From the NCBI GenBank assembly GCA_017448795.1, contig JAFSKV010000019.1, positions 1 to 51,579 on the forward strand: a stretch of DNA of 51,579 nucleotides, read 5' to 3'. The DNA is from Synergistaceae bacterium. GTDB lineage: Bacteria; Synergistota; Synergistia; Synergistales; Aminobacteriaceae. The position numbers and the translations under genes are program-made. Shown here one piece after another: positions 1 to 51,579 of the stretch. Under the pieces are notes generated by a model. That model searched no databases. It was not told the DNA's origin and worked only from the letters and a program-made list of their open reading frames with translations. Within the stretch, counting starts at the first letter, position 1. Every line of letters starts with the position of its first letter.

Positions 1-129
1 GGCGTTATGGTCGGCGGGACTGTCGTAATCTTCAGCGGAGACAGCGACAGAATCAGCCGGGCTATGCAGTACTACAGGGACAAGAATATTCGCGTGGAGG
101 TGCTGAACGATGCAAGAGCTGATGCCTAA
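1..129 (+). CDS. metN: Methionine ABC transporter ATP-binding protein, C-terminal end (partial)
   Basis: Frame 1 is open from the left edge to a TAA at 127-129 and gives 42 residues beginning GVMVGGTVVIFSGDSD. The pattern of a short beta strand followed by a helix with a closing RVEVL strand fits the NIL regulatory domain at the C-terminus of MetN, where free methionine binds and inhibits transport. The ATPase core is outside the window. The stop overlaps the start of metI by 20 bases, so the two are translationally coupled. Identification rests mainly on the metI and metQ neighbours; the fragment alone would be weak evidence. Confidence 0.8.
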   Translation, partial: GVMVGGTVVIFSGDSDRISRAMQYYRDKNIRVEVLNDARADA

Positions 130-778
130 CCTGATGAGGAGGCTCCCAGAGTTCTGGAAGGCCTGCGGTGATACATTGCTGATGGAGGCGTGGTCGGGGG
201 CAATAATATTCGTGCTTGGGCTGATATTCGGGATAATCTTAACTGTAACCAAACCCGGCGGAATCATGCAGAACCGTCCGCTGTATCAGGCACTCGACAA
301 AGTCATCAACCTTTTCCGCTCGATACCCTTCATCATCCTGCTGACTGCGTTAATGCCGTTGTCCCGCGCAATCATGGGGACGGCGATTTATGTCCGCGGC
401 GTGATTGTGCCGTTAGTGTTCGGGGCGACTCCGTTTTTTGCCCGGCAGGTTGAGAGCGCGTTAGCTCAGACGGACAAGGGGCTAGTTGAGGCGGCTTTGT
501 CGATGGGATCGAGTCCATTCGAGGTGATATTCAGGGTGTACTTGCGTGAGAGCCTTGCGCCGATAATCCGGGCAATCACAATCACAATCATAAGCCTTCT
601 GGGACTTACTGCGATGGCTGGGGCTGTGGGAGCCGGGGGGCTTGGGGATTTCGCGATAAGATACGGCCATGACAGGAACATGCAGGACATCACATGGGTA
701 GTTGTGGGCGTTCTCGTGGCGGGCGTGAGCGTGGTGCAGTGGCTGGGTGAGTATTTCGCCCGGAAGAACACACACTGA
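110..778 (+). CDS. metI: Methionine ABC transporter permease MetI
   Basis: A 222-residue inner-membrane permease of the MetI family, which pairs with MetN and MetQ to import L- and D-methionine. About five hydrophobic segments are visible, beginning near residues 27-46 and 68-85. The cytoplasmic coupling loop carries the EAA-type motif near residues 123-142 (VEAALSMGSSPFEVIFRVYL). The C-terminal half has the family-typical LGLTAMAGAVGAGGLGDFAI stretch. Length is normal for MetI (about 217-225). A GGAGG at 96-100 lies nine bases before the ATG, inside the end of metN. A separate promoter for metQ overlaps the metI stop codon. Confidence 0.93.
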   Translation: MQELMPNLMRRLPEFWKACGDTLLMEAWSGAIIFVLGLIFGIILTVTKPGGIMQNRPLYQALDKVINLFRSIPFIILLTALMPLSRAIMGTAIYVRGVIVPLVFGATPFFARQVESALAQTDKGLVEAALSMGSSPFEVIFRVYLRESLAPIIRAITITIISLLGLTAMAGAVGAGGLGDFAIRYGHDRNMQDITWVVVGVLVAGVSVVQWLGEYFARKNTH

Positions 779-803
779 CATAGTCGGCATTATGGGGTAA
801 AAT
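775..803 (+). promoter_or_regulatory. Promoter of metQ
   Basis: CTGACA (775-780), a 17-base spacer and TAAAAT (798-803) form a good sigma-70-type promoter. The -35 box covers the metI stop codon, so metQ can be transcribed at a higher level than metNI, as is usual for the binding protein of an ABC importer. The -10 core GGTAAAATATC recurs upstream of the cupin gene and the LarA-like gene. Confidence 0.65.
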
Positions 804-838
804 ATCCCGCAATATTTCACGAAAGGAAGTATGCAGTA

Positions 839-1666
839 ATGGCAAGAAAAGTTTTGTTGTCGCTGGTTCTGGTTATTGCGCTGGCGGCCGGTGCGTTTGC
901 TGACGTAACAGTGAGGCTCGGAGTTACCGGGAGCGTCTACGATGAGATGTGGCAGCCCGTGAAGGACATGCTCGCGAAGGAAGGAATCGACCTCGAAATC
1001 ATCCAGTTCACGGACTACGTTACGCCCAACCGCGCGCTTGCTGACGGTGATATTGACCTGAACGGATTCCAGCACAGGATATATTTTGCTGACGAGCTGG
1101 AGAGCAGGGGCTACAAGCTCACCAACATAGCCAACACGTTTGTTGTTCCCCTGAATCTGTACTCCATCAAGATAAAGACGCTGGACGAAATCAAGGACGG
1201 CGACGTTATCGCAATCCCCAATGACCCCACCAACGGAGGCCGGGCGATAAAGGTGCTGGCAACTTCCGGGCTGATTACGCTCCGTGAGGGAGCAGGCTTC
1301 AACCCAACAAAGGAAGACATAGCCAGCTACAGCAAGAAGATAACGATACAGGAGCTTGCGGCGAACACGATACCGTCAGCACTTCCTGACATAGCCGCCG
1401 GAGTCATCAACGACACTTACGCGCTGGATTACGGGCTGAAGGCAAGCGATGCTGTGTTTGCTGACCAGGCACGCGAGAAGGAGTACTGGAACTTGATTGC
1501 GGCTAGGACTGCTGACCTTGAGGACCCGGCGAAACTTGAGACCTACACGAAGGTCGTGAAGGCGTACCAAAGTGAGGCAATGAAGGCGCATTTGGCGGAG
1601 CTTTACGGCGGGTTCTTCCGTCCTGTGGGATGGGATGAGGATTTGCTTGCACCCTTCAGGAAGTAA
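839..1666 (+). CDS. metQ: Methionine-binding protein MetQ (NlpA family)
   Basis: A 275-residue substrate-binding protein of the NlpA/MetQ family that delivers methionine to MetNI. The signal peptide covers about residues 1-21, with a probable signal peptidase I site after AFA. There is no lipobox cysteine, unlike the MetQ lipoproteins of many bacteria, so it should be soluble in the periplasm. Family segments visible include VTPNRALADGDIDLNGFQHR, GDVIAIPNDPTNGGRA and the late GVINDTYALDYGL. An AAGGA lies about a dozen bases before the ATG. It has its own promoter (775-803) and a strong terminator follows. Confidence 0.93.
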   Translation: MARKVLLSLVLVIALAAGAFADVTVRLGVTGSVYDEMWQPVKDMLAKEGIDLEIIQFTDYVTPNRALADGDIDLNGFQHRIYFADELESRGYKLTNIANTFVVPLNLYSIKIKTLDEIKDGDVIAIPNDPTNGGRAIKVLATSGLITLREGAGFNPTKEDIASYSKKITIQELAANTIPSALPDIAAGVINDTYALDYGLKASDAVFADQAREKEYWNLIAARTADLEDPAKLETYTKVVKAYQSEAMKAHLAELYGGFFRPVGWDEDLLAPFRK

Positions 1667-1681
1667 CAGGGAAATTCACTG

Positions 1682-1717
1682 CCCCCTTGGCTTTGACGGC
1701 TGAGGGGGATTTTTTTT
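1682..1717 (+). terminator. Intrinsic terminator after metQ
   Basis: A 10-bp stem (CCCCCTTGGC with GGCTGAGGGGG, two G-U pairs) and a 7-base loop are followed by an eight-T run. It ends the metNIQ transcript. Confidence 0.85.
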
Positions 1718-1724
1718 GCCTGAA

Positions 1725-1733
1725 TGCTATAAT
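1725..1733 (+). promoter_or_regulatory. Extended -10 promoter of the deacetylase gene
   Basis: TGCTATAAT is a perfect -10 box with an upstream TG and lies 34 bases before the chosen start codon. No good -35 box is seen because that position falls in the preceding terminator. The same TGCTATAAT element precedes two Synergist-CTERM genes in this window. Confidence 0.55.
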
Positions 1734-1766
1734 CAGTGCATCAAATTACTTAGGGGAAATTCATAC

Positions 1767-2447
1767 ATGTTACGCAGATTGACGCTGTTATCTCTGGCCG
1801 TGTTCATATTCATAGAGTGGGGGTCTCTCACTGATGAGCGCGCTAAATTCGGCATCGCTAAGGGAAATCCCTTCATCCGTGAAGTTGTGCTTACGTTCGA
1901 CGACGGGCCGCGTGAAACTGGTATGCAGGAGCTTGACGCGGTAATGTCCAGCTTTGACGTTAAGGCTACGTTCTTTCTTGTGGGAAAATTCGCCGAGCGT
2001 TATCCTCATATCACGCTCATGTTACACCGTCAGGGCTACGAGCTGGCCAATCACACCTACACTCATCCGCGACTGTATCAGGATCACACAGCCCACATAG
2101 TCAGGCAGTGCGAAAGGTGCGATGAGGTACTAGAACGGCTCGGAATACGCAAGACACGATTCCTGCGTCCGCCGGGAGGACATTTCAACATGGAAATCTT
2201 CAACGCCATGCGCCGCATGAACCTCAAGCTGGGACTCTGGTCGCTCAACACAGCTGACTACACCGGCCGTCCTGCAGAGGAGATATACAACGTCATCGCC
2301 GGGAGCGTGAGGAACGGGGATATTATCCTCATGCATTCCGGGACACCGAACACTGTCGAGGCACTCCCCAGAATCATCCGGGAGCTACACAGGCGGGGGT
2401 TCACGATTGTGAGGCTTGAGGACATGTGGAACGGGGGCAGGACTTAG
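1767..2447 (+). CDS. Polysaccharide deacetylase (NodB domain), membrane-anchored
   Basis: A 226-residue carbohydrate esterase family 4 protein that probably removes acetyl groups from peptidoglycan or another envelope polysaccharide. An N-terminal hydrophobic stretch (about residues 3-20) is a signal peptide or anchor. The NodB motifs are intact: TFDDGP (catalytic base and metal Asp), NHTYTHP (metal His pair), RPPGG, the LWSLNTADY segment and the late ILMHSG. The start was chosen at 1767 because AGGGGAA precedes it and the promoter TGCTATAAT is just upstream. An earlier in-frame start at 1716 would lie in the metQ terminator. It ends two bases from the convergent helicase gene. Confidence 0.88.
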   Translation: MLRRLTLLSLAVFIFIEWGSLTDERAKFGIAKGNPFIREVVLTFDDGPRETGMQELDAVMSSFDVKATFFLVGKFAERYPHITLMLHRQGYELANHTYTHPRLYQDHTAHIVRQCERCDEVLERLGIRKTRFLRPPGGHFNMEIFNAMRRMNLKLGLWSLNTADYTGRPAEEIYNVIAGSVRNGDIILMHSGTPNTVEALPRIIRELHRRGFTIVRLEDMWNGGRT

Positions 2448-2449
2448 CC

Positions 2450-4120
2450 TCACTCGTCCCAGCCCCAGCGGCTTATAGTGAAGTACATCCTCCCTCCCTC
2501 CTGTACTTCCTCCTTGTACTCAATCCACGAAGGCGGCGTGAAGTTCTCCCGTATAAGCCCGCAAAGCTCATTAAGAACCTCCGCGCTGTCCAGCTTCGAC
2601 AGTTCAGGCAGCCTCACCCCCTGCAACAGACTCTTCATCTGCCTGTAAGCATTGACCCTCGCAGCACCCTCCTGCATCATGTACAGGAACAGCTGCTTGG
2701 GCCCCTGCCTCTTGTCCTCGCCGTAAAAGTCCACGCGGATTATCGGCATGTTGTCCTTCCTGCGGTAAATCACCTTCCAGTACCACGAGTCTACCTTCAT
2801 CCTCTGGAAGCCCGGCCTTGTGTCCTCGTCGCCGGGGATAACGGACTCACTCACGCCCTCCATGATGTCCTCGGTCACGCTCAAGTCCGAAATCTCGCTG
2901 AAGATATGCCCGCAGTGAACGCACTCCCTCGCCCGCTTCATGACGGTGTTCTTGCAGTTGGGGCAGATCTTGAACATGTCGCCGAGTTCTTGGGACTTCT
3001 TCCCGGTCTTTACGGTTCTTCTTGGGGGAATGATTTTCGTTACCGCCCCATGACGCGCAATGTTGCCCGCGAAATCCAGAACAAGGCAGTCCTGATGATG
3101 CCCCGGACTCTTAACCCTCATTCCCCGCCCGCTCATCTGCATGTAGAGTCCCGGTGAGAGCGTGGGGCGAGCCATAACGATAACGTCAATATCCGGGTAA
3201 TCGAAGCCGGTCGTGGCGACTCCTACGTTGGTTACGGCGCGTATCTTCCCGGCCTTGAAGTCGGCAAAAATCCTGTCGCGCTCAGCCGGGGTTGTCTTGC
3301 TGGTGATGGCCTCAGCGCGGACTCCCTGGGCGATGAACTCGTCCCTCATTTTTTCGGCGTGTGAAATGCTGACACAGAACACGAGCCATGCCCGGCGGTT
3401 GCCTGCACGTCTGATTGTCTCGGCAACAACCTTGCTGTTCACGTCCGAGCTGTTCACGCGCTCCTCGAGTTCCTGCTTCTCGTAGTCGCCCTGAACCTTC
3501 TTGATGCCCTCGACGTTCATCTTGAGGTCGGTGAAGGTTGACGTTAGGCGCGCAAGAAATCCCCGCTTCACCAGCTCCTCGATTGTTACGGACTCGATCA
3601 GCGCCTGGAATATAGCGTCGTCGCCCTCGGTCAGCAAACCCTGGCCGAGTCTGTAGGGCGTGGCGGTCAGCCCTATCATGCGCAGTTTGGGGTTAATCTC
3701 GCTGAGTGAGGACAATAAACGCCGGTACATTCCCGCGTCCTCGTTCTGTATCATGTGGGCTTCGTCTACTATCACGACATCTATTCGCCCTAACTCATCA
3801 GATTTCCGCCATATAGACTGGATGCCTGCCACCGTGATTGAGTCGGTCTGCTTTGTGCCCAGCCCTGCGCTGTAGATTGCGAGGGGGGCTTGTGGCCATG
3901 CGAGTTTGATTTTCTCCGCGTCCTGAACGAGTAGCTCCTTGACGTGAGAGAGCACGAGGAGTTTCGCGTCGGGCTTCTTTCGCAGTATGTCCTCGCAGAA
4001 TCCGGCTATGATGTGGGCTTTCCCTGAGCCTGTGGGTGCGACTATGCAGGGGTTGCCTTCGTGTTCGCGGAGCCACTTGTAGGTCTCGCGGATTGCCTTA
4101 AGCTGGTAGTCTCTGAGCAA
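2450..4120 (-). CDS. DEAH-box superfamily 2 helicase with zinc ribbon
   Basis: A 556-residue DNA/RNA helicase-like ATPase of the SSL2/type III restriction helicase group. Visible motifs, in order, are the Q-like region (RDYQLKAI), a Walker A variant APTGSGKA (residues 28-35), DEAH (VIVDEAH), motif III LTATP and motif VI QMSGRGMR. A zinc ribbon follows (CPNC and CVHCG about 15 residues apart) with a 160-residue C-terminal part of unknown role. The Walker A Ser/Thr after Lys is Ala, which is unusual because that hydroxyl helps hold magnesium. Translation starts at TTG with AGGAGGG seven bases upstream. Similar helicases occur in phages and mobile elements; no other phage genes are seen here. 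Confidence 0.8.
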   Translation of the reverse strand: MLRDYQLKAIRETYKWLREHEGNPCIVAPTGSGKAHIIAGFCEDILRKKPDAKLLVLSHVKELLVQDAEKIKLAWPQAPLAIYSAGLGTKQTDSITVAGIQSIWRKSDELGRIDVVIVDEAHMIQNEDAGMYRRLLSSLSEINPKLRMIGLTATPYRLGQGLLTEGDDAIFQALIESVTIEELVKRGFLARLTSTFTDLKMNVEGIKKVQGDYEKQELEERVNSSDVNSKVVAETIRRAGNRRAWLVFCVSISHAEKMRDEFIAQGVRAEAITSKTTPAERDRIFADFKAGKIRAVTNVGVATTGFDYPDIDVIVMARPTLSPGLYMQMSGRGMRVKSPGHHQDCLVLDFAGNIARHGAVTKIIPPRRTVKTGKKSQELGDMFKICPNCKNTVMKRARECVHCGHIFSEISDLSVTEDIMEGVSESVIPGDEDTRPGFQRMKVDSWYWKVIYRRKDNMPIIRVDFYGEDKRQGPKQLFLYMMQEGAARVNAYRQMKSLLQGVRLPELSKLDSAEVLNELCGLIRENFTPPSWIEYKEEVQEGGRMYFTISRWGWDE

Positions 4121-4146
4121 ATTTTTCCCTCCTAGATGAAGTTAGT

Positions 4147-4156
4147 GTAATATTAC
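4147..4156. promoter_or_regulatory. Palindromic operator candidate of the toxin-antitoxin pair
   Basis: GTAATATTAC is a perfect 10-base palindrome in the 53-base gap between the divergent helicase and antitoxin genes. It overlaps a possible -10 box (TAATAT). Ribbon-helix-helix antitoxins commonly autorepress by binding such palindromes, so this is the likely operator. That is inference from family behaviour. Confidence 0.45.
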
Positions 4157-4173
4157 TACAGAGGTGGTTGACT

Positions 4174-4449
4174 ATGGCTGTGAAAGCGTTAAGTTTCAGG
4201 GCTGATGAGAGTGAAATAGCCGAAATCAAGAAGGCGGCATCAATGTTCAAGATGTCTGTGGCTGGATTGTTGCGCGAGGCTGTGAGGGAGTTCATAGAGA
4301 ACAGAAGGAAGGAGGAGTTTTTCAGGAGGCTTGAGAATGTGGAGGAAGCATCGCCGGAAGAGTCAGCTGAGATTCTCGCGATGATTGACAGCATGACCGA
4401 TGATGACTGGGAGACGGCCTCAGTGAAGCACGTCATATTAGGCGCGTAA
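4174..4449 (+). CDS. Ribbon-helix-helix antitoxin (RelB-like)
   Basis: A 91-residue protein whose N-terminus (KALSFRADESEIAEIKKAA, then FKMSVAGLLREAVREFIENR) fits a ribbon-helix-helix DNA-binding fold: one strand and two helices that dimerise on palindromic DNA. The acidic C-terminal half (about residues 50-91) would wrap the toxin. ATG 4174 is preferred over TTG 4168 because GAGGTGG (4161-4167) sits at the right distance. Two bases separate it from the toxin gene. Its probable operator is the palindrome at 4147-4156. The family call is from motif and pairing, not from a search. Confidence 0.8.
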   Translation: MAVKALSFRADESEIAEIKKAASMFKMSVAGLLREAVREFIENRRKEEFFRRLENVEEASPEESAEILAMIDSMTDDDWETASVKHVILGA

Positions 4450-4451
4450 AC

Positions 4452-4745
4452 ATGGCATTGCGTGAATATGACATCGACTACAAGAAGCCTGCCGAAAAAT
4501 TTTTCAGGAAACATGAAGATGTCAGGCAAAAATACGAGGCAGACTTAGCCGTTTTCCTCACGGATGAATCCTCAGCAAGGGTTGATGTGAAGAATATCAA
4601 GGGCAAGAGGTGTGAATATTACCGGATGCGTATAGGAAGCTGGCGTGTGATATTCATGATTGCTGACGGAAAAATCACTGTCGTCAACACGATTCTTGCT
4701 GGCTCACGCGGAGACATCTACAAGAAGATTGGCGGCCTGAATTAG
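4452..4745 (+). CDS. RelE/ParE-type toxin
   Basis: A 97-residue basic protein of the RelE/ParE superfamily. The segment GKRCEYYRMRIGSWRVIFMI followed by ADGKITVVNTIL is the typical central beta sheet with conserved Arg residues, and the N-terminal half is two helices (DYKKPAEKFFRKHEDVRQKY). RelE members cleave mRNA in the ribosome and ParE members poison gyrase; the sequence does not let me choose between them. It is co-transcribed with the ribbon-helix-helix antitoxin and followed by a terminator. Confidence 0.82.
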   Translation: MALREYDIDYKKPAEKFFRKHEDVRQKYEADLAVFLTDESSARVDVKNIKGKRCEYYRMRIGSWRVIFMIADGKITVVNTILAGSRGDIYKKIGGLN

Positions 4746-4769
4746 GAGATTGATACGGCGCAAAAAATT

Positions 4770-4799
4770 ACCCCCTCCGTTGTGGAAGGGGTTTTTGTT
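4770..4799. terminator. Bidirectional terminator
   Basis: A stem of CCCCTCC with GGAAGGGG (one bulged A, GTTGT loop) has a T-run on the right and an A-run (4761-4766) on the left. It can end the toxin transcript on + and the Synergist-CTERM gene on -. Confidence 0.75.
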
Positions 4800-4805
4800 T
4801 GTGTG

Positions 4806-5846
4806 TTAGTGTCTGGATTTCGTGAGGGTGGTTGCCACGAGGGTGAGTGCGAGGACTGCCGGGAATGAGGAACAGCCTCCTCCGCCTGATGATGTTCCGG
4901 GTGTAGGCTCTGGGTCTGGTTTCGGAGTCGGGTCTGTGGTCGTCTTGGACATCACGATATGGGTGCTGAAAGTCCGCGCTGTGTCAGCCGCAAGATCTGC
5001 CGCCGCAATTATCGTGCCGGGCAGTGTGGTTACCGTTCCGCCTGACTCCGTGAAGATTTGCGCCGTCGTCAGGGATTTTGTGATTGCTGAGGGGCTGAAC
5101 GATGACTCCCCGAAAACGCTCCTGTCAGCAAGATACACCCTAAGCTCCGTGTCAGTCCCAACCAGATCCGCCGGAACAGTCAGGGGGAACGCGTAATATC
5201 CTGACTGGCTGACGTTGAGGCTTCCCTGCGTGGATATGACATCGAGGCTGAGGGCGGCCAGTGCGTTTGTGATGCGCGAGGTTGGGGCTTGGGGTGCGGC
5301 CATGTCGGACGATGATATGTAGCTCACGTTGTCGGGGGTTATGCCGAGTGCCTGAGCGATGGTGCTGAGGGCTTCGGGCTTGGGAGTCGGGACGGGGGTA
5401 TCTTGGCTGATTGGGCCGGGTGCTGGAATGTCCTTGCTGGTGTTGCCGCCGATGTCATCGCTGATGGGTGCGGGGTCGTCGTTGCTCGTGTTTCTGGCAG
5501 GAAGGACAGTCATACGACATTGAGTAGACCCCACATCGTATGTGCCATCGTCGTACTGTACAGTAGCTCTAACGGTGAAAAGGAAATCTCCTGCAACTGT
5601 CGGCTTCCCCCTGATTTTGCACCTATCGTCTGGTGTTTCCTCAAGGTAACAGTTCGGTGGCAGCTCTCCTTCTGTAACCCTAAATGTAACCTCAGCAGAG
5701 TTAAACAGCAGAACGCTTATTTCTGCATTTGCTTCTTCGCCCACGTAATTTTCATAAGTCTTGAAACGCACCAGCACTGCCCACGACACCGCCGCCATGA
5801 CCCCAACCAGCACCACAGCCAGCACCATTACCGCATACTTCTTCAT
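4806..5846 (-). CDS. Secreted Ig-like protein with Synergist-CTERM anchor
   Basis: A 346-residue surface protein. An N-terminal signal segment (about residues 3-24) precedes a putative Ig-type domain of the He_PIG kind (GELPPNCYLEE, then IRGKPTVAGDFLFTV). A Pro/Asp-rich linker, a second domain and a Pro-rich stretch follow, then the tail SSGGGGCSSFP, a hydrophobic stretch and a short basic end. That tail matches the Synergist-CTERM sorting signal known only from Synergistetes. The second domain (GITPDNVSYISSSD, then SGYYAFPLTVPADLVGT) is clearly related to one in the protein at 48481-49575. The start at 5846 is chosen for the upstream GGAGGAG. Function is unknown; an exposed adhesive or structural role is inferred. 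Confidence 0.8.
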   Translation of the reverse strand: MKKYAVMVLAVVLVGVMAAVSWAVLVRFKTYENYVGEEANAEISVLLFNSAEVTFRVTEGELPPNCYLEETPDDRCKIRGKPTVAGDFLFTVRATVQYDDGTYDVGSTQCRMTVLPARNTSNDDPAPISDDIGGNTSKDIPAPGPISQDTPVPTPKPEALSTIAQALGITPDNVSYISSSDMAAPQAPTSRITNALAALSLDVISTQGSLNVSQSGYYAFPLTVPADLVGTDTELRVYLADRSVFGESSFSPSAITKSLTTAQIFTESGGTVTTLPGTIIAAADLAADTARTFSTHIVMSKTTTDPTPKPDPEPTPGTSSGGGGCSSFPAVLALTLVATTLTKSRH

Positions 5847-5991
5847 GCTAACTCCTCCAGTCATGAAATGTTTTGCCGCAAAATCCACAATACACATGAC
5901 CGCGTCCCCTTGGGTTATGGTATAATAGCAACATAAAGTAAGGGAGACGGGATTCTTTCTCGCCATGTGTTATGATTTTACGAGCAAAGTA

Positions 5992-6000
5992 ATTATAGCA
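5992..6000 (-). promoter_or_regulatory. Extended -10 promoter for the Synergist-CTERM gene
   Basis: The minus strand reads TGCTATAAT, the same extended -10 element found at 1725-1733 and 29724-29732. It would give a leader of roughly 140 bases before the start at 5846. No convincing -35 box is seen. Confidence 0.45.
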
Positions 6001-6042
6001 CACCTTGCTTTTTTCATGGCCAGAATCAGAAATCACCCGCGC

Positions 6043-6074
6043 AAAAAACAACCTCCCCGCTCATCACAGGGAGG
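6043..6074 (-). terminator. Terminator of the dpp-pepT operon
   Basis: On the minus strand CCTCCC and GGGAGG pair around an 11-base loop and are followed by TTGTTTTTT. It lies 22 bases after the pepT stop. Confidence 0.85.
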
Positions 6075-6095
6075 CAGCATATTTCCCTCACATCA

Positions 6096-7331
6096 CTAAC
6101 CCTTCGCCGCAAGCTCCAGAATCTTTATGACCGTCTCACTCGCCTTCTCCATCACCTGAACCGACACAAACTCATACCGCCCGTGATAGTTGTGGCCGCC
6201 GATAAAGATATTCGGGGTAATCAGCCCCCGCCACGATAAAGCCGCCCCGTCCGTTCCCCCGCGCATGGCCTTGAAGTACGGCTCAATCCCGATTCCCTTC
6301 ATCGCCCTCACAGCAAGGTCAACAATCTCCATGTGGCCGTCCAGCTTCTCGCGCATGTTGTAGTACTGGTCGTGCATCTCAAGCTCGAAACGTTCAGCCC
6401 CGTACTTCCTCCGCATCCAGTCAACACAGTCCGCAAAAAACTTCTTCCGCGCCTCGAACTTCGCCTTGTCATGGTCGCGGATGATGAAGTGAAGCTCGGC
6501 GTTCTCCGTGTCTCCGCTGAACGTCAAGCAGTGATAGTAGCCCTCGTACTTTTCCGTCGTAGCAGGGGTCTCGTGGGCAGGTAACATTCCGAGAAACTCA
6601 TTGCCCATCATTACCGCGCTCAACATGAGGCCTTTTGCTGACCCGGGATGCACCGAGCGGCCATGAATCTTTACGGTTGCGCTGGCGGCGTTGAAGTTCT
6701 CATAGCTTATCTCGCCCAAGTCGCCCCCGTCCAGAGTGTACGCGAAATCCGCCCCGAACGCCTCAATGTCCAGATGACCCGCAAGCTCGCTGATTTCCTC
6801 GTCGGGAGTGAAGGCAACGCAGATTTTCCCGTGCTCAAATTCCGGGTGGGCAATGATCCAGTCAACCGCGCCCATAACTTCAGCCATCCCCGCCTTGTCG
6901 TCAGCACCGAGAAGAGTCGTCCCGTCCGTAACAACAAGGTCATGGCCGATGTAATTCTTCATGAACGGGAAATCTTCAGGCGACATTATGACGTTGAGGG
7001 CCTCATTGAGGACGATGTTTCCGCCGTCATAGTTCTTCACGACTCTGGCTTTGACGTTTTTCCCGGAGGCTTCGGCGGCTGTGTCCATGTGGGTGATGAA
7101 GCCGATTGCGGGGATCTTGCGGTCAGTGTTGGCGGGCAATGACCCCGTAACGTAGCAGTACTCGCTGACTTTGACGTTCTCGAATCCGCGCTCGTTAAGC
7201 TCACGTTCCATCTCACGCGCAAGCTCCCATTGTGTGTCGGTGCTTGGGACTTTTCCGGCTAATCCGGCGGCCTCGTCTGACTGCGTGTCATACTTCACGT
7301 ACTTCAAGAAATGCTCAAGTGTTGTGTACAT
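6096..7331 (-). CDS. pepT: Peptidase T (tripeptide aminopeptidase)
   Basis: A 411-residue M20-family metallopeptidase of normal PepT length. It releases the N-terminal residue from tripeptides in the cytoplasm. Two-zinc-site and catalytic motifs are present: FITHMDTA, LLGADDKAG, TPDEEI (general-base Glu), YTLDGGDLGE and a late GHNYHGRYE. It is the last gene of the peptide uptake operon, starting one base after the dppF stop, so imported peptides are met by a dedicated peptidase. This fits an organism that ferments peptides and amino acids. Confidence 0.95.
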   Translation of the reverse strand: MYTTLEHFLKYVKYDTQSDEAAGLAGKVPSTDTQWELAREMERELNERGFENVKVSEYCYVTGSLPANTDRKIPAIGFITHMDTAAEASGKNVKARVVKNYDGGNIVLNEALNVIMSPEDFPFMKNYIGHDLVVTDGTTLLGADDKAGMAEVMGAVDWIIAHPEFEHGKICVAFTPDEEISELAGHLDIEAFGADFAYTLDGGDLGEISYENFNAASATVKIHGRSVHPGSAKGLMLSAVMMGNEFLGMLPAHETPATTEKYEGYYHCLTFSGDTENAELHFIIRDHDKAKFEARKKFFADCVDWMRRKYGAERFELEMHDQYYNMREKLDGHMEIVDLAVRAMKGIGIEPYFKAMRGGTDGAALSWRGLITPNIFIGGHNYHGRYEFVSVQVMEKASETVIKILELAAKG

Positions 7332-7332
7332 T

Positions 7333-8310
7333 CTATATCTCCTTTGCGAAATGACATGCCGCGTAGTGTCCCGGCAAAACCTCCCTCAACGCCGGGGGAG
7401 TCGTCCTGCATATCTCCTGAGCGTAACGGCATCTTCCGGCGAAACGGCACGCGTTGGGCGGCTCAATCGGACTCGGCACATCGCCCTCAAGTATAATGCG
7501 TTCCCTGTTCACGTCCAGTTTTGCGAGCGGAATTGCTGACAGTAACGCCTGCGTGTACGGGTGAAGGGGCTTGCTGAACAGTTCCTTGTATTCTGACAGC
7601 TCCACAATCTGGCCGAGATACATCACCGCGATTCTGTCTGAGACGTGGCGGACGACGCTCAAGTTGTGGGAGATGAACACGTAGGTGTACGCAAACTCCT
7701 TCTGTAACTCGTTGAGCAGGTTCAAGATTTGCGCCTGTATGCACACGTCCAACGCTGAGACCGGCTCATCCAGCACAATAAATTCCGGGTTGAGGGCAAG
7801 AGACCGGGCTATTCCGATTCGCTGCCTACGTCCTCCGTCCAATTCGTGGGGGTAACTGTTCTCCAGACGCTCGGCGAGTCCTACCGTGTCCATCAGTGAG
7901 CGGATTTTCCGGCGCATCTCGTTCTTGTCAGGGTAGATATTGTTGACGATGAGAGGCTCGGCGATGAGTTCCCACACCGAGAGTCGGGGGTTGAGGCACG
8001 AATAAGGGTCTTGGAAGACTATCTGCACTCTTTTCCGCAATACCTTCATCTCGGAGGGAGTCGCTTTCGTTACGTCAGTGTAGCCGTCATCGTTGGGATT
8101 CTTCAGGAGGACTTTACCCGCCGTGCTGTCGAGAAGACGAATCAAGCACCGTCCCAGTGTCGATTTCCCGCAACCAGACTCGCCCACAAGCCCCAGAGTC
8201 TCACCCTTCATTATCTCGAAGCTCACATCGTCAACCGCGTGAAGCATCCCCCTTTTCGTGGCAAAATACTTTTTGAGGTTCTCAACGCGAATATATGCTC
8301 CGTCCATCAT
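7333..8310 (-). CDS. dppF: Dipeptide/oligopeptide ABC transporter ATP-binding protein DppF/OppF
   Basis: A 325-residue ATPase, the second of the two that drive a peptide importer. Walker A is GESGCGKST, the Q-loop is [10 protein letters not shown], Walker B is FIVLDEP and the switch His lies in VFISHNLSV. The signature motif reads LDGGRRQRI rather than LSGGQRQRI, a real departure at two positions. The C-terminus has the Opp/Dpp extension with a four-Cys cluster (CRFAGRC, CR, C). The start at 8310 (or the next ATG at 8307) follows GGGAGG and overlaps the dppD stop as ATGA; the upstream in-frame start at 8352 lacks a suitable site. Confidence 0.92.
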
Positions 8311-9299
8311 AACGCCTCCCCGTTCATGAACTTCTTTACGCACAAAGGACACGCCGCAAAATGTCCCGGCTCTGCCTCCTGCATCTCAGGGCGGACTCCC
8401 GCGCATTCCTCCGTCGCCACACTGCAGCGGGGGTGAAACGCGCATCCCGACGGAAGGTTCACAGGGTCAGGCATGAGTCCCGGTATCACTGGAAGCTCGT
8501 CAACATCCTCGTCAATGTCCGGCACTGAACGGAACAGCCCCCGCGTGTAGGGGTGTATCGGGTTCGTGTACAGCGAGCGTTTGTCAGCGTACTCAACAAC
8601 CCTTCCCGCGTACATTATGGCCACCTTGTCGCAAATGTCAGCAACTATCCCCAAGTCGTGCGTGATGAGTATCATTGAGGCCGAGAATTTCTGCTTCAGC
8701 TCCTTCATGAGTTCGAGGACTTGTGCCTGTATCGTTACGTCAAGCGCGGTGGTCGGCTCGTCAGCAATCAGAAGCTCAGGGTCGCAGGCAAGCGCAATCG
8801 CTATCACGACTCTCTGCTTCATCCCCCCTGAGAACTGGTGCGGGTAATCGTGCATCCTTTCGCGCCGAATCCCAACAAGCTCCAGCATGTCCCCCGCCAG
8901 CTTCAAGGCCTCAGCGTGTGATACGTTCTTATGCAGGGAAATCATCTCGGCTATCTGCTTGTCGACCGTCATAACAGGGTTCAGGCTCGTCATTGGATCT
9001 TGGAATATCATTGCTATCTTCTCGCCGCGAATTTTCCGCATCTCTGACTCGGACTTGGCCAGCAAATTCTCACCGTTGAAGAGAATCTCGCCCGACTTGA
9101 TTTTGCCGTTGACTGAGGAAATCAGCCGCATTATTCCGAGGGCCGTCGTAGTTTTCCCCGCGCCAGTCTCGCCGACAAACCCAAGAGATTCCCCGCGCCC
9201 CAGCGTGAGATTAAGTCCTTCAACCGCGTGGACTGTCCCGCCTTCAGACTCGTAATGTATCGTCAAGTCCTTGATGTCTAGCATAGTCTCATTCATCAT
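8307..9299 (-). CDS. dppD: Dipeptide/oligopeptide ABC transporter ATP-binding protein DppD/OppD
   Basis: About 330 residues, the first of the two ATPases of the peptide importer. Walker A is GETGAGKTT, the Q-loop FQDPMTSLNP, the signature FSGGMKQRV, Walker B LLIADEP and the switch His is in LITHDLGI. The C-terminal peptide-transporter extension contains the Cys motif CAFHPRCSVATEEC, which in related proteins binds an iron-sulfur cluster. The start is ambiguous among one GTG (9305) and three consecutive ATGs (9302, 9299, 9296); GAAGAGG at 9305-9311 favours 9299 or 9296. It overlaps or abuts dppC and overlaps dppF. Confidence 0.92.
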   Translation of the reverse strand: MMNETMLDIKDLTIHYESEGGTVHAVEGLNLTLGRGESLGFVGETGAGKTTTALGIMRLISSVNGKIKSGEILFNGENLLAKSESEMRKIRGEKIAMIFQDPMTSLNPVMTVDKQIAEMISLHKNVSHAEALKLAGDMLELVGIRRERMHDYPHQFSGGMKQRVVIAIALACDPELLIADEPTTALDVTIQAQVLELMKELKQKFSASMILITHDLGIVADICDKVAIMYAGRVVEYADKRSLYTNPIHPYTRGLFRSVPDIDEDVDELPVIPGLMPDPVNLPSGCAFHPRCSVATEECAGVRPEMQEAEPGHFAACPLCVKKFMNGEAL

Positions 9300-9301
9300 C
9301 A

Positions 9302-10180
9302 TCACCTCTTCAGCTTCGGGTCTAATGCGTCGCGCAGGCCGTCACCCAGAAAGTTCAGGGCTAGTATCGTCAGCATTATCGCCAGTCCGGGGTACAGCGT
9401 CATGTGCGGGTAATCGCGAATGTACTGCCTGCCGCCTGAGAGCATCGCGCCCCATTCAGGATTGGGAGGCTGGATTCCGAGACCGATGAACGACAAGCCC
9501 GCCGCGTTGAGGATTGCTGAGGCCACGCCTAATGTTGACTGGACGATGATGGGTGCCATTGAGTTGGGGATTATGTGCTTGAGGATGATGCGCAGGTCTG
9601 AGCTTCCCGCCGCTCTTGCCGCCTCTATGAACTCCATTGACCGAATCGACAAGACAGACCCCCGGACAATTCGGGCATAAGTTGGGACTGCTGATATTCC
9701 GACCGCTATCATCAGGTTCATGAGACTCGGACCGAGTGCCGCAACAATCGCAATCGCCAGCAACGTCTGAGGTATCGACAGAAGGACATCCATCACGCGC
9801 ATTATTGTGTTGTCGAGCCTCCCGCTGTAGTAGCCTGAGACCGCCCCCAGCATCCCGCCGGTAACAAGAGCAATCCCGACAGCGATGAAGCCTACCTGAA
9901 GTGAGACCCTCGCGCCGTAAATGAGCCTGCTCAAAATGTCCCGGCCGAACTCGTCAGTGCCAAGCCAGTGTTGCGCCGAAGGTGTCTCGAACATGTGCAT
10001 CAAGTCCTGCTTTATGGGGCTGTAAGGCGAGATTATTTCCGCGAACATCGCGCAGAACACAAGCACCGCTATTATCGCAAGCCCGAACATCGCAAGAGGA
10101 CTCCGGCTCAGTCTCACCATAACGTCCATGAAGGGGCTTCGTCTTTTGCGGACAAGCTCAGGGGTAATATCATTCGTCAT
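9302..10180 (-). CDS. dppC: Dipeptide/oligopeptide ABC transporter permease DppC
   Basis: A 292-residue permease with an N-terminal OppC-type segment (SPLAMFGLAIIAVLVFCAMF) and about five further membrane segments. The family landmark HWLGTDEFGRDILSRLIYGAR is present, broken only by normal substitutions, as is an EAA loop near EAARAAGSSDLRIILKHIIP. GGAGGG lies seven bases before the ATG. It is the partner of DppB in the channel. The 12-base gap to dppB and the overlap with dppD support one transcript. Confidence 0.94.
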   Translation of the reverse strand: MTNDITPELVRKRRSPFMDVMVRLSRSPLAMFGLAIIAVLVFCAMFAEIISPYSPIKQDLMHMFETPSAQHWLGTDEFGRDILSRLIYGARVSLQVGFIAVGIALVTGGMLGAVSGYYSGRLDNTIMRVMDVLLSIPQTLLAIAIVAALGPSLMNLMIAVGISAVPTYARIVRGSVLSIRSMEFIEAARAAGSSDLRIILKHIIPNSMAPIIVQSTLGVASAILNAAGLSFIGLGIQPPNPEWGAMLSGGRQYIRDYPHMTLYPGLAIMLTILALNFLGDGLRDALDPKLKR

Positions 10181-10192
10181 CCGTCATCCCTC

Positions 10193-11122
10193 CTATTTCA
10201 GCTCGGCCTTTATGCGCGGGTCAATGTACGCATACAGAAGGTCAACCAGAAGATTCACGATGCTGAATGTGATTGCGATGAAGAGGACTCCCCCCTGCAC
10301 CATCGGGTAATCACGGCTCATTATCGCGTTCACCATCAGCCTCCCGACGCCAGGCACGGCGAATATCGACTCGGTCAGAATCGCCCCGGACAAGAGCTGC
10401 CCGAACTGGAGACCGCACAGCGTTACGACCGGGATTAATGCGTTCCTGAGAGCGTGGACACCGATAACGATTGACTCCTTCTGGCCTTTTGCGCGGGCGG
10501 TGCGTATGTAGTCGGCGCGTATGACTTCGAGCATTGACGAGCGCGTCATCCTCGTAACCATGCTGACACTTTGCGCGGCTAATGCGACTGACGGGAGTAT
10601 CATTGCCTTGAACGTGCTGAAGCCTGACGACGGAAGCCACCTGAGTCTCACGGAGAAGAACAGAATCAGTAACAAGCCCAGCCAGAACACGGGCATTGAG
10701 AGTCCGATCATGGCGAAAATCATCGTGATTGTGTCGAACCATGAGTATTGTTTTATCGCGCTGATTATTCCGCAGGGGATGCCGATTATGATTGCGATTA
10801 TCATTGCGAACGCCGACAGCTTCAGGGTGTAGGGAAACGCCGTGAGTATCTCCTGCATCACCGGCCGCTTGGAGCTGTAGGAGCGTCCTATGTCGCCGTG
10901 TGCTACTGCCTTCCACACGTAATTTCCGAACTGGACTAGGAACGGGTCATTGAGTCCCTCCTTGTCGCGGAACTCCTTGATTGCCTCGTCTGTCGCCAAA
11001 TCTCCGAGTACCATTCTTGCCGGGTCGCCGGGAGTGAAGTAAAGCAGGGTGAACACGCAGAATGCCACGCCGAGAAGCACGGGGATTAACATTATTATTC
11101 GCCTGAGTATGTACTTGAGCAT
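10193..11122 (-). CDS. dppB: Dipeptide/oligopeptide ABC transporter permease DppB
   Basis: A 309-residue permease with six predicted membrane segments. The N-terminus (LKYILRRIIMLIPVLLGVAF, then FTPGDPARMVLG) is typical of DppB/OppB. The coupling loop is IRTARAKGQKESIVIGVHAL and is followed by the usual ILTESIFAVPGVGRLMVNAI. AAGGAAG precedes the ATG. It follows the binding-protein gene dppA after a 92-base gap that holds an RNA hairpin. Confidence 0.94.
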   Translation of the reverse strand: MLKYILRRIIMLIPVLLGVAFCVFTLLYFTPGDPARMVLGDLATDEAIKEFRDKEGLNDPFLVQFGNYVWKAVAHGDIGRSYSSKRPVMQEILTAFPYTLKLSAFAMIIAIIIGIPCGIISAIKQYSWFDTITMIFAMIGLSMPVFWLGLLLILFFSVRLRWLPSSGFSTFKAMILPSVALAAQSVSMVTRMTRSSMLEVIRADYIRTARAKGQKESIVIGVHALRNALIPVVTLCGLQFGQLLSGAILTESIFAVPGVGRLMVNAIMSRDYPMVQGGVLFIAITFSIVNLLVDLLYAYIDPRIKAELK

Positions 11123-11148
11123 GAAATCACTTCCTTGTGTATAAAGTT

Positions 11149-11181
11149 GACGGCAAGAACCCGGATTGAGTCCCTGCCGCC
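11149..11181 (-). other. RNA hairpin between dppA and dppB
   Basis: On the minus-strand transcript GGCGGCAGGGAC pairs with GTTCTTGCCGTC in a 12-bp stem with three G-U pairs and a 9-base loop. The complementary strand would have A-C mismatches, so the fold suits only the operon RNA. There is no U-run, so this is more likely a 3'-end stabiliser or processing site that keeps dppA mRNA more abundant, as in other binding-protein operons, than a terminator. Confidence 0.55.
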
Positions 11182-11214
11182 TGTGTTTTGCGTTACGATT
11201 CCTGAGAGCCTCTG

Positions 11215-12717
11215 TTACTCCTCAAAGTAGACATGCCTGAACGAGTGAACCTCGAACGGGTCAACCTCAAATCCCTTCACGACCTTGCGGACTCCTGCGA
11301 TTGCCTCGTCATTGTGCAGGTAAATCATCGGGAGCTGGTCGTTGATGTACAGCTGCATATCACGGTAGACCTTTGCGCGCTCCTCGCCGTCAGGAAGGCT
11401 TCTGCCCTTCGCGAGCATTGCATCAAGTTCCGGGTCAGCAAACGTCGTGTAGTTGGTGCCTGCGTTGGTCTCAAGCAGCCCCGCCACAGCATAATCCGGG
11501 TCAGGAACACTCAATCCCCAGCCCAGAAGGAACACGTCATGCTGCTTCTGCTGAAGGACATTCAGGTACGCGCCCCATTCCTGCTGTACGATTTCGGTCT
11601 GTATGCCGAGCTCCGCCAGTTGCGCCTGTATTATCGTGGCCATGTCTACACGTTCTTTGCGCTCGTTGGAACGGATGACGAACTTCAATTTTGCCGGGTC
11701 GACTCCTGCCTCAGCGAACAGCCTCTTGGCCTCGTCAACATTCCTCTCATGGACGGGAAGCTCGTTGTTGATGGAGTACTTTGTTACTTCAGGGATAAGA
11801 CTCCTCGGTGTCTGGCCGACTCCCCTCATGACTGCCCGCTGAATGTTCACGGTGTCAAGAAGGGCGAAGATTGCCTTGCGGACTCTCACGTCGTCAAACG
11901 GGGCTTTGTGGACGTTGAAGCCCATGTAGGTTGTTGACGGGATGACTTTGCGCTGAAGCTCAAGCTCCGGGTTGTCCTGAATGCGCCCGAGCTCGATTGT
12001 CGTTACGGGATATGCTATGTCTACTGCTCCCGTCTCAAGCTCGATTGTCCTGTTCGTAGGCTCCGGGATTGAGCGCACAATGAGCGTCTGAAATTTCGCC
12101 TTGTCGCCCCAATAGTCGTCGAAACGCTCGAAGGTGTAGTGATCTCCTTTTGCCCACTCTTTGAACTTGAACGGGCCTGTTCCTACCGGGTTCATGCCGT
12201 AATCATCGCCTGCCGCCTCGACAACCTTCTTGTTGACGATGTTGCCCCAGCTGTGGACGAGGGACGAGAAGAACGGGTAGTTTACCTTCTTCAGGTGGAT
12301 GATGACGGTGTAGGGGTCGACGATTTCCACGTAGTCCAAATCCTGCGAGTACGTGTGAATGTGTGAACCTGCCGGAGTGTTGGCGCGCTCAAGGCTGAAT
12401 TTTACATCCTCTGCGGTCATCTCGTCGCCGTTGTGGAATTTCACGCCCTTGCGGAGGTACATCTTGTAGGCGGTGTCGGAGAGGAACTCCCATTTTTCCG
12501 CGAGCCCCGGCCGTAATGTCCCGTCAGGATTCAGGAATATCAATGTGTCGTAGATGTGGGAGCAGGCGCGGGATGTGGGATAGTCGTTGTGTCCGATGGG
12601 GTCAAGCGTGGTTGCGTCGTACTGGTCGGCAACAACTAGGGTGTCTTTTGCGGACGACATGCCAGCCAGTGAGACAGCAAGCACTAACGCGAGCGCAACT
12701 GTGAGAAACTTCTTCAC
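11215..12717 (-). CDS. dppA: Dipeptide/oligopeptide-binding protein DppA (SBP family 5)
   Basis: A 500-residue periplasmic binding protein. The signal peptide (KKFLTVALALVLAVSLAGMS) ends at a probable SSA cleavage site, and no lipobox cysteine is present. Family 5 landmarks include LDPIGHNDYPTSRACSHIYD, LRPGLAEKWEF and AEDVKFSLERA, with NPVGTGPFKFKEW in the middle. It starts at GTG 12717 with AAGGAGG ten bases upstream; the longer reading frame to 12846 adds 43 non-signal-like residues and runs through the promoter. It is the first gene of dppABCDF-pepT. Confidence 0.93.
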   Translation of the reverse strand: MKKFLTVALALVLAVSLAGMSSAKDTLVVADQYDATTLDPIGHNDYPTSRACSHIYDTLIFLNPDGTLRPGLAEKWEFLSDTAYKMYLRKGVKFHNGDEMTAEDVKFSLERANTPAGSHIHTYSQDLDYVEIVDPYTVIIHLKKVNYPFFSSLVHSWGNIVNKKVVEAAGDDYGMNPVGTGPFKFKEWAKGDHYTFERFDDYWGDKAKFQTLIVRSIPEPTNRTIELETGAVDIAYPVTTIELGRIQDNPELELQRKVIPSTTYMGFNVHKAPFDDVRVRKAIFALLDTVNIQRAVMRGVGQTPRSLIPEVTKYSINNELPVHERNVDEAKRLFAEAGVDPAKLKFVIRSNERKERVDMATIIQAQLAELGIQTEIVQQEWGAYLNVLQQKQHDVFLLGWGLSVPDPDYAVAGLLETNAGTNYTTFADPELDAMLAKGRSLPDGEERAKVYRDMQLYINDQLPMIYLHNDEAIAGVRKVVKGFEVDPFEVHSFRHVYFEE

Positions 12718-12753
12718 GATAAGGAAGCCTCCTTGTGATTTATGGATATGAAC

Positions 12754-12782
12754 ATGATACGCAAGATTAATCCCCGTGTCAA
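12754..12782 (-). promoter_or_regulatory. Promoter of the dppABCDF-pepT operon
   Basis: On the minus strand TTGACA (12777-12782), a 17-base spacer and TATCAT (12754-12759) make a near-consensus sigma-70 promoter 37 bases before the dppA start. It sits between the end of the YfcC remnant and dppA. Confidence 0.75.
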
Positions 12783-12796
12783 AACGCAATCCCCGT
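12769..12796. repeat. Direct repeat over the dpp promoter (possible operator)
   Basis: Minus strand ACGGGGATT occurs twice, at 12788-12796 and 12769-12777, with a 19-base period. The second copy touches the -35 box. Two half-sites nearly two helical turns apart at a promoter suggest a regulator site, but no known regulator consensus was recognised. Confidence 0.35.
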
Positions 12797-12799
12797 ATT

Positions 12800-13425
12800 C
12801 TAGAACGGCCCAAGGTGAATCGCCTGAGCCGCAGCCACAAGCACACACCCCAACGCTACCCACCACATGAATACCCGCCATGAGTAGCGCATCCAGCGGT
12901 CAAACGGAACATTCACGATGCCAAACACAGCCATCAATGCCGAGCTTGTGGGAATGACCCAGTTGCAGAAGCCATCGCCGAAATTGAACGCAAGAATAGC
13001 CGTCTGCCTCGCCATCCCGATTAGGTCAGAATGAATTTCTTTGAGATCTCTGACAGGGACATTTTCGCGAACGCTCCGCCAACTACGGCCATGATGATGA
13101 AACATGCAGACAGCTCATCATATCCCCATTTCCATTGGACACTGCCATATACCATGAGTGAGAGTGATATTACTCTATCCCGGAATACGGTGGAAGCTCC
13201 GCGAGATTCTGAGCGAGTCGTACACAGGAAGCAGAACAGCGCGAATGTTGCGAGGACAAAAACAGTCTTCCTGCTGCGGTATTTCAGTGCAACGCTGCCG
13301 ATTGATGTGAATGGGACGCTGACCCCTCCGACACAAATGCTACACTTATGCACGAGCCCGGCATTATCTGCAAGACGTTGCCGAGGTCTATAGATTTCAC
13401 GTCCGTAGTTGTCTCACCGCTTCCG
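12800..13425 (-). pseudogene. Remnant of a YfcC-family transporter
   Basis: Two minus-strand frames hold separate pieces of one membrane carrier of the YfcC/C4-dicarboxylate type. Frame A (to 13021) carries VALKYRSRK, then a segment around VYGSVQWKWGYDELSACF and a helix ending AKMSLSEISKKF, matching the middle of the family. Frame B (to 12800) resumes at IGMARQTAILAFNFGDGFCN and runs through the typical IPTSSALMAVFGIVNVPFD to the C-terminus. The segment between them, probably some 200 residues, is missing and the junction near 13025-13045 changes frame. The N-terminal quarter is absent or scrambled, so the 5' boundary is approximate. YfcC proteins are putative amino-acid carriers, which suits the neighbouring peptide operon. 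It is probably non-functional. Confidence 0.65.
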
Positions 13426-13466
13426 TTTCAACAAGTTTACCTTCTCTTGATGAAAATTTGTGTGGA

Positions 13467-13495
13467 TTGGGACATTCTAGCATATGCGGTAAAAT
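13467..13495 (+). promoter_or_regulatory. Promoter of the cupin gene
   Basis: TTGGGA (13467-13472), a 17-base spacer and TAAAAT (13490-13495). The -10 region GGTAAAATATC is identical to that of metQ. Confidence 0.6.
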
Positions 13496-13528
13496 ATCCT
13501 CATCACACGTAACACAGGAGGAATCATA

Positions 13529-14377
13529 ATGAAGAAAGTTTTTGCGGCGGCATTAATTCTCACTGTAATGGCCGGGGTTTGTTTTGCTGACGGTGTCAAA
13601 CATGGCCAGTGCTGGACGGTCTCGGAGCTGACGGAGCTGGACAAGCAGGACGTAGCGGGCGGAAAAGGGACGCTTCACGGTGAGTTTGCATTCATCCGGG
13701 ACAACGCACGGGATGAGGACGCGATAAAGGAGATCGGCTTCATGACGCTGAATCACGGCGCGTTCATCGGCCTCCACAGGCACAGCGACAACGAGGACGC
13801 TTACCTGATACTTTCAGGGACGGGGATATTCACGGACGGCGAAGACAACGCGTATGTAGTTCGTCCCGGCGACATGACGATAGCCCGGCCCGGTCAGTGG
13901 CACGGACTCGCTAACCTCAGCTCGGAAGAACTCGTGTTCCTCGACATCATCGCCAAGAACGGAGCGGCTGACCTTGAGGCCTTCAAGTCCAACCCAACGC
14001 CTCAGTATTTCCCGGCGGATAAACTCTTTGACAAGAACACGGAACATGCAGGAGGCACGGGCGAAGGTACGCTGTACGGAAAGTTCGCTTTCAGGCGCGA
14101 GCAGGCAACGGCAGACCAGGCCATAAAGGAAATCGGGTTAATGACGCTCAAGCCCGGCGACTCAATCGGCCTCCACAAGCACGACGCAAACGAGGACACG
14201 TACATTATTCTTGCCGGTACTGGGACATTCACGGACGGTGATGGCAACGAGTACATTGTCGGGCCTCAGTCGGTAACGATTGCTGTAGCTGGTGAGTCCC
14301 ACGCGCTGAAGAATACAGGGACGGAAGATTTGGTGTTCATTGACCTGATTGCGCAGAACCACGCGGCGAAAGACTAG
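13529..14377 (+). CDS. Secreted double-cupin protein
   Basis: A 282-residue protein with a signal peptide (about 1-20, cleavage after CFA) and two tandem cupin_2 domains that are near-duplicates. Both keep the metal-binding pattern: IGLHRHSDNEDAYLILSGTG in the first and IGLHKHDANEDTYIILAGTG in the second, each followed by FTDG and a later His (QWHGL, ESHAL). Each domain is preceded by a GTLHGEFAF or GTLYGKFAF strand. A metal-dependent sugar, small-acid or sensing role in the periplasm is possible; the substrate cannot be told. AGGAGG precedes the ATG. It stands alone, divergent from the decayed transporter. Confidence 0.85.
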   Translation: MKKVFAAALILTVMAGVCFADGVKHGQCWTVSELTELDKQDVAGGKGTLHGEFAFIRDNARDEDAIKEIGFMTLNHGAFIGLHRHSDNEDAYLILSGTGIFTDGEDNAYVVRPGDMTIARPGQWHGLANLSSEELVFLDIIAKNGAADLEAFKSNPTPQYFPADKLFDKNTEHAGGTGEGTLYGKFAFRREQATADQAIKEIGLMTLKPGDSIGLHKHDANEDTYIILAGTGTFTDGDGNEYIVGPQSVTIAVAGESHALKNTGTEDLVFIDLIAQNHAAKD

Positions 14378-14417
14378 TGATTAGTGGGTAGTGATTAGTG
14401 GGTAGTGAGTAGTGGGG
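14376..14417. repeat. Three tandem copies of a 14-bp repeat
   Basis: AGTGATTAGTGGGT occurs twice without change and a third time as AGTGAGTAGTGGGG. The array begins within the stop codon of the cupin gene. It is non-coding. No clear intrinsic terminator separates the cupin gene from the convergent arn operon; a 10-bp stem (14414-14423 with 14441-14450) has no T-run on its 3' side. Confidence 0.8.
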
Positions 14418-14464
14418 GGCAGGAGTTGCGCTGTTTTTTTCCTGTTCCCCAACTTCCGGCCTTG

Positions 14465-16063
14465 TCAGAAATTTGTTGCAACAATATCTGCGCTCGTCAT
14501 CCATTCACGCATAGGAGCATTCCCTAGAGCATCAAGGAGTCCGGCATCAGAGTCCCGCCTTCGTGAGATAACGGCAACCTTGCGCCCTGAGTTCCACAAA
14601 TCCCGCAAGCCCTCACGCGATATGAACCAGCCCGGCACAGCCTCATGTTCCGCACCGAACTCAAGCTCATTCAGGCAATCAGCCGTTATAGTCCTGCGCT
14701 TGGTGTAGAAGCTCACTCCCTGCATCAAGTTCTGGTACACAACCACGCAGTCAGCCTCGCCCGGAATCATGGCCGCCGCGTCTTTCCGGGACAATAATTT
14801 TCCCTCGACGACAAACGCCCCCGACGCTCCCAGCATGGCCAGAAGAGCAACAGCTCCCAGCATGGCCGGGACGTTCCTCCGTCTCACGAAGAATGACAGC
14901 CCAACGAACACCAACAGCATCACCGACAGCCTCATAGCCGGAATCGCCATCGCGTGATATGCGGGGTCGCCTTTTGCTGACGGGAGAATGAGGCCTGTTA
15001 TTGCTACAGGGAGAATTATTGCTGACGTAAGGATGATGAAGCGGCGAAATTCCTTGCCCTCAAGCACCGACATTGACGCGCCGCCAAGAACGGCAAGAGG
15101 CGGAATGCACGGCAGAATATACGGGATGAGCTTTGAGCCTGACATCGAGAAGAACACGAACGGAAGCGCGAACCACAGTCCCAAGAACGCCCCCGACTCC
15201 CGGTCAACAAGCCTGCAACGCCCGAATACCGCCCCCATTGCGTCCCACAAGATTCCAGTCCACGGAATGAAACCTGCAATCACAATCGGCACAAAGAACC
15301 AGAAAGGCTGGTACCTGTCGTGAATGGTTGTCGTGTATCTCAGGAAGTGCTCGCGGATGAAGAAGAAGTGAAAATAGTCCGGGTTGCGCCTGCACACCTC
15401 GATGAAGTAGGGCATCACTATCACGAGGAACAGCACAACTCCCCGCGGTGAGAACAGGCCGGGTATCCTCCTGAAATTCCGGGTGAACACGATGTGCAAC
15501 AGCGCGATTCCTCCGGGCAGGACAACGCCTATCAGCCCCTTCGTCAGCACAGCAAGAGCCATGAACGCATAGAACGCGAGAATCATGTATTTCTTGCCGT
15601 CCCTGTACCAGAAGTAATAGCTTGCCATCGCCGCCGTAAACAGGAAGGTTAGAGTCATGTCTGTGATGTTGATGCGTGAAGTCCCGTACCACAAGACCGA
15701 CGACGCAAGCATTACCCCCGCAAGTGAGGCCGCATATTTCGACCCGGTAACCTTCCTTGCGACCACGAACGCCAGCGCACAGCACCCAAGCCCGGCCATG
15801 ACAGGGAAGAATCTTCCGGCAAACTCATTCTCACCGAACATCACGAACGCTCCAGCCGTCAGCCAGTAATGCAACGGGGGCTTCTCGAAGTACAGCGCGT
15901 AATTCAGCCGCGGGGTAATGAAGTCCCCAGTTTCCAGCATCTCACGGGGAATCTCTGCGTACCTTCCCTCGTCCGGGTCAAGAAGGCCGTAATCCCCCAG
16001 CCCCCAGAAGTACACGCACACAGCCAGCGCAACACACAGCGCGAAAATTGCCCGCCTACTCAT
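14465..16063 (-). CDS. arnT: Lipid A 4-amino-4-deoxy-L-arabinose transferase (ArnT-like, GT83)
   Basis: A 532-residue polytopic glycosyltransferase of the ArnT/PMT_2 fold. It has the first-loop catalytic motif LLDPDEGRYAEIPREML (DE pair) and YFEKPPLHYWL, both typical of ArnT, and about twelve hydrophobic segments. ArnT moves L-Ara4N from undecaprenyl phosphate to lipid A on the periplasmic face of the inner membrane, which lowers negative charge and gives resistance to cationic peptides. It is the last gene of the arn operon and overlaps the preceding gene by eight bases. A general PMT_2 mannosyltransferase would look similar, so the call leans on context. Confidence 0.87.
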   Translation of the reverse strand: MSRRAIFALCVALAVCVYFWGLGDYGLLDPDEGRYAEIPREMLETGDFITPRLNYALYFEKPPLHYWLTAGAFVMFGENEFAGRFFPVMAGLGCCALAFVVARKVTGSKYAASLAGVMLASSVLWYGTSRINITDMTLTFLFTAAMASYYFWYRDGKKYMILAFYAFMALAVLTKGLIGVVLPGGIALLHIVFTRNFRRIPGLFSPRGVVLFLVIVMPYFIEVCRRNPDYFHFFFIREHFLRYTTTIHDRYQPFWFFVPIVIAGFIPWTGILWDAMGAVFGRCRLVDRESGAFLGLWFALPFVFFSMSGSKLIPYILPCIPPLAVLGGASMSVLEGKEFRRFIILTSAIILPVAITGLILPSAKGDPAYHAMAIPAMRLSVMLLVFVGLSFFVRRRNVPAMLGAVALLAMLGASGAFVVEGKLLSRKDAAAMIPGEADCVVVYQNLMQGVSFYTKRRTITADCLNELEFGAEHEAVPGWFISREGLRDLWNSGRKVAVISRRRDSDAGLLDALGNAPMREWMTSADIVATNF

Positions 16064-17063
16064 GGTATGCTTCGAGGGTCATTCGGACAGCGTCCCGGAG
16101 TGAGACTTGAGGATTCCAGCCGAGGGACTTTATTTTGTCGATGGAGGGGCGGCGGTTCATTGTGTCGTCGTAGCCGTCTGAGTAGTAATTCTCAGGGGAA
16201 ATCGTGATGAGCTTCACTCGCTCTGCCTTGTCCTTGAAGTTGGGGAAATTCCTCATCTCGTCAATGATAATTTCCGCAAGCTCACGGATTGAGTAGTTGT
16301 TGCCGGGGTTGCCGATGTTGAAGATCTGGGAGTCAGCCTGCCCCTTGTAGTTCCTGAGAATGAGCATCAATGCGTCCGTCCCGTCCCCGATCCATGTGAA
16401 GCTGCGTCTCTGACTCCCTCCGCCGACCAGCTTGATTTCCCCGCGGTGAAGTATGTCGTAGATGAACTGTGTGATTGAGCGGGCGCGGTGCTGCCTTGCG
16501 TCCTCCATAGTGTCGAGGCCGGGACCAATCCAGTTGAACGGGCGGAACAGCGTGTACTGCAAGCCGTTTTCCTGGCCGTAAGCGGTGATTACGCGGTCTA
16601 ACATCTGCTTCGAGCACGAGTATATCCAGCGCATTTTCCCGACAGGCCCGGTAACAAGCGGACTCTCATCCTCCAACAGAATATTCTCGTTGGCGAGGCC
16701 GTATACTTCTGAGGTTGACGGGAAGACGACTCTCTTCTTGTACTTCAGGCACATGCGGACGACCTTCAAGTTCTGCTCGAAGTCCAGCTCGAACGTCCAC
16801 AAAGGCTTGCTCAGGTAGTAGGCAGGCATAGCAACCCCCGCGAACGGAAGCACTACGTCGCACGAGGCTATCTGCTCACGTATGTAGTCGGTCTCGTGGA
16901 ATATGTCGCCCTTGAAGCACGTGAAGCGTTTATGCCCGATGAACTTTTCGAGCCTCGTTGTGTTGATGTCGAACGCGCTTATCTCGTAGTCTGAAGTCTC
17001 AAGAACCTTCTGCACAAGATGACTCCCGATGAAGCCCCCTGCGCCTAACAGAAATATTTTCAC
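16056..17063 (-). CDS. arnA: UDP-glucuronate decarboxylase (ArnA C-terminal domain as a separate protein)
   Basis: A 335-residue short-chain dehydrogenase/reductase-type enzyme matching the C-terminal half of E. coli ArnA. It would oxidise and decarboxylate UDP-glucuronic acid to UDP-4-keto-arabinose. Features are the NAD-binding GAGGFIGSHL, CDVVLPFAGVA, the catalytic PSTSEVYG (Ser and Glu), YSCSKQMLDR with the Tyr-x3-Lys, RPFNWIGPGLD, and QRRSFTWIGDG with the Arg that in ArnA distinguishes decarboxylases. The formyltransferase half is a separate gene at 19133-19948. Five bases separate it from arnB. Confidence 0.9.
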   Translation of the reverse strand: MKIFLLGAGGFIGSHLVQKVLETSDYEISAFDINTTRLEKFIGHKRFTCFKGDIFHETDYIREQIASCDVVLPFAGVAMPAYYLSKPLWTFELDFEQNLKVVRMCLKYKKRVVFPSTSEVYGLANENILLEDESPLVTGPVGKMRWIYSCSKQMLDRVITAYGQENGLQYTLFRPFNWIGPGLDTMEDARQHRARSITQFIYDILHRGEIKLVGGGSQRRSFTWIGDGTDALMLILRNYKGQADSQIFNIGNPGNNYSIRELAEIIIDEMRNFPNFKDKAERVKLITISPENYYSDGYDDTMNRRPSIDKIKSLGWNPQVSLRDAVRMTLEAYHE

Positions 17064-17068
17064 CTAAT

Positions 17069-18190
17069 CTATCTCCATGCGAAATTTTTGATACAGCCGC
17101 AGACCCTCATCACGTCATCATCCGTCATCAGCGGGTAAATAGGCAGTGAGACGGCCTGACGGTAATAGCGTTCAGCCTCCGGGAAATCCCCCGCCTTGTA
17201 GCCGAATCTCGCCCGGTAATACGGCTGAAGCGGCACGGGCCTGTAGTGTACCTGCAACCGTATATCATTATCCCTGAGATGAGCGAAAAATTCTCCGTGA
17301 AGTGCCTCATTGTCAACCCTCACAATGAACAAGTGCCACACATGGCCGGGCTTGTTGGGCGGCAATATGAGCCCGTCAACGCCAGACAGCTCCCGGAAAT
17401 ACAGCCGGGCAATCTCCCTTCTGCGTTCCACGAACTCACCGAGCCTCCGCATCTGGCTGAGACCAAGCGCGCAATGTACCTCGCTCAGTCTGTAGTTGTA
17501 GCCCAGCTCCTGCATCTCACTGTGCCACGGGCCGTCGGGTGTGTCGACAAACTCAGACTCATTCCGGGTAGTGCCGTGATTCCTGAACATGCGCAATTTC
17601 CGGGCGTATTCGTCATTGTCGGTGAGGACTGCCCCGCCTTCAGCCGTAGTGATGTGCTTGACCGGGTGGAAGCTGAGTGTCGTCATGTCCGCGCTGTAGT
17701 CCCTTTTTCCGCCCCAAGCGTGGGAAGCGTCCTCAATCAGGACTGCCCCGTACTTGTCGGCAAGCTCCCGGAACTTGGACATGTCGAGAGGATAGCCGCC
17801 GAAGCTCACCGGGATTACTGCCTTCACATGGCCGCCGTGTGCTTGGACTGCCTCATCCGCCTTCGTGATGTCCATGCAGAATGTGTTATCGATGTCTGCG
17901 AAAATCGGAGCCGCTCCCGTGTAGATTACGCTGTTTGACGTGGCTACGAACGTGAGGGCTGATGTTACGGCGAAATCTCCCGCCCCCATTCCTGAAGCGT
18001 TCATTGCCCCGTGAAGAGCCGCTGTCCCGGACGAGAATGTTACGGCGTGCTTCACCCCGGCATAATCGGCTAATGACTTCTCGAAAGCGTCAACCGCCGG
18101 GCCCATAGTCAGCCAGTCCCCGCGCAATACCTTCACGACTTCAGCTATATCATCCTCGTTTATCCATTGCCTTCCGTATCCTAGTGTCAT
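17069..18190 (-). CDS. arnB: UDP-4-amino-4-deoxy-L-arabinose aminotransferase (DegT/DnrJ family)
   Basis: A 373-residue PLP-dependent sugar aminotransferase. The PLP lysine lies in SFHPVKHITTAEGG. Other family segments are NSGTAALHGAM-like FSSGTAALH, IEDASHAWG and YNYRLSEVHCALGLSQ. In the arn pathway this enzyme aminates UDP-4-keto-arabinose to UDP-L-Ara4N. Several segments look as much like PseC (pseudaminic acid pathway) as like enterobacterial ArnB; the ArnB role is assigned because it lies between arnD and the ArnA decarboxylase and no other pseudaminate gene is present. Confidence 0.82.
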   Translation of the reverse strand: MTLGYGRQWINEDDIAEVVKVLRGDWLTMGPAVDAFEKSLADYAGVKHAVTFSSGTAALHGAMNASGMGAGDFAVTSALTFVATSNSVIYTGAAPIFADIDNTFCMDITKADEAVQAHGGHVKAVIPVSFGGYPLDMSKFRELADKYGAVLIEDASHAWGGKRDYSADMTTLSFHPVKHITTAEGGAVLTDNDEYARKLRMFRNHGTTRNESEFVDTPDGPWHSEMQELGYNYRLSEVHCALGLSQMRRLGEFVERRREIARLYFRELSGVDGLILPPNKPGHVWHLFIVRVDNEALHGEFFAHLRDNDIRLQVHYRPVPLQPYYRARFGYKAGDFPEAERYYRQAVSLPIYPLMTDDDVMRVCGCIKNFAWR

Positions 18191-18196
18191 AATCTT

Positions 18197-19132
18197 TCAT
18201 CCTTCCTGTGATTGCAGTGCTACCTTTCCTGCTCTGCCTTTGATTTCGCCCATAACAACCCGGCACTTGGGGAACGCGGAAATTTTCTTCACGGCCTCCT
18301 TAAGCGTGAGGAAACTGACTCCCATGTCCCTGCACCTGCCGAGAAAATCGCTGAATGTCTGATGCAGTTTTCCGCCCTCCATCTCCGTGTGAATCGTGTG
18401 GACGTTCAGCCCCCCGCGCAGAAGCCCGGCGTAATATTCCGCTACGTTTTCAGGCCTGACCGTTCCGAGTATCTCATCAAGAGTCGGGAGTGTTGACGGA
18501 ATTTGCGGCGTGGCAAAAGTCGTGTCGCCCATTTCGGGAATGAACGGCGAGTATCCCCGCGTGTCGCTGCAATATTTCAGCCTCATCCTGTCCTGCACGC
18601 CCAAGCTCTCCGGCGTAACCTGCCACCCGGGAGCCGCGCATGACTCAGGCCTGAAGCCCGCGTATTCCTCAAACAGTGAGAATGCCCGCTCAAGCTCCGT
18701 GCGTATTGTGTCCATGCTGAGACCGGGGAGGTTGTCCTGCCAGTAGACATGATCCCACGAGTGAATCCCGCAGTCATGCCCCTCGCCGGCAGTTCTGCGA
18801 ATCAAGTCCGGGTTAGACTCCGCTATCATGGGGGCTTTAAGTACTGTGCCGTAAAGAAGCGTCTTGAGGCCGTAAGCAGAGGGGGCTTTCGTGCGCAGCA
18901 TCTTCCCTATGAAGCCCTTGCGGAACACCCTGCGTATCGCCTTGCCTGAGTTGTCCGGGCCCATCGAGAAAAACACGGAGGCCTTCACGCCGTTGGCCTT
19001 AAGTATGTCGAGGAGGCGGGGCAGCCCCTCAAGGTAGCCTTTGAGGGTGTCAATGTCGATTTTGATTGCGAGTGATATTGTCCCGGCAAAAGGGATTTTC
19101 GCGGCGAGCCTGCGTCTGTGAGAAGCCTTCAT
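18197..19132 (-). CDS. arnD: Ara4FN-phosphoundecaprenol deformylase (ArnD)
   Basis: A 311-residue polysaccharide-deacetylase-fold enzyme. Matches to ArnD include LAIKIDIDTLKGYLEGLPRL (metal and base Asp), SVFFSMGPDN, DCGIHSWDHVYWQ (metal His pair), AAPGWQVT, KYCSDTRGYSPF, TPQIPSTLPTLDEI and VHTIHTEMEGG. It removes the formyl group from Ara4-formyl-N on undecaprenyl phosphate, making the ligation product irreversible. It begins immediately after the stop of the formyltransferase gene. The first 17 residues are basic and may include a few extra codons before the true start. Confidence 0.9.
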   Translation of the reverse strand: MKASHRRRLAAKIPFAGTISLAIKIDIDTLKGYLEGLPRLLDILKANGVKASVFFSMGPDNSGKAIRRVFRKGFIGKMLRTKAPSAYGLKTLLYGTVLKAPMIAESNPDLIRRTAGEGHDCGIHSWDHVYWQDNLPGLSMDTIRTELERAFSLFEEYAGFRPESCAAPGWQVTPESLGVQDRMRLKYCSDTRGYSPFIPEMGDTTFATPQIPSTLPTLDEILGTVRPENVAEYYAGLLRGGLNVHTIHTEMEGGKLHQTFSDFLGRCRDMGVSFLTLKEAVKKISAFPKCRVVMGEIKGRAGKVALQSQEG

Positions 19133-19948
19133 CTATGCTATTTCCCATTCCAGAATTTCGAGAGTCCCGTCATGAGTCCTGACCAGAAGCGCGGGAGTCT
19201 CCGCCGGATTTCCGTCATAAACGCGGGTCTTCCACACCATGATTTTCCGCCCGTCATGGTAAGTGAATGCTCCGGGAAAAGGTTTTGCTACTGCCCTCAC
19301 AAGGTTGTGGATTTCGCGGGCTGATTTTGACCAGTCTATTAGGCCGTCAGCAGGAGTCCTTCTGCCGAATTTCGTTGCCTTAGACTCATCCTGCGGAGTA
19401 CCTTCGGCGTTCCCTGCCAGAATATCATCAAGGCATCTGTCAATCAGCCTTCCTGCGGCCGGGATGATCTTCATGAAAACGTCGTGAGCCGTCTCATCCG
19501 GGCCTATGTCAACCGCTTCCTGCCCTACGATATTCCCCGCGTCAGCCCTTGCTGTCATGTGATGGAGCGTAACTCCCGCCTCAGTCTCGCCGTTGAGGAC
19601 AGCCCAGTTCACGCAGGCGCGCCCCCTGTATTTCGGCAGTAATGACCCGTGCATGTTGAACGCGCCGAGCGGAGCAGTGTCAAGAATCTTCATGTCTATC
19701 ATCGCCCTGTAATAGAACGAGAATATGACATCAGGCTTCATTTCACGCACGGCATCTTCACGCGGCTCGTCTGTCCTGACGGGGATATTGTGCGAGGCTG
19801 CCAGGGACTTAACGGACTCGAACCACTGGGTCTCGCCCGGGTCATCTTCATGTGTGTACACTAACTTCACGTTCACACCGCGCCTTATCAGCACCGACAA
19901 GCATTCATGCCCGACGGAGCTGTACGCGAAAACAACAGCATCAGCCAT
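19133..19948 (-). CDS. arnA: UDP-Ara4N formyltransferase (ArnA N-terminal domain as a separate protein)
   Basis: A 271-residue formyltransferase using N10-formyl-tetrahydrofolate. It matches the N-terminal half of ArnA: VVFAYSSVGH, YTHEDDPGE, DVIFSFYYR, then FNMHGSLLPKYRGRA with the catalytic Asn and His, TLHHMTARADAG with the catalytic Asp, and FGRRTPADGLIDW. It stops at the normal end of that domain, so the ArnA fusion of enterobacteria is split here, with arnD and arnB lying between the halves. It overlaps arnC by eight bases. Confidence 0.92.
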   Translation of the reverse strand: MADAVVFAYSSVGHECLSVLIRRGVNVKLVYTHEDDPGETQWFESVKSLAASHNIPVRTDEPREDAVREMKPDVIFSFYYRAMIDMKILDTAPLGAFNMHGSLLPKYRGRACVNWAVLNGETEAGVTLHHMTARADAGNIVGQEAVDIGPDETAHDVFMKIIPAAGRLIDRCLDDILAGNAEGTPQDESKATKFGRRTPADGLIDWSKSAREIHNLVRAVAKPFPGAFTYHDGRKIMVWKTRVYDGNPAETPALLVRTHDGTLEILEWEIA

Positions 19949-20861
19949 CGTTGTCCTCCTCGTAAATTTTTCTGATTACCCAGCGGGGTCTTTTCCTGAC
20001 TTCCTGATATATTCTCCCGACATACTCGCCTGTTATCCCTGTTGATGTCATGGCCAGCCCGGCAAGTATCATGTTCACAGCATGGCCTAAGCCCAAGCCA
20101 GCGAAGACCCCAGCAATCCCCGCGAGAATCCCCAGCCCCGTAACAACTCCTCCTGTTATCGTTATCGCCTGAAGCGGGAAAAGAGAAAACGCCGTCATCA
20201 GGTCGAACTGTAACCGTATCAGACGGAACAGGCTGTATTTTGACTCTCCTGCCTCCCTCGCGCTGTGTGAGACTTCAATCTCGACGGGGCTGGCCGCGAA
20301 TTTCTGCGCAAGTGCAGGGATAAATGTTGAGACTTCCCCGCATTCGTTGATGATGTCTATGATACCCCTGCTGTAACCCCGTAACATGCACCCGTAATCG
20401 TGAATGGTGAAGCCCGTAACCTTGTTCATGATTCTGTTGACGAGGCGGGACGCGTAACGCCGGAAAAATGAGTCCTTGCGTTTCTTCCTGATTGTACCCA
20501 CAACGTCATGGCCTGAGTCTAATTCTGCGACTAAGCGGGGGATTTCTTCTGGGGGATTCTGGAGGTCAGCGTCAAGCGTGATGATGTGAGTCCCGCGCGC
20601 TATGCTGAAGCCTGCGAGGATTGCTGTGTGCTGGCCGAAATTTCCGTTGAGGTCGATTACGCGGATGGTATGGGGGTGGTGCTTCTGTTCTTGGAGCATG
20701 AGGGGAAGAGATGAGTCTTTGCTACCGTCATTGATGAGTATGAGTTCATGCGGGCGGCCAAGATTTCCCATGACGCTATGAATACGCCGGAAAAGTTCGG
20801 GAAGGTTTCCTTCTTCATTGTAGACGGGAACAACGAGCGAAATCATATTATCGTTCAACAT
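19941..20861 (-). CDS. arnC: Undecaprenyl-phosphate Ara4FN transferase (ArnC, GT2)
   Basis: A 306-residue family 2 glycosyltransferase with two C-terminal membrane segments. The N-terminus LVVPVYNEEGNLPELFRRI, the nucleotide-sugar motif ITLDADLQNPPEEIP, GCMLRGYSRGI, and ESKYSLFRLIRLQFDL are as in ArnC and close relatives such as GtrB/DPM1 enzymes. It would place Ara4-formyl-N on undecaprenyl phosphate. It is the first gene of the operon. The ATG at 20861 has only a weak ribosome site; a second in-frame ATG (20846) is possible. Confidence 0.85.
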   Translation of the reverse strand: MLNDNMISLVVPVYNEEGNLPELFRRIHSVMGNLGRPHELILINDGSKDSSLPLMLQEQKHHPHTIRVIDLNGNFGQHTAILAGFSIARGTHIITLDADLQNPPEEIPRLVAELDSGHDVVGTIRKKRKDSFFRRYASRLVNRIMNKVTGFTIHDYGCMLRGYSRGIIDIINECGEVSTFIPALAQKFAASPVEIEVSHSAREAGESKYSLFRLIRLQFDLMTAFSLFPLQAITITGGVVTGLGILAGIAGVFAGLGLGHAVNMILAGLAMTSTGITGEYVGRIYQEVRKRPRWVIRKIYEEDNDG

Positions 20862-20895
20862 TAACGGCCTGGCTTTCAGGGATTGTGATTGTGAT

Positions 20896-20925
20896 ATTCT
20901 ACAGCATGAGGATAATTTAGGTCAA
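20896..20925 (-). promoter_or_regulatory. Promoter of the arn operon
   Basis: Minus strand TTGACC (20920-20925), 18 bases, then TAGAAT (20896-20901), 35 bases before the arnC start. No PmrA-type box was recognised. Confidence 0.6.
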
Positions 20926-20950
20926 CGCGCCGGACGGCATGGCAGAGCGA

Positions 20951-20982
20951 AAAGAAATCCCCCTGCCTTCAACGACAGAGGG
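20951..20982 (-). terminator. Terminator after the small membrane protein operon
   Basis: Minus strand CCCTCTGTC pairs with GGCAGGGGG (two G-U pairs) and is followed by ATTTCTTTT. It separates the two small genes from the arn promoter. Confidence 0.7.
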
Positions 20983-21046
20983 ATTATGTGTGTCCGCTTG
21001 CTGTGGGTTTACGCTTTGGCATTTCCTGAAGCTCCTCCTGAAGCCA

Positions 21047-21325
21047 TCACGGCTTGGCGAACTCTTGTATTGCGGCTTGCCCTACATCATCGATTTTGTC
21101 CTTGTGTCCTGTCGCACCCATGATTGCGCCGATGCCTGCCCCTGCTTTGGCTCCGACGGCCGCGGCTCCCACAGCTGGCCCAACAAGCGCGGGTATCATT
21201 GCCAGCGTCGCACCGCCTGTGAAGGCAGCTCCCGCTAGGCACGCGACTCCCGCAAGTGCTCCCCAGAGTCCGCCCCTCAGCGCGCCTTCCCCTGTGTCCA
21301 TTGCCACTTCGCCGAATGTCCTCAT
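21047..21325 (-). CDS. Small Gly/Ala-rich membrane protein (glycine-zipper type)
   Basis: A 92-residue protein, not recognised by family. Residues about 15-70 are dominated by Gly and Ala in two hydrophobic segments (GGLWGALAGVACLAGAAFTGGA and a second one with PALVGPAVGAAAVGAKAGAG) with small residues every four positions, the pattern of glycine-zipper helices that pack or oligomerise in membranes. The C-terminus is polar (HKDKIDDVGQAAIQEF). GAGGAGG precedes the ATG. It overlaps the upstream 50-codon gene by ATGA. Bacteriocin-like peptides and outer-membrane zipper proteins share this composition; neither can be claimed. Confidence 0.7.
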   Translation of the reverse strand: MRTFGEVAMDTGEGALRGGLWGALAGVACLAGAAFTGGATLAMIPALVGPAVGAAAVGAKAGAGIGAIMGATGHKDKIDDVGQAAIQEFAKP

Positions 21326-21474
21326 GAATCTTTCCTCCTCATAATGTTTATTACTATAATCAATACAAGCAGCGGAATAGTCAAAAAGCCTCCTGTGAAA
21401 ATGCTTCCGATAAGGAGAGCTATAACCAAGCAGCCAAACCCATTGTCTTTATCATCATTCTTGGAAGCTCCCAT
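21322..21474 (-). CDS. Tiny single-span membrane protein (50 aa)
   Basis: ATG at 21474, preceded by AAGGAGGGG seven bases upstream, opens a 50-codon frame to a TGA at 21322-21324. The product starts MGASKNDDKDNGFG, then has one long hydrophobic helix interrupted by a Gly-Gly turn (CLVIALLIGSIFTGG, FLTIPLLVLIIVI) and ends in basic residues (MRRKDS). The basic end after the membrane segment suggests that it is cytoplasmic. The stop overlaps the start of the glycine-zipper gene as ATGA, evidence of coupled translation. Function is unknown. Confidence 0.72.
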   Translation of the reverse strand: MGASKNDDKDNGFGCLVIALLIGSIFTGGFLTIPLLVLIIVINIMRRKDS

Positions 21475-21538
21475 AAACTGCCCCTCCTTTGTGCCGTATT
21501 AACCGCCTGACAAGGATAATATACAGCTGGTTCATTCT

Positions 21539-21554
21539 TTCTTGTTACCAAGAA
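21539..21554. promoter_or_regulatory. Inverted repeat upstream of the small membrane protein operon
   Basis: TTCTTG and CAAGAA are perfect 6-base arms around TTAC, 65 bases before the start at 21474. TATATT/TATTAT sequences suitable as a -10 lie just downstream on the minus strand. A repressor site is possible. Confidence 0.3.
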
Positions 21555-21565
21555 GTCGAGAAGGC

Positions 21566-21599
21566 AAAAAAAAAATCCCCCCATCCGAAAACGAGGGGA
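21566..21599 (-). terminator. Terminator after flgL
   Basis: Minus strand TCCCCTC pairs with GGGGGGA and is followed by a ten-T run. It ends the flagellar operon. Confidence 0.82.
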
Positions 21600-21615
21600 C
21601 AATTATTCTCACAGT

Positions 21616-24600
21616 CTAGCTCAGGAAATCCAGCAGGCTGGGCTGAATTAGCCGGGCAATGACAGCGAGGTTTGCTTGGTACATGTAATCCGCAACCATG
21701 AGCTGAGATATAGCTTCCGCCGGGTCAACCTTCGCGAGGTCGTCGTATTGCTCCGTCATTACCGCGTTCTCTGACACAAGACGCTCGGTGTTGTAGCTGT
21801 AACGCGCCTGCAACGCACCGTTTTCGGCCATGACCGATAAGATGTTGCTGATGAACGAGTCAATTCTCGGAAGCATCTTGTCGGCTATGTCGTCCCTGTT
21901 CCCTGCTTCGACTGCTGATATTATGTCGTTGATCACGCCGAAGCCGTTCTGCCTCATGGTGTTTGCGCCGCTCCTGATTGTGGCGTTCTGGGCGTGGATT
22001 CCGTCAGCGTACATGTTGTCGTCGTCGATGCCGCGTGTTGATGCGCTGCCTTCGAGGTTGTAGCCCCCGCGGTAGTAGCTTCTTGTCGACGTGTCATCAC
22101 CTAGAAATGCCGCCGTGTCATTGTTCCCCGCAAACTCAACCTTCACCGAATACCCCCTTGGTGACCAGAGCATTAATTCCCCGTCCCTGTTGATTTCCGC
22201 TTGGACATCATAGTCCTGCATCCTCGCGTTCACGAACTCCACAACGTCATCGGCCTTTATCTTGTCATCCGCCGTAACGTCCCTGAGTGCCGTAAGGTCC
22301 AGCGTGTGAGTGTAGCCCGCCACTGTGATGCTCATCGTGTCAGCCGGGAAATCCGCCTCCTCCGTATCAGTCTTCATCTTCCACTCGAAGCCCATAATCC
22401 CCGTGCCTGTCCCGTCCTCATTGAGCCTGCCCTGCACGCTTGTCGACAAACCTAGAGCGTCCTCCGCGATATGCCCCTTAACGTCAAGGACATTCACCGC
22501 CGAGCCGTCTACGGATGATACTGCGATGATGGGGTAATCCCCCGTGTTGCGGGTTGCCTGCTGGCCCATGTGCTGGTCGTAATAGTTCACGTACAGCCAG
22601 TCCCCCGCCTGTGTCCTCAGCCTGTCCATCACGTCCTTCACCGTGTCATCCGCGCTAACGTCAATCTCCACGCTGTGGGACAGGTTCGAGAAGCGTATTG
22701 TCCCCTCGCGGAAAGTTACGCCGTCAGGGTTCGCGTCAGGGTCAGCATAAGCAGAGCCGAACGTTGCGTTGTCCTTCATGGTCACGCGGGTCTGCTGGAG
22801 GTTGGACGTTGCGCCCCCGTGAATGCCCATCTGCGCGGCAAGCCCCCCTGAATAGTCGTTCCATTCCGGGTCGCTGAACGGCATATCCACGACCGTGAAC
22901 GCCTCCCCAGAAAGGAAGTACATCGCGCATGAGCCGGGAATTTCCGTTCCGTCTGAGTCAACATGCCGGACGAACCCCATAATGTCGTGGCCCTCGATTT
23001 CGTTCACCTGGTCAACAACCGACTGCATCACTAATGCCCGGTCAACAAACCCCGTCTCAGGGTCAACAACGTCCGCCTTCTTGATGTTCACGTCGTAATA
23101 CATACCGCAGTTCATCTGCACCCGCATCGGGATTCCAACATTGTCATCAACGCACGGTGCTGACGGGAAATCCACACACTTCATGCCCGTTCCTGTCTGG
23201 GTGTCAGTGTATGCGTCAGTCCTGAGAGCTGTCGACAATCCCAGCTGGTCGGCGTAATGATTCTTGTTCATGTCGAGGAATATCACCTGCTCGCCGTTGA
23301 AGCCCCGTATCACAAGACGCTGTGTCTTCTCCTCGTTGTCCAGAGTACCGAGCCCCGCGTCATCCTTCACATCCTCGCTGACGGTAACCTCAAGCCATCC
23401 TGTCCCCGCATTCTTGAGCCTTGACGCTAAATCTTCCATCGTGTACGTGTCTGAGTTTAGCTTGATGTCGGCTGTCCTTCCGCCGCTGGTTACCCGCCAG
23501 TGAAGCTGCTCGCCCTCCTCGACCGTCAGAACGTCATCCATCCCAAATTCCCGGCTCTTCATGGCCGTCTCCATCCCCAGAACGTCAAACACGTCCATGT
23601 GGCTGTGGTCGAGCTTTCTTGTCTCGCTCCGGGCTGTGAGGGTGTCTTCCCCTGTCTTGAACTCGAACATATTTACAGCCTTGCCTTCAGCCTTAATCGT
23701 CAGCGAGGGGTAATGCAGGGCTTCTTTTGACTCGTCGATTCTGAGGCGGTCTTCAGGGAGGTCTCCTGTGCGCTCGGCGGTTATGACTACCTTCTTGCCG
23801 TCGGCTGATGTCCGGGCTAACACTCCGTTGATCTTGTTGATTTTCTCGGCGAGGCTCTCGGCTGTGTCATTTTTTGTGATTAGCACTATGCCTTCCGTGA
23901 TGAGTTCATCGCTTAGTTTTTCGTCAGCTTCATCATCAGTCAAAGCCGGATTATTGGCCTTGATTTCATCGCGCTTCCTTGAGATTTGCTCGTCTGTCAG
24001 GTTTGACGGCGAGGGGCTTCCGACCGCGATTCTCAGTAGCGAGGTCTCATCTCCTGACGGCTTCCAGTTTCCACCGCTGAGGTCAACCGTAGAAGTCTCG
24101 GCTTCCACCGGCATATAGTCAGTGTCAGGCCACCCGGTGATTCCGACTTTTTCGCCCGTGTTGCTCTTGAGGAACAGCTGCTGTGTCCCGGACTCCTCAT
24201 CCCGCTCAATATACGCGTGGACGATCATATCCGCGCCCTGCTCCTCAAGCGAGCCGTTCACTATGTCGCAAAGGTCCTGAAGGCTTATCCCCGTGAGCTC
24301 TCCGGGGTCCCTGTAACCGTTCGCGTCAGTGTAATTCACGAGCTTGGTGTACTTGTTGGTCTTGTTGTAGTCTGAGTCCTTCCAGTCTTCCGGGATGAAC
24401 ACTGAGAGCGTCCTGTTGCCGACTGTTATCTGCACTTTCTCCTCGCGCCCCTGCCACGTCCAATCGAGGCTGACCTTGTGGGAGCAGATGAAGTATGAGT
24501 CCTCGTTCTCCGGGACGATGTCGCTTCCCGCGAACGACACATCACCCAGAAGGCTCTCACTCACGGCGTACTTTATGCGGTCGTCCGTCCCCTGGTACTG

Positions 24601-25065
24601 TATGCTTCCGTCCGCCATCTCCACGAAAGGCCGGGTGCTTGTGTCAGTCCCGCCGAAGATATATTGCCCGGCTACTTTGGTGTTGAGGTTGTCGAGCATA
24701 ATCTTCTTGTTCGCCTCAATCTGCGCGGTAATGTCCTTGAGCTGGTCAGCGTTCAATGCGCCGTCCCCCGCCTCAATGACAAGGCTCCGTATCGACTGCA
24801 CAGCGTCAAGCACGTTGTTCAGGGCCGAGTCCGCGTAACGCAACATTGTGATTCCGTTTGACGTGTTGGACTGGTACTTGTCGTTTGCGTTCATGGCCGA
24901 CTGCACCGCCAGTGAGCGCGATATTGCCGCTGGGTTGTCGGATAACTTCGTATACTTGTTGCCTGTGGCTATCTGTTTCTGGAGCTCCTGAATGTTGCGC
25001 TGGCTCTGGGACAGGGAGTCCATCAGGCTGCCGTACATTGTTGATGTCGTTAATCGGCTGTACAT
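21616..25065 (-). CDS. flgL: Flagellar hook-associated protein 3 FlgL, giant form
   Basis: A 1149-residue FlgL, where 290-500 is usual. The first 150 residues (MYSRLTTSTMYGSLMDSLSQ, QIATGNKYTKLSDNP, QYIFGGTDTSTRPF) and the last 130 (RSGANTMRQNGFGVINDIIS, DPAEAISQLMVADYMYQANL) are ordinary FlgL coiled-coil ends. Between them lie about 850 extra residues with repeating modules: segments ending in ADQLGLST or EDALGLST followed by TGTGM or TGTGI occur twice, resembling flagellin_IN-type surface domains. FlgL joins hook to filament. ATG 25065 has AAGGAGA upstream; the frame extends 24 codons further through a terminator. The extra mass should project from the junction surface. Confidence 0.9.
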   Translation of the reverse strand: MYSRLTTSTMYGSLMDSLSQSQRNIQELQKQIATGNKYTKLSDNPAAISRSLAVQSAMNANDKYQSNTSNGITMLRYADSALNNVLDAVQSIRSLVIEAGDGALNADQLKDITAQIEANKKIMLDNLNTKVAGQYIFGGTDTSTRPFVEMADGSIQYQGTDDRIKYAVSESLLGDVSFAGSDIVPENEDSYFICSHKVSLDWTWQGREEKVQITVGNRTLSVFIPEDWKDSDYNKTNKYTKLVNYTDANGYRDPGELTGISLQDLCDIVNGSLEEQGADMIVHAYIERDEESGTQQLFLKSNTGEKVGITGWPDTDYMPVEAETSTVDLSGGNWKPSGDETSLLRIAVGSPSPSNLTDEQISRKRDEIKANNPALTDDEADEKLSDELITEGIVLITKNDTAESLAEKINKINGVLARTSADGKKVVITAERTGDLPEDRLRIDESKEALHYPSLTIKAEGKAVNMFEFKTGEDTLTARSETRKLDHSHMDVFDVLGMETAMKSREFGMDDVLTVEEGEQLHWRVTSGGRTADIKLNSDTYTMEDLASRLKNAGTGWLEVTVSEDVKDDAGLGTLDNEEKTQRLVIRGFNGEQVIFLDMNKNHYADQLGLSTALRTDAYTDTQTGTGMKCVDFPSAPCVDDNVGIPMRVQMNCGMYYDVNIKKADVVDPETGFVDRALVMQSVVDQVNEIEGHDIMGFVRHVDSDGTEIPGSCAMYFLSGEAFTVVDMPFSDPEWNDYSGGLAAQMGIHGGATSNLQQTRVTMKDNATFGSAYADPDANPDGVTFREGTIRFSNLSHSVEIDVSADDTVKDVMDRLRTQAGDWLYVNYYDQHMGQQATRNTGDYPIIAVSSVDGSAVNVLDVKGHIAEDALGLSTSVQGRLNEDGTGTGIMGFEWKMKTDTEEADFPADTMSITVAGYTHTLDLTALRDVTADDKIKADDVVEFVNARMQDYDVQAEINRDGELMLWSPRGYSVKVEFAGNNDTAAFLGDDTSTRSYYRGGYNLEGSASTRGIDDDNMYADGIHAQNATIRSGANTMRQNGFGVINDIISAVEAGNRDDIADKMLPRIDSFISNILSVMAENGALQARYSYNTERLVSENAVMTEQYDDLAKVDPAEAISQLMVADYMYQANLAVIARLIQPSLLDFLS

Positions 25066-25090
25066 GATGATAATCTCCTTCATTGAGGGT

Positions 25091-25124
25091 AAAAAAAATT
25101 CCCTCCCGTTTCCTTCCAGGAGGG
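25091..25124 (-). terminator. Terminator-like hairpin between flgK and flgL
   Basis: Minus strand CCCTCC and GGGAGG pair around a 12-base loop and are followed by AATTTTTTTT. It lies in the 87-base gap between two genes of one operon, so it may attenuate flgL expression. Confidence 0.65.
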
Positions 25125-25152
25125 TGTGAAATTTCAACGGGTTATACTTGTT

Positions 25153-28100
25153 TTATCGGCCTACAAGCCCCATCCCGTTAATTACGGTGTTAAGCATCTC
25201 ATCCATCGTGGTTATGTAGCGCGACATCGCCCCGAACGCACGGTTGAGTATCACAATGTCCATCAGTTCCTCGTCTAGGTTGACCCCTGAGCAGGCCTGC
25301 CTCTGCGAGTCTATCTGGTCTGACACTGTGGCCTGAGTCGTGTACATGAGCTTTGCGTGTCCTGCCTCCGTGCCAATCTGCGAGAGCATAGCGTCATATA
25401 TCCCGCCGATTGTCATTGTCCCGCCCTCAAGAACCTTCGCGAAATTCAGGTTTACCATGCGTGAAGCGTTCGTGCCGTCTCCTGAACCGCCGCTCTTGCC
25501 TGAGACTGCGAGGCCGTCAGCATTCTTCTTGCCCATAGCCGCGCCGATTAATGACGGGTCATAGGCTACACGGTCTGTTACGCTGAGTTTCTCGGAGGCA
25601 CCTGACTTGAACGCAAGATTGTTGAAGAAAGCGACTCCCGTTGTGTCAATGTCGGACGCAATCCCGTAGCCTGAATACTGGTAGGCGTTGACCGTCTTCA
25701 TGAGGCCGTAAGCCATCTCGTCAAGCTCGCTCTTCAGGTTGGGTATCATCTCGTCCCTTGCTTCCTCAAGCCCCTTGATTGAGCCGTCGCGGATGTGGTG
25801 AAGGACGCGGATTGTTGTCGTCCCGGTGCTCTTGAGGTTGAGCCACATTCCGGGGTTGACTTCGGACAGCTCGGCTGCGGTGTAACGGCTGTGAATGTCG
25901 CCTGATGTCGCGGGGATTCTCCGGGCCATGCTGAATTTGTTGTCACTGGAAAGGTAACGCACTCCGTTGAGGCTGAACGAGGCATCTGTTGACACACCAG
26001 ACTCAGGAATGTAGGCAATTTCCCTGTAGCTTCCATCCTCGGCGAAGTCTGAGCCTATCTTCTGGTTACGAGTGAGTCCCAGCCTCCGCAAGACCTGCAT
26101 ATTTCCGTCCTCACTGCCCATGAGCGTTATCCTCTGTGCTTCCCCTGCAACGTTGGCGGAAATCTCAAGATACCCGTTATCCGTCGAGGCATGTACCCAT
26201 TGTTCCGGCTCAGTCAGGCCAAATTCCTCCTGATACTTCTCGTTGATCTTGTTGCGTATCGTTATGAGGCTGTCGGAAGTCTCAACGTCAATCGTGATTA
26301 CAGGGCTGTCATTGGCCATTCCCATAGACGCGGCCAATTTCCCCTCAACGTCAGAAATCGACACAAGATAGTTGTCCTTAGATTCAACGTAGAACTGTGT
26401 GAACGTTCCTGACGAGGATTTTCCGGCGGTTACCCTCATTCCTGAAAGCGCGGGGTTGTCGGAGCTTCCTGACTTGGTGAACGTCGACGACAGGAAATCG
26501 GTCAATGCCTTCACCGTGAGAGTCGCGCCTGCTTCTGTGCTGTTGCCTAAGTCGGAGCTGAGTATCCATTTGCCTGTTGATGCGTTCCATGTGGCGGAAA
26601 TATCGACTTGGTCGCCTGACACTCCGATTCTGAATGTGTGCTTTCTCACTGCGTCCGTGTCATCGCTGCGAATTGAGGTCAGTATCTCGCCTTCCTTGAG
26701 GTACTTGCCGGGGTTCGCGCTGAAGTTCTTTGATGTTACGCGTGTTCCCTGTGTGCCTACCTGAATCCTGAATGAGCCGGATATATTCAGTGGGTCGTTG
26801 ATGTCTGTGGGGTCTGTGCGCATGTTGACGCTGAGGAGTTCGCGCTTGGCCTCAGTGAGCGCGCCGAGCATCCCGCTGTAGTCCGTAAGCTCAACGGGGG
26901 AATTGTCAGCATTGGCCGTGAAGACTATCGAGCTGTCATCCTGTGCCGCCTTAAGCCCGACACCCAGGCTCCCTGCCTTAGCGTTGATGAAGTCCACAAG
27001 TGAGGCTACTGTGAGGTTTCCCGTTGTGCCTTCACCGTCAACCGTAACTGTGTCTGAGACTGCCTGCGATATTACGTTGCCGCTAGCATCCTTCTCCGGG
27101 ACTCCGTCCTTCTCCGCTCTGAGTGTCCAGCCCCCCGTGCTGTTCTTGTCGATCTTCACCGTGAGGACACTGGGATTCTCGTTCTCGTCAAGCACGCGGA
27201 ACTGCAGCTTGTACGGAATATCCGCGCTCGTGTCAGTAAGGATTCTCCCGTCAGCAAAATCCGCCGTCTTCACCGCGTATGTCTCTAGGCAGTGAGCATT
27301 TCCCCCGCCGATTGTCCATTCTTGCCCGTTCGCTATCCTGTCGACCGCAAGCTGATACGCTCCCTCAGCACCCGTAGCAAGTGCCTCCGCAATGTTCGGG
27401 TTCTCCACAATGTCAAACTCGTTTTCCGCAACCTGAACATCATAGTACACCTGATTGTCCCACATGAACGCATGAGCCCTAAGCTCCCTCACGTTCGTAC
27501 CCTGTACTAGGACTCTCCCGTTGACTGACAGGAAGAACTCGCCTTTTACCCCGTTGTGTTCGAGAGGCTCATTGTAGGATATATCCATCATCTTGGAGAG
27601 CTTATCTAGTATCACATCACGGGAGTCGCGCAGGTCGTTGGCATTCTGTCCCAATACTTCAGCCTGGTATATCTCAAGGTTGAGCGCGGCCACGTCATGA
27701 AGCATTGAGTTTGCCTCATCTACTGCCTGCTTGACCTCCATGTTGATTGACTCGTTGTAGGTGTTGAAGCTGTCTATGAGGTTGCCGAGCATTGTGCCGA
27801 GTGAGTTTGCTGACGTTACGAGTGCCTGGCGCGCTGAAGTGTCTTCGGGCTTCTCCTGCAAGGTCTGCATGTTCGTGAAGAATGTATCCATCGCAGAGCG
27901 TACCCCGGAAGAATTTGGCTCGGATATATAGTTCTGGATAGACTCGTAAAGGTCATTAATCTTCTCCCAGTATCCTAATGTCGACTGTGAATCCCTAAAC
28001 TGGAAATCTAGAAATTCATCGCGTATTCTCTCTATGCTGGAGGCCGTCATCCCGTTTCCGAGCTGTCCGACACCGTAAATATCTTCAGGCGTTGCGGTCG

Positions 28101-28233
28101 CAAAATTCACACGCTGGCGGGAATAGCCCTCCGTGTTCATGTTCGAGATGTTATGCCCGACTGTCTGCATACCAAGCCGGAAAGCATTTAACGCACTCCT
28201 GCCTAACTCAAGTCCTCCGAATGTGCTGCTCAT
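25153..28233 (-). CDS. flgK: Flagellar hook-associated protein 1 FlgK, enlarged form
   Basis: A 1026-residue FlgK (usual length about 450-650). The N-terminus (FGGLELGRSALNAFRLGMQT, VGHNISNMNTEGYSRQRV) and C-terminus (VSDQIDSQRQACSGVNLDEE, LNRAFGAMSRYITTMDEMLN) carry the flagellar rod/hook family motifs. The centre is expanded by about 450 residues of Ser/Thr/Asp-rich beta-type domains, with related pieces such as NLTVASLVDFINA and LTVKALTDFLSS that suggest duplication. It is the first hook-filament junction protein. flgN, its export chaperone gene, ends six bases upstream. Confidence 0.92.
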   Translation of the reverse strand: MSSTFGGLELGRSALNAFRLGMQTVGHNISNMNTEGYSRQRVNFATATPEDIYGVGQLGNGMTASSIERIRDEFLDFQFRDSQSTLGYWEKINDLYESIQNYISEPNSSGVRSAMDTFFTNMQTLQEKPEDTSARQALVTSANSLGTMLGNLIDSFNTYNESINMEVKQAVDEANSMLHDVAALNLEIYQAEVLGQNANDLRDSRDVILDKLSKMMDISYNEPLEHNGVKGEFFLSVNGRVLVQGTNVRELRAHAFMWDNQVYYDVQVAENEFDIVENPNIAEALATGAEGAYQLAVDRIANGQEWTIGGGNAHCLETYAVKTADFADGRILTDTSADIPYKLQFRVLDENENPSVLTVKIDKNSTGGWTLRAEKDGVPEKDASGNVISQAVSDTVTVDGEGTTGNLTVASLVDFINAKAGSLGVGLKAAQDDSSIVFTANADNSPVELTDYSGMLGALTEAKRELLSVNMRTDPTDINDPLNISGSFRIQVGTQGTRVTSKNFSANPGKYLKEGEILTSIRSDDTDAVRKHTFRIGVSGDQVDISATWNASTGKWILSSDLGNSTEAGATLTVKALTDFLSSTFTKSGSSDNPALSGMRVTAGKSSSGTFTQFYVESKDNYLVSISDVEGKLAASMGMANDSPVITIDVETSDSLITIRNKINEKYQEEFGLTEPEQWVHASTDNGYLEISANVAGEAQRITLMGSEDGNMQVLRRLGLTRNQKIGSDFAEDGSYREIAYIPESGVSTDASFSLNGVRYLSSDNKFSMARRIPATSGDIHSRYTAAELSEVNPGMWLNLKSTGTTTIRVLHHIRDGSIKGLEEARDEMIPNLKSELDEMAYGLMKTVNAYQYSGYGIASDIDTTGVAFFNNLAFKSGASEKLSVTDRVAYDPSLIGAAMGKKNADGLAVSGKSGGSGDGTNASRMVNLNFAKVLEGGTMTIGGIYDAMLSQIGTEAGHAKLMYTTQATVSDQIDSQRQACSGVNLDEELMDIVILNRAFGAMSRYITTMDEMLNTVINGMGLVGR

Positions 28234-28239
28234 TCTTCA

Positions 28240-28695
28240 TTACCCCCTGAAATCAGCCCCGCCAGACTGCGACACTATATCACCGTTCAGCCTGCGCCAT
28301 TCTGACAGGAGCATTGAGGTATACTGTTCGTGCTGGTCGATAAGGCCGGTCAATATCATCATCTCTGACTTCAACACAAAAACGGACTGCGTCAATCTGT
28401 CCACAGCCCCGTTAAATTCATCTTGTTCATCCTTGTCCATCACTGACGCTAGGGAACTTGCTATCGGCTGGCAGGAATGCTTCTGTGCGAATTTCGCCGC
28501 CACATCACTGCGGTATTTCTCCTGAGATTGTGCCTCGAATGACAAGTTGCGCGTCTCATCCATGAGGCTGTTCACCGCTTCCGTGTCACGCCACCTCATG
28601 GCCCCGCGCTGTTCCCGCATGGTGTCAATCAGGTCGTCAATGCAGTCCGCCTCGTCAAGAACCGCGTCAATGAGCTCCTCAACATCGGGGCGCAT
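28240..28695 (-). CDS. flgN: Flagellar export chaperone FlgN
   Basis: A 151-residue, almost wholly helical acidic protein fitting the FlgN family, which escorts FlgK and FlgL to the flagellar export gate. Segments such as LIDTMREQRGAMRWRD and LTGLIDQHEQYTSMLLSEWR are the amphipathic helices expected. Sequence conservation in this family is low, so the call depends partly on its place between flgM and flgK. Confidence 0.8.
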   Translation of the reverse strand: MRPDVEELIDAVLDEADCIDDLIDTMREQRGAMRWRDTEAVNSLMDETRNLSFEAQSQEKYRSDVAAKFAQKHSCQPIASSLASVMDKDEQDEFNGAVDRLTQSVFVLKSEMMILTGLIDQHEQYTSMLLSEWRRLNGDIVSQSGGADFRG

Positions 28696-28701
28696 GGCAT
28701 C

Positions 28702-28995
28702 CTAATCTTCCGCAGCATCAAGCATTCCGGCCATGTACAGGACATTAGCCAGCTTGTCCAGCGGGGGATTGTAAGTTCCCGACTCTATGCGCGACCTAAA
28801 GTCTGACACTACATCCTCGCGCACGTCAGGAATATTCTTCATCTCGGCTGTGGCCCTTGCGAGCAGTGAACCGAACGTGCTTATGTTAGCGTTGTCGGTT
28901 TCAGTGAATGAGCCGCTGCTGTAGGACACAGGACGACGTGATTTTTTGCCGCTCAGGGCTTCTGCGGAAAACTGCCCTGATACTCTGCCAATCAT
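28702..28995 (-). CDS. flgM: Anti-sigma-28 factor FlgM
   Basis: A 97-residue protein whose C-terminal half (VREDVVSDFRSRIESGTYNP followed by PLDKLANVL) matches the sigma-28-binding region of FlgM. The N-terminal half is polar and probably unstructured, as in FlgM, which is secreted through the flagellum once the hook is complete and so frees sigma-28 for late genes. GGAGGAG precedes the ATG. A sigma-28-like promoter lies upstream. Confidence 0.85.
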   Translation of the reverse strand: MIGRVSGQFSAEALSGKKSRRPVSYSSGSFTETDNANISTFGSLLARATAEMKNIPDVREDVVSDFRSRIESGTYNPPLDKLANVLYMAGMLDAAED

Positions 28996-29047
28996 ATTTA
29001 CGCTCCTCCTTCTTGAAAGATTTGATGTCGCTTTTTATCTGCGTAAT

Positions 29048-29075
29048 TTTTCGGTGCTTTGCGGGATTATCTTTA
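29048..29075 (-). promoter_or_regulatory. Sigma-28-like promoter of flgMNKL
   Basis: Minus strand TAAAGATA (29068-29075) and ACCGAAAA (29048-29055) resemble the flagellar consensus TAAAGTTT and GCCGATAA, with a 12-base spacer instead of 11. Position before flgM is as expected for a class of flagellar genes under autoregulation. Confidence 0.45.
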
Positions 29076-29080
29076 ACGGG

Positions 29081-29116
29081 AAAAAGAAAAGCTCCCCGGT
29101 TTTTCCCGGAGAGCTT
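29081..29116 (-). terminator. Terminator after the 29132-29683 gene
   Basis: Minus strand AAGCTCTCCGG pairs with CCGGGGAGCTT (11 bp, GAAAAA loop) and is followed by TTCTTTTT. Confidence 0.88.
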
Positions 29117-29131
29117 GAGTGTTTCGTTGTG

Positions 29132-29683
29132 CTATTTCTTCCTGAAGAGTGCGAACCCTGCCAGCAGTAAGCAGACGGGCAATGTTCCTGCGTTGCATCC
29201 TCCGCTTGAGCCGCCTCCGCCGCTTCCGCCGCTGTTGTACCTGATCGAGTCGTACACGGTGGTGAAGTCAGTCCCGCTCACGTACTCGGTGTATGACACG
29301 ACACAGTAGACATCCGAAGGGAACGTGCTTTCCGTGTTATAGTCGAACACGCGGGCGTTCCATATAAGGCCGTCGCTGTCAGTGTAGACGAAATCATAAT
29401 AGTAATCGTGAGCCGTCAAGCCTGAGCCTCTGTAGTAATCGTAGCAAAGGTAGTCAGCGATTTCTGAGAGATAAGAACTGCCCTTTGACCCCAGTTCGAC
29501 ATAAATCCGCCCTGTGCTGGGATAATAAGGGTCGTACAGGTCAACATAGGAACTGCTGCTGCCGCTTACCGCCCAGCCGTCGGGGACATAAAGCGATATG
29601 TCGTAGAATGTCTGGTAGCCCGCTAATGCCGCCGAGACAAGCAAGGAAACTGCCGCAAGTGATAATGTAATCTTACGCTTCAC
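29132..29683 (-). CDS. Small secreted Tyr/Ser-rich protein with Synergist-CTERM anchor
   Basis: A 183-residue surface protein. The signal peptide (ITLSLAAVSLLVSAALA) is followed by a Tyr/Ser/Asp-rich domain: ISLYVPDGWAVSGSSSSYVD and DYLCYDYYRGSGLTAHDYYY, with VPDGW near its start as in small secreted proteins of the same general type. The tail GGSGGGGSSGGCNAG, hydrophobic stretch and FRKK end fit the Synergist-CTERM signal well. It starts at GTG 29683 with AAGGAG nine bases upstream. It is a single gene between a TGCTATAAT promoter and a strong terminator. Function unknown. Confidence 0.8.
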   Translation of the reverse strand: MKRKITLSLAAVSLLVSAALAGYQTFYDISLYVPDGWAVSGSSSSYVDLYDPYYPSTGRIYVELGSKGSSYLSEIADYLCYDYYRGSGLTAHDYYYDFVYTDSDGLIWNARVFDYNTESTFPSDVYCVVSYTEYVSGTDFTTVYDSIRYNSGGSGGGGSSGGCNAGTLPVCLLLAGFALFRKK

Positions 29684-29723
29684 TGTGAACACTCCTTGTG
29701 ATTGTTTTGGGTGATTAAATGTC

Positions 29724-29732
29724 ATTATAGCA
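29724..29732 (-). promoter_or_regulatory. Extended -10 promoter
   Basis: Minus strand TGCTATAAT, about 40 bases before the GTG start at 29683; same element as at 5992-6000 and 1725-1733. Confidence 0.55.
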
Positions 29733-29774
29733 CGTGGACTTCAGAGAATTAGGCGGAATTTCCGTAGAGTGGGA

Positions 29775-29780
29775 TATAAT
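29775..29780 (+). promoter_or_regulatory. -10 box for the glycosyltransferase gene
   Basis: TATAAT 38 bases before the GTG start at 29819. The -35 region is not recognisable. Confidence 0.4.
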
Positions 29781-29818
29781 CATCGCATCCATGAATTTAC
29801 GTTTAAGGAGTGTTGACG

Positions 29819-30754
29819 GTGCCGGAAAAATCTGCGTGTAACAGCTCACCCCGTATTGTCTTCGTCAACTATGCTGATGACCAGTACAAATTTCAGCAGA
29901 GATTCGCGCTCATGGCCGCCCGGAAATTCGGAGGCTTCAGCGAGGTTATCCCATATTCACCCGCAGGCATTGATGACAGTTTCAGGAAAGAAAACAGCCG
30001 TCTCCTCAGCATCCCGCGCGGCAACGGCCTCTGGATATGGAAGCCCTATGTCATCCTCGACGCTCTGGAAAAAGTCAGTGAGGGGGATTACGTCTTCTAC
30101 TGCGACTCTGGGGCGTTCGTGTTCGGGAGCATCATGCCACTGATTGAGAGCATGGGGGACTGCGATATATGGGTCAGCAGTACGGAGAACGTTGAAGAGC
30201 AGTGGACAAAGCCCCAAGTCTTCACATGGCTCGGAATCACTGACGCGGTCATAAAGTCCTCCCAGCAGATTCAAGCCAGCTTCATTTGCGCGAGAAAGTC
30301 GGAGATGTCCTGCTCATTCGTCCGGGAATGGCTCAGGCTCTGCACAGTACCGGAACTCATCACGCCGCTTCAGCCCGGAGAACAGCGCGGGGAATGCATC
30401 GAACACAGAGAAGACCAGTCATTATTGAGCCTGCTGTGCAAGCTCAGGGGGATTAAGCCACACAAGCCGCCGGTATTAGCACGGCTTAATCTCAGGGCAA
30501 GAGTCAGAAACAAAATCAGAAAGAAGCTCGGTCTCCCGGTAAAATGGCAGGAGGCAAAACACGTTCCCTTTGTGAGTGATGACACATACAAGCCCTGCAT
30601 ATACCATCACAGAATCAGGAAGGCTGACAGTATCCTTTCCATGATATGGCAGACCGTCAAAGGCTTGAGGATGAATGTAGCCGCAAAAGCACTCTCACTT
30701 ATAACCGCAGGCACGCGTGATATAATTGCGCCTGAAATTTCGCAGGAAAGGTGA
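29819..30754 (+). CDS. Putative capsule-type glycosyltransferase
   Basis: A 311-residue cytosolic protein resembling the uncharacterised nucleotide-diphospho-sugar transferase-like proteins of capsule and O-antigen loci. Landmarks are RIVFVNYADDQYKFQQRFAL, GNGLWIWKPYVILDAL, a DxD-like GDYVFYCDSGA, NASF-like QASFICARKSE and HREDQSLLSLLCK. In that family the YCD motif is the likely metal/nucleotide site. GTG 29819 is the best start, with AAGGAG eight bases before it; GTG 29810 overlaps that site. A sugar-transfer role fits glf nearby. Substrate unknown. Confidence 0.65.
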   Translation: MPEKSACNSSPRIVFVNYADDQYKFQQRFALMAARKFGGFSEVIPYSPAGIDDSFRKENSRLLSIPRGNGLWIWKPYVILDALEKVSEGDYVFYCDSGAFVFGSIMPLIESMGDCDIWVSSTENVEEQWTKPQVFTWLGITDAVIKSSQQIQASFICARKSEMSCSFVREWLRLCTVPELITPLQPGEQRGECIEHREDQSLLSLLCKLRGIKPHKPPVLARLNLRARVRNKIRKKLGLPVKWQEAKHVPFVSDDTYKPCIYHHRIRKADSILSMIWQTVKGLRMNVAAKALSLITAGTRDIIAPEISQER

Positions 30755-30763
30755 TGTATCAAT

Positions 30764-31018
30764 ATGGCAGAAAAAATGTGTCCTTCATGCCACAAAGCAT
30801 TGACGCTCAGGGAGAAAGGTTACCCGATGGGAAGCGCATTCCTCAAGGCTGACAGAGTCCACGTCGACATCTACGAATGCCCCGATTGCCACGGAATCAG
30901 GCTCTACGCAACAGAAGGCGACATGGTCAAATGCCCCAAGTGTGGAACCCTCCACAGCGCAAAGGAAGCCTGTGCAATCTGCGCAATGAATGCCGCACTC
31001 GATGAGGAAGGAAAGTAA
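30764..31018 (+). CDS. Small zinc-ribbon protein with four CxxC motifs
   Basis: An 84-residue protein with CPSC (residues 6-9), CPDC (about 39-42), CPKC (about 57-60) and CAIC (about 69-72), enough for two zinc sites. Between the first two pairs is KGYPMGSAFLKADRVHVDIY. No family was recognised. Such double zinc ribbons occur in small nucleic-acid or protein-binding factors. It starts nine bases after the glycosyltransferase and is followed by a terminator, so the two form a transcript. Confidence 0.72.
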   Translation: MAEKMCPSCHKALTLREKGYPMGSAFLKADRVHVDIYECPDCHGIRLYATEGDMVKCPKCGTLHSAKEACAICAMNAALDEEGK

Positions 31019-31036
31019 CCTAGACACAAGCAATTA

Positions 31037-31068
31037 CCCCGGTCGGAACATGGCCGGGGAATTTTTTT
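31037..31068 (+). terminator. Terminator before glf
   Basis: CCCCGGTC pairs with GGCCGGGG around a 7-base loop and is followed by AATTTTTTT. Confidence 0.88.
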
Positions 31069-31092
31069 ACCCACACAAAGGAGAGACCATCC

Positions 31093-32196
31093 ATGTATGA
31101 CTATCTCATCGTCGGAGCCGGACTGACAGGCTCAATCATAGCTCACGAACTCCGCAAGAAATCTCATTCCGTCCTCGTCATCGACAAACGCAATCACATT
31201 GCCGGCAACATCTACACCGAGAACATCATCGGCATTCCCGCACACGTCTACGGCCCTCACATCTTCCACACAAACAGCCCCAAGGCTTGGGAGTATGTCA
31301 GCAAGTTCACCAGCTTCAACCGCTTCACTAACTGCCCGGTAGCAAACTATAAGGGCGAAATATACTCACTGCCCTTCAGCATGTGGACATTCAATAAAAT
31401 GTGGGGGGTAACAACTCCAGAACAAGCCCGCGCAAAAATTGAGTCCCAAGTCCGCGAAGCAGGCATCACCAGTCCCGGCAACCTTGAAGAGCAGGCAATA
31501 AGCCTCGTGGGCCGGGACATATACGAACGCCTCATCAAGGGCTACACCGAGAAGCAATGGGGCAGGCCGTGCAGTGAGCTTCCCGCTTTCATCATAAGGA
31601 GGCTCCCGGTCCGCTACACCTACGACAACAACTACTACAACGCGCTGTATCAGGGCATCCCGGATGAAGGCTACACGGCCATGATTTCACGGATGCTTGA
31701 AGGCTGTGATGTCAGGCTGGGATGTGATTACTTTGCTGACAGGGGGGAGCTTGACGGGCTGGCGGGCAAAATCGTGTTCACCGGGCAGATTGATGCTTAC
31801 TTCGGCCATGAGCTGGGCATTCTGGAATACAGGACTCTTCGCTTTGAGACTGAGACGCTCAAAGACACCGACAACTTCCAGGGCAACGCAATCGTCAACT
31901 ACACCGAGCGTGATATACCCTTCACACGCTGCATGGAACACAAGCACTTCTACCCCGGACTCTCCGTCAAGGGCACGGTGATTACACGCGAATACCCGTC
32001 GGAATGGTCAGCAGGAAGTGAGCCGTATTACCCCGTCAACAACGAGCGCAACAACTCACTGTACGAGAGCTACAAGGCACTTGCGCTGGAAAAGAAGCCG
32101 GATGTGATATTTGCCGGGAGGCTTGGGGAGTACAAGTATTACGACATGGACGCGGCTGTGATTCGTGCGCTGGAGATTGCAGGTCAGATCTCGTAG
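31093..32196 (+). CDS. glf: UDP-galactopyranose mutase
   Basis: A 367-residue FAD enzyme that converts UDP-galactopyranose to UDP-galactofuranose for surface glycans. The N-terminal dinucleotide fold is YLIVGAGLTGSIIAHEL, then VLVIDKRNHIAGN; GPHIFHTNS, YTEKQWGRPCSELP, and the C-terminal FAGRLGEYKYYDMD are family hallmarks. AAGGAGAG precedes the ATG. Length is normal. Its last 13 bases overlap the 3' end of the convergent Mrr-like gene. Confidence 0.96.
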   Translation: MYDYLIVGAGLTGSIIAHELRKKSHSVLVIDKRNHIAGNIYTENIIGIPAHVYGPHIFHTNSPKAWEYVSKFTSFNRFTNCPVANYKGEIYSLPFSMWTFNKMWGVTTPEQARAKIESQVREAGITSPGNLEEQAISLVGRDIYERLIKGYTEKQWGRPCSELPAFIIRRLPVRYTYDNNYYNALYQGIPDEGYTAMISRMLEGCDVRLGCDYFADRGELDGLAGKIVFTGQIDAYFGHELGILEYRTLRFETETLKDTDNFQGNAIVNYTERDIPFTRCMEHKHFYPGLSVKGTVITREYPSEWSAGSEPYYPVNNERNNSLYESYKALALEKKPDVIFAGRLGEYKYYDMDAAVIRALEIAGQIS

Positions 32197-32705
32197 TCGC
32201 TGAACGCTGAGGGGTCTAACGATTTCACTTCGACGACTTCGCGGACGTTGATGCAGAAATTGTGTACTATCATCAGGCGGGCTAATATGTGGCCGTCTAT
32301 CAGGATGATGCGTTTGGCCTTCGCGTAATCTTGGGCGGGCTTCGAGAATGCGGCGTTTGTTACTAGGAGTCCGCGCCCGGATTTCCTCTCTATTGCGTCC
32401 CCGAAACTCTGCATGTTCCAGCTCGTGATTATGCTTCCCTTTTCGAGCTTGCGTGTCTGTATGTATATCGGATTATAGCCCGGACGATCCTCTATGATGA
32501 TGCCCTGAATTGCCCCGGCACTTGTGCGGCGTTTGGCGTTCTTGAAGACCTCGTAGCCCATCCGTATCAGCAAATCCGTAACAAGCTGCTCAAATCCTGC
32601 GGGGGATAAGTTGTTCACCCTCGCTAAGATTTGGCTCACTAGGTTTGCGTAATCGGATGTATCTCCATTGTTCGCGCTGAATTTCTGCTCATTCATATTC
32701 GTCAT
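32184..32705 (-). CDS. Mrr-like restriction-endonuclease-fold protein, active site lost
   Basis: A 173-residue protein with the fold of the Mrr catalytic domain: LSPAGFEQLVTDLLIRMGYE, GIIIEDRPGYNPIYIQ, GLLVTNAAFSKPAQDYA, and ILIDGHILARLMI. In active Mrr enzymes the motifs are G-I-D-G and Q-A-K; here they read AIQG (Gln67 for Asp) and QTR (Arg85 for Lys), so nuclease activity is probably lost. The winged-helix N-terminal domain of full Mrr proteins is also missing. It may be a modified-DNA-binding or regulatory protein. It is divergent from a PD-(D/E)XK nuclease gene 35 bases away, with overlapping promoter elements. Confidence 0.78.
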   Translation of the reverse strand: MTNMNEQKFSANNGDTSDYANLVSQILARVNNLSPAGFEQLVTDLLIRMGYEVFKNAKRRTSAGAIQGIIIEDRPGYNPIYIQTRKLEKGSIITSWNMQSFGDAIERKSGRGLLVTNAAFSKPAQDYAKAKRIILIDGHILARLMIVHNFCINVREVVEVKSLDPSAFSDYEI

Positions 32706-32733
32706 TGGCCGCTGAAAATTTGGTGATATTATA
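32705..32733. promoter_or_regulatory. Overlapping divergent promoter elements
   Basis: On +, TTGGCC (32705-32710), 16 bases and TATTAT (32727-32732) point to the nuclease gene. On -, TATAAT (32728-32733) points to the Mrr-like gene. The two -10 boxes share the same bases, so the two genes cannot initiate at once. The + start codon at 32741 would lie at or within a base or two of the predicted transcription start. Confidence 0.45.
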
Positions 32734-32740
32734 GTTGATT

Positions 32741-33742
32741 ATGGAAGCTATGTATTCACGGGATAACTTCATCAGCACGTCAGCACTTAAGAAGCTGGAC
32801 GGAGATTTTGCGGCATTGGGATTCCTGTTCGTACTGCGGGAGATTCTCGGCGGGAAATCTGAGGGTGTCATAGACCTTAAAGCCTTGTCGTCATCACTGA
32901 GGGTAACTCTTGCGAAAATCTACGAGCTAACCGGGATACTTGAGGACTCATTCGTCATCTCAACCAGAGCAGAGAAGGACGGACGGCACATAAAGCTCCT
33001 CACAGTCCCGGCAGCCCAAGAGGCAGGCCATGTGTCGCAGGAATGCTCGGACTTCATCACAGATTACCTCAGAAGGCACGGCGTAATTCCCGGCAAGTCT
33101 CAGAACGAGCAGGAAAGCCCCGCGGCAGTCAGCACAGCCTTGTTCATGGGCAACAATTTCCAGACGATAAAGGCCTTCTATTCGGCGGTGAAGTCAACCC
33201 TCAATGACCGCAGGGAGTTCACATATTCCCTCAATGACAACGATACTTCCTCAGCTGGCGCGGCAAGAATAACCTCGTTCGCAAACGGCCTCAAGAACGC
33301 GGGCTTTCTCTCGTCATGCTCCTACAAGAAATCGCCCCAGCGGACAATAACAGCCCAAGTAGCGAATACATCCGAGGCTCACAGGTTCATTTCCGGCACT
33401 TGGCTTGAGACTTGGACATACTGCCGGGCGGTTCAGGCTCTCACGGGCGGTTATGCCTGCGTCAGGAATCTCAACGTCATGCTTCCAGGCGGCGAAAATT
33501 CAGAGTTCGACCTTCTGATATGCAGGGATGGAAATCTCTTCTGGGTTGAGTCTAAGACAGCGAGATATTCCGCCTACCTCCCGAAATATTCCCGCATCGC
33601 GCAGATATTGGAGCTTCCTCCGTCCCGGGCGTTCCTCGTCTCACCTGATGTGCCGTCAGCCGAAATACAGCAGGGCATAACTTGCTGTAACCTTGAGACT
33701 TTCCCGGCAGCACTCAGCGAGTCCCTCATGGCTTGTACCTGA
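32741..33742 (+). CDS. PD-(D/E)XK nuclease resembling the Card1/DUF1887 nuclease domain
   Basis: A 333-residue protein. The C-terminal domain has the elements of the DUF1887/Card1-type nuclease: GTWLETW (Glu223), SEFDLL (Asp257) and VESKT (Glu270, Lys272), spaced D-x12-E-x-K. The first 80 residues are helical with a winged-helix look; the middle carries GNNFQTIKAFYSAVKSTLND and NGLKNAGFLSSCSYKK, which I could not assign. There is no Rossmann-like CARF sensor, unlike Card1. No ribosome site is seen before ATG 32741 or 32750, so translation may be leaderless. Its 3' end overlaps cobU by 17 bases. A defence role is possible but unproven. Confidence 0.62.
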   Translation: MEAMYSRDNFISTSALKKLDGDFAALGFLFVLREILGGKSEGVIDLKALSSSLRVTLAKIYELTGILEDSFVISTRAEKDGRHIKLLTVPAAQEAGHVSQECSDFITDYLRRHGVIPGKSQNEQESPAAVSTALFMGNNFQTIKAFYSAVKSTLNDRREFTYSLNDNDTSSAGAARITSFANGLKNAGFLSSCSYKKSPQRTITAQVANTSEAHRFISGTWLETWTYCRAVQALTGGYACVRNLNVMLPGGENSEFDLLICRDGNLFWVESKTARYSAYLPKYSRIAQILELPPSRAFLVSPDVPSAEIQQGITCCNLETFPAALSESLMACT

Positions 33743-34244
33743 CACAAACCCCCGCAACTACCTCCGTAACCTCGTCCGCAATACCCCCAATCCTCACAGC
33801 GAGTTCCGCCAACGCCCTCACATATTCTTCCGTCAGCCCCTCACATTCCCCGCCCGAAAATACATCGTCAGCCACAATCACAACATCCCTCACACGTCCC
33901 AGCAACCCCACCAAGTCCCCCCATATCTCACGCACAACTTCAGCCCTGCACTTCACACCGTCAGCAAACATAACATTAGCCGTCCACGCTGTCAGGCTCT
34001 CTATCATCACGGACGAACCCGCCGGAATTTCCTCGCAGCCCGACAAATCCCCCTCTCTCTCAACCGTAACGAAGCCCCTTCCCGCCCTCATGGCCCGGTG
34101 CCTCATCACTCGTTGCCTCATTTCGTCGTCAACAACAGGAGACATTGCCGCGTAAATCTTGGGTTGACCCGTGAGAGCTGACAGCCTTTCTTCCGCATAA
34201 TGACTCTTGCCGCTCCCGGCCTGCCCGAATATCAGTATCTTCAT
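33726..34244 (-). CDS. cobU: Adenosylcobinamide kinase/guanylyltransferase-like protein (CobU)
   Basis: A 172-residue P-loop protein close to CobU, which phosphorylates and then guanylates adenosylcobinamide in B12 salvage. Visible are the CobU-type P-loop FGQAGSGKSHYAEERL, DDEMRQRVMRHRAMR with the guanylyl-acceptor His region, GFVTVERE, and ESLTAWTANVMF in place of the usual CLTLWLSN. The usual NEVGxGIVP motif is replaced by ADDVFSGGEC, so full activity is uncertain. No other cobalamin gene is present in the window, though the adjacent MetH activation domain belongs to B12 metabolism. Confidence 0.75.
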   Translation of the reverse strand: MKILIFGQAGSGKSHYAEERLSALTGQPKIYAAMSPVVDDEMRQRVMRHRAMRAGRGFVTVEREGDLSGCEEIPAGSSVMIESLTAWTANVMFADGVKCRAEVVREIWGDLVGLLGRVRDVVIVADDVFSGGECEGLTEEYVRALAELAVRIGGIADEVTEVVAGVCVRYKP

Positions 34245-34247
34245 GCC

Positions 34248-34256
34248 TGATATAAT
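34248..34256 (+). promoter_or_regulatory. Extended -10 promoter of the metal importer
   Basis: TGATATAAT, a perfect -10 with an upstream TG, 35 bases before the start at 34291. No Zur box was recognised with confidence. Confidence 0.5.
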
Positions 34257-34290
34257 AGCCTAAAATTTTCCCTTTAAGGATAACTTGTGA

Positions 34291-35103
34291 ATGAAACTCA
34301 GAACCGTTTTTGCTCTCGTCTTCCTCATTGTCTCATCCTCCGTAGCTCATGCAAGAGTCTCCGTTGTGTGCAGCTTGTTCCCGGTCTACGATTTCACACG
34401 CAGCGTTGCGGGAGAGCTTGCTGACGTTAAGCTCCTCATTCCGGCGGGCGTTGACCTGCACGAATACGAGCCTTCACCCCGCGACATCATCACACTCAAC
34501 GAGGCCGACTTGTTCATCTACACTTGCCCTGAGCTTGAGGCTTGGGCGCAAAATCTCCCGGTCTCAGCAAAGAAAGCCAGCTCATCACGCGGCATCCAGC
34601 TCACCAACAATGACCCTCATATATGGCTGGACTTGTCGCTTGCACAGACTATGACCGTCAACATCATGGAGGCTCTGTGCACTGCTGACCCGGAAAACGC
34701 CCTTGATTACGCAAGGAACGCTGAGGATTTCTGCGTGAGGCTTGGGGAGCTTGACGCGGGATTTCTGGCCATGAGGAAGGACAAGCCCCTTGTGTTCGCG
34801 GGGGAGTTCTCGGCGGGGTATTTCGTCAGGCGTTACGGCTTCGAGTACGTCAGCGCATATGACGGGGAAAATGAGCCATCACTGCGGAAAATGGCAGAAG
34901 TCATCAGCTACATTCAGCACACAGGAACACGCTTCATCTTCACGGACAACGGGGCAGTCTCACGGGTTACACGGGCTATAAGTGAGCAGACAGGCGCGGA
35001 GATTCTCACGTTCGGGACGGGGCATGTTGTGCAGGACGGCGCGACATTCCTCCAGATTATGGCCGACAACTATAACCACATAACGGAGGCAATGAATGAG
35101 TGA
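34291..35103 (+). CDS. znuA: Metal ABC transporter substrate-binding protein (ZnuA/TroA family)
   Basis: A 270-residue cluster 9 metal-binding protein for zinc or manganese. The signal peptide ends at AHA with no lipobox. Metal ligands expected in the family are seen as His in GVDLHEYEPSPRD and His in NDPHIWLDLS. The third ligand region normally reads H-x-A-F-x-Y; here it is GEFSAGYFVRRYG, placing Glu at the His position. The connecting long helix is VNIMEALCTADPENAL and beyond. It overlaps the ATPase gene by eight bases. Metal specificity cannot be read from sequence. Confidence 0.87.
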   Translation: MKLRTVFALVFLIVSSSVAHARVSVVCSLFPVYDFTRSVAGELADVKLLIPAGVDLHEYEPSPRDIITLNEADLFIYTCPELEAWAQNLPVSAKKASSSRGIQLTNNDPHIWLDLSLAQTMTVNIMEALCTADPENALDYARNAEDFCVRLGELDAGFLAMRKDKPLVFAGEFSAGYFVRRYGFEYVSAYDGENEPSLRKMAEVISYIQHTGTRFIFTDNGAVSRVTRAISEQTGAEILTFGTGHVVQDGATFLQIMADNYNHITEAMNE

Positions 35104-35728
35104 AATCCTGAGACTGACTGAAGCATACGTGAAATACGGCGACATTCCGGCACTCAGCGGCGTATCTCTCACGGCAAAACAGGGCGATATGATATTCATC
35201 ACGGGCGCGAACGGGTCAGGCAAATCAACCCTCACGAAGGCAATAGCCGGGCTTCTCCCCTTGTCGGCAGGAACTCTCACACGTACCCCCCGAATGTCCT
35301 ACGTCCCACAATACGAGGAGGGAGACCGGGATTTTCCCGCATCAGTCCGCGAGATTGTGCTGACAGGGACGCAGAGGCCGGGTAATTTCTTCCACACTAA
35401 GGCAGACCGTCAGCACGCAGAGGCGGCCATGAATGCGCTGGGGATTAGCGGGCTTGCTGACAGTGAGATCAGGACGTTGTCGGGGGGACAGCTCAGGCGG
35501 GTATTCTTGGCACGGGCTGTTTGCGGTCAGCCGGAATTGTTGCTGCTGGATGAACCTTGCGCGGGGCTTGACGCTCAGACACACGAAACATTGTTCACGA
35601 TTTTGCGGGGAATGCTGGCGGAAGGGTGCGCGGTCGTCATGGTTACACACGACATCTCAGACATTGACGGCATCCCTGAAGGGCGCGTAATCAGAATTTC
35701 AGCCGGAAGGATACTCACTCATGAATGA
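35096..35728 (+). CDS. znuC: Metal ABC transporter ATP-binding protein (ZnuC-like)
   Basis: A 210-residue ATPase, short as usual for this group. Walker A is GANGSGKST, the Q-loop YVPQYEEGDRDFPASVREIV is the ZnuC/TroB form, the signature is LSGGQLRRVFLARAV, Walker B LLLLDEPCAGLD, and the switch His is in VMVTHDISD. GGAGG (35085-35089) precedes the ATG inside znuA. It overlaps both neighbours. Confidence 0.93.
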   Translation: MSEILRLTEAYVKYGDIPALSGVSLTAKQGDMIFITGANGSGKSTLTKAIAGLLPLSAGTLTRTPRMSYVPQYEEGDRDFPASVREIVLTGTQRPGNFFHTKADRQHAEAAMNALGISGLADSEIRTLSGGQLRRVFLARAVCGQPELLLLDEPCAGLDAQTHETLFTILRGMLAEGCAVVMVTHDISDIDGIPEGRVIRISAGRILTHE

Positions 35729-36527
35729 CTTTCTCGGACTCATCACATATCCTTTTGTCTACAGGGCATTGATTGCGGGGGCTATGATTTCGGTGTGCGC
35801 GGCTGTATTGGGGGTTGTGCTTGTGCTTAGGCATTACTCGCTTATAGGTCATGGGCTGAGTGAAATCGGCTTTGCGTCATTGTCCCTGTCGTCAGCACTT
35901 GGCATCCCTCCTATGTATATTGCCACACCGTCCGTTATTGCCGCGTCATTCATCATCATTCACATAAGCCGTAAACACGAGACTTCCGGCGACACTGCGA
36001 TTGCTGTTGCGTCATCGGCGGCCCTTGCGCTGGGTATTGCGGTGTCCTCGCTGTCCGGGACGGCCTCAAACATGAGCGCGTATCTTTTCGGGAGCGTCCT
36101 TGCCGTTAGTGATGCTGACATGTGGCTTGCGGTCGTGCTTTCTGCGGCGGTGATTGGGGCGTTCATCGTGCTGTATAACAGGCTGTTCCTCATCACATAC
36201 AGTGAGCCTTACGCCCGTTCTCTCGGCATAAACACGGCCATGTATCAGGTAATAATCTCGGTGCTGACTGCGCTTGTTGTCGTGGCGGGGATGAGGATTA
36301 CCGGGACGCTGCTTATTTCGGGCGTGATTATACTTCCGGCGGTGTCGGCGAGAATTATTGCGCGGGGCTTCCGTTCACTCGTCATAATCGCGGGGGCAGT
36401 CTCACTCGTTGCGTTCATTGCGGGGCTAGGGCTGTCATTCGTGGTGAACATTCCGGCGGGGGCGGGGGTAATTATCGCGAACGCGGCAATCCTCATCATC
36501 ACGAGAATATTCGGGGGCAGGCCATGA
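35721..36527 (+). CDS. znuB: Metal ABC transporter permease (ZnuB-like)
   Basis: A 268-residue permease with about eight hydrophobic segments, family ABC-3. Typical pieces are YRALIAGAMISVCAAVLGVV, RHYSLIGHGLSEIGFASLSL and RITGTLLISGVIILPAVSAR. It forms the channel for znuAC. The start overlaps znuC and the stop overlaps the YdjM-like gene as ATGA, so all four are one transcript. Confidence 0.94.
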   Translation: MNDFLGLITYPFVYRALIAGAMISVCAAVLGVVLVLRHYSLIGHGLSEIGFASLSLSSALGIPPMYIATPSVIAASFIIIHISRKHETSGDTAIAVASSAALALGIAVSSLSGTASNMSAYLFGSVLAVSDADMWLAVVLSAAVIGAFIVLYNRLFLITYSEPYARSLGINTAMYQVIISVLTALVVVAGMRITGTLLISGVIILPAVSARIIARGFRSLVIIAGAVSLVAFIAGLGLSFVVNIPAGAGVIIANAAILIITRIFGGRP

Positions 36528-37063
36528 CGGGCAAGGGTCATCGCATATCGACATTCGCATTCGTTCTCGGCGCAACAGGCTCACCGTTGGCGGCAACATT
36601 CAGCTTCTTGGGGAGTACGTTTCCTGACTCGTCGGAGTACGTGTTCTTCGGCAAGCGTCGCAACAGGTATCATCGTCGTTGGACACACTGGTTCATTCCG
36701 TGGCTGGTTATGGCTTGCGTGTGCTTTGAGCGGTCGGGATGGATTGTGCCTCGTCTTGCGGCTCTGGTTGACGGCACTAACGCTCACTATGATGTGTGGT
36801 CATGCGCGGGGTTCTGGCTGATGGGGTGCGTCCTGCACATTCTGGAGGATGCGTGGTGCGGGACTGTTCCGTTCCTCATCCCATGGAAGAGAAGCGTCGG
36901 AATGCACGTGTTCCACATGGCCAAAGCCAGGGGGGAGATGAGCCGGGGCGAAAAGAACTTTGTGTTTTGCTGTGCGGGAATATCGTTCGTTGCGTTCATG
37001 TTCAGGACGTTCACACTGAGGAGCTTTGCTGACTTGATGCTGACCTTGTGGCGGAATATCTGA
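36524..37063 (+). CDS. YdjM-family membrane-bound metal-dependent hydrolase-like protein
   Basis: A 179-residue inner-membrane protein of the YdjM/DUF457 group. It has the conserved polar motifs GSTFPDSSEY, HRRWTHW and GCVLHILEDAWCGTVPFLIP between hydrophobic helices; the His and Asp residues are likely metal ligands. Members are annotated as possible phospholipase C/P1-nuclease-like hydrolases, though activity is largely untested. Coupling to znuB by ATGA overlap hints that it needs the imported metal or is controlled with it. Confidence 0.8.
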   Translation: MTGKGHRISTFAFVLGATGSPLAATFSFLGSTFPDSSEYVFFGKRRNRYHRRWTHWFIPWLVMACVCFERSGWIVPRLAALVDGTNAHYDVWSCAGFWLMGCVLHILEDAWCGTVPFLIPWKRSVGMHVFHMAKARGEMSRGEKNFVFCCAGISFVAFMFRTFTLRSFADLMLTLWRNI

Positions 37064-37074
37064 CTTCACGGCCG

Positions 37075-37674
37075 TCAGTCCCTATCAGCCCCGAATATCC
37101 CCGCTATTGCCGTAACAGACTTCACAGGCGACATCATCATTGACCGCGTTACGCCGAGCCCGATTCTCTTCGTGGCGTTGAGTATCGTGATTATGTCCTC
37201 CGTAACATTCATGCTCAAGTCCCCATAGCCAGGGCTGAAACGGTGCGTAAGTCTCTCACCATCACGAAGACCCGGAACAATCTCACTCCGAATGAACTGG
37301 TCAATATACGCGTCAATCCTCACAGAAGCACAAGCATCAAGCGCAAGGCCGTCCAGCATGTTGCGGTTCTGGGCAAGGGTAATCTGCCTGTCTGTCTCAT
37401 GGCCGAGTGTCGCCGCAAGAAGTATGCAGTCATCACCCCTTGATGTCAGCCGGGCAATGTCATTGCTGTGGATGTGCGCTCCCTCAAGCTCGATTCCGCC
37501 GTCAAAGCGGATGACGTGAAACCTCCCCCACACACAGCGAGGCTCTGCGAAGCCCTCAAGCCTCCCGAAAGCCTCAAGGACGGTGCGCACAAGCTCATCA
37601 TCCCGGCCGTCAGGAGGCACGCGCATATAGCGGAGGGCATCCGTTACCTGCTTATCCGTCGGAGCGAACAGCAT
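37075..37674 (-). CDS. Stand-alone methionine synthase (MetH) activation domain protein
   Basis: A 199-residue protein matching the C-terminal SAM-binding activation domain of cobalamin-dependent methionine synthase, here as a separate polypeptide. Diagnostic are THRFSPGYGDLSMNV, KRIGLGVTRSMMMSPVKSVT and an N-terminal EGAHIHSNDIARL. The domain supports reductive re-methylation of inactive cob(II)alamin. The catalytic MetH domains must be encoded elsewhere. It overlaps the end of metF by 23 bases, tying it to methyl-tetrahydrofolate supply. Confidence 0.9.
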   Translation of the reverse strand: MLFAPTDKQVTDALRYMRVPPDGRDDELVRTVLEAFGRLEGFAEPRCVWGRFHVIRFDGGIELEGAHIHSNDIARLTSRGDDCILLAATLGHETDRQITLAQNRNMLDGLALDACASVRIDAYIDQFIRSEIVPGLRDGERLTHRFSPGYGDLSMNVTEDIITILNATKRIGLGVTRSMMMSPVKSVTAIAGIFGADRD

Positions 37675-38539
37675 ATCTCTTCGTGTAGAGGACTGACCTT
37701 ATCCCCGCGTCAATCCTTCTGACCGTGTCGGCCTGGTTCATCGTGTAAAGGTGAATGCCCTCGACTCCCCGCGCCAACAGGTCAATAATCTGCTCGGTTG
37801 CGTAGGCAATCCCGGCTTCCTTGACGGCTCCCTGATGATGGCCATAAGCGTCAACGAACCTGCGGACTCTTTCTGGGACTGAGGCTCCGCACATTTCGAC
37901 AACCTTCGGGATTTGGGCGGCGGCAGTGATGGGCATTACCCCGGCGATTATGGGCTGAGTTATCCCCATTTCCCGCGCTCTTTCACGCCATGACCAGAAT
38001 ATATCGTTGTCGAAGAACAGCTGTGAGATAAGCCCCTTCACTCCGAGCTTGCACTTCTCCTTGAGGTAATGCAAATCCTGCTCGACTGACTCGGCTTCCG
38101 GGTGTTTCTCAGGGTAGCAGGCCGCGAAAATGTCGAAGTCGTTCCCGTATTCCTCGTGAATGAACGCGATTAGCTCGCTGGCGTGGTGGAAGTCTCCGAG
38201 TTCTGCCCCGGCCGGAAGGTCGCCCCTTAGTGCGAGAATGTTGCGGACGTTGCTGGCCTTGAGCTGGTCGAGAATTGCCTTGAGTTCGGCGCGTGTTGTC
38301 CCTACGCAGGTAAGGTGAGCGACCCCGCATGTGTGGTAGCGGTTCTGTATGCCTGACGTGATTTCGACGGTGTTGTCGCGTGATGAGCCGCCCGCCCCGT
38401 AAGTTACGCTGATTAAGTCCGGGTTGAAGCTCACGAGGCTGTCTATTACGCCGTAAGTGCCTTCTGTGCTTTTGTTGCCCTTTGGCGGGAATATCTCGAA
38501 CGTGTAGCTTGGCGCGAGCTTGTCGAAAAAGTTATCCAT
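37652..38539 (-). CDS. metF: 5,10-methylenetetrahydrofolate reductase MetF
   Basis: A 295-residue FAD enzyme making 5-methyl-tetrahydrofolate for methionine synthesis. Family segments include YTFEIFPPKGN (catalytic Glu), ISVTYGAGGSSRDNT, HLTCVGTTRAEL, NILALRGDLP, ISQLFFDNDIFWSW, IIAGVMPITAAAQI and GIHLYTMNQADTV. Length is normal for bacterial MetF. It is followed directly by the methionine synthase activation domain gene. Confidence 0.95.
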   Translation of the reverse strand: MDNFFDKLAPSYTFEIFPPKGNKSTEGTYGVIDSLVSFNPDLISVTYGAGGSSRDNTVEITSGIQNRYHTCGVAHLTCVGTTRAELKAILDQLKASNVRNILALRGDLPAGAELGDFHHASELIAFIHEEYGNDFDIFAACYPEKHPEAESVEQDLHYLKEKCKLGVKGLISQLFFDNDIFWSWRERAREMGITQPIIAGVMPITAAAQIPKVVEMCGASVPERVRRFVDAYGHHQGAVKEAGIAYATEQIIDLLARGVEGIHLYTMNQADTVRRIDAGIRSVLYTKRYAVRSDG

Positions 38540-38543
38540 CTGT

Positions 38544-39473
38544 CTATTTGTCCTCCTTTGTTTGTGCTAAGAGCCATTCCCTCAACGGTTGAATCCTGTA
38601 TGTGTAATCGAATGAGCTCATGTGCTCAGAGTAATTCCCCTCCGTTCCTTCAGGCAGAGTAACGCCCGCCCTGAATGTAAGGAATGTAGGCACCTTCTGC
38701 CATCTTGGAATGTTGACAGCCCGGTCGTTGGCATCAATATTTTTGTACCACACAAATTCCGCGCCCTCATTCCTGAACATGCTGATAACCTCATTTTGTC
38801 CCGCTGAGGCTTTGTCATCCCCCAACGAGGCAGCGTACACGAACTTTTGCGACAGTAACCCCTTCAGCGCGTTGATGTCCCATTGCCCGGAAACGAACAT
38901 GCAGGCCGTGAATAAGTCCGGGTATCTCGCCGCCAACACAAGCCACGTCATACAGCCCATAGACTGCCCCGTTGCATACATTCTCCGTTCATTGAGGCCG
39001 TAATTCCTGACTGCCCACTTCACGAATCTCCCGGCAAGCTCCACATACTCGGACTCAACAAATCCGTTATGGTCATCAAGCACGACTGACGGGAAGGACG
39101 GAACAATCACAACACAGTCATCCCTGCACCAGACCAGCGCGCCCAGCCCCTGAGTCAGGGAGAATGACGGCTCTTTTCCGGCTGAACTTCCGTCGGCCAT
39201 GAAGAAAACGACCGGGCAATCACTCAGTTTGCCGCAATTTTCGGGAATGTAAATGCTGTAGCTTATGCTGAGGCCTGTAACGTCATCGCTGAATGTGAGT
39301 GTCTTGAACTTGGGGACGTATTGAGTGATGAGGTACTGTAATTCTTTGTCGCCTGACTTGTCGGGGTGGAAGAGTCCGCCTCTGTTGGCTGAACGGAAAT
39401 TTTCATCCGCGCTTGAGGCGTAACAGACTGACGCAATGAGGAGCATTGCTGCCGCAAGTAATACCCGCTTCAT
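38544..39473 (-). CDS. Secreted alpha/beta-hydrolase (esterase-like)
   Basis: A 309-residue protein with a signal peptide (MKRVLLAAAMLLIASVCYAS). The nucleophile elbow is GQSMGC, with PVVFFMADGSSAG as the preceding oxyanion-loop strand and ending with the Asp and His region NYSEHMSSFDYT. The architecture resembles feruloyl-esterase and poly-hydroxyalkanoate depolymerase-like enzymes. The start at 39473 overlaps the speD stop as ATGA, and a longer frame to 39506 lies inside speD. Substrate unknown; pairing with speD may be only positional. Confidence 0.75.
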   Translation of the reverse strand: MKRVLLAAAMLLIASVCYASSADENFRSANRGGLFHPDKSGDKELQYLITQYVPKFKTLTFSDDVTGLSISYSIYIPENCGKLSDCPVVFFMADGSSAGKEPSFSLTQGLGALVWCRDDCVVIVPSFPSVVLDDHNGFVESEYVELAGRFVKWAVRNYGLNERRMYATGQSMGCMTWLVLAARYPDLFTACMFVSGQWDINALKGLLSQKFVYAASLGDDKASAGQNEVISMFRNEGAEFVWYKNIDANDRAVNIPRWQKVPTFLTFRAGVTLPEGTEGNYSEHMSSFDYTYRIQPLREWLLAQTKEDK

Positions 39474-39883
39474 GACTTGAGGCCGTCCTTTCTGTCTTCC
39501 TCCCACGTGATGAATGAGTGGTAATATTTCTCGTCTTCATCATCTAGGCCGCGTGTGATTTCTGTTACATGGATGTGCGAGGCCTTGACCTTTTCGAGTA
39601 CGTAATCAACCGCTATCATCGGCTCGGTGTGCGCACCGCAAGTGTAGATGTCGAGTGCCATGTAGTTGACTTCGGGCCATGTGTGGCAGGACAGGTGAGA
39701 CTCGCTGATTACGACGACTCCGCTTACGCCGTTGGGTGGGAACTTGTTGAAGGATACTGACCAGATTTGAGCGTGGGCGCGGTTTGCGGCTTCAACTAGG
39801 ATGTCTTGCAGCTTGGATACATTGGTGATTGTGTCATCACAGCCGGAAACCTCGACTATATAGTGAACACCTTTAGGGGACAA
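39470..39883 (-). CDS. speD: S-adenosylmethionine decarboxylase proenzyme
   Basis: A 137-residue prokaryotic SpeD. The self-cleavage site is Glu61-Ser62 in ISESHLSCHTWPE, where Ser becomes the pyruvoyl group; His67 and Cys82 (DIYTCGAH) complete the site. It makes decarboxylated SAM, the aminopropyl donor for spermidine. Translation begins at TTG 39883, six bases after GAGAG. It neighbours methionine and folate genes, and no speE is visible. Confidence 0.92.
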   Translation of the reverse strand: MSPKGVHYIVEVSGCDDTITNVSKLQDILVEAANRAHAQIWSVSFNKFPPNGVSGVVVISESHLSCHTWPEVNYMALDIYTCGAHTEPMIAVDYVLEKVKASHIHVTEITRGLDDEDEKYYHSFITWEEDRKDGLKS

Positions 39884-39955
39884 TTTAGACTCTCATCCTC
39901 CCGGAAATTGATATGTGATTGTGAGATTTTATCATAATCCGCAATCTTCCGGGAC

Positions 39956-39990
39956 GAATCCCCGAAGCCCCTCAAGACTCCGGGGGATTC
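39956..39990 (-). other. Hairpin after the LarA-like gene
   Basis: GAATCCCC and GGGGATTC are perfect 8-base arms, extended inward by GGAG/CTTC with one bulged C. No T-run follows on the minus strand, so it may be a 3'-end stabiliser or a weak terminator just after the LarA-like gene. Confidence 0.45.
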
Positions 39991-39993
39991 CAC

Positions 39994-41301
39994 TCACACA
40001 ACCGGCGTAATCAGGCTGTCTTCACCGTCAAACCTCAATTCTTCCGGCTCACTTTCCGCTGTAAGCCCCGGCCATTTCCCGGCCATGACATCATCATAAT
40101 ATGCCTCGCTCATCATGATATGCCCAATGTGAAGGCTGTTCGGGATTCGGATGACTCTCACGTGATTCTTGTCGATGCCCGTGCAGGTGCGTATACAGAG
40201 CTGTATTGCCTCCTTGTCCGTCGCAACAACACAAGGTATCCTCGCGCTGGCAAGAACGGTTGACGTTATGCAGTTGGGGTACATCTTCTCCGTGTCGATA
40301 GCGTCAAAGAATTTCTTTGTGATGACATTGGCCAGCCCAACACCTAATGAGTTGCCGTGACTCTCCCCGCTCAGTCTCAGGAAGCAAGTACGCTGAACCT
40401 TCACGCCCCCGGATGCGTACTCGGTCGAGAAAGTCCCGGTGATATTGGGGTCAACGCCCGTGCCGCTGTAATTCTTCCCCGTCTCATCCACAACAAGAAC
40501 ATCACATTCTTCCGCGAGAATCTTGGGCATCTGTGTGAACGCAAAACGCAATAATTCCGGCTCACGTTCCATTATGTCGGGCGCGTCGATGGCAGCAAGC
40601 CTGCACGTCTCATCATAGGCATTCTCGATGCAGGGAATCGCGAACAGCACCGGGGCTTTTGCGAGGATAACGCGGGCAATTGACGGGATATTTTCGGCAA
40701 TATGACCCATTCCCGCGCCGTGAACCTGCTCTGCTCCCTTCTGTTTTCCCAGACCAACAGCCATCATCTTGCACGGCCCGGACTCGTAAGGCCCCCGGAA
40801 AGCGTTGTGAGGCTTCAATCTACATGACACGATAATTCCGTCTGACTCGTAGGCGTTGCGGTCAATGTAGACGTTCTGCCCAGTGTCAGAGACTCCCAAG
40901 TGGACGACCTCCATGCTTGAGCGGATTTCACAGCCCATTGCTGCGGGGGTTATGCCGTAGCCTTCGAGGACTTCCAGCTGACCTTCAGCGGTTGCGCCTC
41001 CGTGACTGCCCATAGCCGGGACGATGAAGGGATTTGCCCCGCGGGATTTCACGAAATCTGCGACTGCCTTTGTGATGATTGCGACGTTTGCGACTCCGCG
41101 GCTTCCTGCTGTGATTGCGACTGACATGCCGGGCTTGATTTTGCTGATGAAGCGCTCGCGGGATAATTCGGCGAAAATCTTTGCGGGGATGTCTTCAGGT
41201 GTGATGACTTCGCGGGGGAACTTTTGCCGGGCGCGGAACATTTTGGGGATTGCCACGCCTGCAAGAAGCTGTGATACTACACCGCCTTGTACTATGTTCA
41301 T
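39994..41301 (-). CDS. LarA-N (DUF2088) domain protein, lactate-racemase-like
   Basis: A 435-residue protein carrying a LarA N-terminal-type domain. Recognisable are ITAGSRGVANVAIITKAVAD, IVPAMGSHGGATAEGQLEVL, VSCRLKPHNAFRGPYESGPC with the KPH segment, and MMAVGLGKQKGAEQVHGAGM. LarA proteins use a nickel-pincer cofactor; many relatives are not lactate racemases and act on other 2-hydroxy acids, so substrate is open. ATG 41301 follows AAGGAGA; the frame extends 66 codons upstream through a terminator and is not used. Confidence 0.8.
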   Translation of the reverse strand: MNIVQGGVVSQLLAGVAIPKMFRARQKFPREVITPEDIPAKIFAELSRERFISKIKPGMSVAITAGSRGVANVAIITKAVADFVKSRGANPFIVPAMGSHGGATAEGQLEVLEGYGITPAAMGCEIRSSMEVVHLGVSDTGQNVYIDRNAYESDGIIVSCRLKPHNAFRGPYESGPCKMMAVGLGKQKGAEQVHGAGMGHIAENIPSIARVILAKAPVLFAIPCIENAYDETCRLAAIDAPDIMEREPELLRFAFTQMPKILAEECDVLVVDETGKNYSGTGVDPNITGTFSTEYASGGVKVQRTCFLRLSGESHGNSLGVGLANVITKKFFDAIDTEKMYPNCITSTVLASARIPCVVATDKEAIQLCIRTCTGIDKNHVRVIRIPNSLHIGHIMMSEAYYDDVMAGKWPGLTAESEPEELRFDGEDSLITPVV

Positions 41302-41355
41302 GAATGCGGTCTCCTTTTGGTGAAAAATTTTCGCGGGATGCAGATATTTTACCGC

Positions 41356-41388
41356 AAAAAAAATCCCCCTCACCTTCGCGGCAAGGGG
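41356..41388 (-). terminator. Terminator at the end of the envelope operon
   Basis: Minus strand CCCCTTGCC pairs with GGTGAGGGG (two G-U pairs) and is followed by ATTTTTTTT. A GGTAAAATATC -10-like element for the LarA-like gene follows at 41345-41355. Confidence 0.85.
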
Positions 41389-41404
41389 AATATTTCTTCT
41401 GTGC

Positions 41405-42853
41405 TTACATGTTTGCTGATGCTGCTTTGCTGAGTTTCTTTGCCGGGCTGTATCTTGGGTTGACGCTGAGGGATTTTTCCGCCCATTCTTTGGCCTCACG
41501 GTAATGGCCTATGTCATACATGATTTTTGCCGCCTGATACGCCGCGAAATAGTCATACGGATGATCCCTGAAAAGCTCCGTGTACCTGTCGAACTTCTCG
41601 TCGCGTGAGAGCATATTCTCGGCCTGCCTGTGATGCTCCTTGAGGCTCCGGGCTTCGCTGTCTGACAGTCCGTAGCTGGCTATGACTTTTGCGGAAGATG
41701 TTGAAGTGTTCTCCAGCTTCGTGGAACTGCTGCGTCTAAGGGTCATGCCGTCGTCAGCAAAACTTGCCCCTACAGTTCCTTCCGGCTTTTTTTCTTCCGG
41801 GGCGGGGTCAGTGCGTGATATGCTCCCGAGCCTGCTGTCAAGCTCACGGCCTTCAAGTGATGAGCTTCCTACCGGTCTGCTGCGCGGAAATGCATTCCTC
41901 TGCACAAGGTCAGAAAACTCCCTCTGTGAAATAGACTCTATCCTGTCTCCTCTGCGTACAAGAGATATATTCCCGCCGTTTTGTGCAATTCTGGCCGCGC
42001 TGAAATCGTTCTGCACTTCAGACACGACTACAACAGCTATAGGAGTCGTTCTTCTGCCCAAGACATTCCCGCGCATGTCCCGGATTTCCTCGCCTTCCGC
42101 ACTTATCTTGTAGATGTTCCCGACCTTAACGCCTGAAGTAGCCCCTATGCTGAGGATTATTTCACGGCTTCCTTCACCGAGAACCTGCGGATGTTCGCCT
42201 GTTACCTTCTCCTTTATCCTCTGGCCTATGCGCGCAACAGCGTCTGATACCGCCGCATCCTGAAGGTTGACGCTCTGTTTCCTCGAAGAAGCGTCAGAAG
42301 TCCCGGAAGATTTCCCGGAAGTCGTGCTTCTTGCCGTGCCGGTCTCAGCGATCGCAAGGGCAACCTCGGCAGTGCTGACATCGATTATCTGCACGTCAAG
42401 CGTAACTTCAGCCTCTTCCGTCTTCTCGACTTTCTTGCTGCTCACAGCCTCGCCCAGAGTCTTGCCGAAAAGAACACCTACCCACGCGTTTTTGTCCTCA
42501 GCCTGTGATGTCTCGTTCTTGCTGAAGCCTGTTACAGCTCCTGCTATGATGTACTGGACTCCTGCAAGCCTCCCGAGCTCCGCGGCCGTCCTAGGGTCGA
42601 CAAGCCCGGAAAGATTCAGCCTGTGTTCGCGCGCTATGGCTTCAAGATGGTAACGGTCAGTTACTGCTATTGAGTACGAACTCGCAAGCATACGGGTAAG
42701 TTCGTCTGATGCTGACGCGGCATTTGCTGAAGAGAAACCGCTTGTCTTAACGTCAAATTTCAGCACGCCTACACGCAATATATCCCCTGCGTGCGCCCTT
42801 CCGGCAAAAAGAACAAACGCAAGCAGAACAACCAACATTCTACGCAGCTTCAT
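41405..42853 (-). CDS. CsgG-like envelope protein with FlgT_C-type and TPR domains
   Basis: About 482 residues. A signal peptide ends at AHA. Residues about 25-190 have the CsgG/TolB_N-type fold: ILRVGVLKFDVKTSG, ITDRYHLEAIAREHRL-like TDRYHLEAIAREHRLNLSG, GVQYIIAGAVTGF and LDVQIIDVSTAEV. A second domain (SGVKVGNIYKISAEGEEIRD, RTTPIAVVVVSEVQ, VRRGDRIESIS) resembles FlgT_C. A Ser-rich linker and two TPR-like helical hairpins (YDYFAAYQAAKIMYDIGHY and HYREAKEWAEKSLSVNPRY) end the protein. It is the last gene of the nine-gene operon and a paralogue of 49600-50550. No lipobox, unlike E. coli CsgG. Outer-membrane or periplasmic ring role is inferred. Confidence 0.72.
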   Translation of the reverse strand: MKLRRMLVVLLAFVLFAGRAHAGDILRVGVLKFDVKTSGFSSANAASASDELTRMLASSYSIAVTDRYHLEAIAREHRLNLSGLVDPRTAAELGRLAGVQYIIAGAVTGFSKNETSQAEDKNAWVGVLFGKTLGEAVSSKKVEKTEEAEVTLDVQIIDVSTAEVALAIAETGTARSTTSGKSSGTSDASSRKQSVNLQDAAVSDAVARIGQRIKEKVTGEHPQVLGEGSREIILSIGATSGVKVGNIYKISAEGEEIRDMRGNVLGRRTTPIAVVVVSEVQNDFSAARIAQNGGNISLVRRGDRIESISQREFSDLVQRNAFPRSRPVGSSSLEGRELDSRLGSISRTDPAPEEKKPEGTVGASFADDGMTLRRSSSTKLENTSTSSAKVIASYGLSDSEARSLKEHHRQAENMLSRDEKFDRYTELFRDHPYDYFAAYQAAKIMYDIGHYREAKEWAEKSLSVNPRYSPAKKLSKAASANM

Positions 42854-42876
42854 CTGTATCATTCTCCCTTCCTGTA

Positions 42877-43473
42877 TCATTCCCAGCTGTAGCGGGACAT
42901 TTCGGCAACATGCTTCTTCACGGCATCCCTTGCGGCTTCCTCAAGCTCTCCGCCGTATGACCGGGTTATGCCGTCTTTTGCTGACACTTTGGCTGACCGT
43001 CTCGCGCTTCCAAGCTCATTGTGAGCGTAAATATCTTCGCCCGTCGTGTTGTCTATTATCCTTATGTCGAGCATAACATAAGCTGTTTTCTCCTGCGGAA
43101 TCCCTCCTGTAAGTTTCCTGAAAAGCTCATTGCCGCCCTTCTCGTTGTAGAAATGCATCGTTATTGCCCCCGTCATGGAGTACTGGGCTCCCGTGATTTT
43201 CCGGGCCTCGATTGCTGTCGACTTGTCCACAAGCCCGGACTGAGAGAACCTTATTTCATCCGCGGCGTAATTGATCGCCTCGCGTTCTGTGAGGATGAAT
43301 ATTCTTGCCTTCCCCAGCTCCGTAATCATCATGTCGGTTATAGCTGAAGAAGGAACTGAAGGGTTGTCTGTCTTGTTGTCGAACTTGCGGACTGCCAGAC
43401 GCGGAACGGCCGGTAATTCAGCCGGGAAAATCATCATGGCCATGAACGCAAGCACGAGAAATTTCCGCCTCAT
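42877..43473 (-). CDS. Short CsgG-like secreted protein
   Basis: A 198-residue protein with a signal peptide (FLVLAFMAMMIFPAELPA) and one CsgG-type domain: PRLAVRKFDNKTDNPSV, ITDMMITELGKARIFILTER, SGLVDKSTAIEARKITGAQY, and LDIRIIDNTTGEDIY. It is a third relative of the proteins at 41405 and 49600 but lacks their second domain. AGGAGGG lies before the ATG. It ends 23 bases before the next gene. CsgG of E. coli is a lipoprotein pore for curli; no curli subunit is present here, so the curli role is not claimed. Confidence 0.72.
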   Translation of the reverse strand: MRRKFLVLAFMAMMIFPAELPAVPRLAVRKFDNKTDNPSVPSSAITDMMITELGKARIFILTEREAINYAADEIRFSQSGLVDKSTAIEARKITGAQYSMTGAITMHFYNEKGGNELFRKLTGGIPQEKTAYVMLDIRIIDNTTGEDIYAHNELGSARRSAKVSAKDGITRSYGGELEEAARDAVKKHVAEMSRYSWE

Positions 43474-43490
43474 TGCGTGTCCCTCCTGTC

Positions 43491-44099
43491 TCAGAATAAT
43501 TGCTGAAGCGCGTCCTTCACTGCCTGCTTCAGGGCTTTCTGCCTTGTCTCGTCAGCAGTGTAAGCTACAACTTTAGCGTCTGCTGTTTTCCCGCCGAGCT
43601 TCTTTCCGCCTGACGTTACCGCGAGGAGTGCCACAGATGCAGTGCCTGTGTACAGCTTGAACTCATTGCGTTCCGGGTTTCCTGCCTCTACATGTGCGAC
43701 AATTGTAGCCGCCGCGCTGTAGTGTGCGTTGATTCTGAGTATTGCCTCAACGTTGCCTTCAAGAGCGTAACGTGCCGCCTGAGCCCTCGCCGCAGCCATC
43801 CTTATGCGCTTCATCTTCGCCTCGTCAACAACACGGTATCCCCTCGACGCAAGCTCCTCGATTATCATCGCCTCAGCTATTGCCACGTGTTGGGGATTTG
43901 AGCCGTCAACAACGACTCCTATGTCGCCCCTTCTTGGGAGAACACGGCGGTGATTTTCTTCGCTTTTTGCTGACGTGGAAGAATCATCCAGCGAGTCCTT
44001 CACCTTGCTCCTGAGAAGTATTGCGGCCTGCGCTTCTCCCTGCGTGAAAAGAATCACAGCCAAGCACGCGAAGCCGAATACCCTTCGCGCTGTCGTCAT
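43491..44099 (-). CDS. Secreted protein of the envelope operon (CsgG-like fold possible)
   Basis: A 202-residue protein with a signal peptide ending near AQA. After a basic, disordered stretch it has GDIGVVVDGSNPQHVAIAEA and MIIEELASRGYRVVDEAKMK, then AAARAQAARYALEGNVEAIL, and ends in helices (ETRQKALKQAVKDALQQLF). The strand-helix pattern (two-strand start, long helix, repeated at RINAHYSAAATIVAHVEA) resembles the CsgG-like proteins next to it, at lower similarity. The start overlaps the preceding gene as ATGA, and GAGGAGG lies upstream. No firm family was recognised. Confidence 0.6.
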   Translation of the reverse strand: MTTARRVFGFACLAVILFTQGEAQAAILLRSKVKDSLDDSSTSAKSEENHRRVLPRRGDIGVVVDGSNPQHVAIAEAMIIEELASRGYRVVDEAKMKRIRMAAARAQAARYALEGNVEAILRINAHYSAAATIVAHVEAGNPERNEFKLYTGTASVALLAVTSGGKKLGGKTADAKVVAYTADETRQKALKQAVKDALQQLF

Positions 44100-44536
44100 G
44101 GTATATCCTCCTCTTCATCGTCAAGAATCCCGGACATGACCCGCCGGGTATCCTTCCCCTTCATGAGCTTGGATAAGTCAGTCTCAATCTTCACGAAATA
44201 CAGCCCTTCCTTCACGTCCTCAGATATGACCCTGAAAGGAGGAAGATTCCCGGAGACGCTTTCAGGTCTCGGACTCCTACCTTCACGCAGAGCTCGCCTG
44301 AGAATGAGAAGCCCCCTCTGCGCGTCAGTTATAGCCGCCCGTCTTGCGAAAACAATCCCCATGCTGCTATCAGGATCTATCCTCCCTACTCCTTGCGCAC
44401 TGGCAGTGTCAGCTTCAACGTCATAGCTCAGGCTCTCAACCGTCATCGTAAGGAGTTCCTCAACCGTATATTCACACATGGCCGGGACTCCCGCAGTCAT
44501 CATCAAGAGAAACGCGAGGCACAATTTATTTCTCAA
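44096..44536 (-). CDS. Small LPP20-like secreted protein
   Basis: A 146-residue protein with a signal peptide (LCLAFLLMMTAGVPA). It carries the hallmark of LPP20-type domains, a Gly-rich strand then a helix with ArgArgAla: SAQGVGRIDPDSSMGIVFAR followed by RAAITDAQRGLLILRRAL, and a later strand LYFVKIETDLSKL. TTG 44536 is chosen as start because GGAGGAG lies seven bases before it; the earlier in-frame TTG at 44554 precedes that site. It overlaps the FlgT-like gene by 11 bases. In Vibrio and Campylobacter the LPP20 family includes FlgP, a flagellar outer-membrane ring lipoprotein. Confidence 0.65.
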   Translation of the reverse strand: MRNKLCLAFLLMMTAGVPAMCEYTVEELLTMTVESLSYDVEADTASAQGVGRIDPDSSMGIVFARRAAITDAQRGLLILRRALREGRSPRPESVSGNLPPFRVISEDVKEGLYFVKIETDLSKLMKGKDTRRVMSGILDDEEEDIP

Positions 44537-45716
44537 TGGCCGACTCCTCCTCAATGATGAGAGTTGTTACACTGCCCGGGACGCTTCTCTTTCTCGCTTC
44601 GACAACAGCACCTGTTACTTCCGTGATGTCGTAATTTTTCCCCGCAAGAATGCCAGCGATGTCGTCGGCTGATTTGTCAGACACAATGTCAAGCTCAAGC
44701 TCATTCCCGTTCACGTAACGCCGCCGGTAAACGCCCGATATTCCCTCCGTGAAAGAAAGATCGTCCGTCAGCCTCCTTGATGCCGCGTAGTCTATATTCC
44801 TGATGATGACTTTGACGGTTCTTGTTGTACTCTGGCCTGAAAGAGCGTACGCTATCTTGTAGACTATGCTTGTCGCCGCCCTCGAAGCGCAAGAGCTGAG
44901 TCCCTTCGCCGCGCCCTCGCCGTATGATATTGCCTTGTTCCGGCTGGAGAATCCCTCGGAGCCTATGACCTGAGCAGTGTCAGCAAGAACTGCCTCAAGC
45001 CTCACCGAGCTGTTCACAGCGTATATAGTCTGTCCTAGAATGTGCTGCTTTGTTGAGACTGACGCGCCTGCACCGCCTGTGATGATGACATCAGCACGGA
45101 AATTTTTTGCCGCCGCCCTTATCTCCGAGTAATCACCCGCTGCTCTTGCCGCCTCAAGGTCTATGTCCTTCAGTACCTGAGCCTGCGACACGTTGATTAT
45201 CATGTAGCCGGCCTTCTCAAAAACTTTCTGGACTGCATTGCGTGCCGTTCCGTCCTTTAGCATTATCATGATGCGGGGGTTTCCCAGCGCGTCAATGACA
45301 GCCGGGCCGAGCGCGGAATCCAGCCTTGTCTCAGACACTCCGCACTCAGCTGTAACGTGGTACATTCCTTCATCGTCAACCCATTCGTCTTTGATGCTCA
45401 TACTGCTGACGAGACCCTTATACTGGGAAAAAATTTTGTCGCTCACCAGCTTGTAATTGCTCATCTTGGTTACGCTCTCGACGTATGAGCCTACTGACAT
45501 ATCAAGGGCGTTGCGGGCTAATTCCCTTCTTGCGGCCTCGCGGGCTTCTGCTCTGTTGCCTGCTGTTACGGGGGCTTTACCTTCCGCGCTTACTGTGATG
45601 AGTTTCCCGGCAGGAAGTGAGGGGGCTGGCTTCTTCTTTTTCCCGGCTGACTCTGCTGACACAGGGATAATAGCTATCATCAAGGCGAGCAGTAACAGCA
45701 ACACTTTTCTTTTCAT
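44526..45716 (-). CDS. FlgT-like secreted protein
   Basis: A 396-residue protein with a signal peptide ending near VSA. Residues about 40-130 match the FlgT N-domain pattern: ITVSAEGKAPVTAG, RAEAREAARRELARNALDMS, VGSYVESVTKMSNYKLVSDK, and DDEGMYHVTAECGV. A CsgG/TolB_N-like middle domain follows (PRIMIMLKDGTARNAVQKVF, AGYMIINVSQAQVL, RADVIITGGAGASV), then a C-terminal domain with VKVIIRNIDYAASRRLTDDL. FlgT forms the H-ring of the sodium-driven Vibrio flagellum. Here the gene sits among CsgG-like and LPP20-like genes. The exact role is inference. Confidence 0.68.
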   Translation of the reverse strand: MKRKVLLLLLALMIAIIPVSAESAGKKKKPAPSLPAGKLITVSAEGKAPVTAGNRAEAREAARRELARNALDMSVGSYVESVTKMSNYKLVSDKIFSQYKGLVSSMSIKDEWVDDEGMYHVTAECGVSETRLDSALGPAVIDALGNPRIMIMLKDGTARNAVQKVFEKAGYMIINVSQAQVLKDIDLEAARAAGDYSEIRAAAKNFRADVIITGGAGASVSTKQHILGQTIYAVNSSVRLEAVLADTAQVIGSEGFSSRNKAISYGEGAAKGLSSCASRAATSIVYKIAYALSGQSTTRTVKVIIRNIDYAASRRLTDDLSFTEGISGVYRRRYVNGNELELDIVSDKSADDIAGILAGKNYDITEVTGAVVEARKRSVPGSVTTLIIEEESAIEK

Positions 45717-45726
45717 GGCTGTATCC

Positions 45727-47409
45727 TTATGACATGACTATGATGACTTTGCATTCTCTGCGGAAATCCGTCTTGTTCCGGCGGATTTTGTCGGCTTCAG
45801 AGTTCGGGATGACAATATCCTCGCCGTTGCCCGCGAATCTCTGCGCCTTTATCACTAGGGGATTGTCGCCTACCCTCGCCTTCTCGTCAGCCGTAAGCAC
45901 AACCCTGCGGAAATAGACAAACAGCCCGTCCTTTGCCTGAATGCTTTTGTCAGCGTACTCAATCCCGTAAACAGAGCTGCCTTTCTCGTCGACAAGGTGA
46001 AAGAATTTCTGCTGGCTCACTCCGAGATGGCGGACATCAATAATCAGCCCGGTGTAAGTACCGGTCTTCTTGGGTTCACGGGGCTTCTTGAGGCTGATGA
46101 CATGACGGGCAACTTCCGACATTACCCCGGACAGCTGGGTATTCCTTATCTGCCCGGCTACTGTGTAGATTTTCTTTTCCGCGTCCCATTTCTCGCTTAT
46201 CACTTCAACGCCGGAAATAAGCCCGCTCACCTTTGTCTCCACAACGTCATACTTCAGGGCAAGCTGTGAAATACTCGTGCGCGAGTCTACCTGGACTCCC
46301 TTGACGGTCTCAAGAAGGTTGCGCTGAAGGTCAACAACGGCCGCACGTCTTGCTAGAATTTCCATCCGGCTGTCATTGATATTTTCCGGCGGGTATCCCT
46401 GGCCTATTGCGCGGACAGAGCCGTCTGACCAGTTGATTATTCCGTTGCCTGCCAGCGGGCTTGTAACAGAATCATTGCCCTTAACGCCGACCATGAGAAC
46501 GGAAACCGCTTCTGTCCCTGCGGGGGGATTGGGCTTCTTTGCGACGCGCAGCTCCTCATTCTTTGCGGCAAGGTCTGCGCTGAGTCTGTCTATAGTTGCC
46601 TTCTGCTTATCGCTGAGTTCTGCATAGCCGCTGATTTGCCGGGAGAAATCTTCAGCTTCTGCCCTGAGTCTTTCTGCCTCGCTGACTGCCCGGTCTCTCT
46701 CTGCTTTCAGTGCCTCAACGCCGGCTTTTTCCTGCGCAAATTTCAGCATATCTTCTTCAAGCTCTTTCTTCTGCTTGTTGTAGATTGACTGTGCGGCTTC
46801 GAGATTCTTTATCTGGCTGTCGAGCCCGGCAATTCTGGCGGCTACATCTTTGCTGAGTGAGTCCAGCCTGAGAAGGTCTGCCTTTGCTGTCTCAACGCGG
46901 GCAATTTCGCGCCTGACTCCTTCCTCTCGCTCTGTAAGCTCCCTTTCGCGCTGTGCAAGAAGGACTCCCTTTTCTTCCGCTGATTTGATTTTCTGGCTGG
47001 CTTCCCTCGCAAGACGCTCTGCATTTTCCGCACGCCTCTCAACTTCAGCCCTGTAACTGTCAAACTGCCTGCGGTCTCTTTCAAGCTCCCTGTTCTGTGA
47101 GGCAAGAAGAGCCGCGTCCCTGTTAAGCCCTGCTTTGATTTCGTCTAGCTCAACTTCCCGGACGGAAACCTCAATGTTCCTGCCCTGAATCACTTTTGAG
47201 AGTGCCTCAAGCTCTGCTGCTCTCCTGCTTAGTTCCTGCTCTTTGTCGTCAAGGCTGACTGACTGGCCTGACAAAATTACAGCGCGTTCCGTGAGCATCT
47301 TTTCGCGCTGGTCAAGTTTCTCCTCGCGCATGTCGGCATAAACCGGGCTGAACGATGAGAACACTGTAACAGCGGCCGCAATAAGTGCTGTGAATCTTCT
47401 GCTGTACAT
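45727..47409 (-). CDS. Secreted coiled-coil protein with LPP20-like domain
   Basis: A 560-residue protein. The signal peptide (RFTALIAAAVTVFSSFSPVYA) is followed by about 260 residues of charged coiled coil (EKLDQREKMLTERAVILSG, then many Glu/Arg/Leu heptads to ELRVAKKPNPPAG). The C-terminal half has an LPP20-type domain: VRAIGQGYPPENINDSRMEI, LARRAAVVDLQRNLLETVKG, then strands KIYTVAGQIRNTQLSGV, and a last domain TGLIIDVRHLGVSQQKFFHL. The coiled coil could bridge periplasmic layers. ATG 47409 has AAGGAG upstream; an 81-codon upstream extension of the frame runs into the ankyrin gene. The C-terminal part is like that of LPP20-type proteins at 44096. Confidence 0.7.
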   Translation of the reverse strand: MYSRRFTALIAAAVTVFSSFSPVYADMREEKLDQREKMLTERAVILSGQSVSLDDKEQELSRRAAELEALSKVIQGRNIEVSVREVELDEIKAGLNRDAALLASQNRELERDRRQFDSYRAEVERRAENAERLAREASQKIKSAEEKGVLLAQRERELTEREEGVRREIARVETAKADLLRLDSLSKDVAARIAGLDSQIKNLEAAQSIYNKQKKELEEDMLKFAQEKAGVEALKAERDRAVSEAERLRAEAEDFSRQISGYAELSDKQKATIDRLSADLAAKNEELRVAKKPNPPAGTEAVSVLMVGVKGNDSVTSPLAGNGIINWSDGSVRAIGQGYPPENINDSRMEILARRAAVVDLQRNLLETVKGVQVDSRTSISQLALKYDVVETKVSGLISGVEVISEKWDAEKKIYTVAGQIRNTQLSGVMSEVARHVISLKKPREPKKTGTYTGLIIDVRHLGVSQQKFFHLVDEKGSSVYGIEYADKSIQAKDGLFVYFRRVVLTADEKARVGDNPLVIKAQRFAGNGEDIVIPNSEADKIRRNKTDFRRECKVIIVMS

Positions 47410-47428
47410 GTGAATATCTCCTTTCTTG

Positions 47429-48445
47429 CTACCTGCTCTCTTCTTCGAGGCGCATAAATTCCTTCGTGTTGATGAGTCTGGGATTTCTGTTAGCGTGGTC
47501 AATTGGCGTGGCCATGTCGTGGGCGCGTACCTGAGGGTCATGGCCTGCCTCAAGAAGGACTCCGATAACTTCCGGGTGTTGTGTGTATCTTGCGGCCCAG
47601 AAAAGAGGAGTCCAGCCCCGTTTGTCGGCGAGTTCCTCTGCTCCTGCGTCAATGAGTGCCTTGACCGTTGCGGCGTTGTTGTTTCTTGCGGCGTACATCA
47701 GGGCGGTCATTCTGTTGAGGTCTCTTGCGTTGACGCTGGCACCGTTTGCGGCGAGGGCGGAAATTATTTCGGGCGACGGGTTGGACTTTGCGGCGTACAT
47801 TAGGGCTGTCTTGCCGTCCTTGTCTTTAGCGTCAGGTTTTGCGCCGAATCTCACGAGGACAACTATAACTTCAGGGTCAGAATTTTTCTCAGCCGCGAAC
47901 ATGAGGGGCGTAACATCGTAGTAATCTCTGGCATTGGGGTCAGCCTTCCTGTTTTCCAGCGCGTTAAGAACCACCTCACTTGATGCACCCGCGCACATTC
48001 TCATGAACTCATCCGGCGAGATTCCCGGGACATCAGCAGTCGGTTTATCCGGGACGACAGCGGGCGGTTCATCTTTCGAGACAACGGCGGGCAGCTCATC
48101 CTCTGAGACAACGGCGGGCAGCTCATCCTCTGAGACAACAGCGGGCGGCTCATCGTCAGAGACAACGGCGGGCGGCTCATCGTCAGAGACAACGGCGGGC
48201 GGCTCATCGCCTCCAGAAATTGGCGCGGCCGTATCGCCCAGCAACTTAAGCAGGTCGGTGTTGCTTGAAATCTGCGGGGTCTTCCGGGCATCCTTAAGTG
48301 CCTTCATGTCCTCGTCCTCCCTAATATCGACGTTTGCCCCCTCACTGACCAGAGTAGTTATTGGGCGTTCGTCAGCCAGCGCAAGAGACGGCAAGAACAT
48401 GGCCGACAGTGCGAAAAGTGAAGCGGTTACAAAACGTTTTGACAT
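47429..48445 (-). CDS. Secreted ankyrin-repeat protein
   Basis: A 338-residue periplasmic or surface protein. The signal peptide (FVTASLFALSAMFLPSLALA) precedes a low-complexity region of six nine-residue repeats of the type DEPPAVVSD, then about five ankyrin repeats: VTPLMFAAEKNSDPEVIVVL, GKTALMYAAKSNPSPEIISA, MTALMYAARNNNAATVKALI, and GWTPLFWAARYTQHPEVIGV. Ankyrin repeats bind partner proteins; the acidic Pro-rich linker may span peptidoglycan. ATG 48445 is 11 bases after GGAGG; an ATG at 48454 is closer but leaves only two bases. It lies inside the CsgG/FlgT-like operon. Confidence 0.82.
   Translation of the reverse strand: MSKRFVTASLFALSAMFLPSLALADERPITTLVSEGANVDIREDEDMKALKDARKTPQISSNTDLLKLLGDTAAPISGGDEPPAVVSDDEPPAVVSDDEPPAVVSEDELPAVVSEDELPAVVSKDEPPAVVPDKPTADVPGISPDEFMRMCAGASSEVVLNALENRKADPNARDYYDVTPLMFAAEKNSDPEVIVVLVRFGAKPDAKDKDGKTALMYAAKSNPSPEIISALAANGASVNARDLNRMTALMYAARNNNAATVKALIDAGAEELADKRGWTPLFWAARYTQHPEVIGVLLEAGHDPQVRAHDMATPIDHANRNPRLINTKEFMRLEEESR
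48051..48212. repeat. Six tandem copies of a 27-bp coding repeat
   Basis: Six in-frame 27-base units (each about GAGACAACGGCGGGCGGCTC plus seven bases) encode the D/E-rich PPAVV repeats of the ankyrin protein. Copies two to six are nearly identical in DNA, so the array is recent or homogenised and could vary in copy number between strains. Confidence 0.9.
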
Positions 48446-48480
48446 GGTAAACATAACCTCCTGTGAATTTTGTCGGGGAA

Positions 48481-49575
48481 TTACTCCTGCTTGGAGCGTG
48501 AGTCTTTCTTCCTGCAGGACTTGACGTCGGCTATCACGGCTACAGTTGCGCATACCGCTCCGATTCCGATTCCCGCGCTACAACCGCCTGCTAGGAGCAT
48601 CAGCAGTATCTTGACGAAATATGTTGTGAGGCTTGTCCCGGCAGATAACAGCATGGTAACCAGAAACTGCTTGGGAAGGGTGTCTATCTCCCAGCCGAAT
48701 AGGTTGCTGACCTCCCACATTCCCGTTACGCCGTTGAAGACTGACAGAAGCCCGAATGACGCGGTGAATGAGCCTGAGAAGTCAGAGCCTTCCGCGCCGA
48801 ATAGCCTCAAGTCGTTTACTGGCGTTCCGACCAGGTCATCAGACACTGTAACCATGAAGACATACCAGCCGTCTCTGCTGACCGTTATTGTGTTGAGCTT
48901 GGCGAGGAACTGGCCGTTCTGCTTCGATACTTCCTGCCTCATGGCCTGTGTTGGTTCGGGAGGGTCTGAGGTTGTGAAATCCGCGCTGGTTAGGAGGATG
49001 ATTTCTGACGGGTCAACGCTGATGTTCTGTGCTAGGCGGGATATTACGTCGTCGGTTAGGCTTGGGACTGGGGAGATTATGGCGGTTTCGAGTTCTGCGG
49101 GGGGGTCAGGTGATGTTACCGGGCCGGGGACAGGCGTAACATTGCCGCCGTTCCCGTAAGATGATGAGTCCAGAACCATGAAACTATATGAGGCCTGCAC
49201 GTTGTCAAACGTAGTGCCGCCGTCATCATATGCCGCTATAGCGAATGAGTATCCATTTGAGCTGTAGCCCTGAATGGAGTACTGTGTAAGAGTGCCGGAT
49301 AAAGTCGTAGTATTTCCTGTTGCCGTCGACAAGCTCACATCATCGGATGAATATGCGCCGCCTAGATTCCACGTAACTGTGCCGATTGGATTTTGTGCTG
49401 TGAATGTGATGCTAAAAGCCCCGCCTTGATTCACGTACAGAACCGGGGTGCCGTTCAGGTTTGAAGAGATGTCGGAAGTGATTCCTGTGATGGCTGACGC
49501 TGTCCCGCTGAATATCCCGGCGATGATAACAAAAATCACAACGCCGAGAACGTGGAGACTTCTTTTTTTCTGCAC
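48481..49575 (-). CDS. Secreted protein with Synergist-CTERM-like anchor, part of the envelope operon
   Basis: A 364-residue protein. A signal peptide (LHVLGVVIFVIIAGIFSGTA) precedes an Ig-like beta domain (GAFSITFTAQNPIGTVTWNL), a Pro-rich linker and a domain shared with the protein at 4806-5846: NISVDPSEIILLTSADF, GWYVFMVTVSDDLVGT and LRLFGAEGSDF. The C-terminus is a long hydrophobic region with GGCSAGIG, then a second hydrophobic stretch and basic residues (CRKKDSRSK). It resembles the Synergist-CTERM tail but is longer and has an additional Cys near the end. It probably anchors part of the apparatus to the surface. Confidence 0.75.
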   Translation of the reverse strand: MQKKRSLHVLGVVIFVIIAGIFSGTASAITGITSDISSNLNGTPVLYVNQGGAFSITFTAQNPIGTVTWNLGGAYSSDDVSLSTATGNTTTLSGTLTQYSIQGYSSNGYSFAIAAYDDGGTTFDNVQASYSFMVLDSSSYGNGGNVTPVPGPVTSPDPPAELETAIISPVPSLTDDVISRLAQNISVDPSEIILLTSADFTTSDPPEPTQAMRQEVSKQNGQFLAKLNTITVSRDGWYVFMVTVSDDLVGTPVNDLRLFGAEGSDFSGSFTASFGLLSVFNGVTGMWEVSNLFGWEIDTLPKQFLVTMLLSAGTSLTTYFVKILLMLLAGGCSAGIGIGAVCATVAVIADVKSCRKKDSRSKQE

Positions 49576-49599
49576 CGAAAAAACTCTCCTTTCATGATA

Positions 49600-50550
49600 C
49601 TATCTCGCTTTCCTGCCTTTCTTGCCGGGAAAAACTTTCCTCGCCGCAAGATTGTCCGCTTCCGCTTCCGTTATTGGCTTGACCACGTCCCCTTTCCTCA
49701 CATTCTGAAGCCAGCCCCTGACTCCGTCTTTCTTGCTTGGCTTAACCGATGTCAGTTCCTTCTGCACATTGTCCGCCTCAACCACAGCTATAGGTGTCAG
49801 CATTTTCCCCACAAATGCGCCGTCCTTGTCCCGAATTTCATCTCCCTCCATATAGACACACAGCAACTCTCCCGGATGAATGCCCCAGTTTTCCCCGGCA
49901 TCTATCACAGGCCAGTTGCTACCCCCGGCTCCTGACTTCACGACACGTACATATTCCCCCGCAAGTTTTTCGCGGATACTGAGGCACAACGCCGATACTG
50001 CCCTCTCAACAGCGGCTTCCTCAGCTCCCGCCTTCTTGCCTTTCTTCACGTCAAAGAACCATATACCGCCTCCTCCAGTTTTCCGGGACACCTTGCCTGT
50101 CTCGGAGAAAGAAGCAATTACTTCACTTGTCTGTACATCGATTATGCGTACGTCTATTGTAGCAGAAACTTCATGTTCTGTATCCTCAAAGCCGACAAAC
50201 ACGCGTTCTGTGTCCTTAGTCTCAAGCCCTGTAACAGCCCCCATCAGAATATAGCGGCATCCTGCGATCTTCCCAAGCTCCACAGCCTCGCCGTCCTTTA
50301 TCCTCCCTTCCTGAGTCATGTGATGCTCCCTGAGTACCTCGTCAAACCTGTAACGCTCAAGAAGTGTTATTGCCTTAGAGTTCGCAAGCCTCCGGGAAAA
50401 TTCATCGCCTATTGCTTCCGCCTGCTTGTCCGTAACTCCTTCAGTCCTTGATACGAACCTGACAACGCCGAGCCTTATGGGCTGGTTTTCCTCAGCGCAC
50501 GAAATTCCGCACAAAGCAAGAACGCACACGAGGCACAATATTTTCTTCAT
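49600..50550 (-). CDS. CsgG-like envelope protein with FlgT_C-type domain
   Basis: A 316-residue protein and the first gene of the nine-gene operon. The signal peptide MKKILCLVCVLALCGISC could end at a lipid-modified Cys (GISC) or at SCA; the lipobox is poor. The CsgG-type domain has IRLGVVRFVSRTEGV, ITLLERYRFDEVLREHHM, CRYILMGAVTGLET and IDVRIIDVQTSEVIASFSET. The second domain (WGIHPGELLCVYMEGDEIRD, MLTPIAVVEADNV, VRKGDVVKPIT) is shared with 41405-42853 and resembles FlgT_C. GTG 50562 is an alternative start, but AGAAAGG is better placed for ATG 50550. No curli genes are nearby. Confidence 0.75.
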   Translation of the reverse strand: MKKILCLVCVLALCGISCAEENQPIRLGVVRFVSRTEGVTDKQAEAIGDEFSRRLANSKAITLLERYRFDEVLREHHMTQEGRIKDGEAVELGKIAGCRYILMGAVTGLETKDTERVFVGFEDTEHEVSATIDVRIIDVQTSEVIASFSETGKVSRKTGGGGIWFFDVKKGKKAGAEEAAVERAVSALCLSIREKLAGEYVRVVKSGAGGSNWPVIDAGENWGIHPGELLCVYMEGDEIRDKDGAFVGKMLTPIAVVEADNVQKELTSVKPSKKDGVRGWLQNVRKGDVVKPITEAEADNLAARKVFPGKKGRKAR

Positions 50551-50576
50551 GGCTACTTTCACCTTTCTTGTAGTGA

Positions 50577-50610
50577 TAAAAATATCCCCCCGCCTTTTGC
50601 TGACGAGGGG
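50577..50610 (-). terminator. Terminator after the glucarate dehydratase gene
   Basis: Minus strand CCCCTCGTC pairs with GGCGGGGGG (9 bp with G-U pairs, AGCAAAA loop) and is followed by ATATTTTTAT. It separates gudD from the envelope operon. Confidence 0.75.
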
Positions 50611-50625
50611 ACAAGTTTACGTGCT

Positions 50626-51579
50626 TTACCTTACGAGGCAGGGCTTCTTGTTGTCGAACTTCCAGCCCGGTATCAGGTACTGCATCCCGATTGCGTCATC
50701 CCTTGCGCCGAGTCCGTGCTCGAAGTAGAGGGCATTGGCTTTCTTCACCTGCTCAAGGTCGACATCAACGCCGAGGCCGGGCTTCTTGGGAAGGTCAATG
50801 CAACCGCCGACTATCTGCATTGGCTCAACGGTGAGACGTTCACGGCCTTCCTGCCAGATCCAGTGGGTATCGATGCCGTTCATGCGACCGGGAATTGCCG
50901 CCGCGCACTGCACAACCATAGCAAGCGAGATGTCGAAGTGGTTGTTGCTGTGGCAGCCCCACATGAGCCCGAAATCGTTGCAGAGCTGGCCGACCCTGAC
51001 GCTCCCGTTCATCGTCCAGAAATGCGGGTCAGCAAGAGGAATGTCGACCGCCTGAAGGATGAGAGCGTGGAACATCTGCCGCCAGTCGGTATTGATCATG
51101 TTCGTAGCAGTCGGCATCATTGCGGCTTTCCTGAACTCGGCCATGACTTCGCGACCTGAGAACCCGCCTTCCGCGCCGCAGGGATCCTCACAGTAGGCGA
51201 GGCACTCCTTGAGCTGGGGGGCGATTTCTAACGCTTCCTTGAGGCTCCAGCATCCGTTAGGGTCAAGGTCGACACGCGCATTCGGGAACGCGGCCTTTAT
51301 CGCCTGTACTGCCTTCAGCTCCTCTTTTGGCGGCAGCACTCCTCCCTTGAGCTTGAAGTCCTCAAAGCCGTATTTCTCGTGCGTGGCTCTGGCGAGGGCT
51401 ACTATCTTTTCGGGCGTAAGTGCTTCCTCGTGGCGCAACCTGTACCAGTCGCAGGGGGAATCAGGCTCTTCCTCGTAGGGGAGATCTGTCTTCTTCCTGT
51501 CGCCGACGTAGAACAGGTAGCTGAGGAACTGCACGCGCTCACGCTGGATTCCGTCGCCCATGAGTGCCGCGGCGGGAAC
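50626..51579 (-). CDS. gudD: Glucarate dehydratase (partial, 5' end beyond the window)
   Basis: 318 residues remain of an enolase-superfamily enzyme; the frame is open to the right edge (codons for [10 protein letters not shown] at 51550-51579). It dehydrates D-glucarate to 5-keto-4-deoxy-glucarate. Visible are [23 protein letters not shown] (acid/base Lys), RVDLDPNG and CEDPCG (metal ligands), a Thr/Asn region [25 protein letters not shown] (catalytic His) and a C-terminal [10 protein letters not shown]. About 110-130 N-terminal residues should lie outside. A close relative, GudX, would look similar. Confidence 0.92.

Follow-up and report, generated by a model that had tools for sequence, protein, structure and literature searches.

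The window, the whole 51,579-nucleotide stretch of DNA analysed here, comes from a rumen Synergistota bacterium. Positions 50562-41405 of its minus strand are filled by nine open reading frames, all of which encode exported proteins. These genes are separated by gaps of about 10-35 bp or overlap by 4-29 bp. Improved starts were assigned to the ankyrin gene (gene 3, about 48445, MSKRFV...) and to the coiled-coil gene (gene 4, about 47409, MYSRRF...). The features of the locus are as follows.

50583..50613, minus strand: terminator-like hairpin with a T-run (12 pairs, 7 of them G-C), between an upstream glucarate dehydratase-type gene and gene 1
49600..50562, minus strand: gene 1, exported 320-aa protein with a CsgG domain (Pfam CsgG, 69.9 bits), then a weak FlgT_C-like domain
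48481..49575, minus strand: gene 2, exported 364-aa protein with a GC-x-AG / hydrophobic / basic tail (Synergist-CTERM-like, read from the sequence)
47429..48445, minus strand: gene 3, exported ankyrin-repeat protein of about 338 aa with acidic EPPAVVS-type repeats (Pfam Ank_2, E 3e-28)
45727..47409, minus strand: gene 4, exported coiled-coil and FlgP-like protein of about 560 aa (C-terminal profile against the PDB; model)
44526..45716, minus strand: gene 5, exported FlgT-like protein of 396 aa (AF2 model, Foldseek, family Pfam scan)
44096..44554, minus strand: gene 6, small exported LPP20/FlgP-type protein of 152 aa with a TTG start (profile against the PDB)
43491..44099, minus strand: gene 7, exported single-domain protein of 202 aa (weak LptE and LipL46 matches)
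42877..43473, minus strand: gene 8, exported CsgG/LpoB-type single-domain protein of 198 aa (CsgG 57.1 and LpoB 40.9 bits, both over cut-off)
41405..42880, minus strand: gene 9, exported 491-aa protein with a CsgG domain (72.9 bits), a FlgT_C-like domain and a TPR tail
41363..41391, minus strand: terminator-like hairpin with a T-run (12 pairs, 6 of them G-C), 3' of gene 9

The hairpins at 50613-50583 and 41391-41363 were the top two terminator candidates of the region and, together with the open reading frames, bear out the initial annotation of a nine-gene minus-strand run between two terminators. Signal peptides had been proposed for all nine products, and a simple rule (basic N-terminus followed by a hydrophobic stretch) was satisfied by 9 of 9; a canonical lipobox was found in none of the nine. 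The flagellar genes reported in the same window are present at 28695-21616 (FlgN, FlgK and a flagellin-domain protein), though about 13 kb from the operon, with unrelated genes in between.

Genes 4-9 form a core that is found again as a module throughout Synergistota, among them members of another class, while the surroundings of the module vary between loci. A check of gene-neighbourhood conservation found this core, although not genes 1-3, kept together across the phylum.

Gene 4 encodes, in order, the long coiled coil that had been predicted, an FlgP-like SHS2 domain with a hairpin-length insert, and a C-terminal domain resembling domain 2 of Tp0624. In relatives of gene 4, which are about 280-310 aa long, the coil is mostly missing. 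Comparison of a profile of the C-terminal half with PDB sequences gave C. jejuni FlgP (9hmf_C) as the best match (E 5.7e-16). Of the seven matches, the first five, with E from 5.7e-16 to 3.5e-5, were to FlgP or to lipoproteins of the FlgP type, and FlgP matches other than 9hmf_C lay at E 5e-7 to 4e-5; entry 9hmf holds the C. jejuni motor scaffold and entry 8z5n the LPHT ring. The alignment with FlgP was gapless through the ring-forming insert of FlgP, and an insert of 27-28 residues between the SHS2 helix and the second strand was found in 24 of 24 sequences. The gene 4 model was of middling quality (pLDDT 70.6) and mostly below 60 in the insert, so the hairpin itself is a low-confidence feature. 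Across the operon, the FlgP-length insert is gapless in genes 4 and 5 and absent in gene 6; in the FlgP family, ring formation is reported to correlate with this insert (PMC12222027). The profile of gene 6 also matched C. jejuni FlgP (9hmf_C, E 2.7e-8), and its product lacks the hairpin insert, with about 11 residues fewer at that position. No window protein passed the Pfam LPP20 or FlgT cut-off singly; the matches of the gene 4 C-terminal half and gene 6 profiles to solved FlgP uphold the claim of two LPP20-type proteins.

The product of gene 5 consists of an FlgT_N/SHS2 domain, a TolB-N/CsgG/PelC-like middle domain and an ACT-like C-terminal domain. With its AF2 model (pLDDT 84.5), the first two Foldseek matches in the PDB were FlgT (3w1e, 2e-9) and FlgT in the LPHT ring (8z5n_0, 5e-9), and the model aligned with 3w1e over 218 residues (Z 11.0). 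Pfam FlgT_N was detected in 23 of 33 members of the gene 5 family, the window member alone not being over cut-off. This fold match and the family-wide domain confirm the predicted FlgT-like protein. A single chain bearing the N, M and C domains of FlgT was not found here, gene 5 ending in its ACT-like domain. Among 22 sequences comprising the gene 9 family and two gene 1 entries, FlgT_M was detected in 14, FlgT_C in 10 (best 1.2e-7) and TPR_2 in 18. Because the gene 9 family carries CsgG/FlgT_M together with FlgT_C, FlgT appears to be split over two chains. Gene 7, found near gene 5 in 22 of 24 loci, is related to the middle domain of gene 5, as indicated by a cross-match of the gene 5 profile. 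Its matches to LptE (E 0.005, below cut-off) and LipL46 (E 0.004) were weak, and comparison with the PDB yielded nothing useful.

Pfam CsgG was over cut-off in genes 1, 8 and 9 (70, 57 and 73 bits), in agreement with the proposal of at least three CsgG-fold paralogues; the CsgG, FlgT and LPP20/FlgP folds named by the initial annotation were thus all found. The profile of gene 8 matched CsgG in the PDB (2e-5), and gene 8 is a possible counterpart of FlgO; FlgO itself (PF17680) was over cut-off in 0 of 41 Synergistota relatives.

Gene 1 is a paralogue of gene 9 without the TPR tail, in which FlgT_M (E 4e-4) and FlgT_C (E 0.023) fell short of the Pfam cut-off, and its best-assigned homologues occur at few loci. 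The tail of gene 2 (GC-x-AG / hydrophobic / RKK) is also present in a relative that adjoins a gene 1 homologue (locus L073). A search of gene 2 for Synergist-CTERM gave no NCBIfam match, even with the tail alone, which leaves the earlier label, a pattern read from the sequence, unconfirmed. The ankyrin repeats attributed to gene 3 were over the Pfam cut-off; this gene is present in 7 of 8 loci with a long coiled-coil gene 4, compared with 1 of 46 other loci. Genes 1-3 were considered as part of the core but set apart from it as additions of a lineage, since they are missing from most clusters.

Carriage of the cluster was strongly associated with flagella. Flagellated genomes made up 66 of 68 Synergistota genomes with gene 5 and 47 of 83 without it (Fisher p 2.5e-9, genomes counted regardless of kinship), and 25 of 26 gene 5-carrying genera were flagellated (p 1.7e-5). 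The control gene, UDP-galactopyranose mutase, gave p 0.07 for genomes and 0.62 for genera. Gene 5 is dispensable for flagella, being absent from 47 flagellated genomes. There were two exceptions to the association: genome G137 (89% complete) carries the full cluster, yet genes for FlgI, FliF, FlhA and the rod are absent, and G122, likewise without those genes, has only a fragment of the cluster. Outside Synergistota, pairs of gene 5 and gene 4 with CsgG partners occur in Negativicutes and Armatimonadetes, mostly in flagellated genomes. One such partner carries FlgT_C and another, at an Armatimonadetes locus (L155), FlgO, both over the Pfam cut-off. FlhA is encoded in 21 of 25 genomes outside the phylum with a gene 4 relative, some of these relatives occurring in genomes without FlhA.

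The genomic setting of the cluster was separate from that of the flagellar genes. No flagellar genes were found beside it among the 25 commonest families (113 flanking proteins), and the two lie far apart in single-contig genomes. In 51 regions upstream of gene 4, strict sigma-28, loose sigma-28 and sigma-54 motifs numbered 0, 2 and 0, not above shuffles. Among the papers searched for Synergistetes or Synergistota together with flagellar motor or tomography, none dealt with these motors.

Outer-membrane disks of flagellar motors have been characterised in Vibrio, Campylobacter and their close kin. From the homology, domain make-up, conservation and association with flagella, we infer with a probability of roughly 0.66 that genes 4-9 are the Synergistota version of such a disk (H-ring or basal disk, FlgO/FlgP/FlgT-type). 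The operon is probably an unrecognised variant of the flagellar outer-membrane ring. The proteins would be exported by Sec, and the FlgP-like SHS2 domain of gene 4, with its insert, would assemble into rings encircling the L/P bushing; the N-terminal domain of gene 5, similar to the FlgP-like one, may form rings too. The domains of FlgT would be divided, with the N domain and a TolB/CsgG-like middle on gene 5 and CsgG/FlgT_M and FlgT_C on gene 9 (and gene 1), and gene 8 would take the role of FlgO. Such a disk would hold the flagellum at the outer membrane and aid passage of the hook. In the sub-lineage of the window, gene 4 would have gained its long coiled coil and the operon the ankyrin protein, a second CsgG/FlgT_C-like protein and gene 2, additions that probably extend or brace the disk. 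Weighing against a disk, FlgP and FlgO are lipoproteins in Vibrio (PMC7990780), but none of the nine products has a lipobox. Other points against it are the absence of FlgO over cut-off from the 41 relatives, sigma-28 and sigma-54 motif counts at chance level, the distance from flagellar genes, genomes G137 and G122, the flagellated genomes lacking gene 5, the gene 4 relatives in genomes without FlhA, and the middling quality of the gene 4 model.

A general outer-membrane/peptidoglycan scaffold of flagellated diderms, lying outside the motor, with SHS2 and TolB/CsgG-like proteins bracing the outer membrane over the wall, is the strongest alternative, although unlikely. The C-terminal domain of gene 4 corresponds to domain 2 of Tp0624 (5jir; Z 15.6, 110 residues, 24% identity), a protein whose divergent OmpA-like domain has been proposed to act as a scaffold in the envelope or the motor (PMC5104382). 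The distance of the cluster from flagellar genes, its presence in G137 and its absence from many flagellated species also fit a scaffold. However, by sequence the FlgP match of gene 4 is the best and far above that to 5jir, the association with flagella holds inside and outside the phylum, and the partners carry FlgT_N, FlgT_C and FlgO domains.

The initial annotation had proposed a periplasm-to-surface ring or secretion complex, possibly flagellar. The periplasmic ring and flagellar parts are supported by the FlgP and FlgT homology, the conservation and the association with flagella; the surface localisation is unsupported. Secretion would involve a CsgG-type outer-membrane channel with genes 1, 8 and 9 as pores and the remaining products as periplasmic adaptors or cargo (ankyrin, CTERM-like). 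This is improbable, despite three CsgG domains over cut-off, matches of the gene 8 and 9 profiles to solved CsgG, and the adjoining ankyrin and CTERM-like genes, because CsgF is absent from all 151 Synergistota genomes, a lipobox is lacking, and FlgT_C-like and TPR domains follow CsgG; the ankyrin and CTERM-like genes are, moreover, missing from most clusters. Curli-type secretion was likewise set aside as unlikely given the phylum-wide absence of CsgF. LpoB-like activators of peptidoglycan synthases with accessory proteins are very improbable: Pfam LpoB is over cut-off in genes 8 and 9 and in 22 of 22 members scanned, but CsgG scores higher, the equivalog cut-off is far off (33.9 of 110.55 bits), the match to solved LpoB is weaker than that to CsgG, and the FlgP and FlgT partners are left unexplained.

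If the FlgP/FlgT/CsgG module is a flagellar outer-membrane disk, disks of this kind would be an ancient trait of flagella passing through an outer membrane, CsgG-type proteins would be tied to motor rings, and uncharacterised proteins, including Tp0624 of the syphilis spirochaete, would acquire a testable role. We more tentatively suggest a non-lipidated disk in Synergistota, with relatives in Negativicutes and Armatimonadetes, built from an FlgP/Tp0624-type ring protein, a two-chain FlgT and multiple CsgG-fold subunits that might serve as the membrane anchor; in rumen Synergistaceae the coiled coil might span the periplasm. Were this so, the proteobacterial examples would greatly understate the age and the spread of such disks.

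Among known systems, the curli channel (T8SS) shares the CsgG domain with three operon proteins and differs in that the operon has no CsgF or lipobox, bears FlgT_C and TPR extensions and has other partners. In Treponema pallidum Tp0624 (5JIR), domain 2 is equivalent to the gene 4 C-terminal domain and domain 1, as described, is a sheet carrying a single long helix set diagonally; both are covered by the Foldseek alignment. An OmpA-like domain is an extra of Tp0624, which is not known to have FlgT or CsgG partners. The Campylobacter basal disk is made of FlgP, and the alignment of the SHS2 domain of gene 4 with FlgP (E 5.7e-16) continues across the ring-forming insert. Campylobacter FlgP, however, is a small lipoprotein, and the gene 4 product carries additional domains and lacks a lipobox. 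The Vibrio H-ring consists of FlgO, FlgP and FlgT of the polar flagellar motor. Compared with it, the operon distributes the FlgT domains over two chains, has several CsgG paralogues and no lipoboxes, adds a TPR tail to gene 9 and a Tp0624-type domain and coiled coil to gene 4, and belongs to a phylum in which FlgO itself falls below cut-off. The likeness lies in FlgT being the closest solved structure to gene 5 and in FlgP-like, FlgT-like and CsgG/FlgO-like exported proteins being encoded together in one operon.

Nine genes, separated by short gaps or overlapping, run in a row along the minus strand, and the two terminator-like sites that rank highest in the region flank the run, which upholds the terminator-bounded operon proposed in the initial annotation. 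The features are as follows.

50562-41405, minus strand: operon, genes 1 to 9 in transcription order
about 48445, minus strand: better start of gene 3 (ankyrin)
about 47409, minus strand: better start of gene 4 (coiled coil)
50562-50613: upstream terminator hairpin to gene 1 start
29132-29725, minus strand: exported-looking protein, GC-containing tail (SGGCNAG...FRKK), possibly of Synergist-CTERM type
4806-5966, minus strand: exported-looking gene 2 relative, tail with SGGGGCSS, possibly of Synergist-CTERM type
21616-28233, minus strand: flagellin-domain protein (1173 aa) and FlgK (1026 aa), both about twice the usual length or more

The upstream hairpin lies only about 20-33 bases from the start of gene 1; therefore, the operon promoter must overlap the hairpin or precede it. 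By simple rules, all nine products carry basic and hydrophobic segments at the N-terminus, in line with the signal peptides originally assigned, and none of the nine has a canonical lipobox. Pfam detected CsgG above cut-off in genes 1, 8 and 9, matching the at least three CsgG-fold paralogues claimed earlier, and made the expected ankyrin repeats of gene 3 certain. The gene 2 tail has the predicted look of a Synergist-CTERM, and recurs in a relative adjoining a gene 1 homologue, but was not recognized by NCBIfam. A fourth CsgG-domain protein of the same genome (G000:C64:71627-72118, locus L001; open frame 694 aa) gave the strongest match, at 102.9 bits. FlgN, FlgK and the flagellin-domain protein, the flagellar genes already noted in the window, lie about 13 kb from the operon beyond unrelated genes.

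Conservation was assessed in 40 loci fetched around gene 5 and in a second, separate scan with gene 4. The core of the operon is genes 4-9, and genes 1-3 are additions in few lineages; the suggested neighborhood check thus favors a conserved set for the former, not the latter. Gene 5 is present in 68/151 Synergistota genomes, and the order 4-5-6-7-8-9, whole or partial, reappears in different families and in another class. Loci were also fetched with gene 4 as bait, so its own presence in them is uninformative; 24 of these loci contain a complete gene 5 with sufficient flank. Nearby genes in this set are a CsgG gene (23/24), gene 7 (22/24), gene 6 (18/24) and gene 8 (11/24). Cluster flanks vary between genomes, and flagellar families are not represented among the commonest flanking gene families. 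A long coiled coil in gene 4 is accompanied by an ankyrin gene, which is present in 7/8 loci with a long gene 4 versus 1/46 others. In four genomes of one genus (G039, G041, G053 and G081; loci L054, L053, L058 and L055), gene 5 lies apart from the gene 4 relatives, which are located elsewhere in the genome; thus, the cluster can be split.

A profile of the C-terminal half of gene 4 had seven matches among PDB sequences, the best five being FlgP or FlgP-type lipoproteins, from Campylobacter jejuni FlgP (9hmf_C, E 5.7e-16) to Vibrio FlgP in 8z5n (E 3.5e-5), followed by Treponema pallidum Tp0624 (E 0.003). In a structure model of middling confidence, the C-terminal domain is clearly predicted to be Tp0624 domain 2 (5jir; Z 15.6, 110 residues, rmsd 1.5). 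Domains 1 and 2 of Tp0624 apparently are arranged in the same way as the FlgP-like SHS2 and C-terminal domains of gene 4 (45727-46521); Tp0624 has an extra OmpA-like domain, and its paper does not mention FlgP. Ring formation in the FlgP family is reported to correlate with the presence of an insert located after the SHS2 helix and before the following strand (PMC12222027). Genes 4 and 5 align without gaps to C. jejuni FlgP through this insert, and gene 6 is about 11 residues short there. On this correlation, gene 4 is a predicted ring former and gene 5 perhaps another.

The AF2 model of gene 5 (pLDDT 84.5) retrieved FlgT as the first two Foldseek matches among 350,542 PDB chains, alone (3w1e, 2e-9) and in the Vibrio LPHT ring (8z5n, 5e-9), as anticipated for the one product annotated as FlgT-like. 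After FlgT, the middle domain matched GNA1162, PelC, CsgG and LptE. By VIA, 218 residues aligned with 3w1e at Z 11.0; PelC, CsgG and TolB reached an equal score with only the middle domain aligned. FlgT_N was found in 23/33 gene 5 family members (best 3.7e-9); the C-terminal domain is ACT-like, not FlgT_C. FlgT_C is found in gene 9 instead, after the CsgG domain, in 10/22 family rows (best 1.2e-7), with FlgT_M in 14/22 and TPR in 18/22, the 22 including two gene 1-type rows. We therefore read FlgT as divided over two chains, genes 5 and 9.

Co-occurrence with flagella, another proposed check, was pronounced: 113/151 Synergistota genomes are flagellated, comprising 66/68 with gene 5 and 47/83 without it (p 2.5e-9), and 25/26 genera with gene 5 are flagellated (p 1.7e-5), p values that ignore relatedness. 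A patchy control gene was not clearly linked to flagella (p 0.07 and 0.62). FlgI occurs in 108/151 genomes; it is missing from 6/68 gene 5 genomes, four of which have FliF and FlhA (extra flagellar genes were checked only in the exceptions and a few other genomes). Of the remaining exceptions, genome G122 has only a fragment of gene 5, located at the end of a contig. The other, G137 (89% complete), has the full cluster and lacks FlgI, FliF, FlhA and any rod gene.

Gene 5-gene 4 pairs are also found beyond Synergistota, in Selenomonadaceae and other Negativicutes, in Armatimonadetes and in a Bacillota MAG, and most of them are accompanied by a CsgG-type gene; the CsgG partner at locus L153 has FlgT_C, and the partner at L155 FlgO, above cut-off. 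FlhA is present in 21/25 non-Synergistota genomes with gene 4. An Acetonema longum FlgP earlier served as a search sequence (PMC5758724), so the presence of FlgP in Negativicutes is by itself no novelty. Loci L115 and L147 (LVBB01, titled Phycisphaerales Planc_01, a planctomycete) carry the Synergistota cluster and are probably mis-binned. At L131, L141, L142 and L156 (Desulfoplanes, Gammaproteobacteria), gene 4 relatives stand in another setting, beside long unidentified proteins; no FlhA was seen in the genomes behind L131 and L141.

We propose, with a probability of roughly two in three, that the operon encodes a putative FlgO/FlgP/FlgT-type disk at the outer membrane, as part of the flagellar motor. 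The main rival, a general envelope scaffold, fits the Tp0624 link and the full cluster in G137, and we consider it unlikely. CsgF is absent from the 151 Synergistota genomes searched, which makes a curli-like channel, and with it the secretion complex first suggested, less likely.

The Vibrio disk assists passage of the flagellum through the outer membrane and its anchoring there; the FlgP and FlgO of this disk are lipoproteins (PMC7990780). Compared with that system, the putative Synergistota disk is without lipoboxes, has a split FlgT and several CsgG paralogues, and adds Tp0624-type, TPR, coiled-coil and ankyrin parts; it would thus be a variant, rather than a plain member, of the FlgO/FlgP/FlgT disks.
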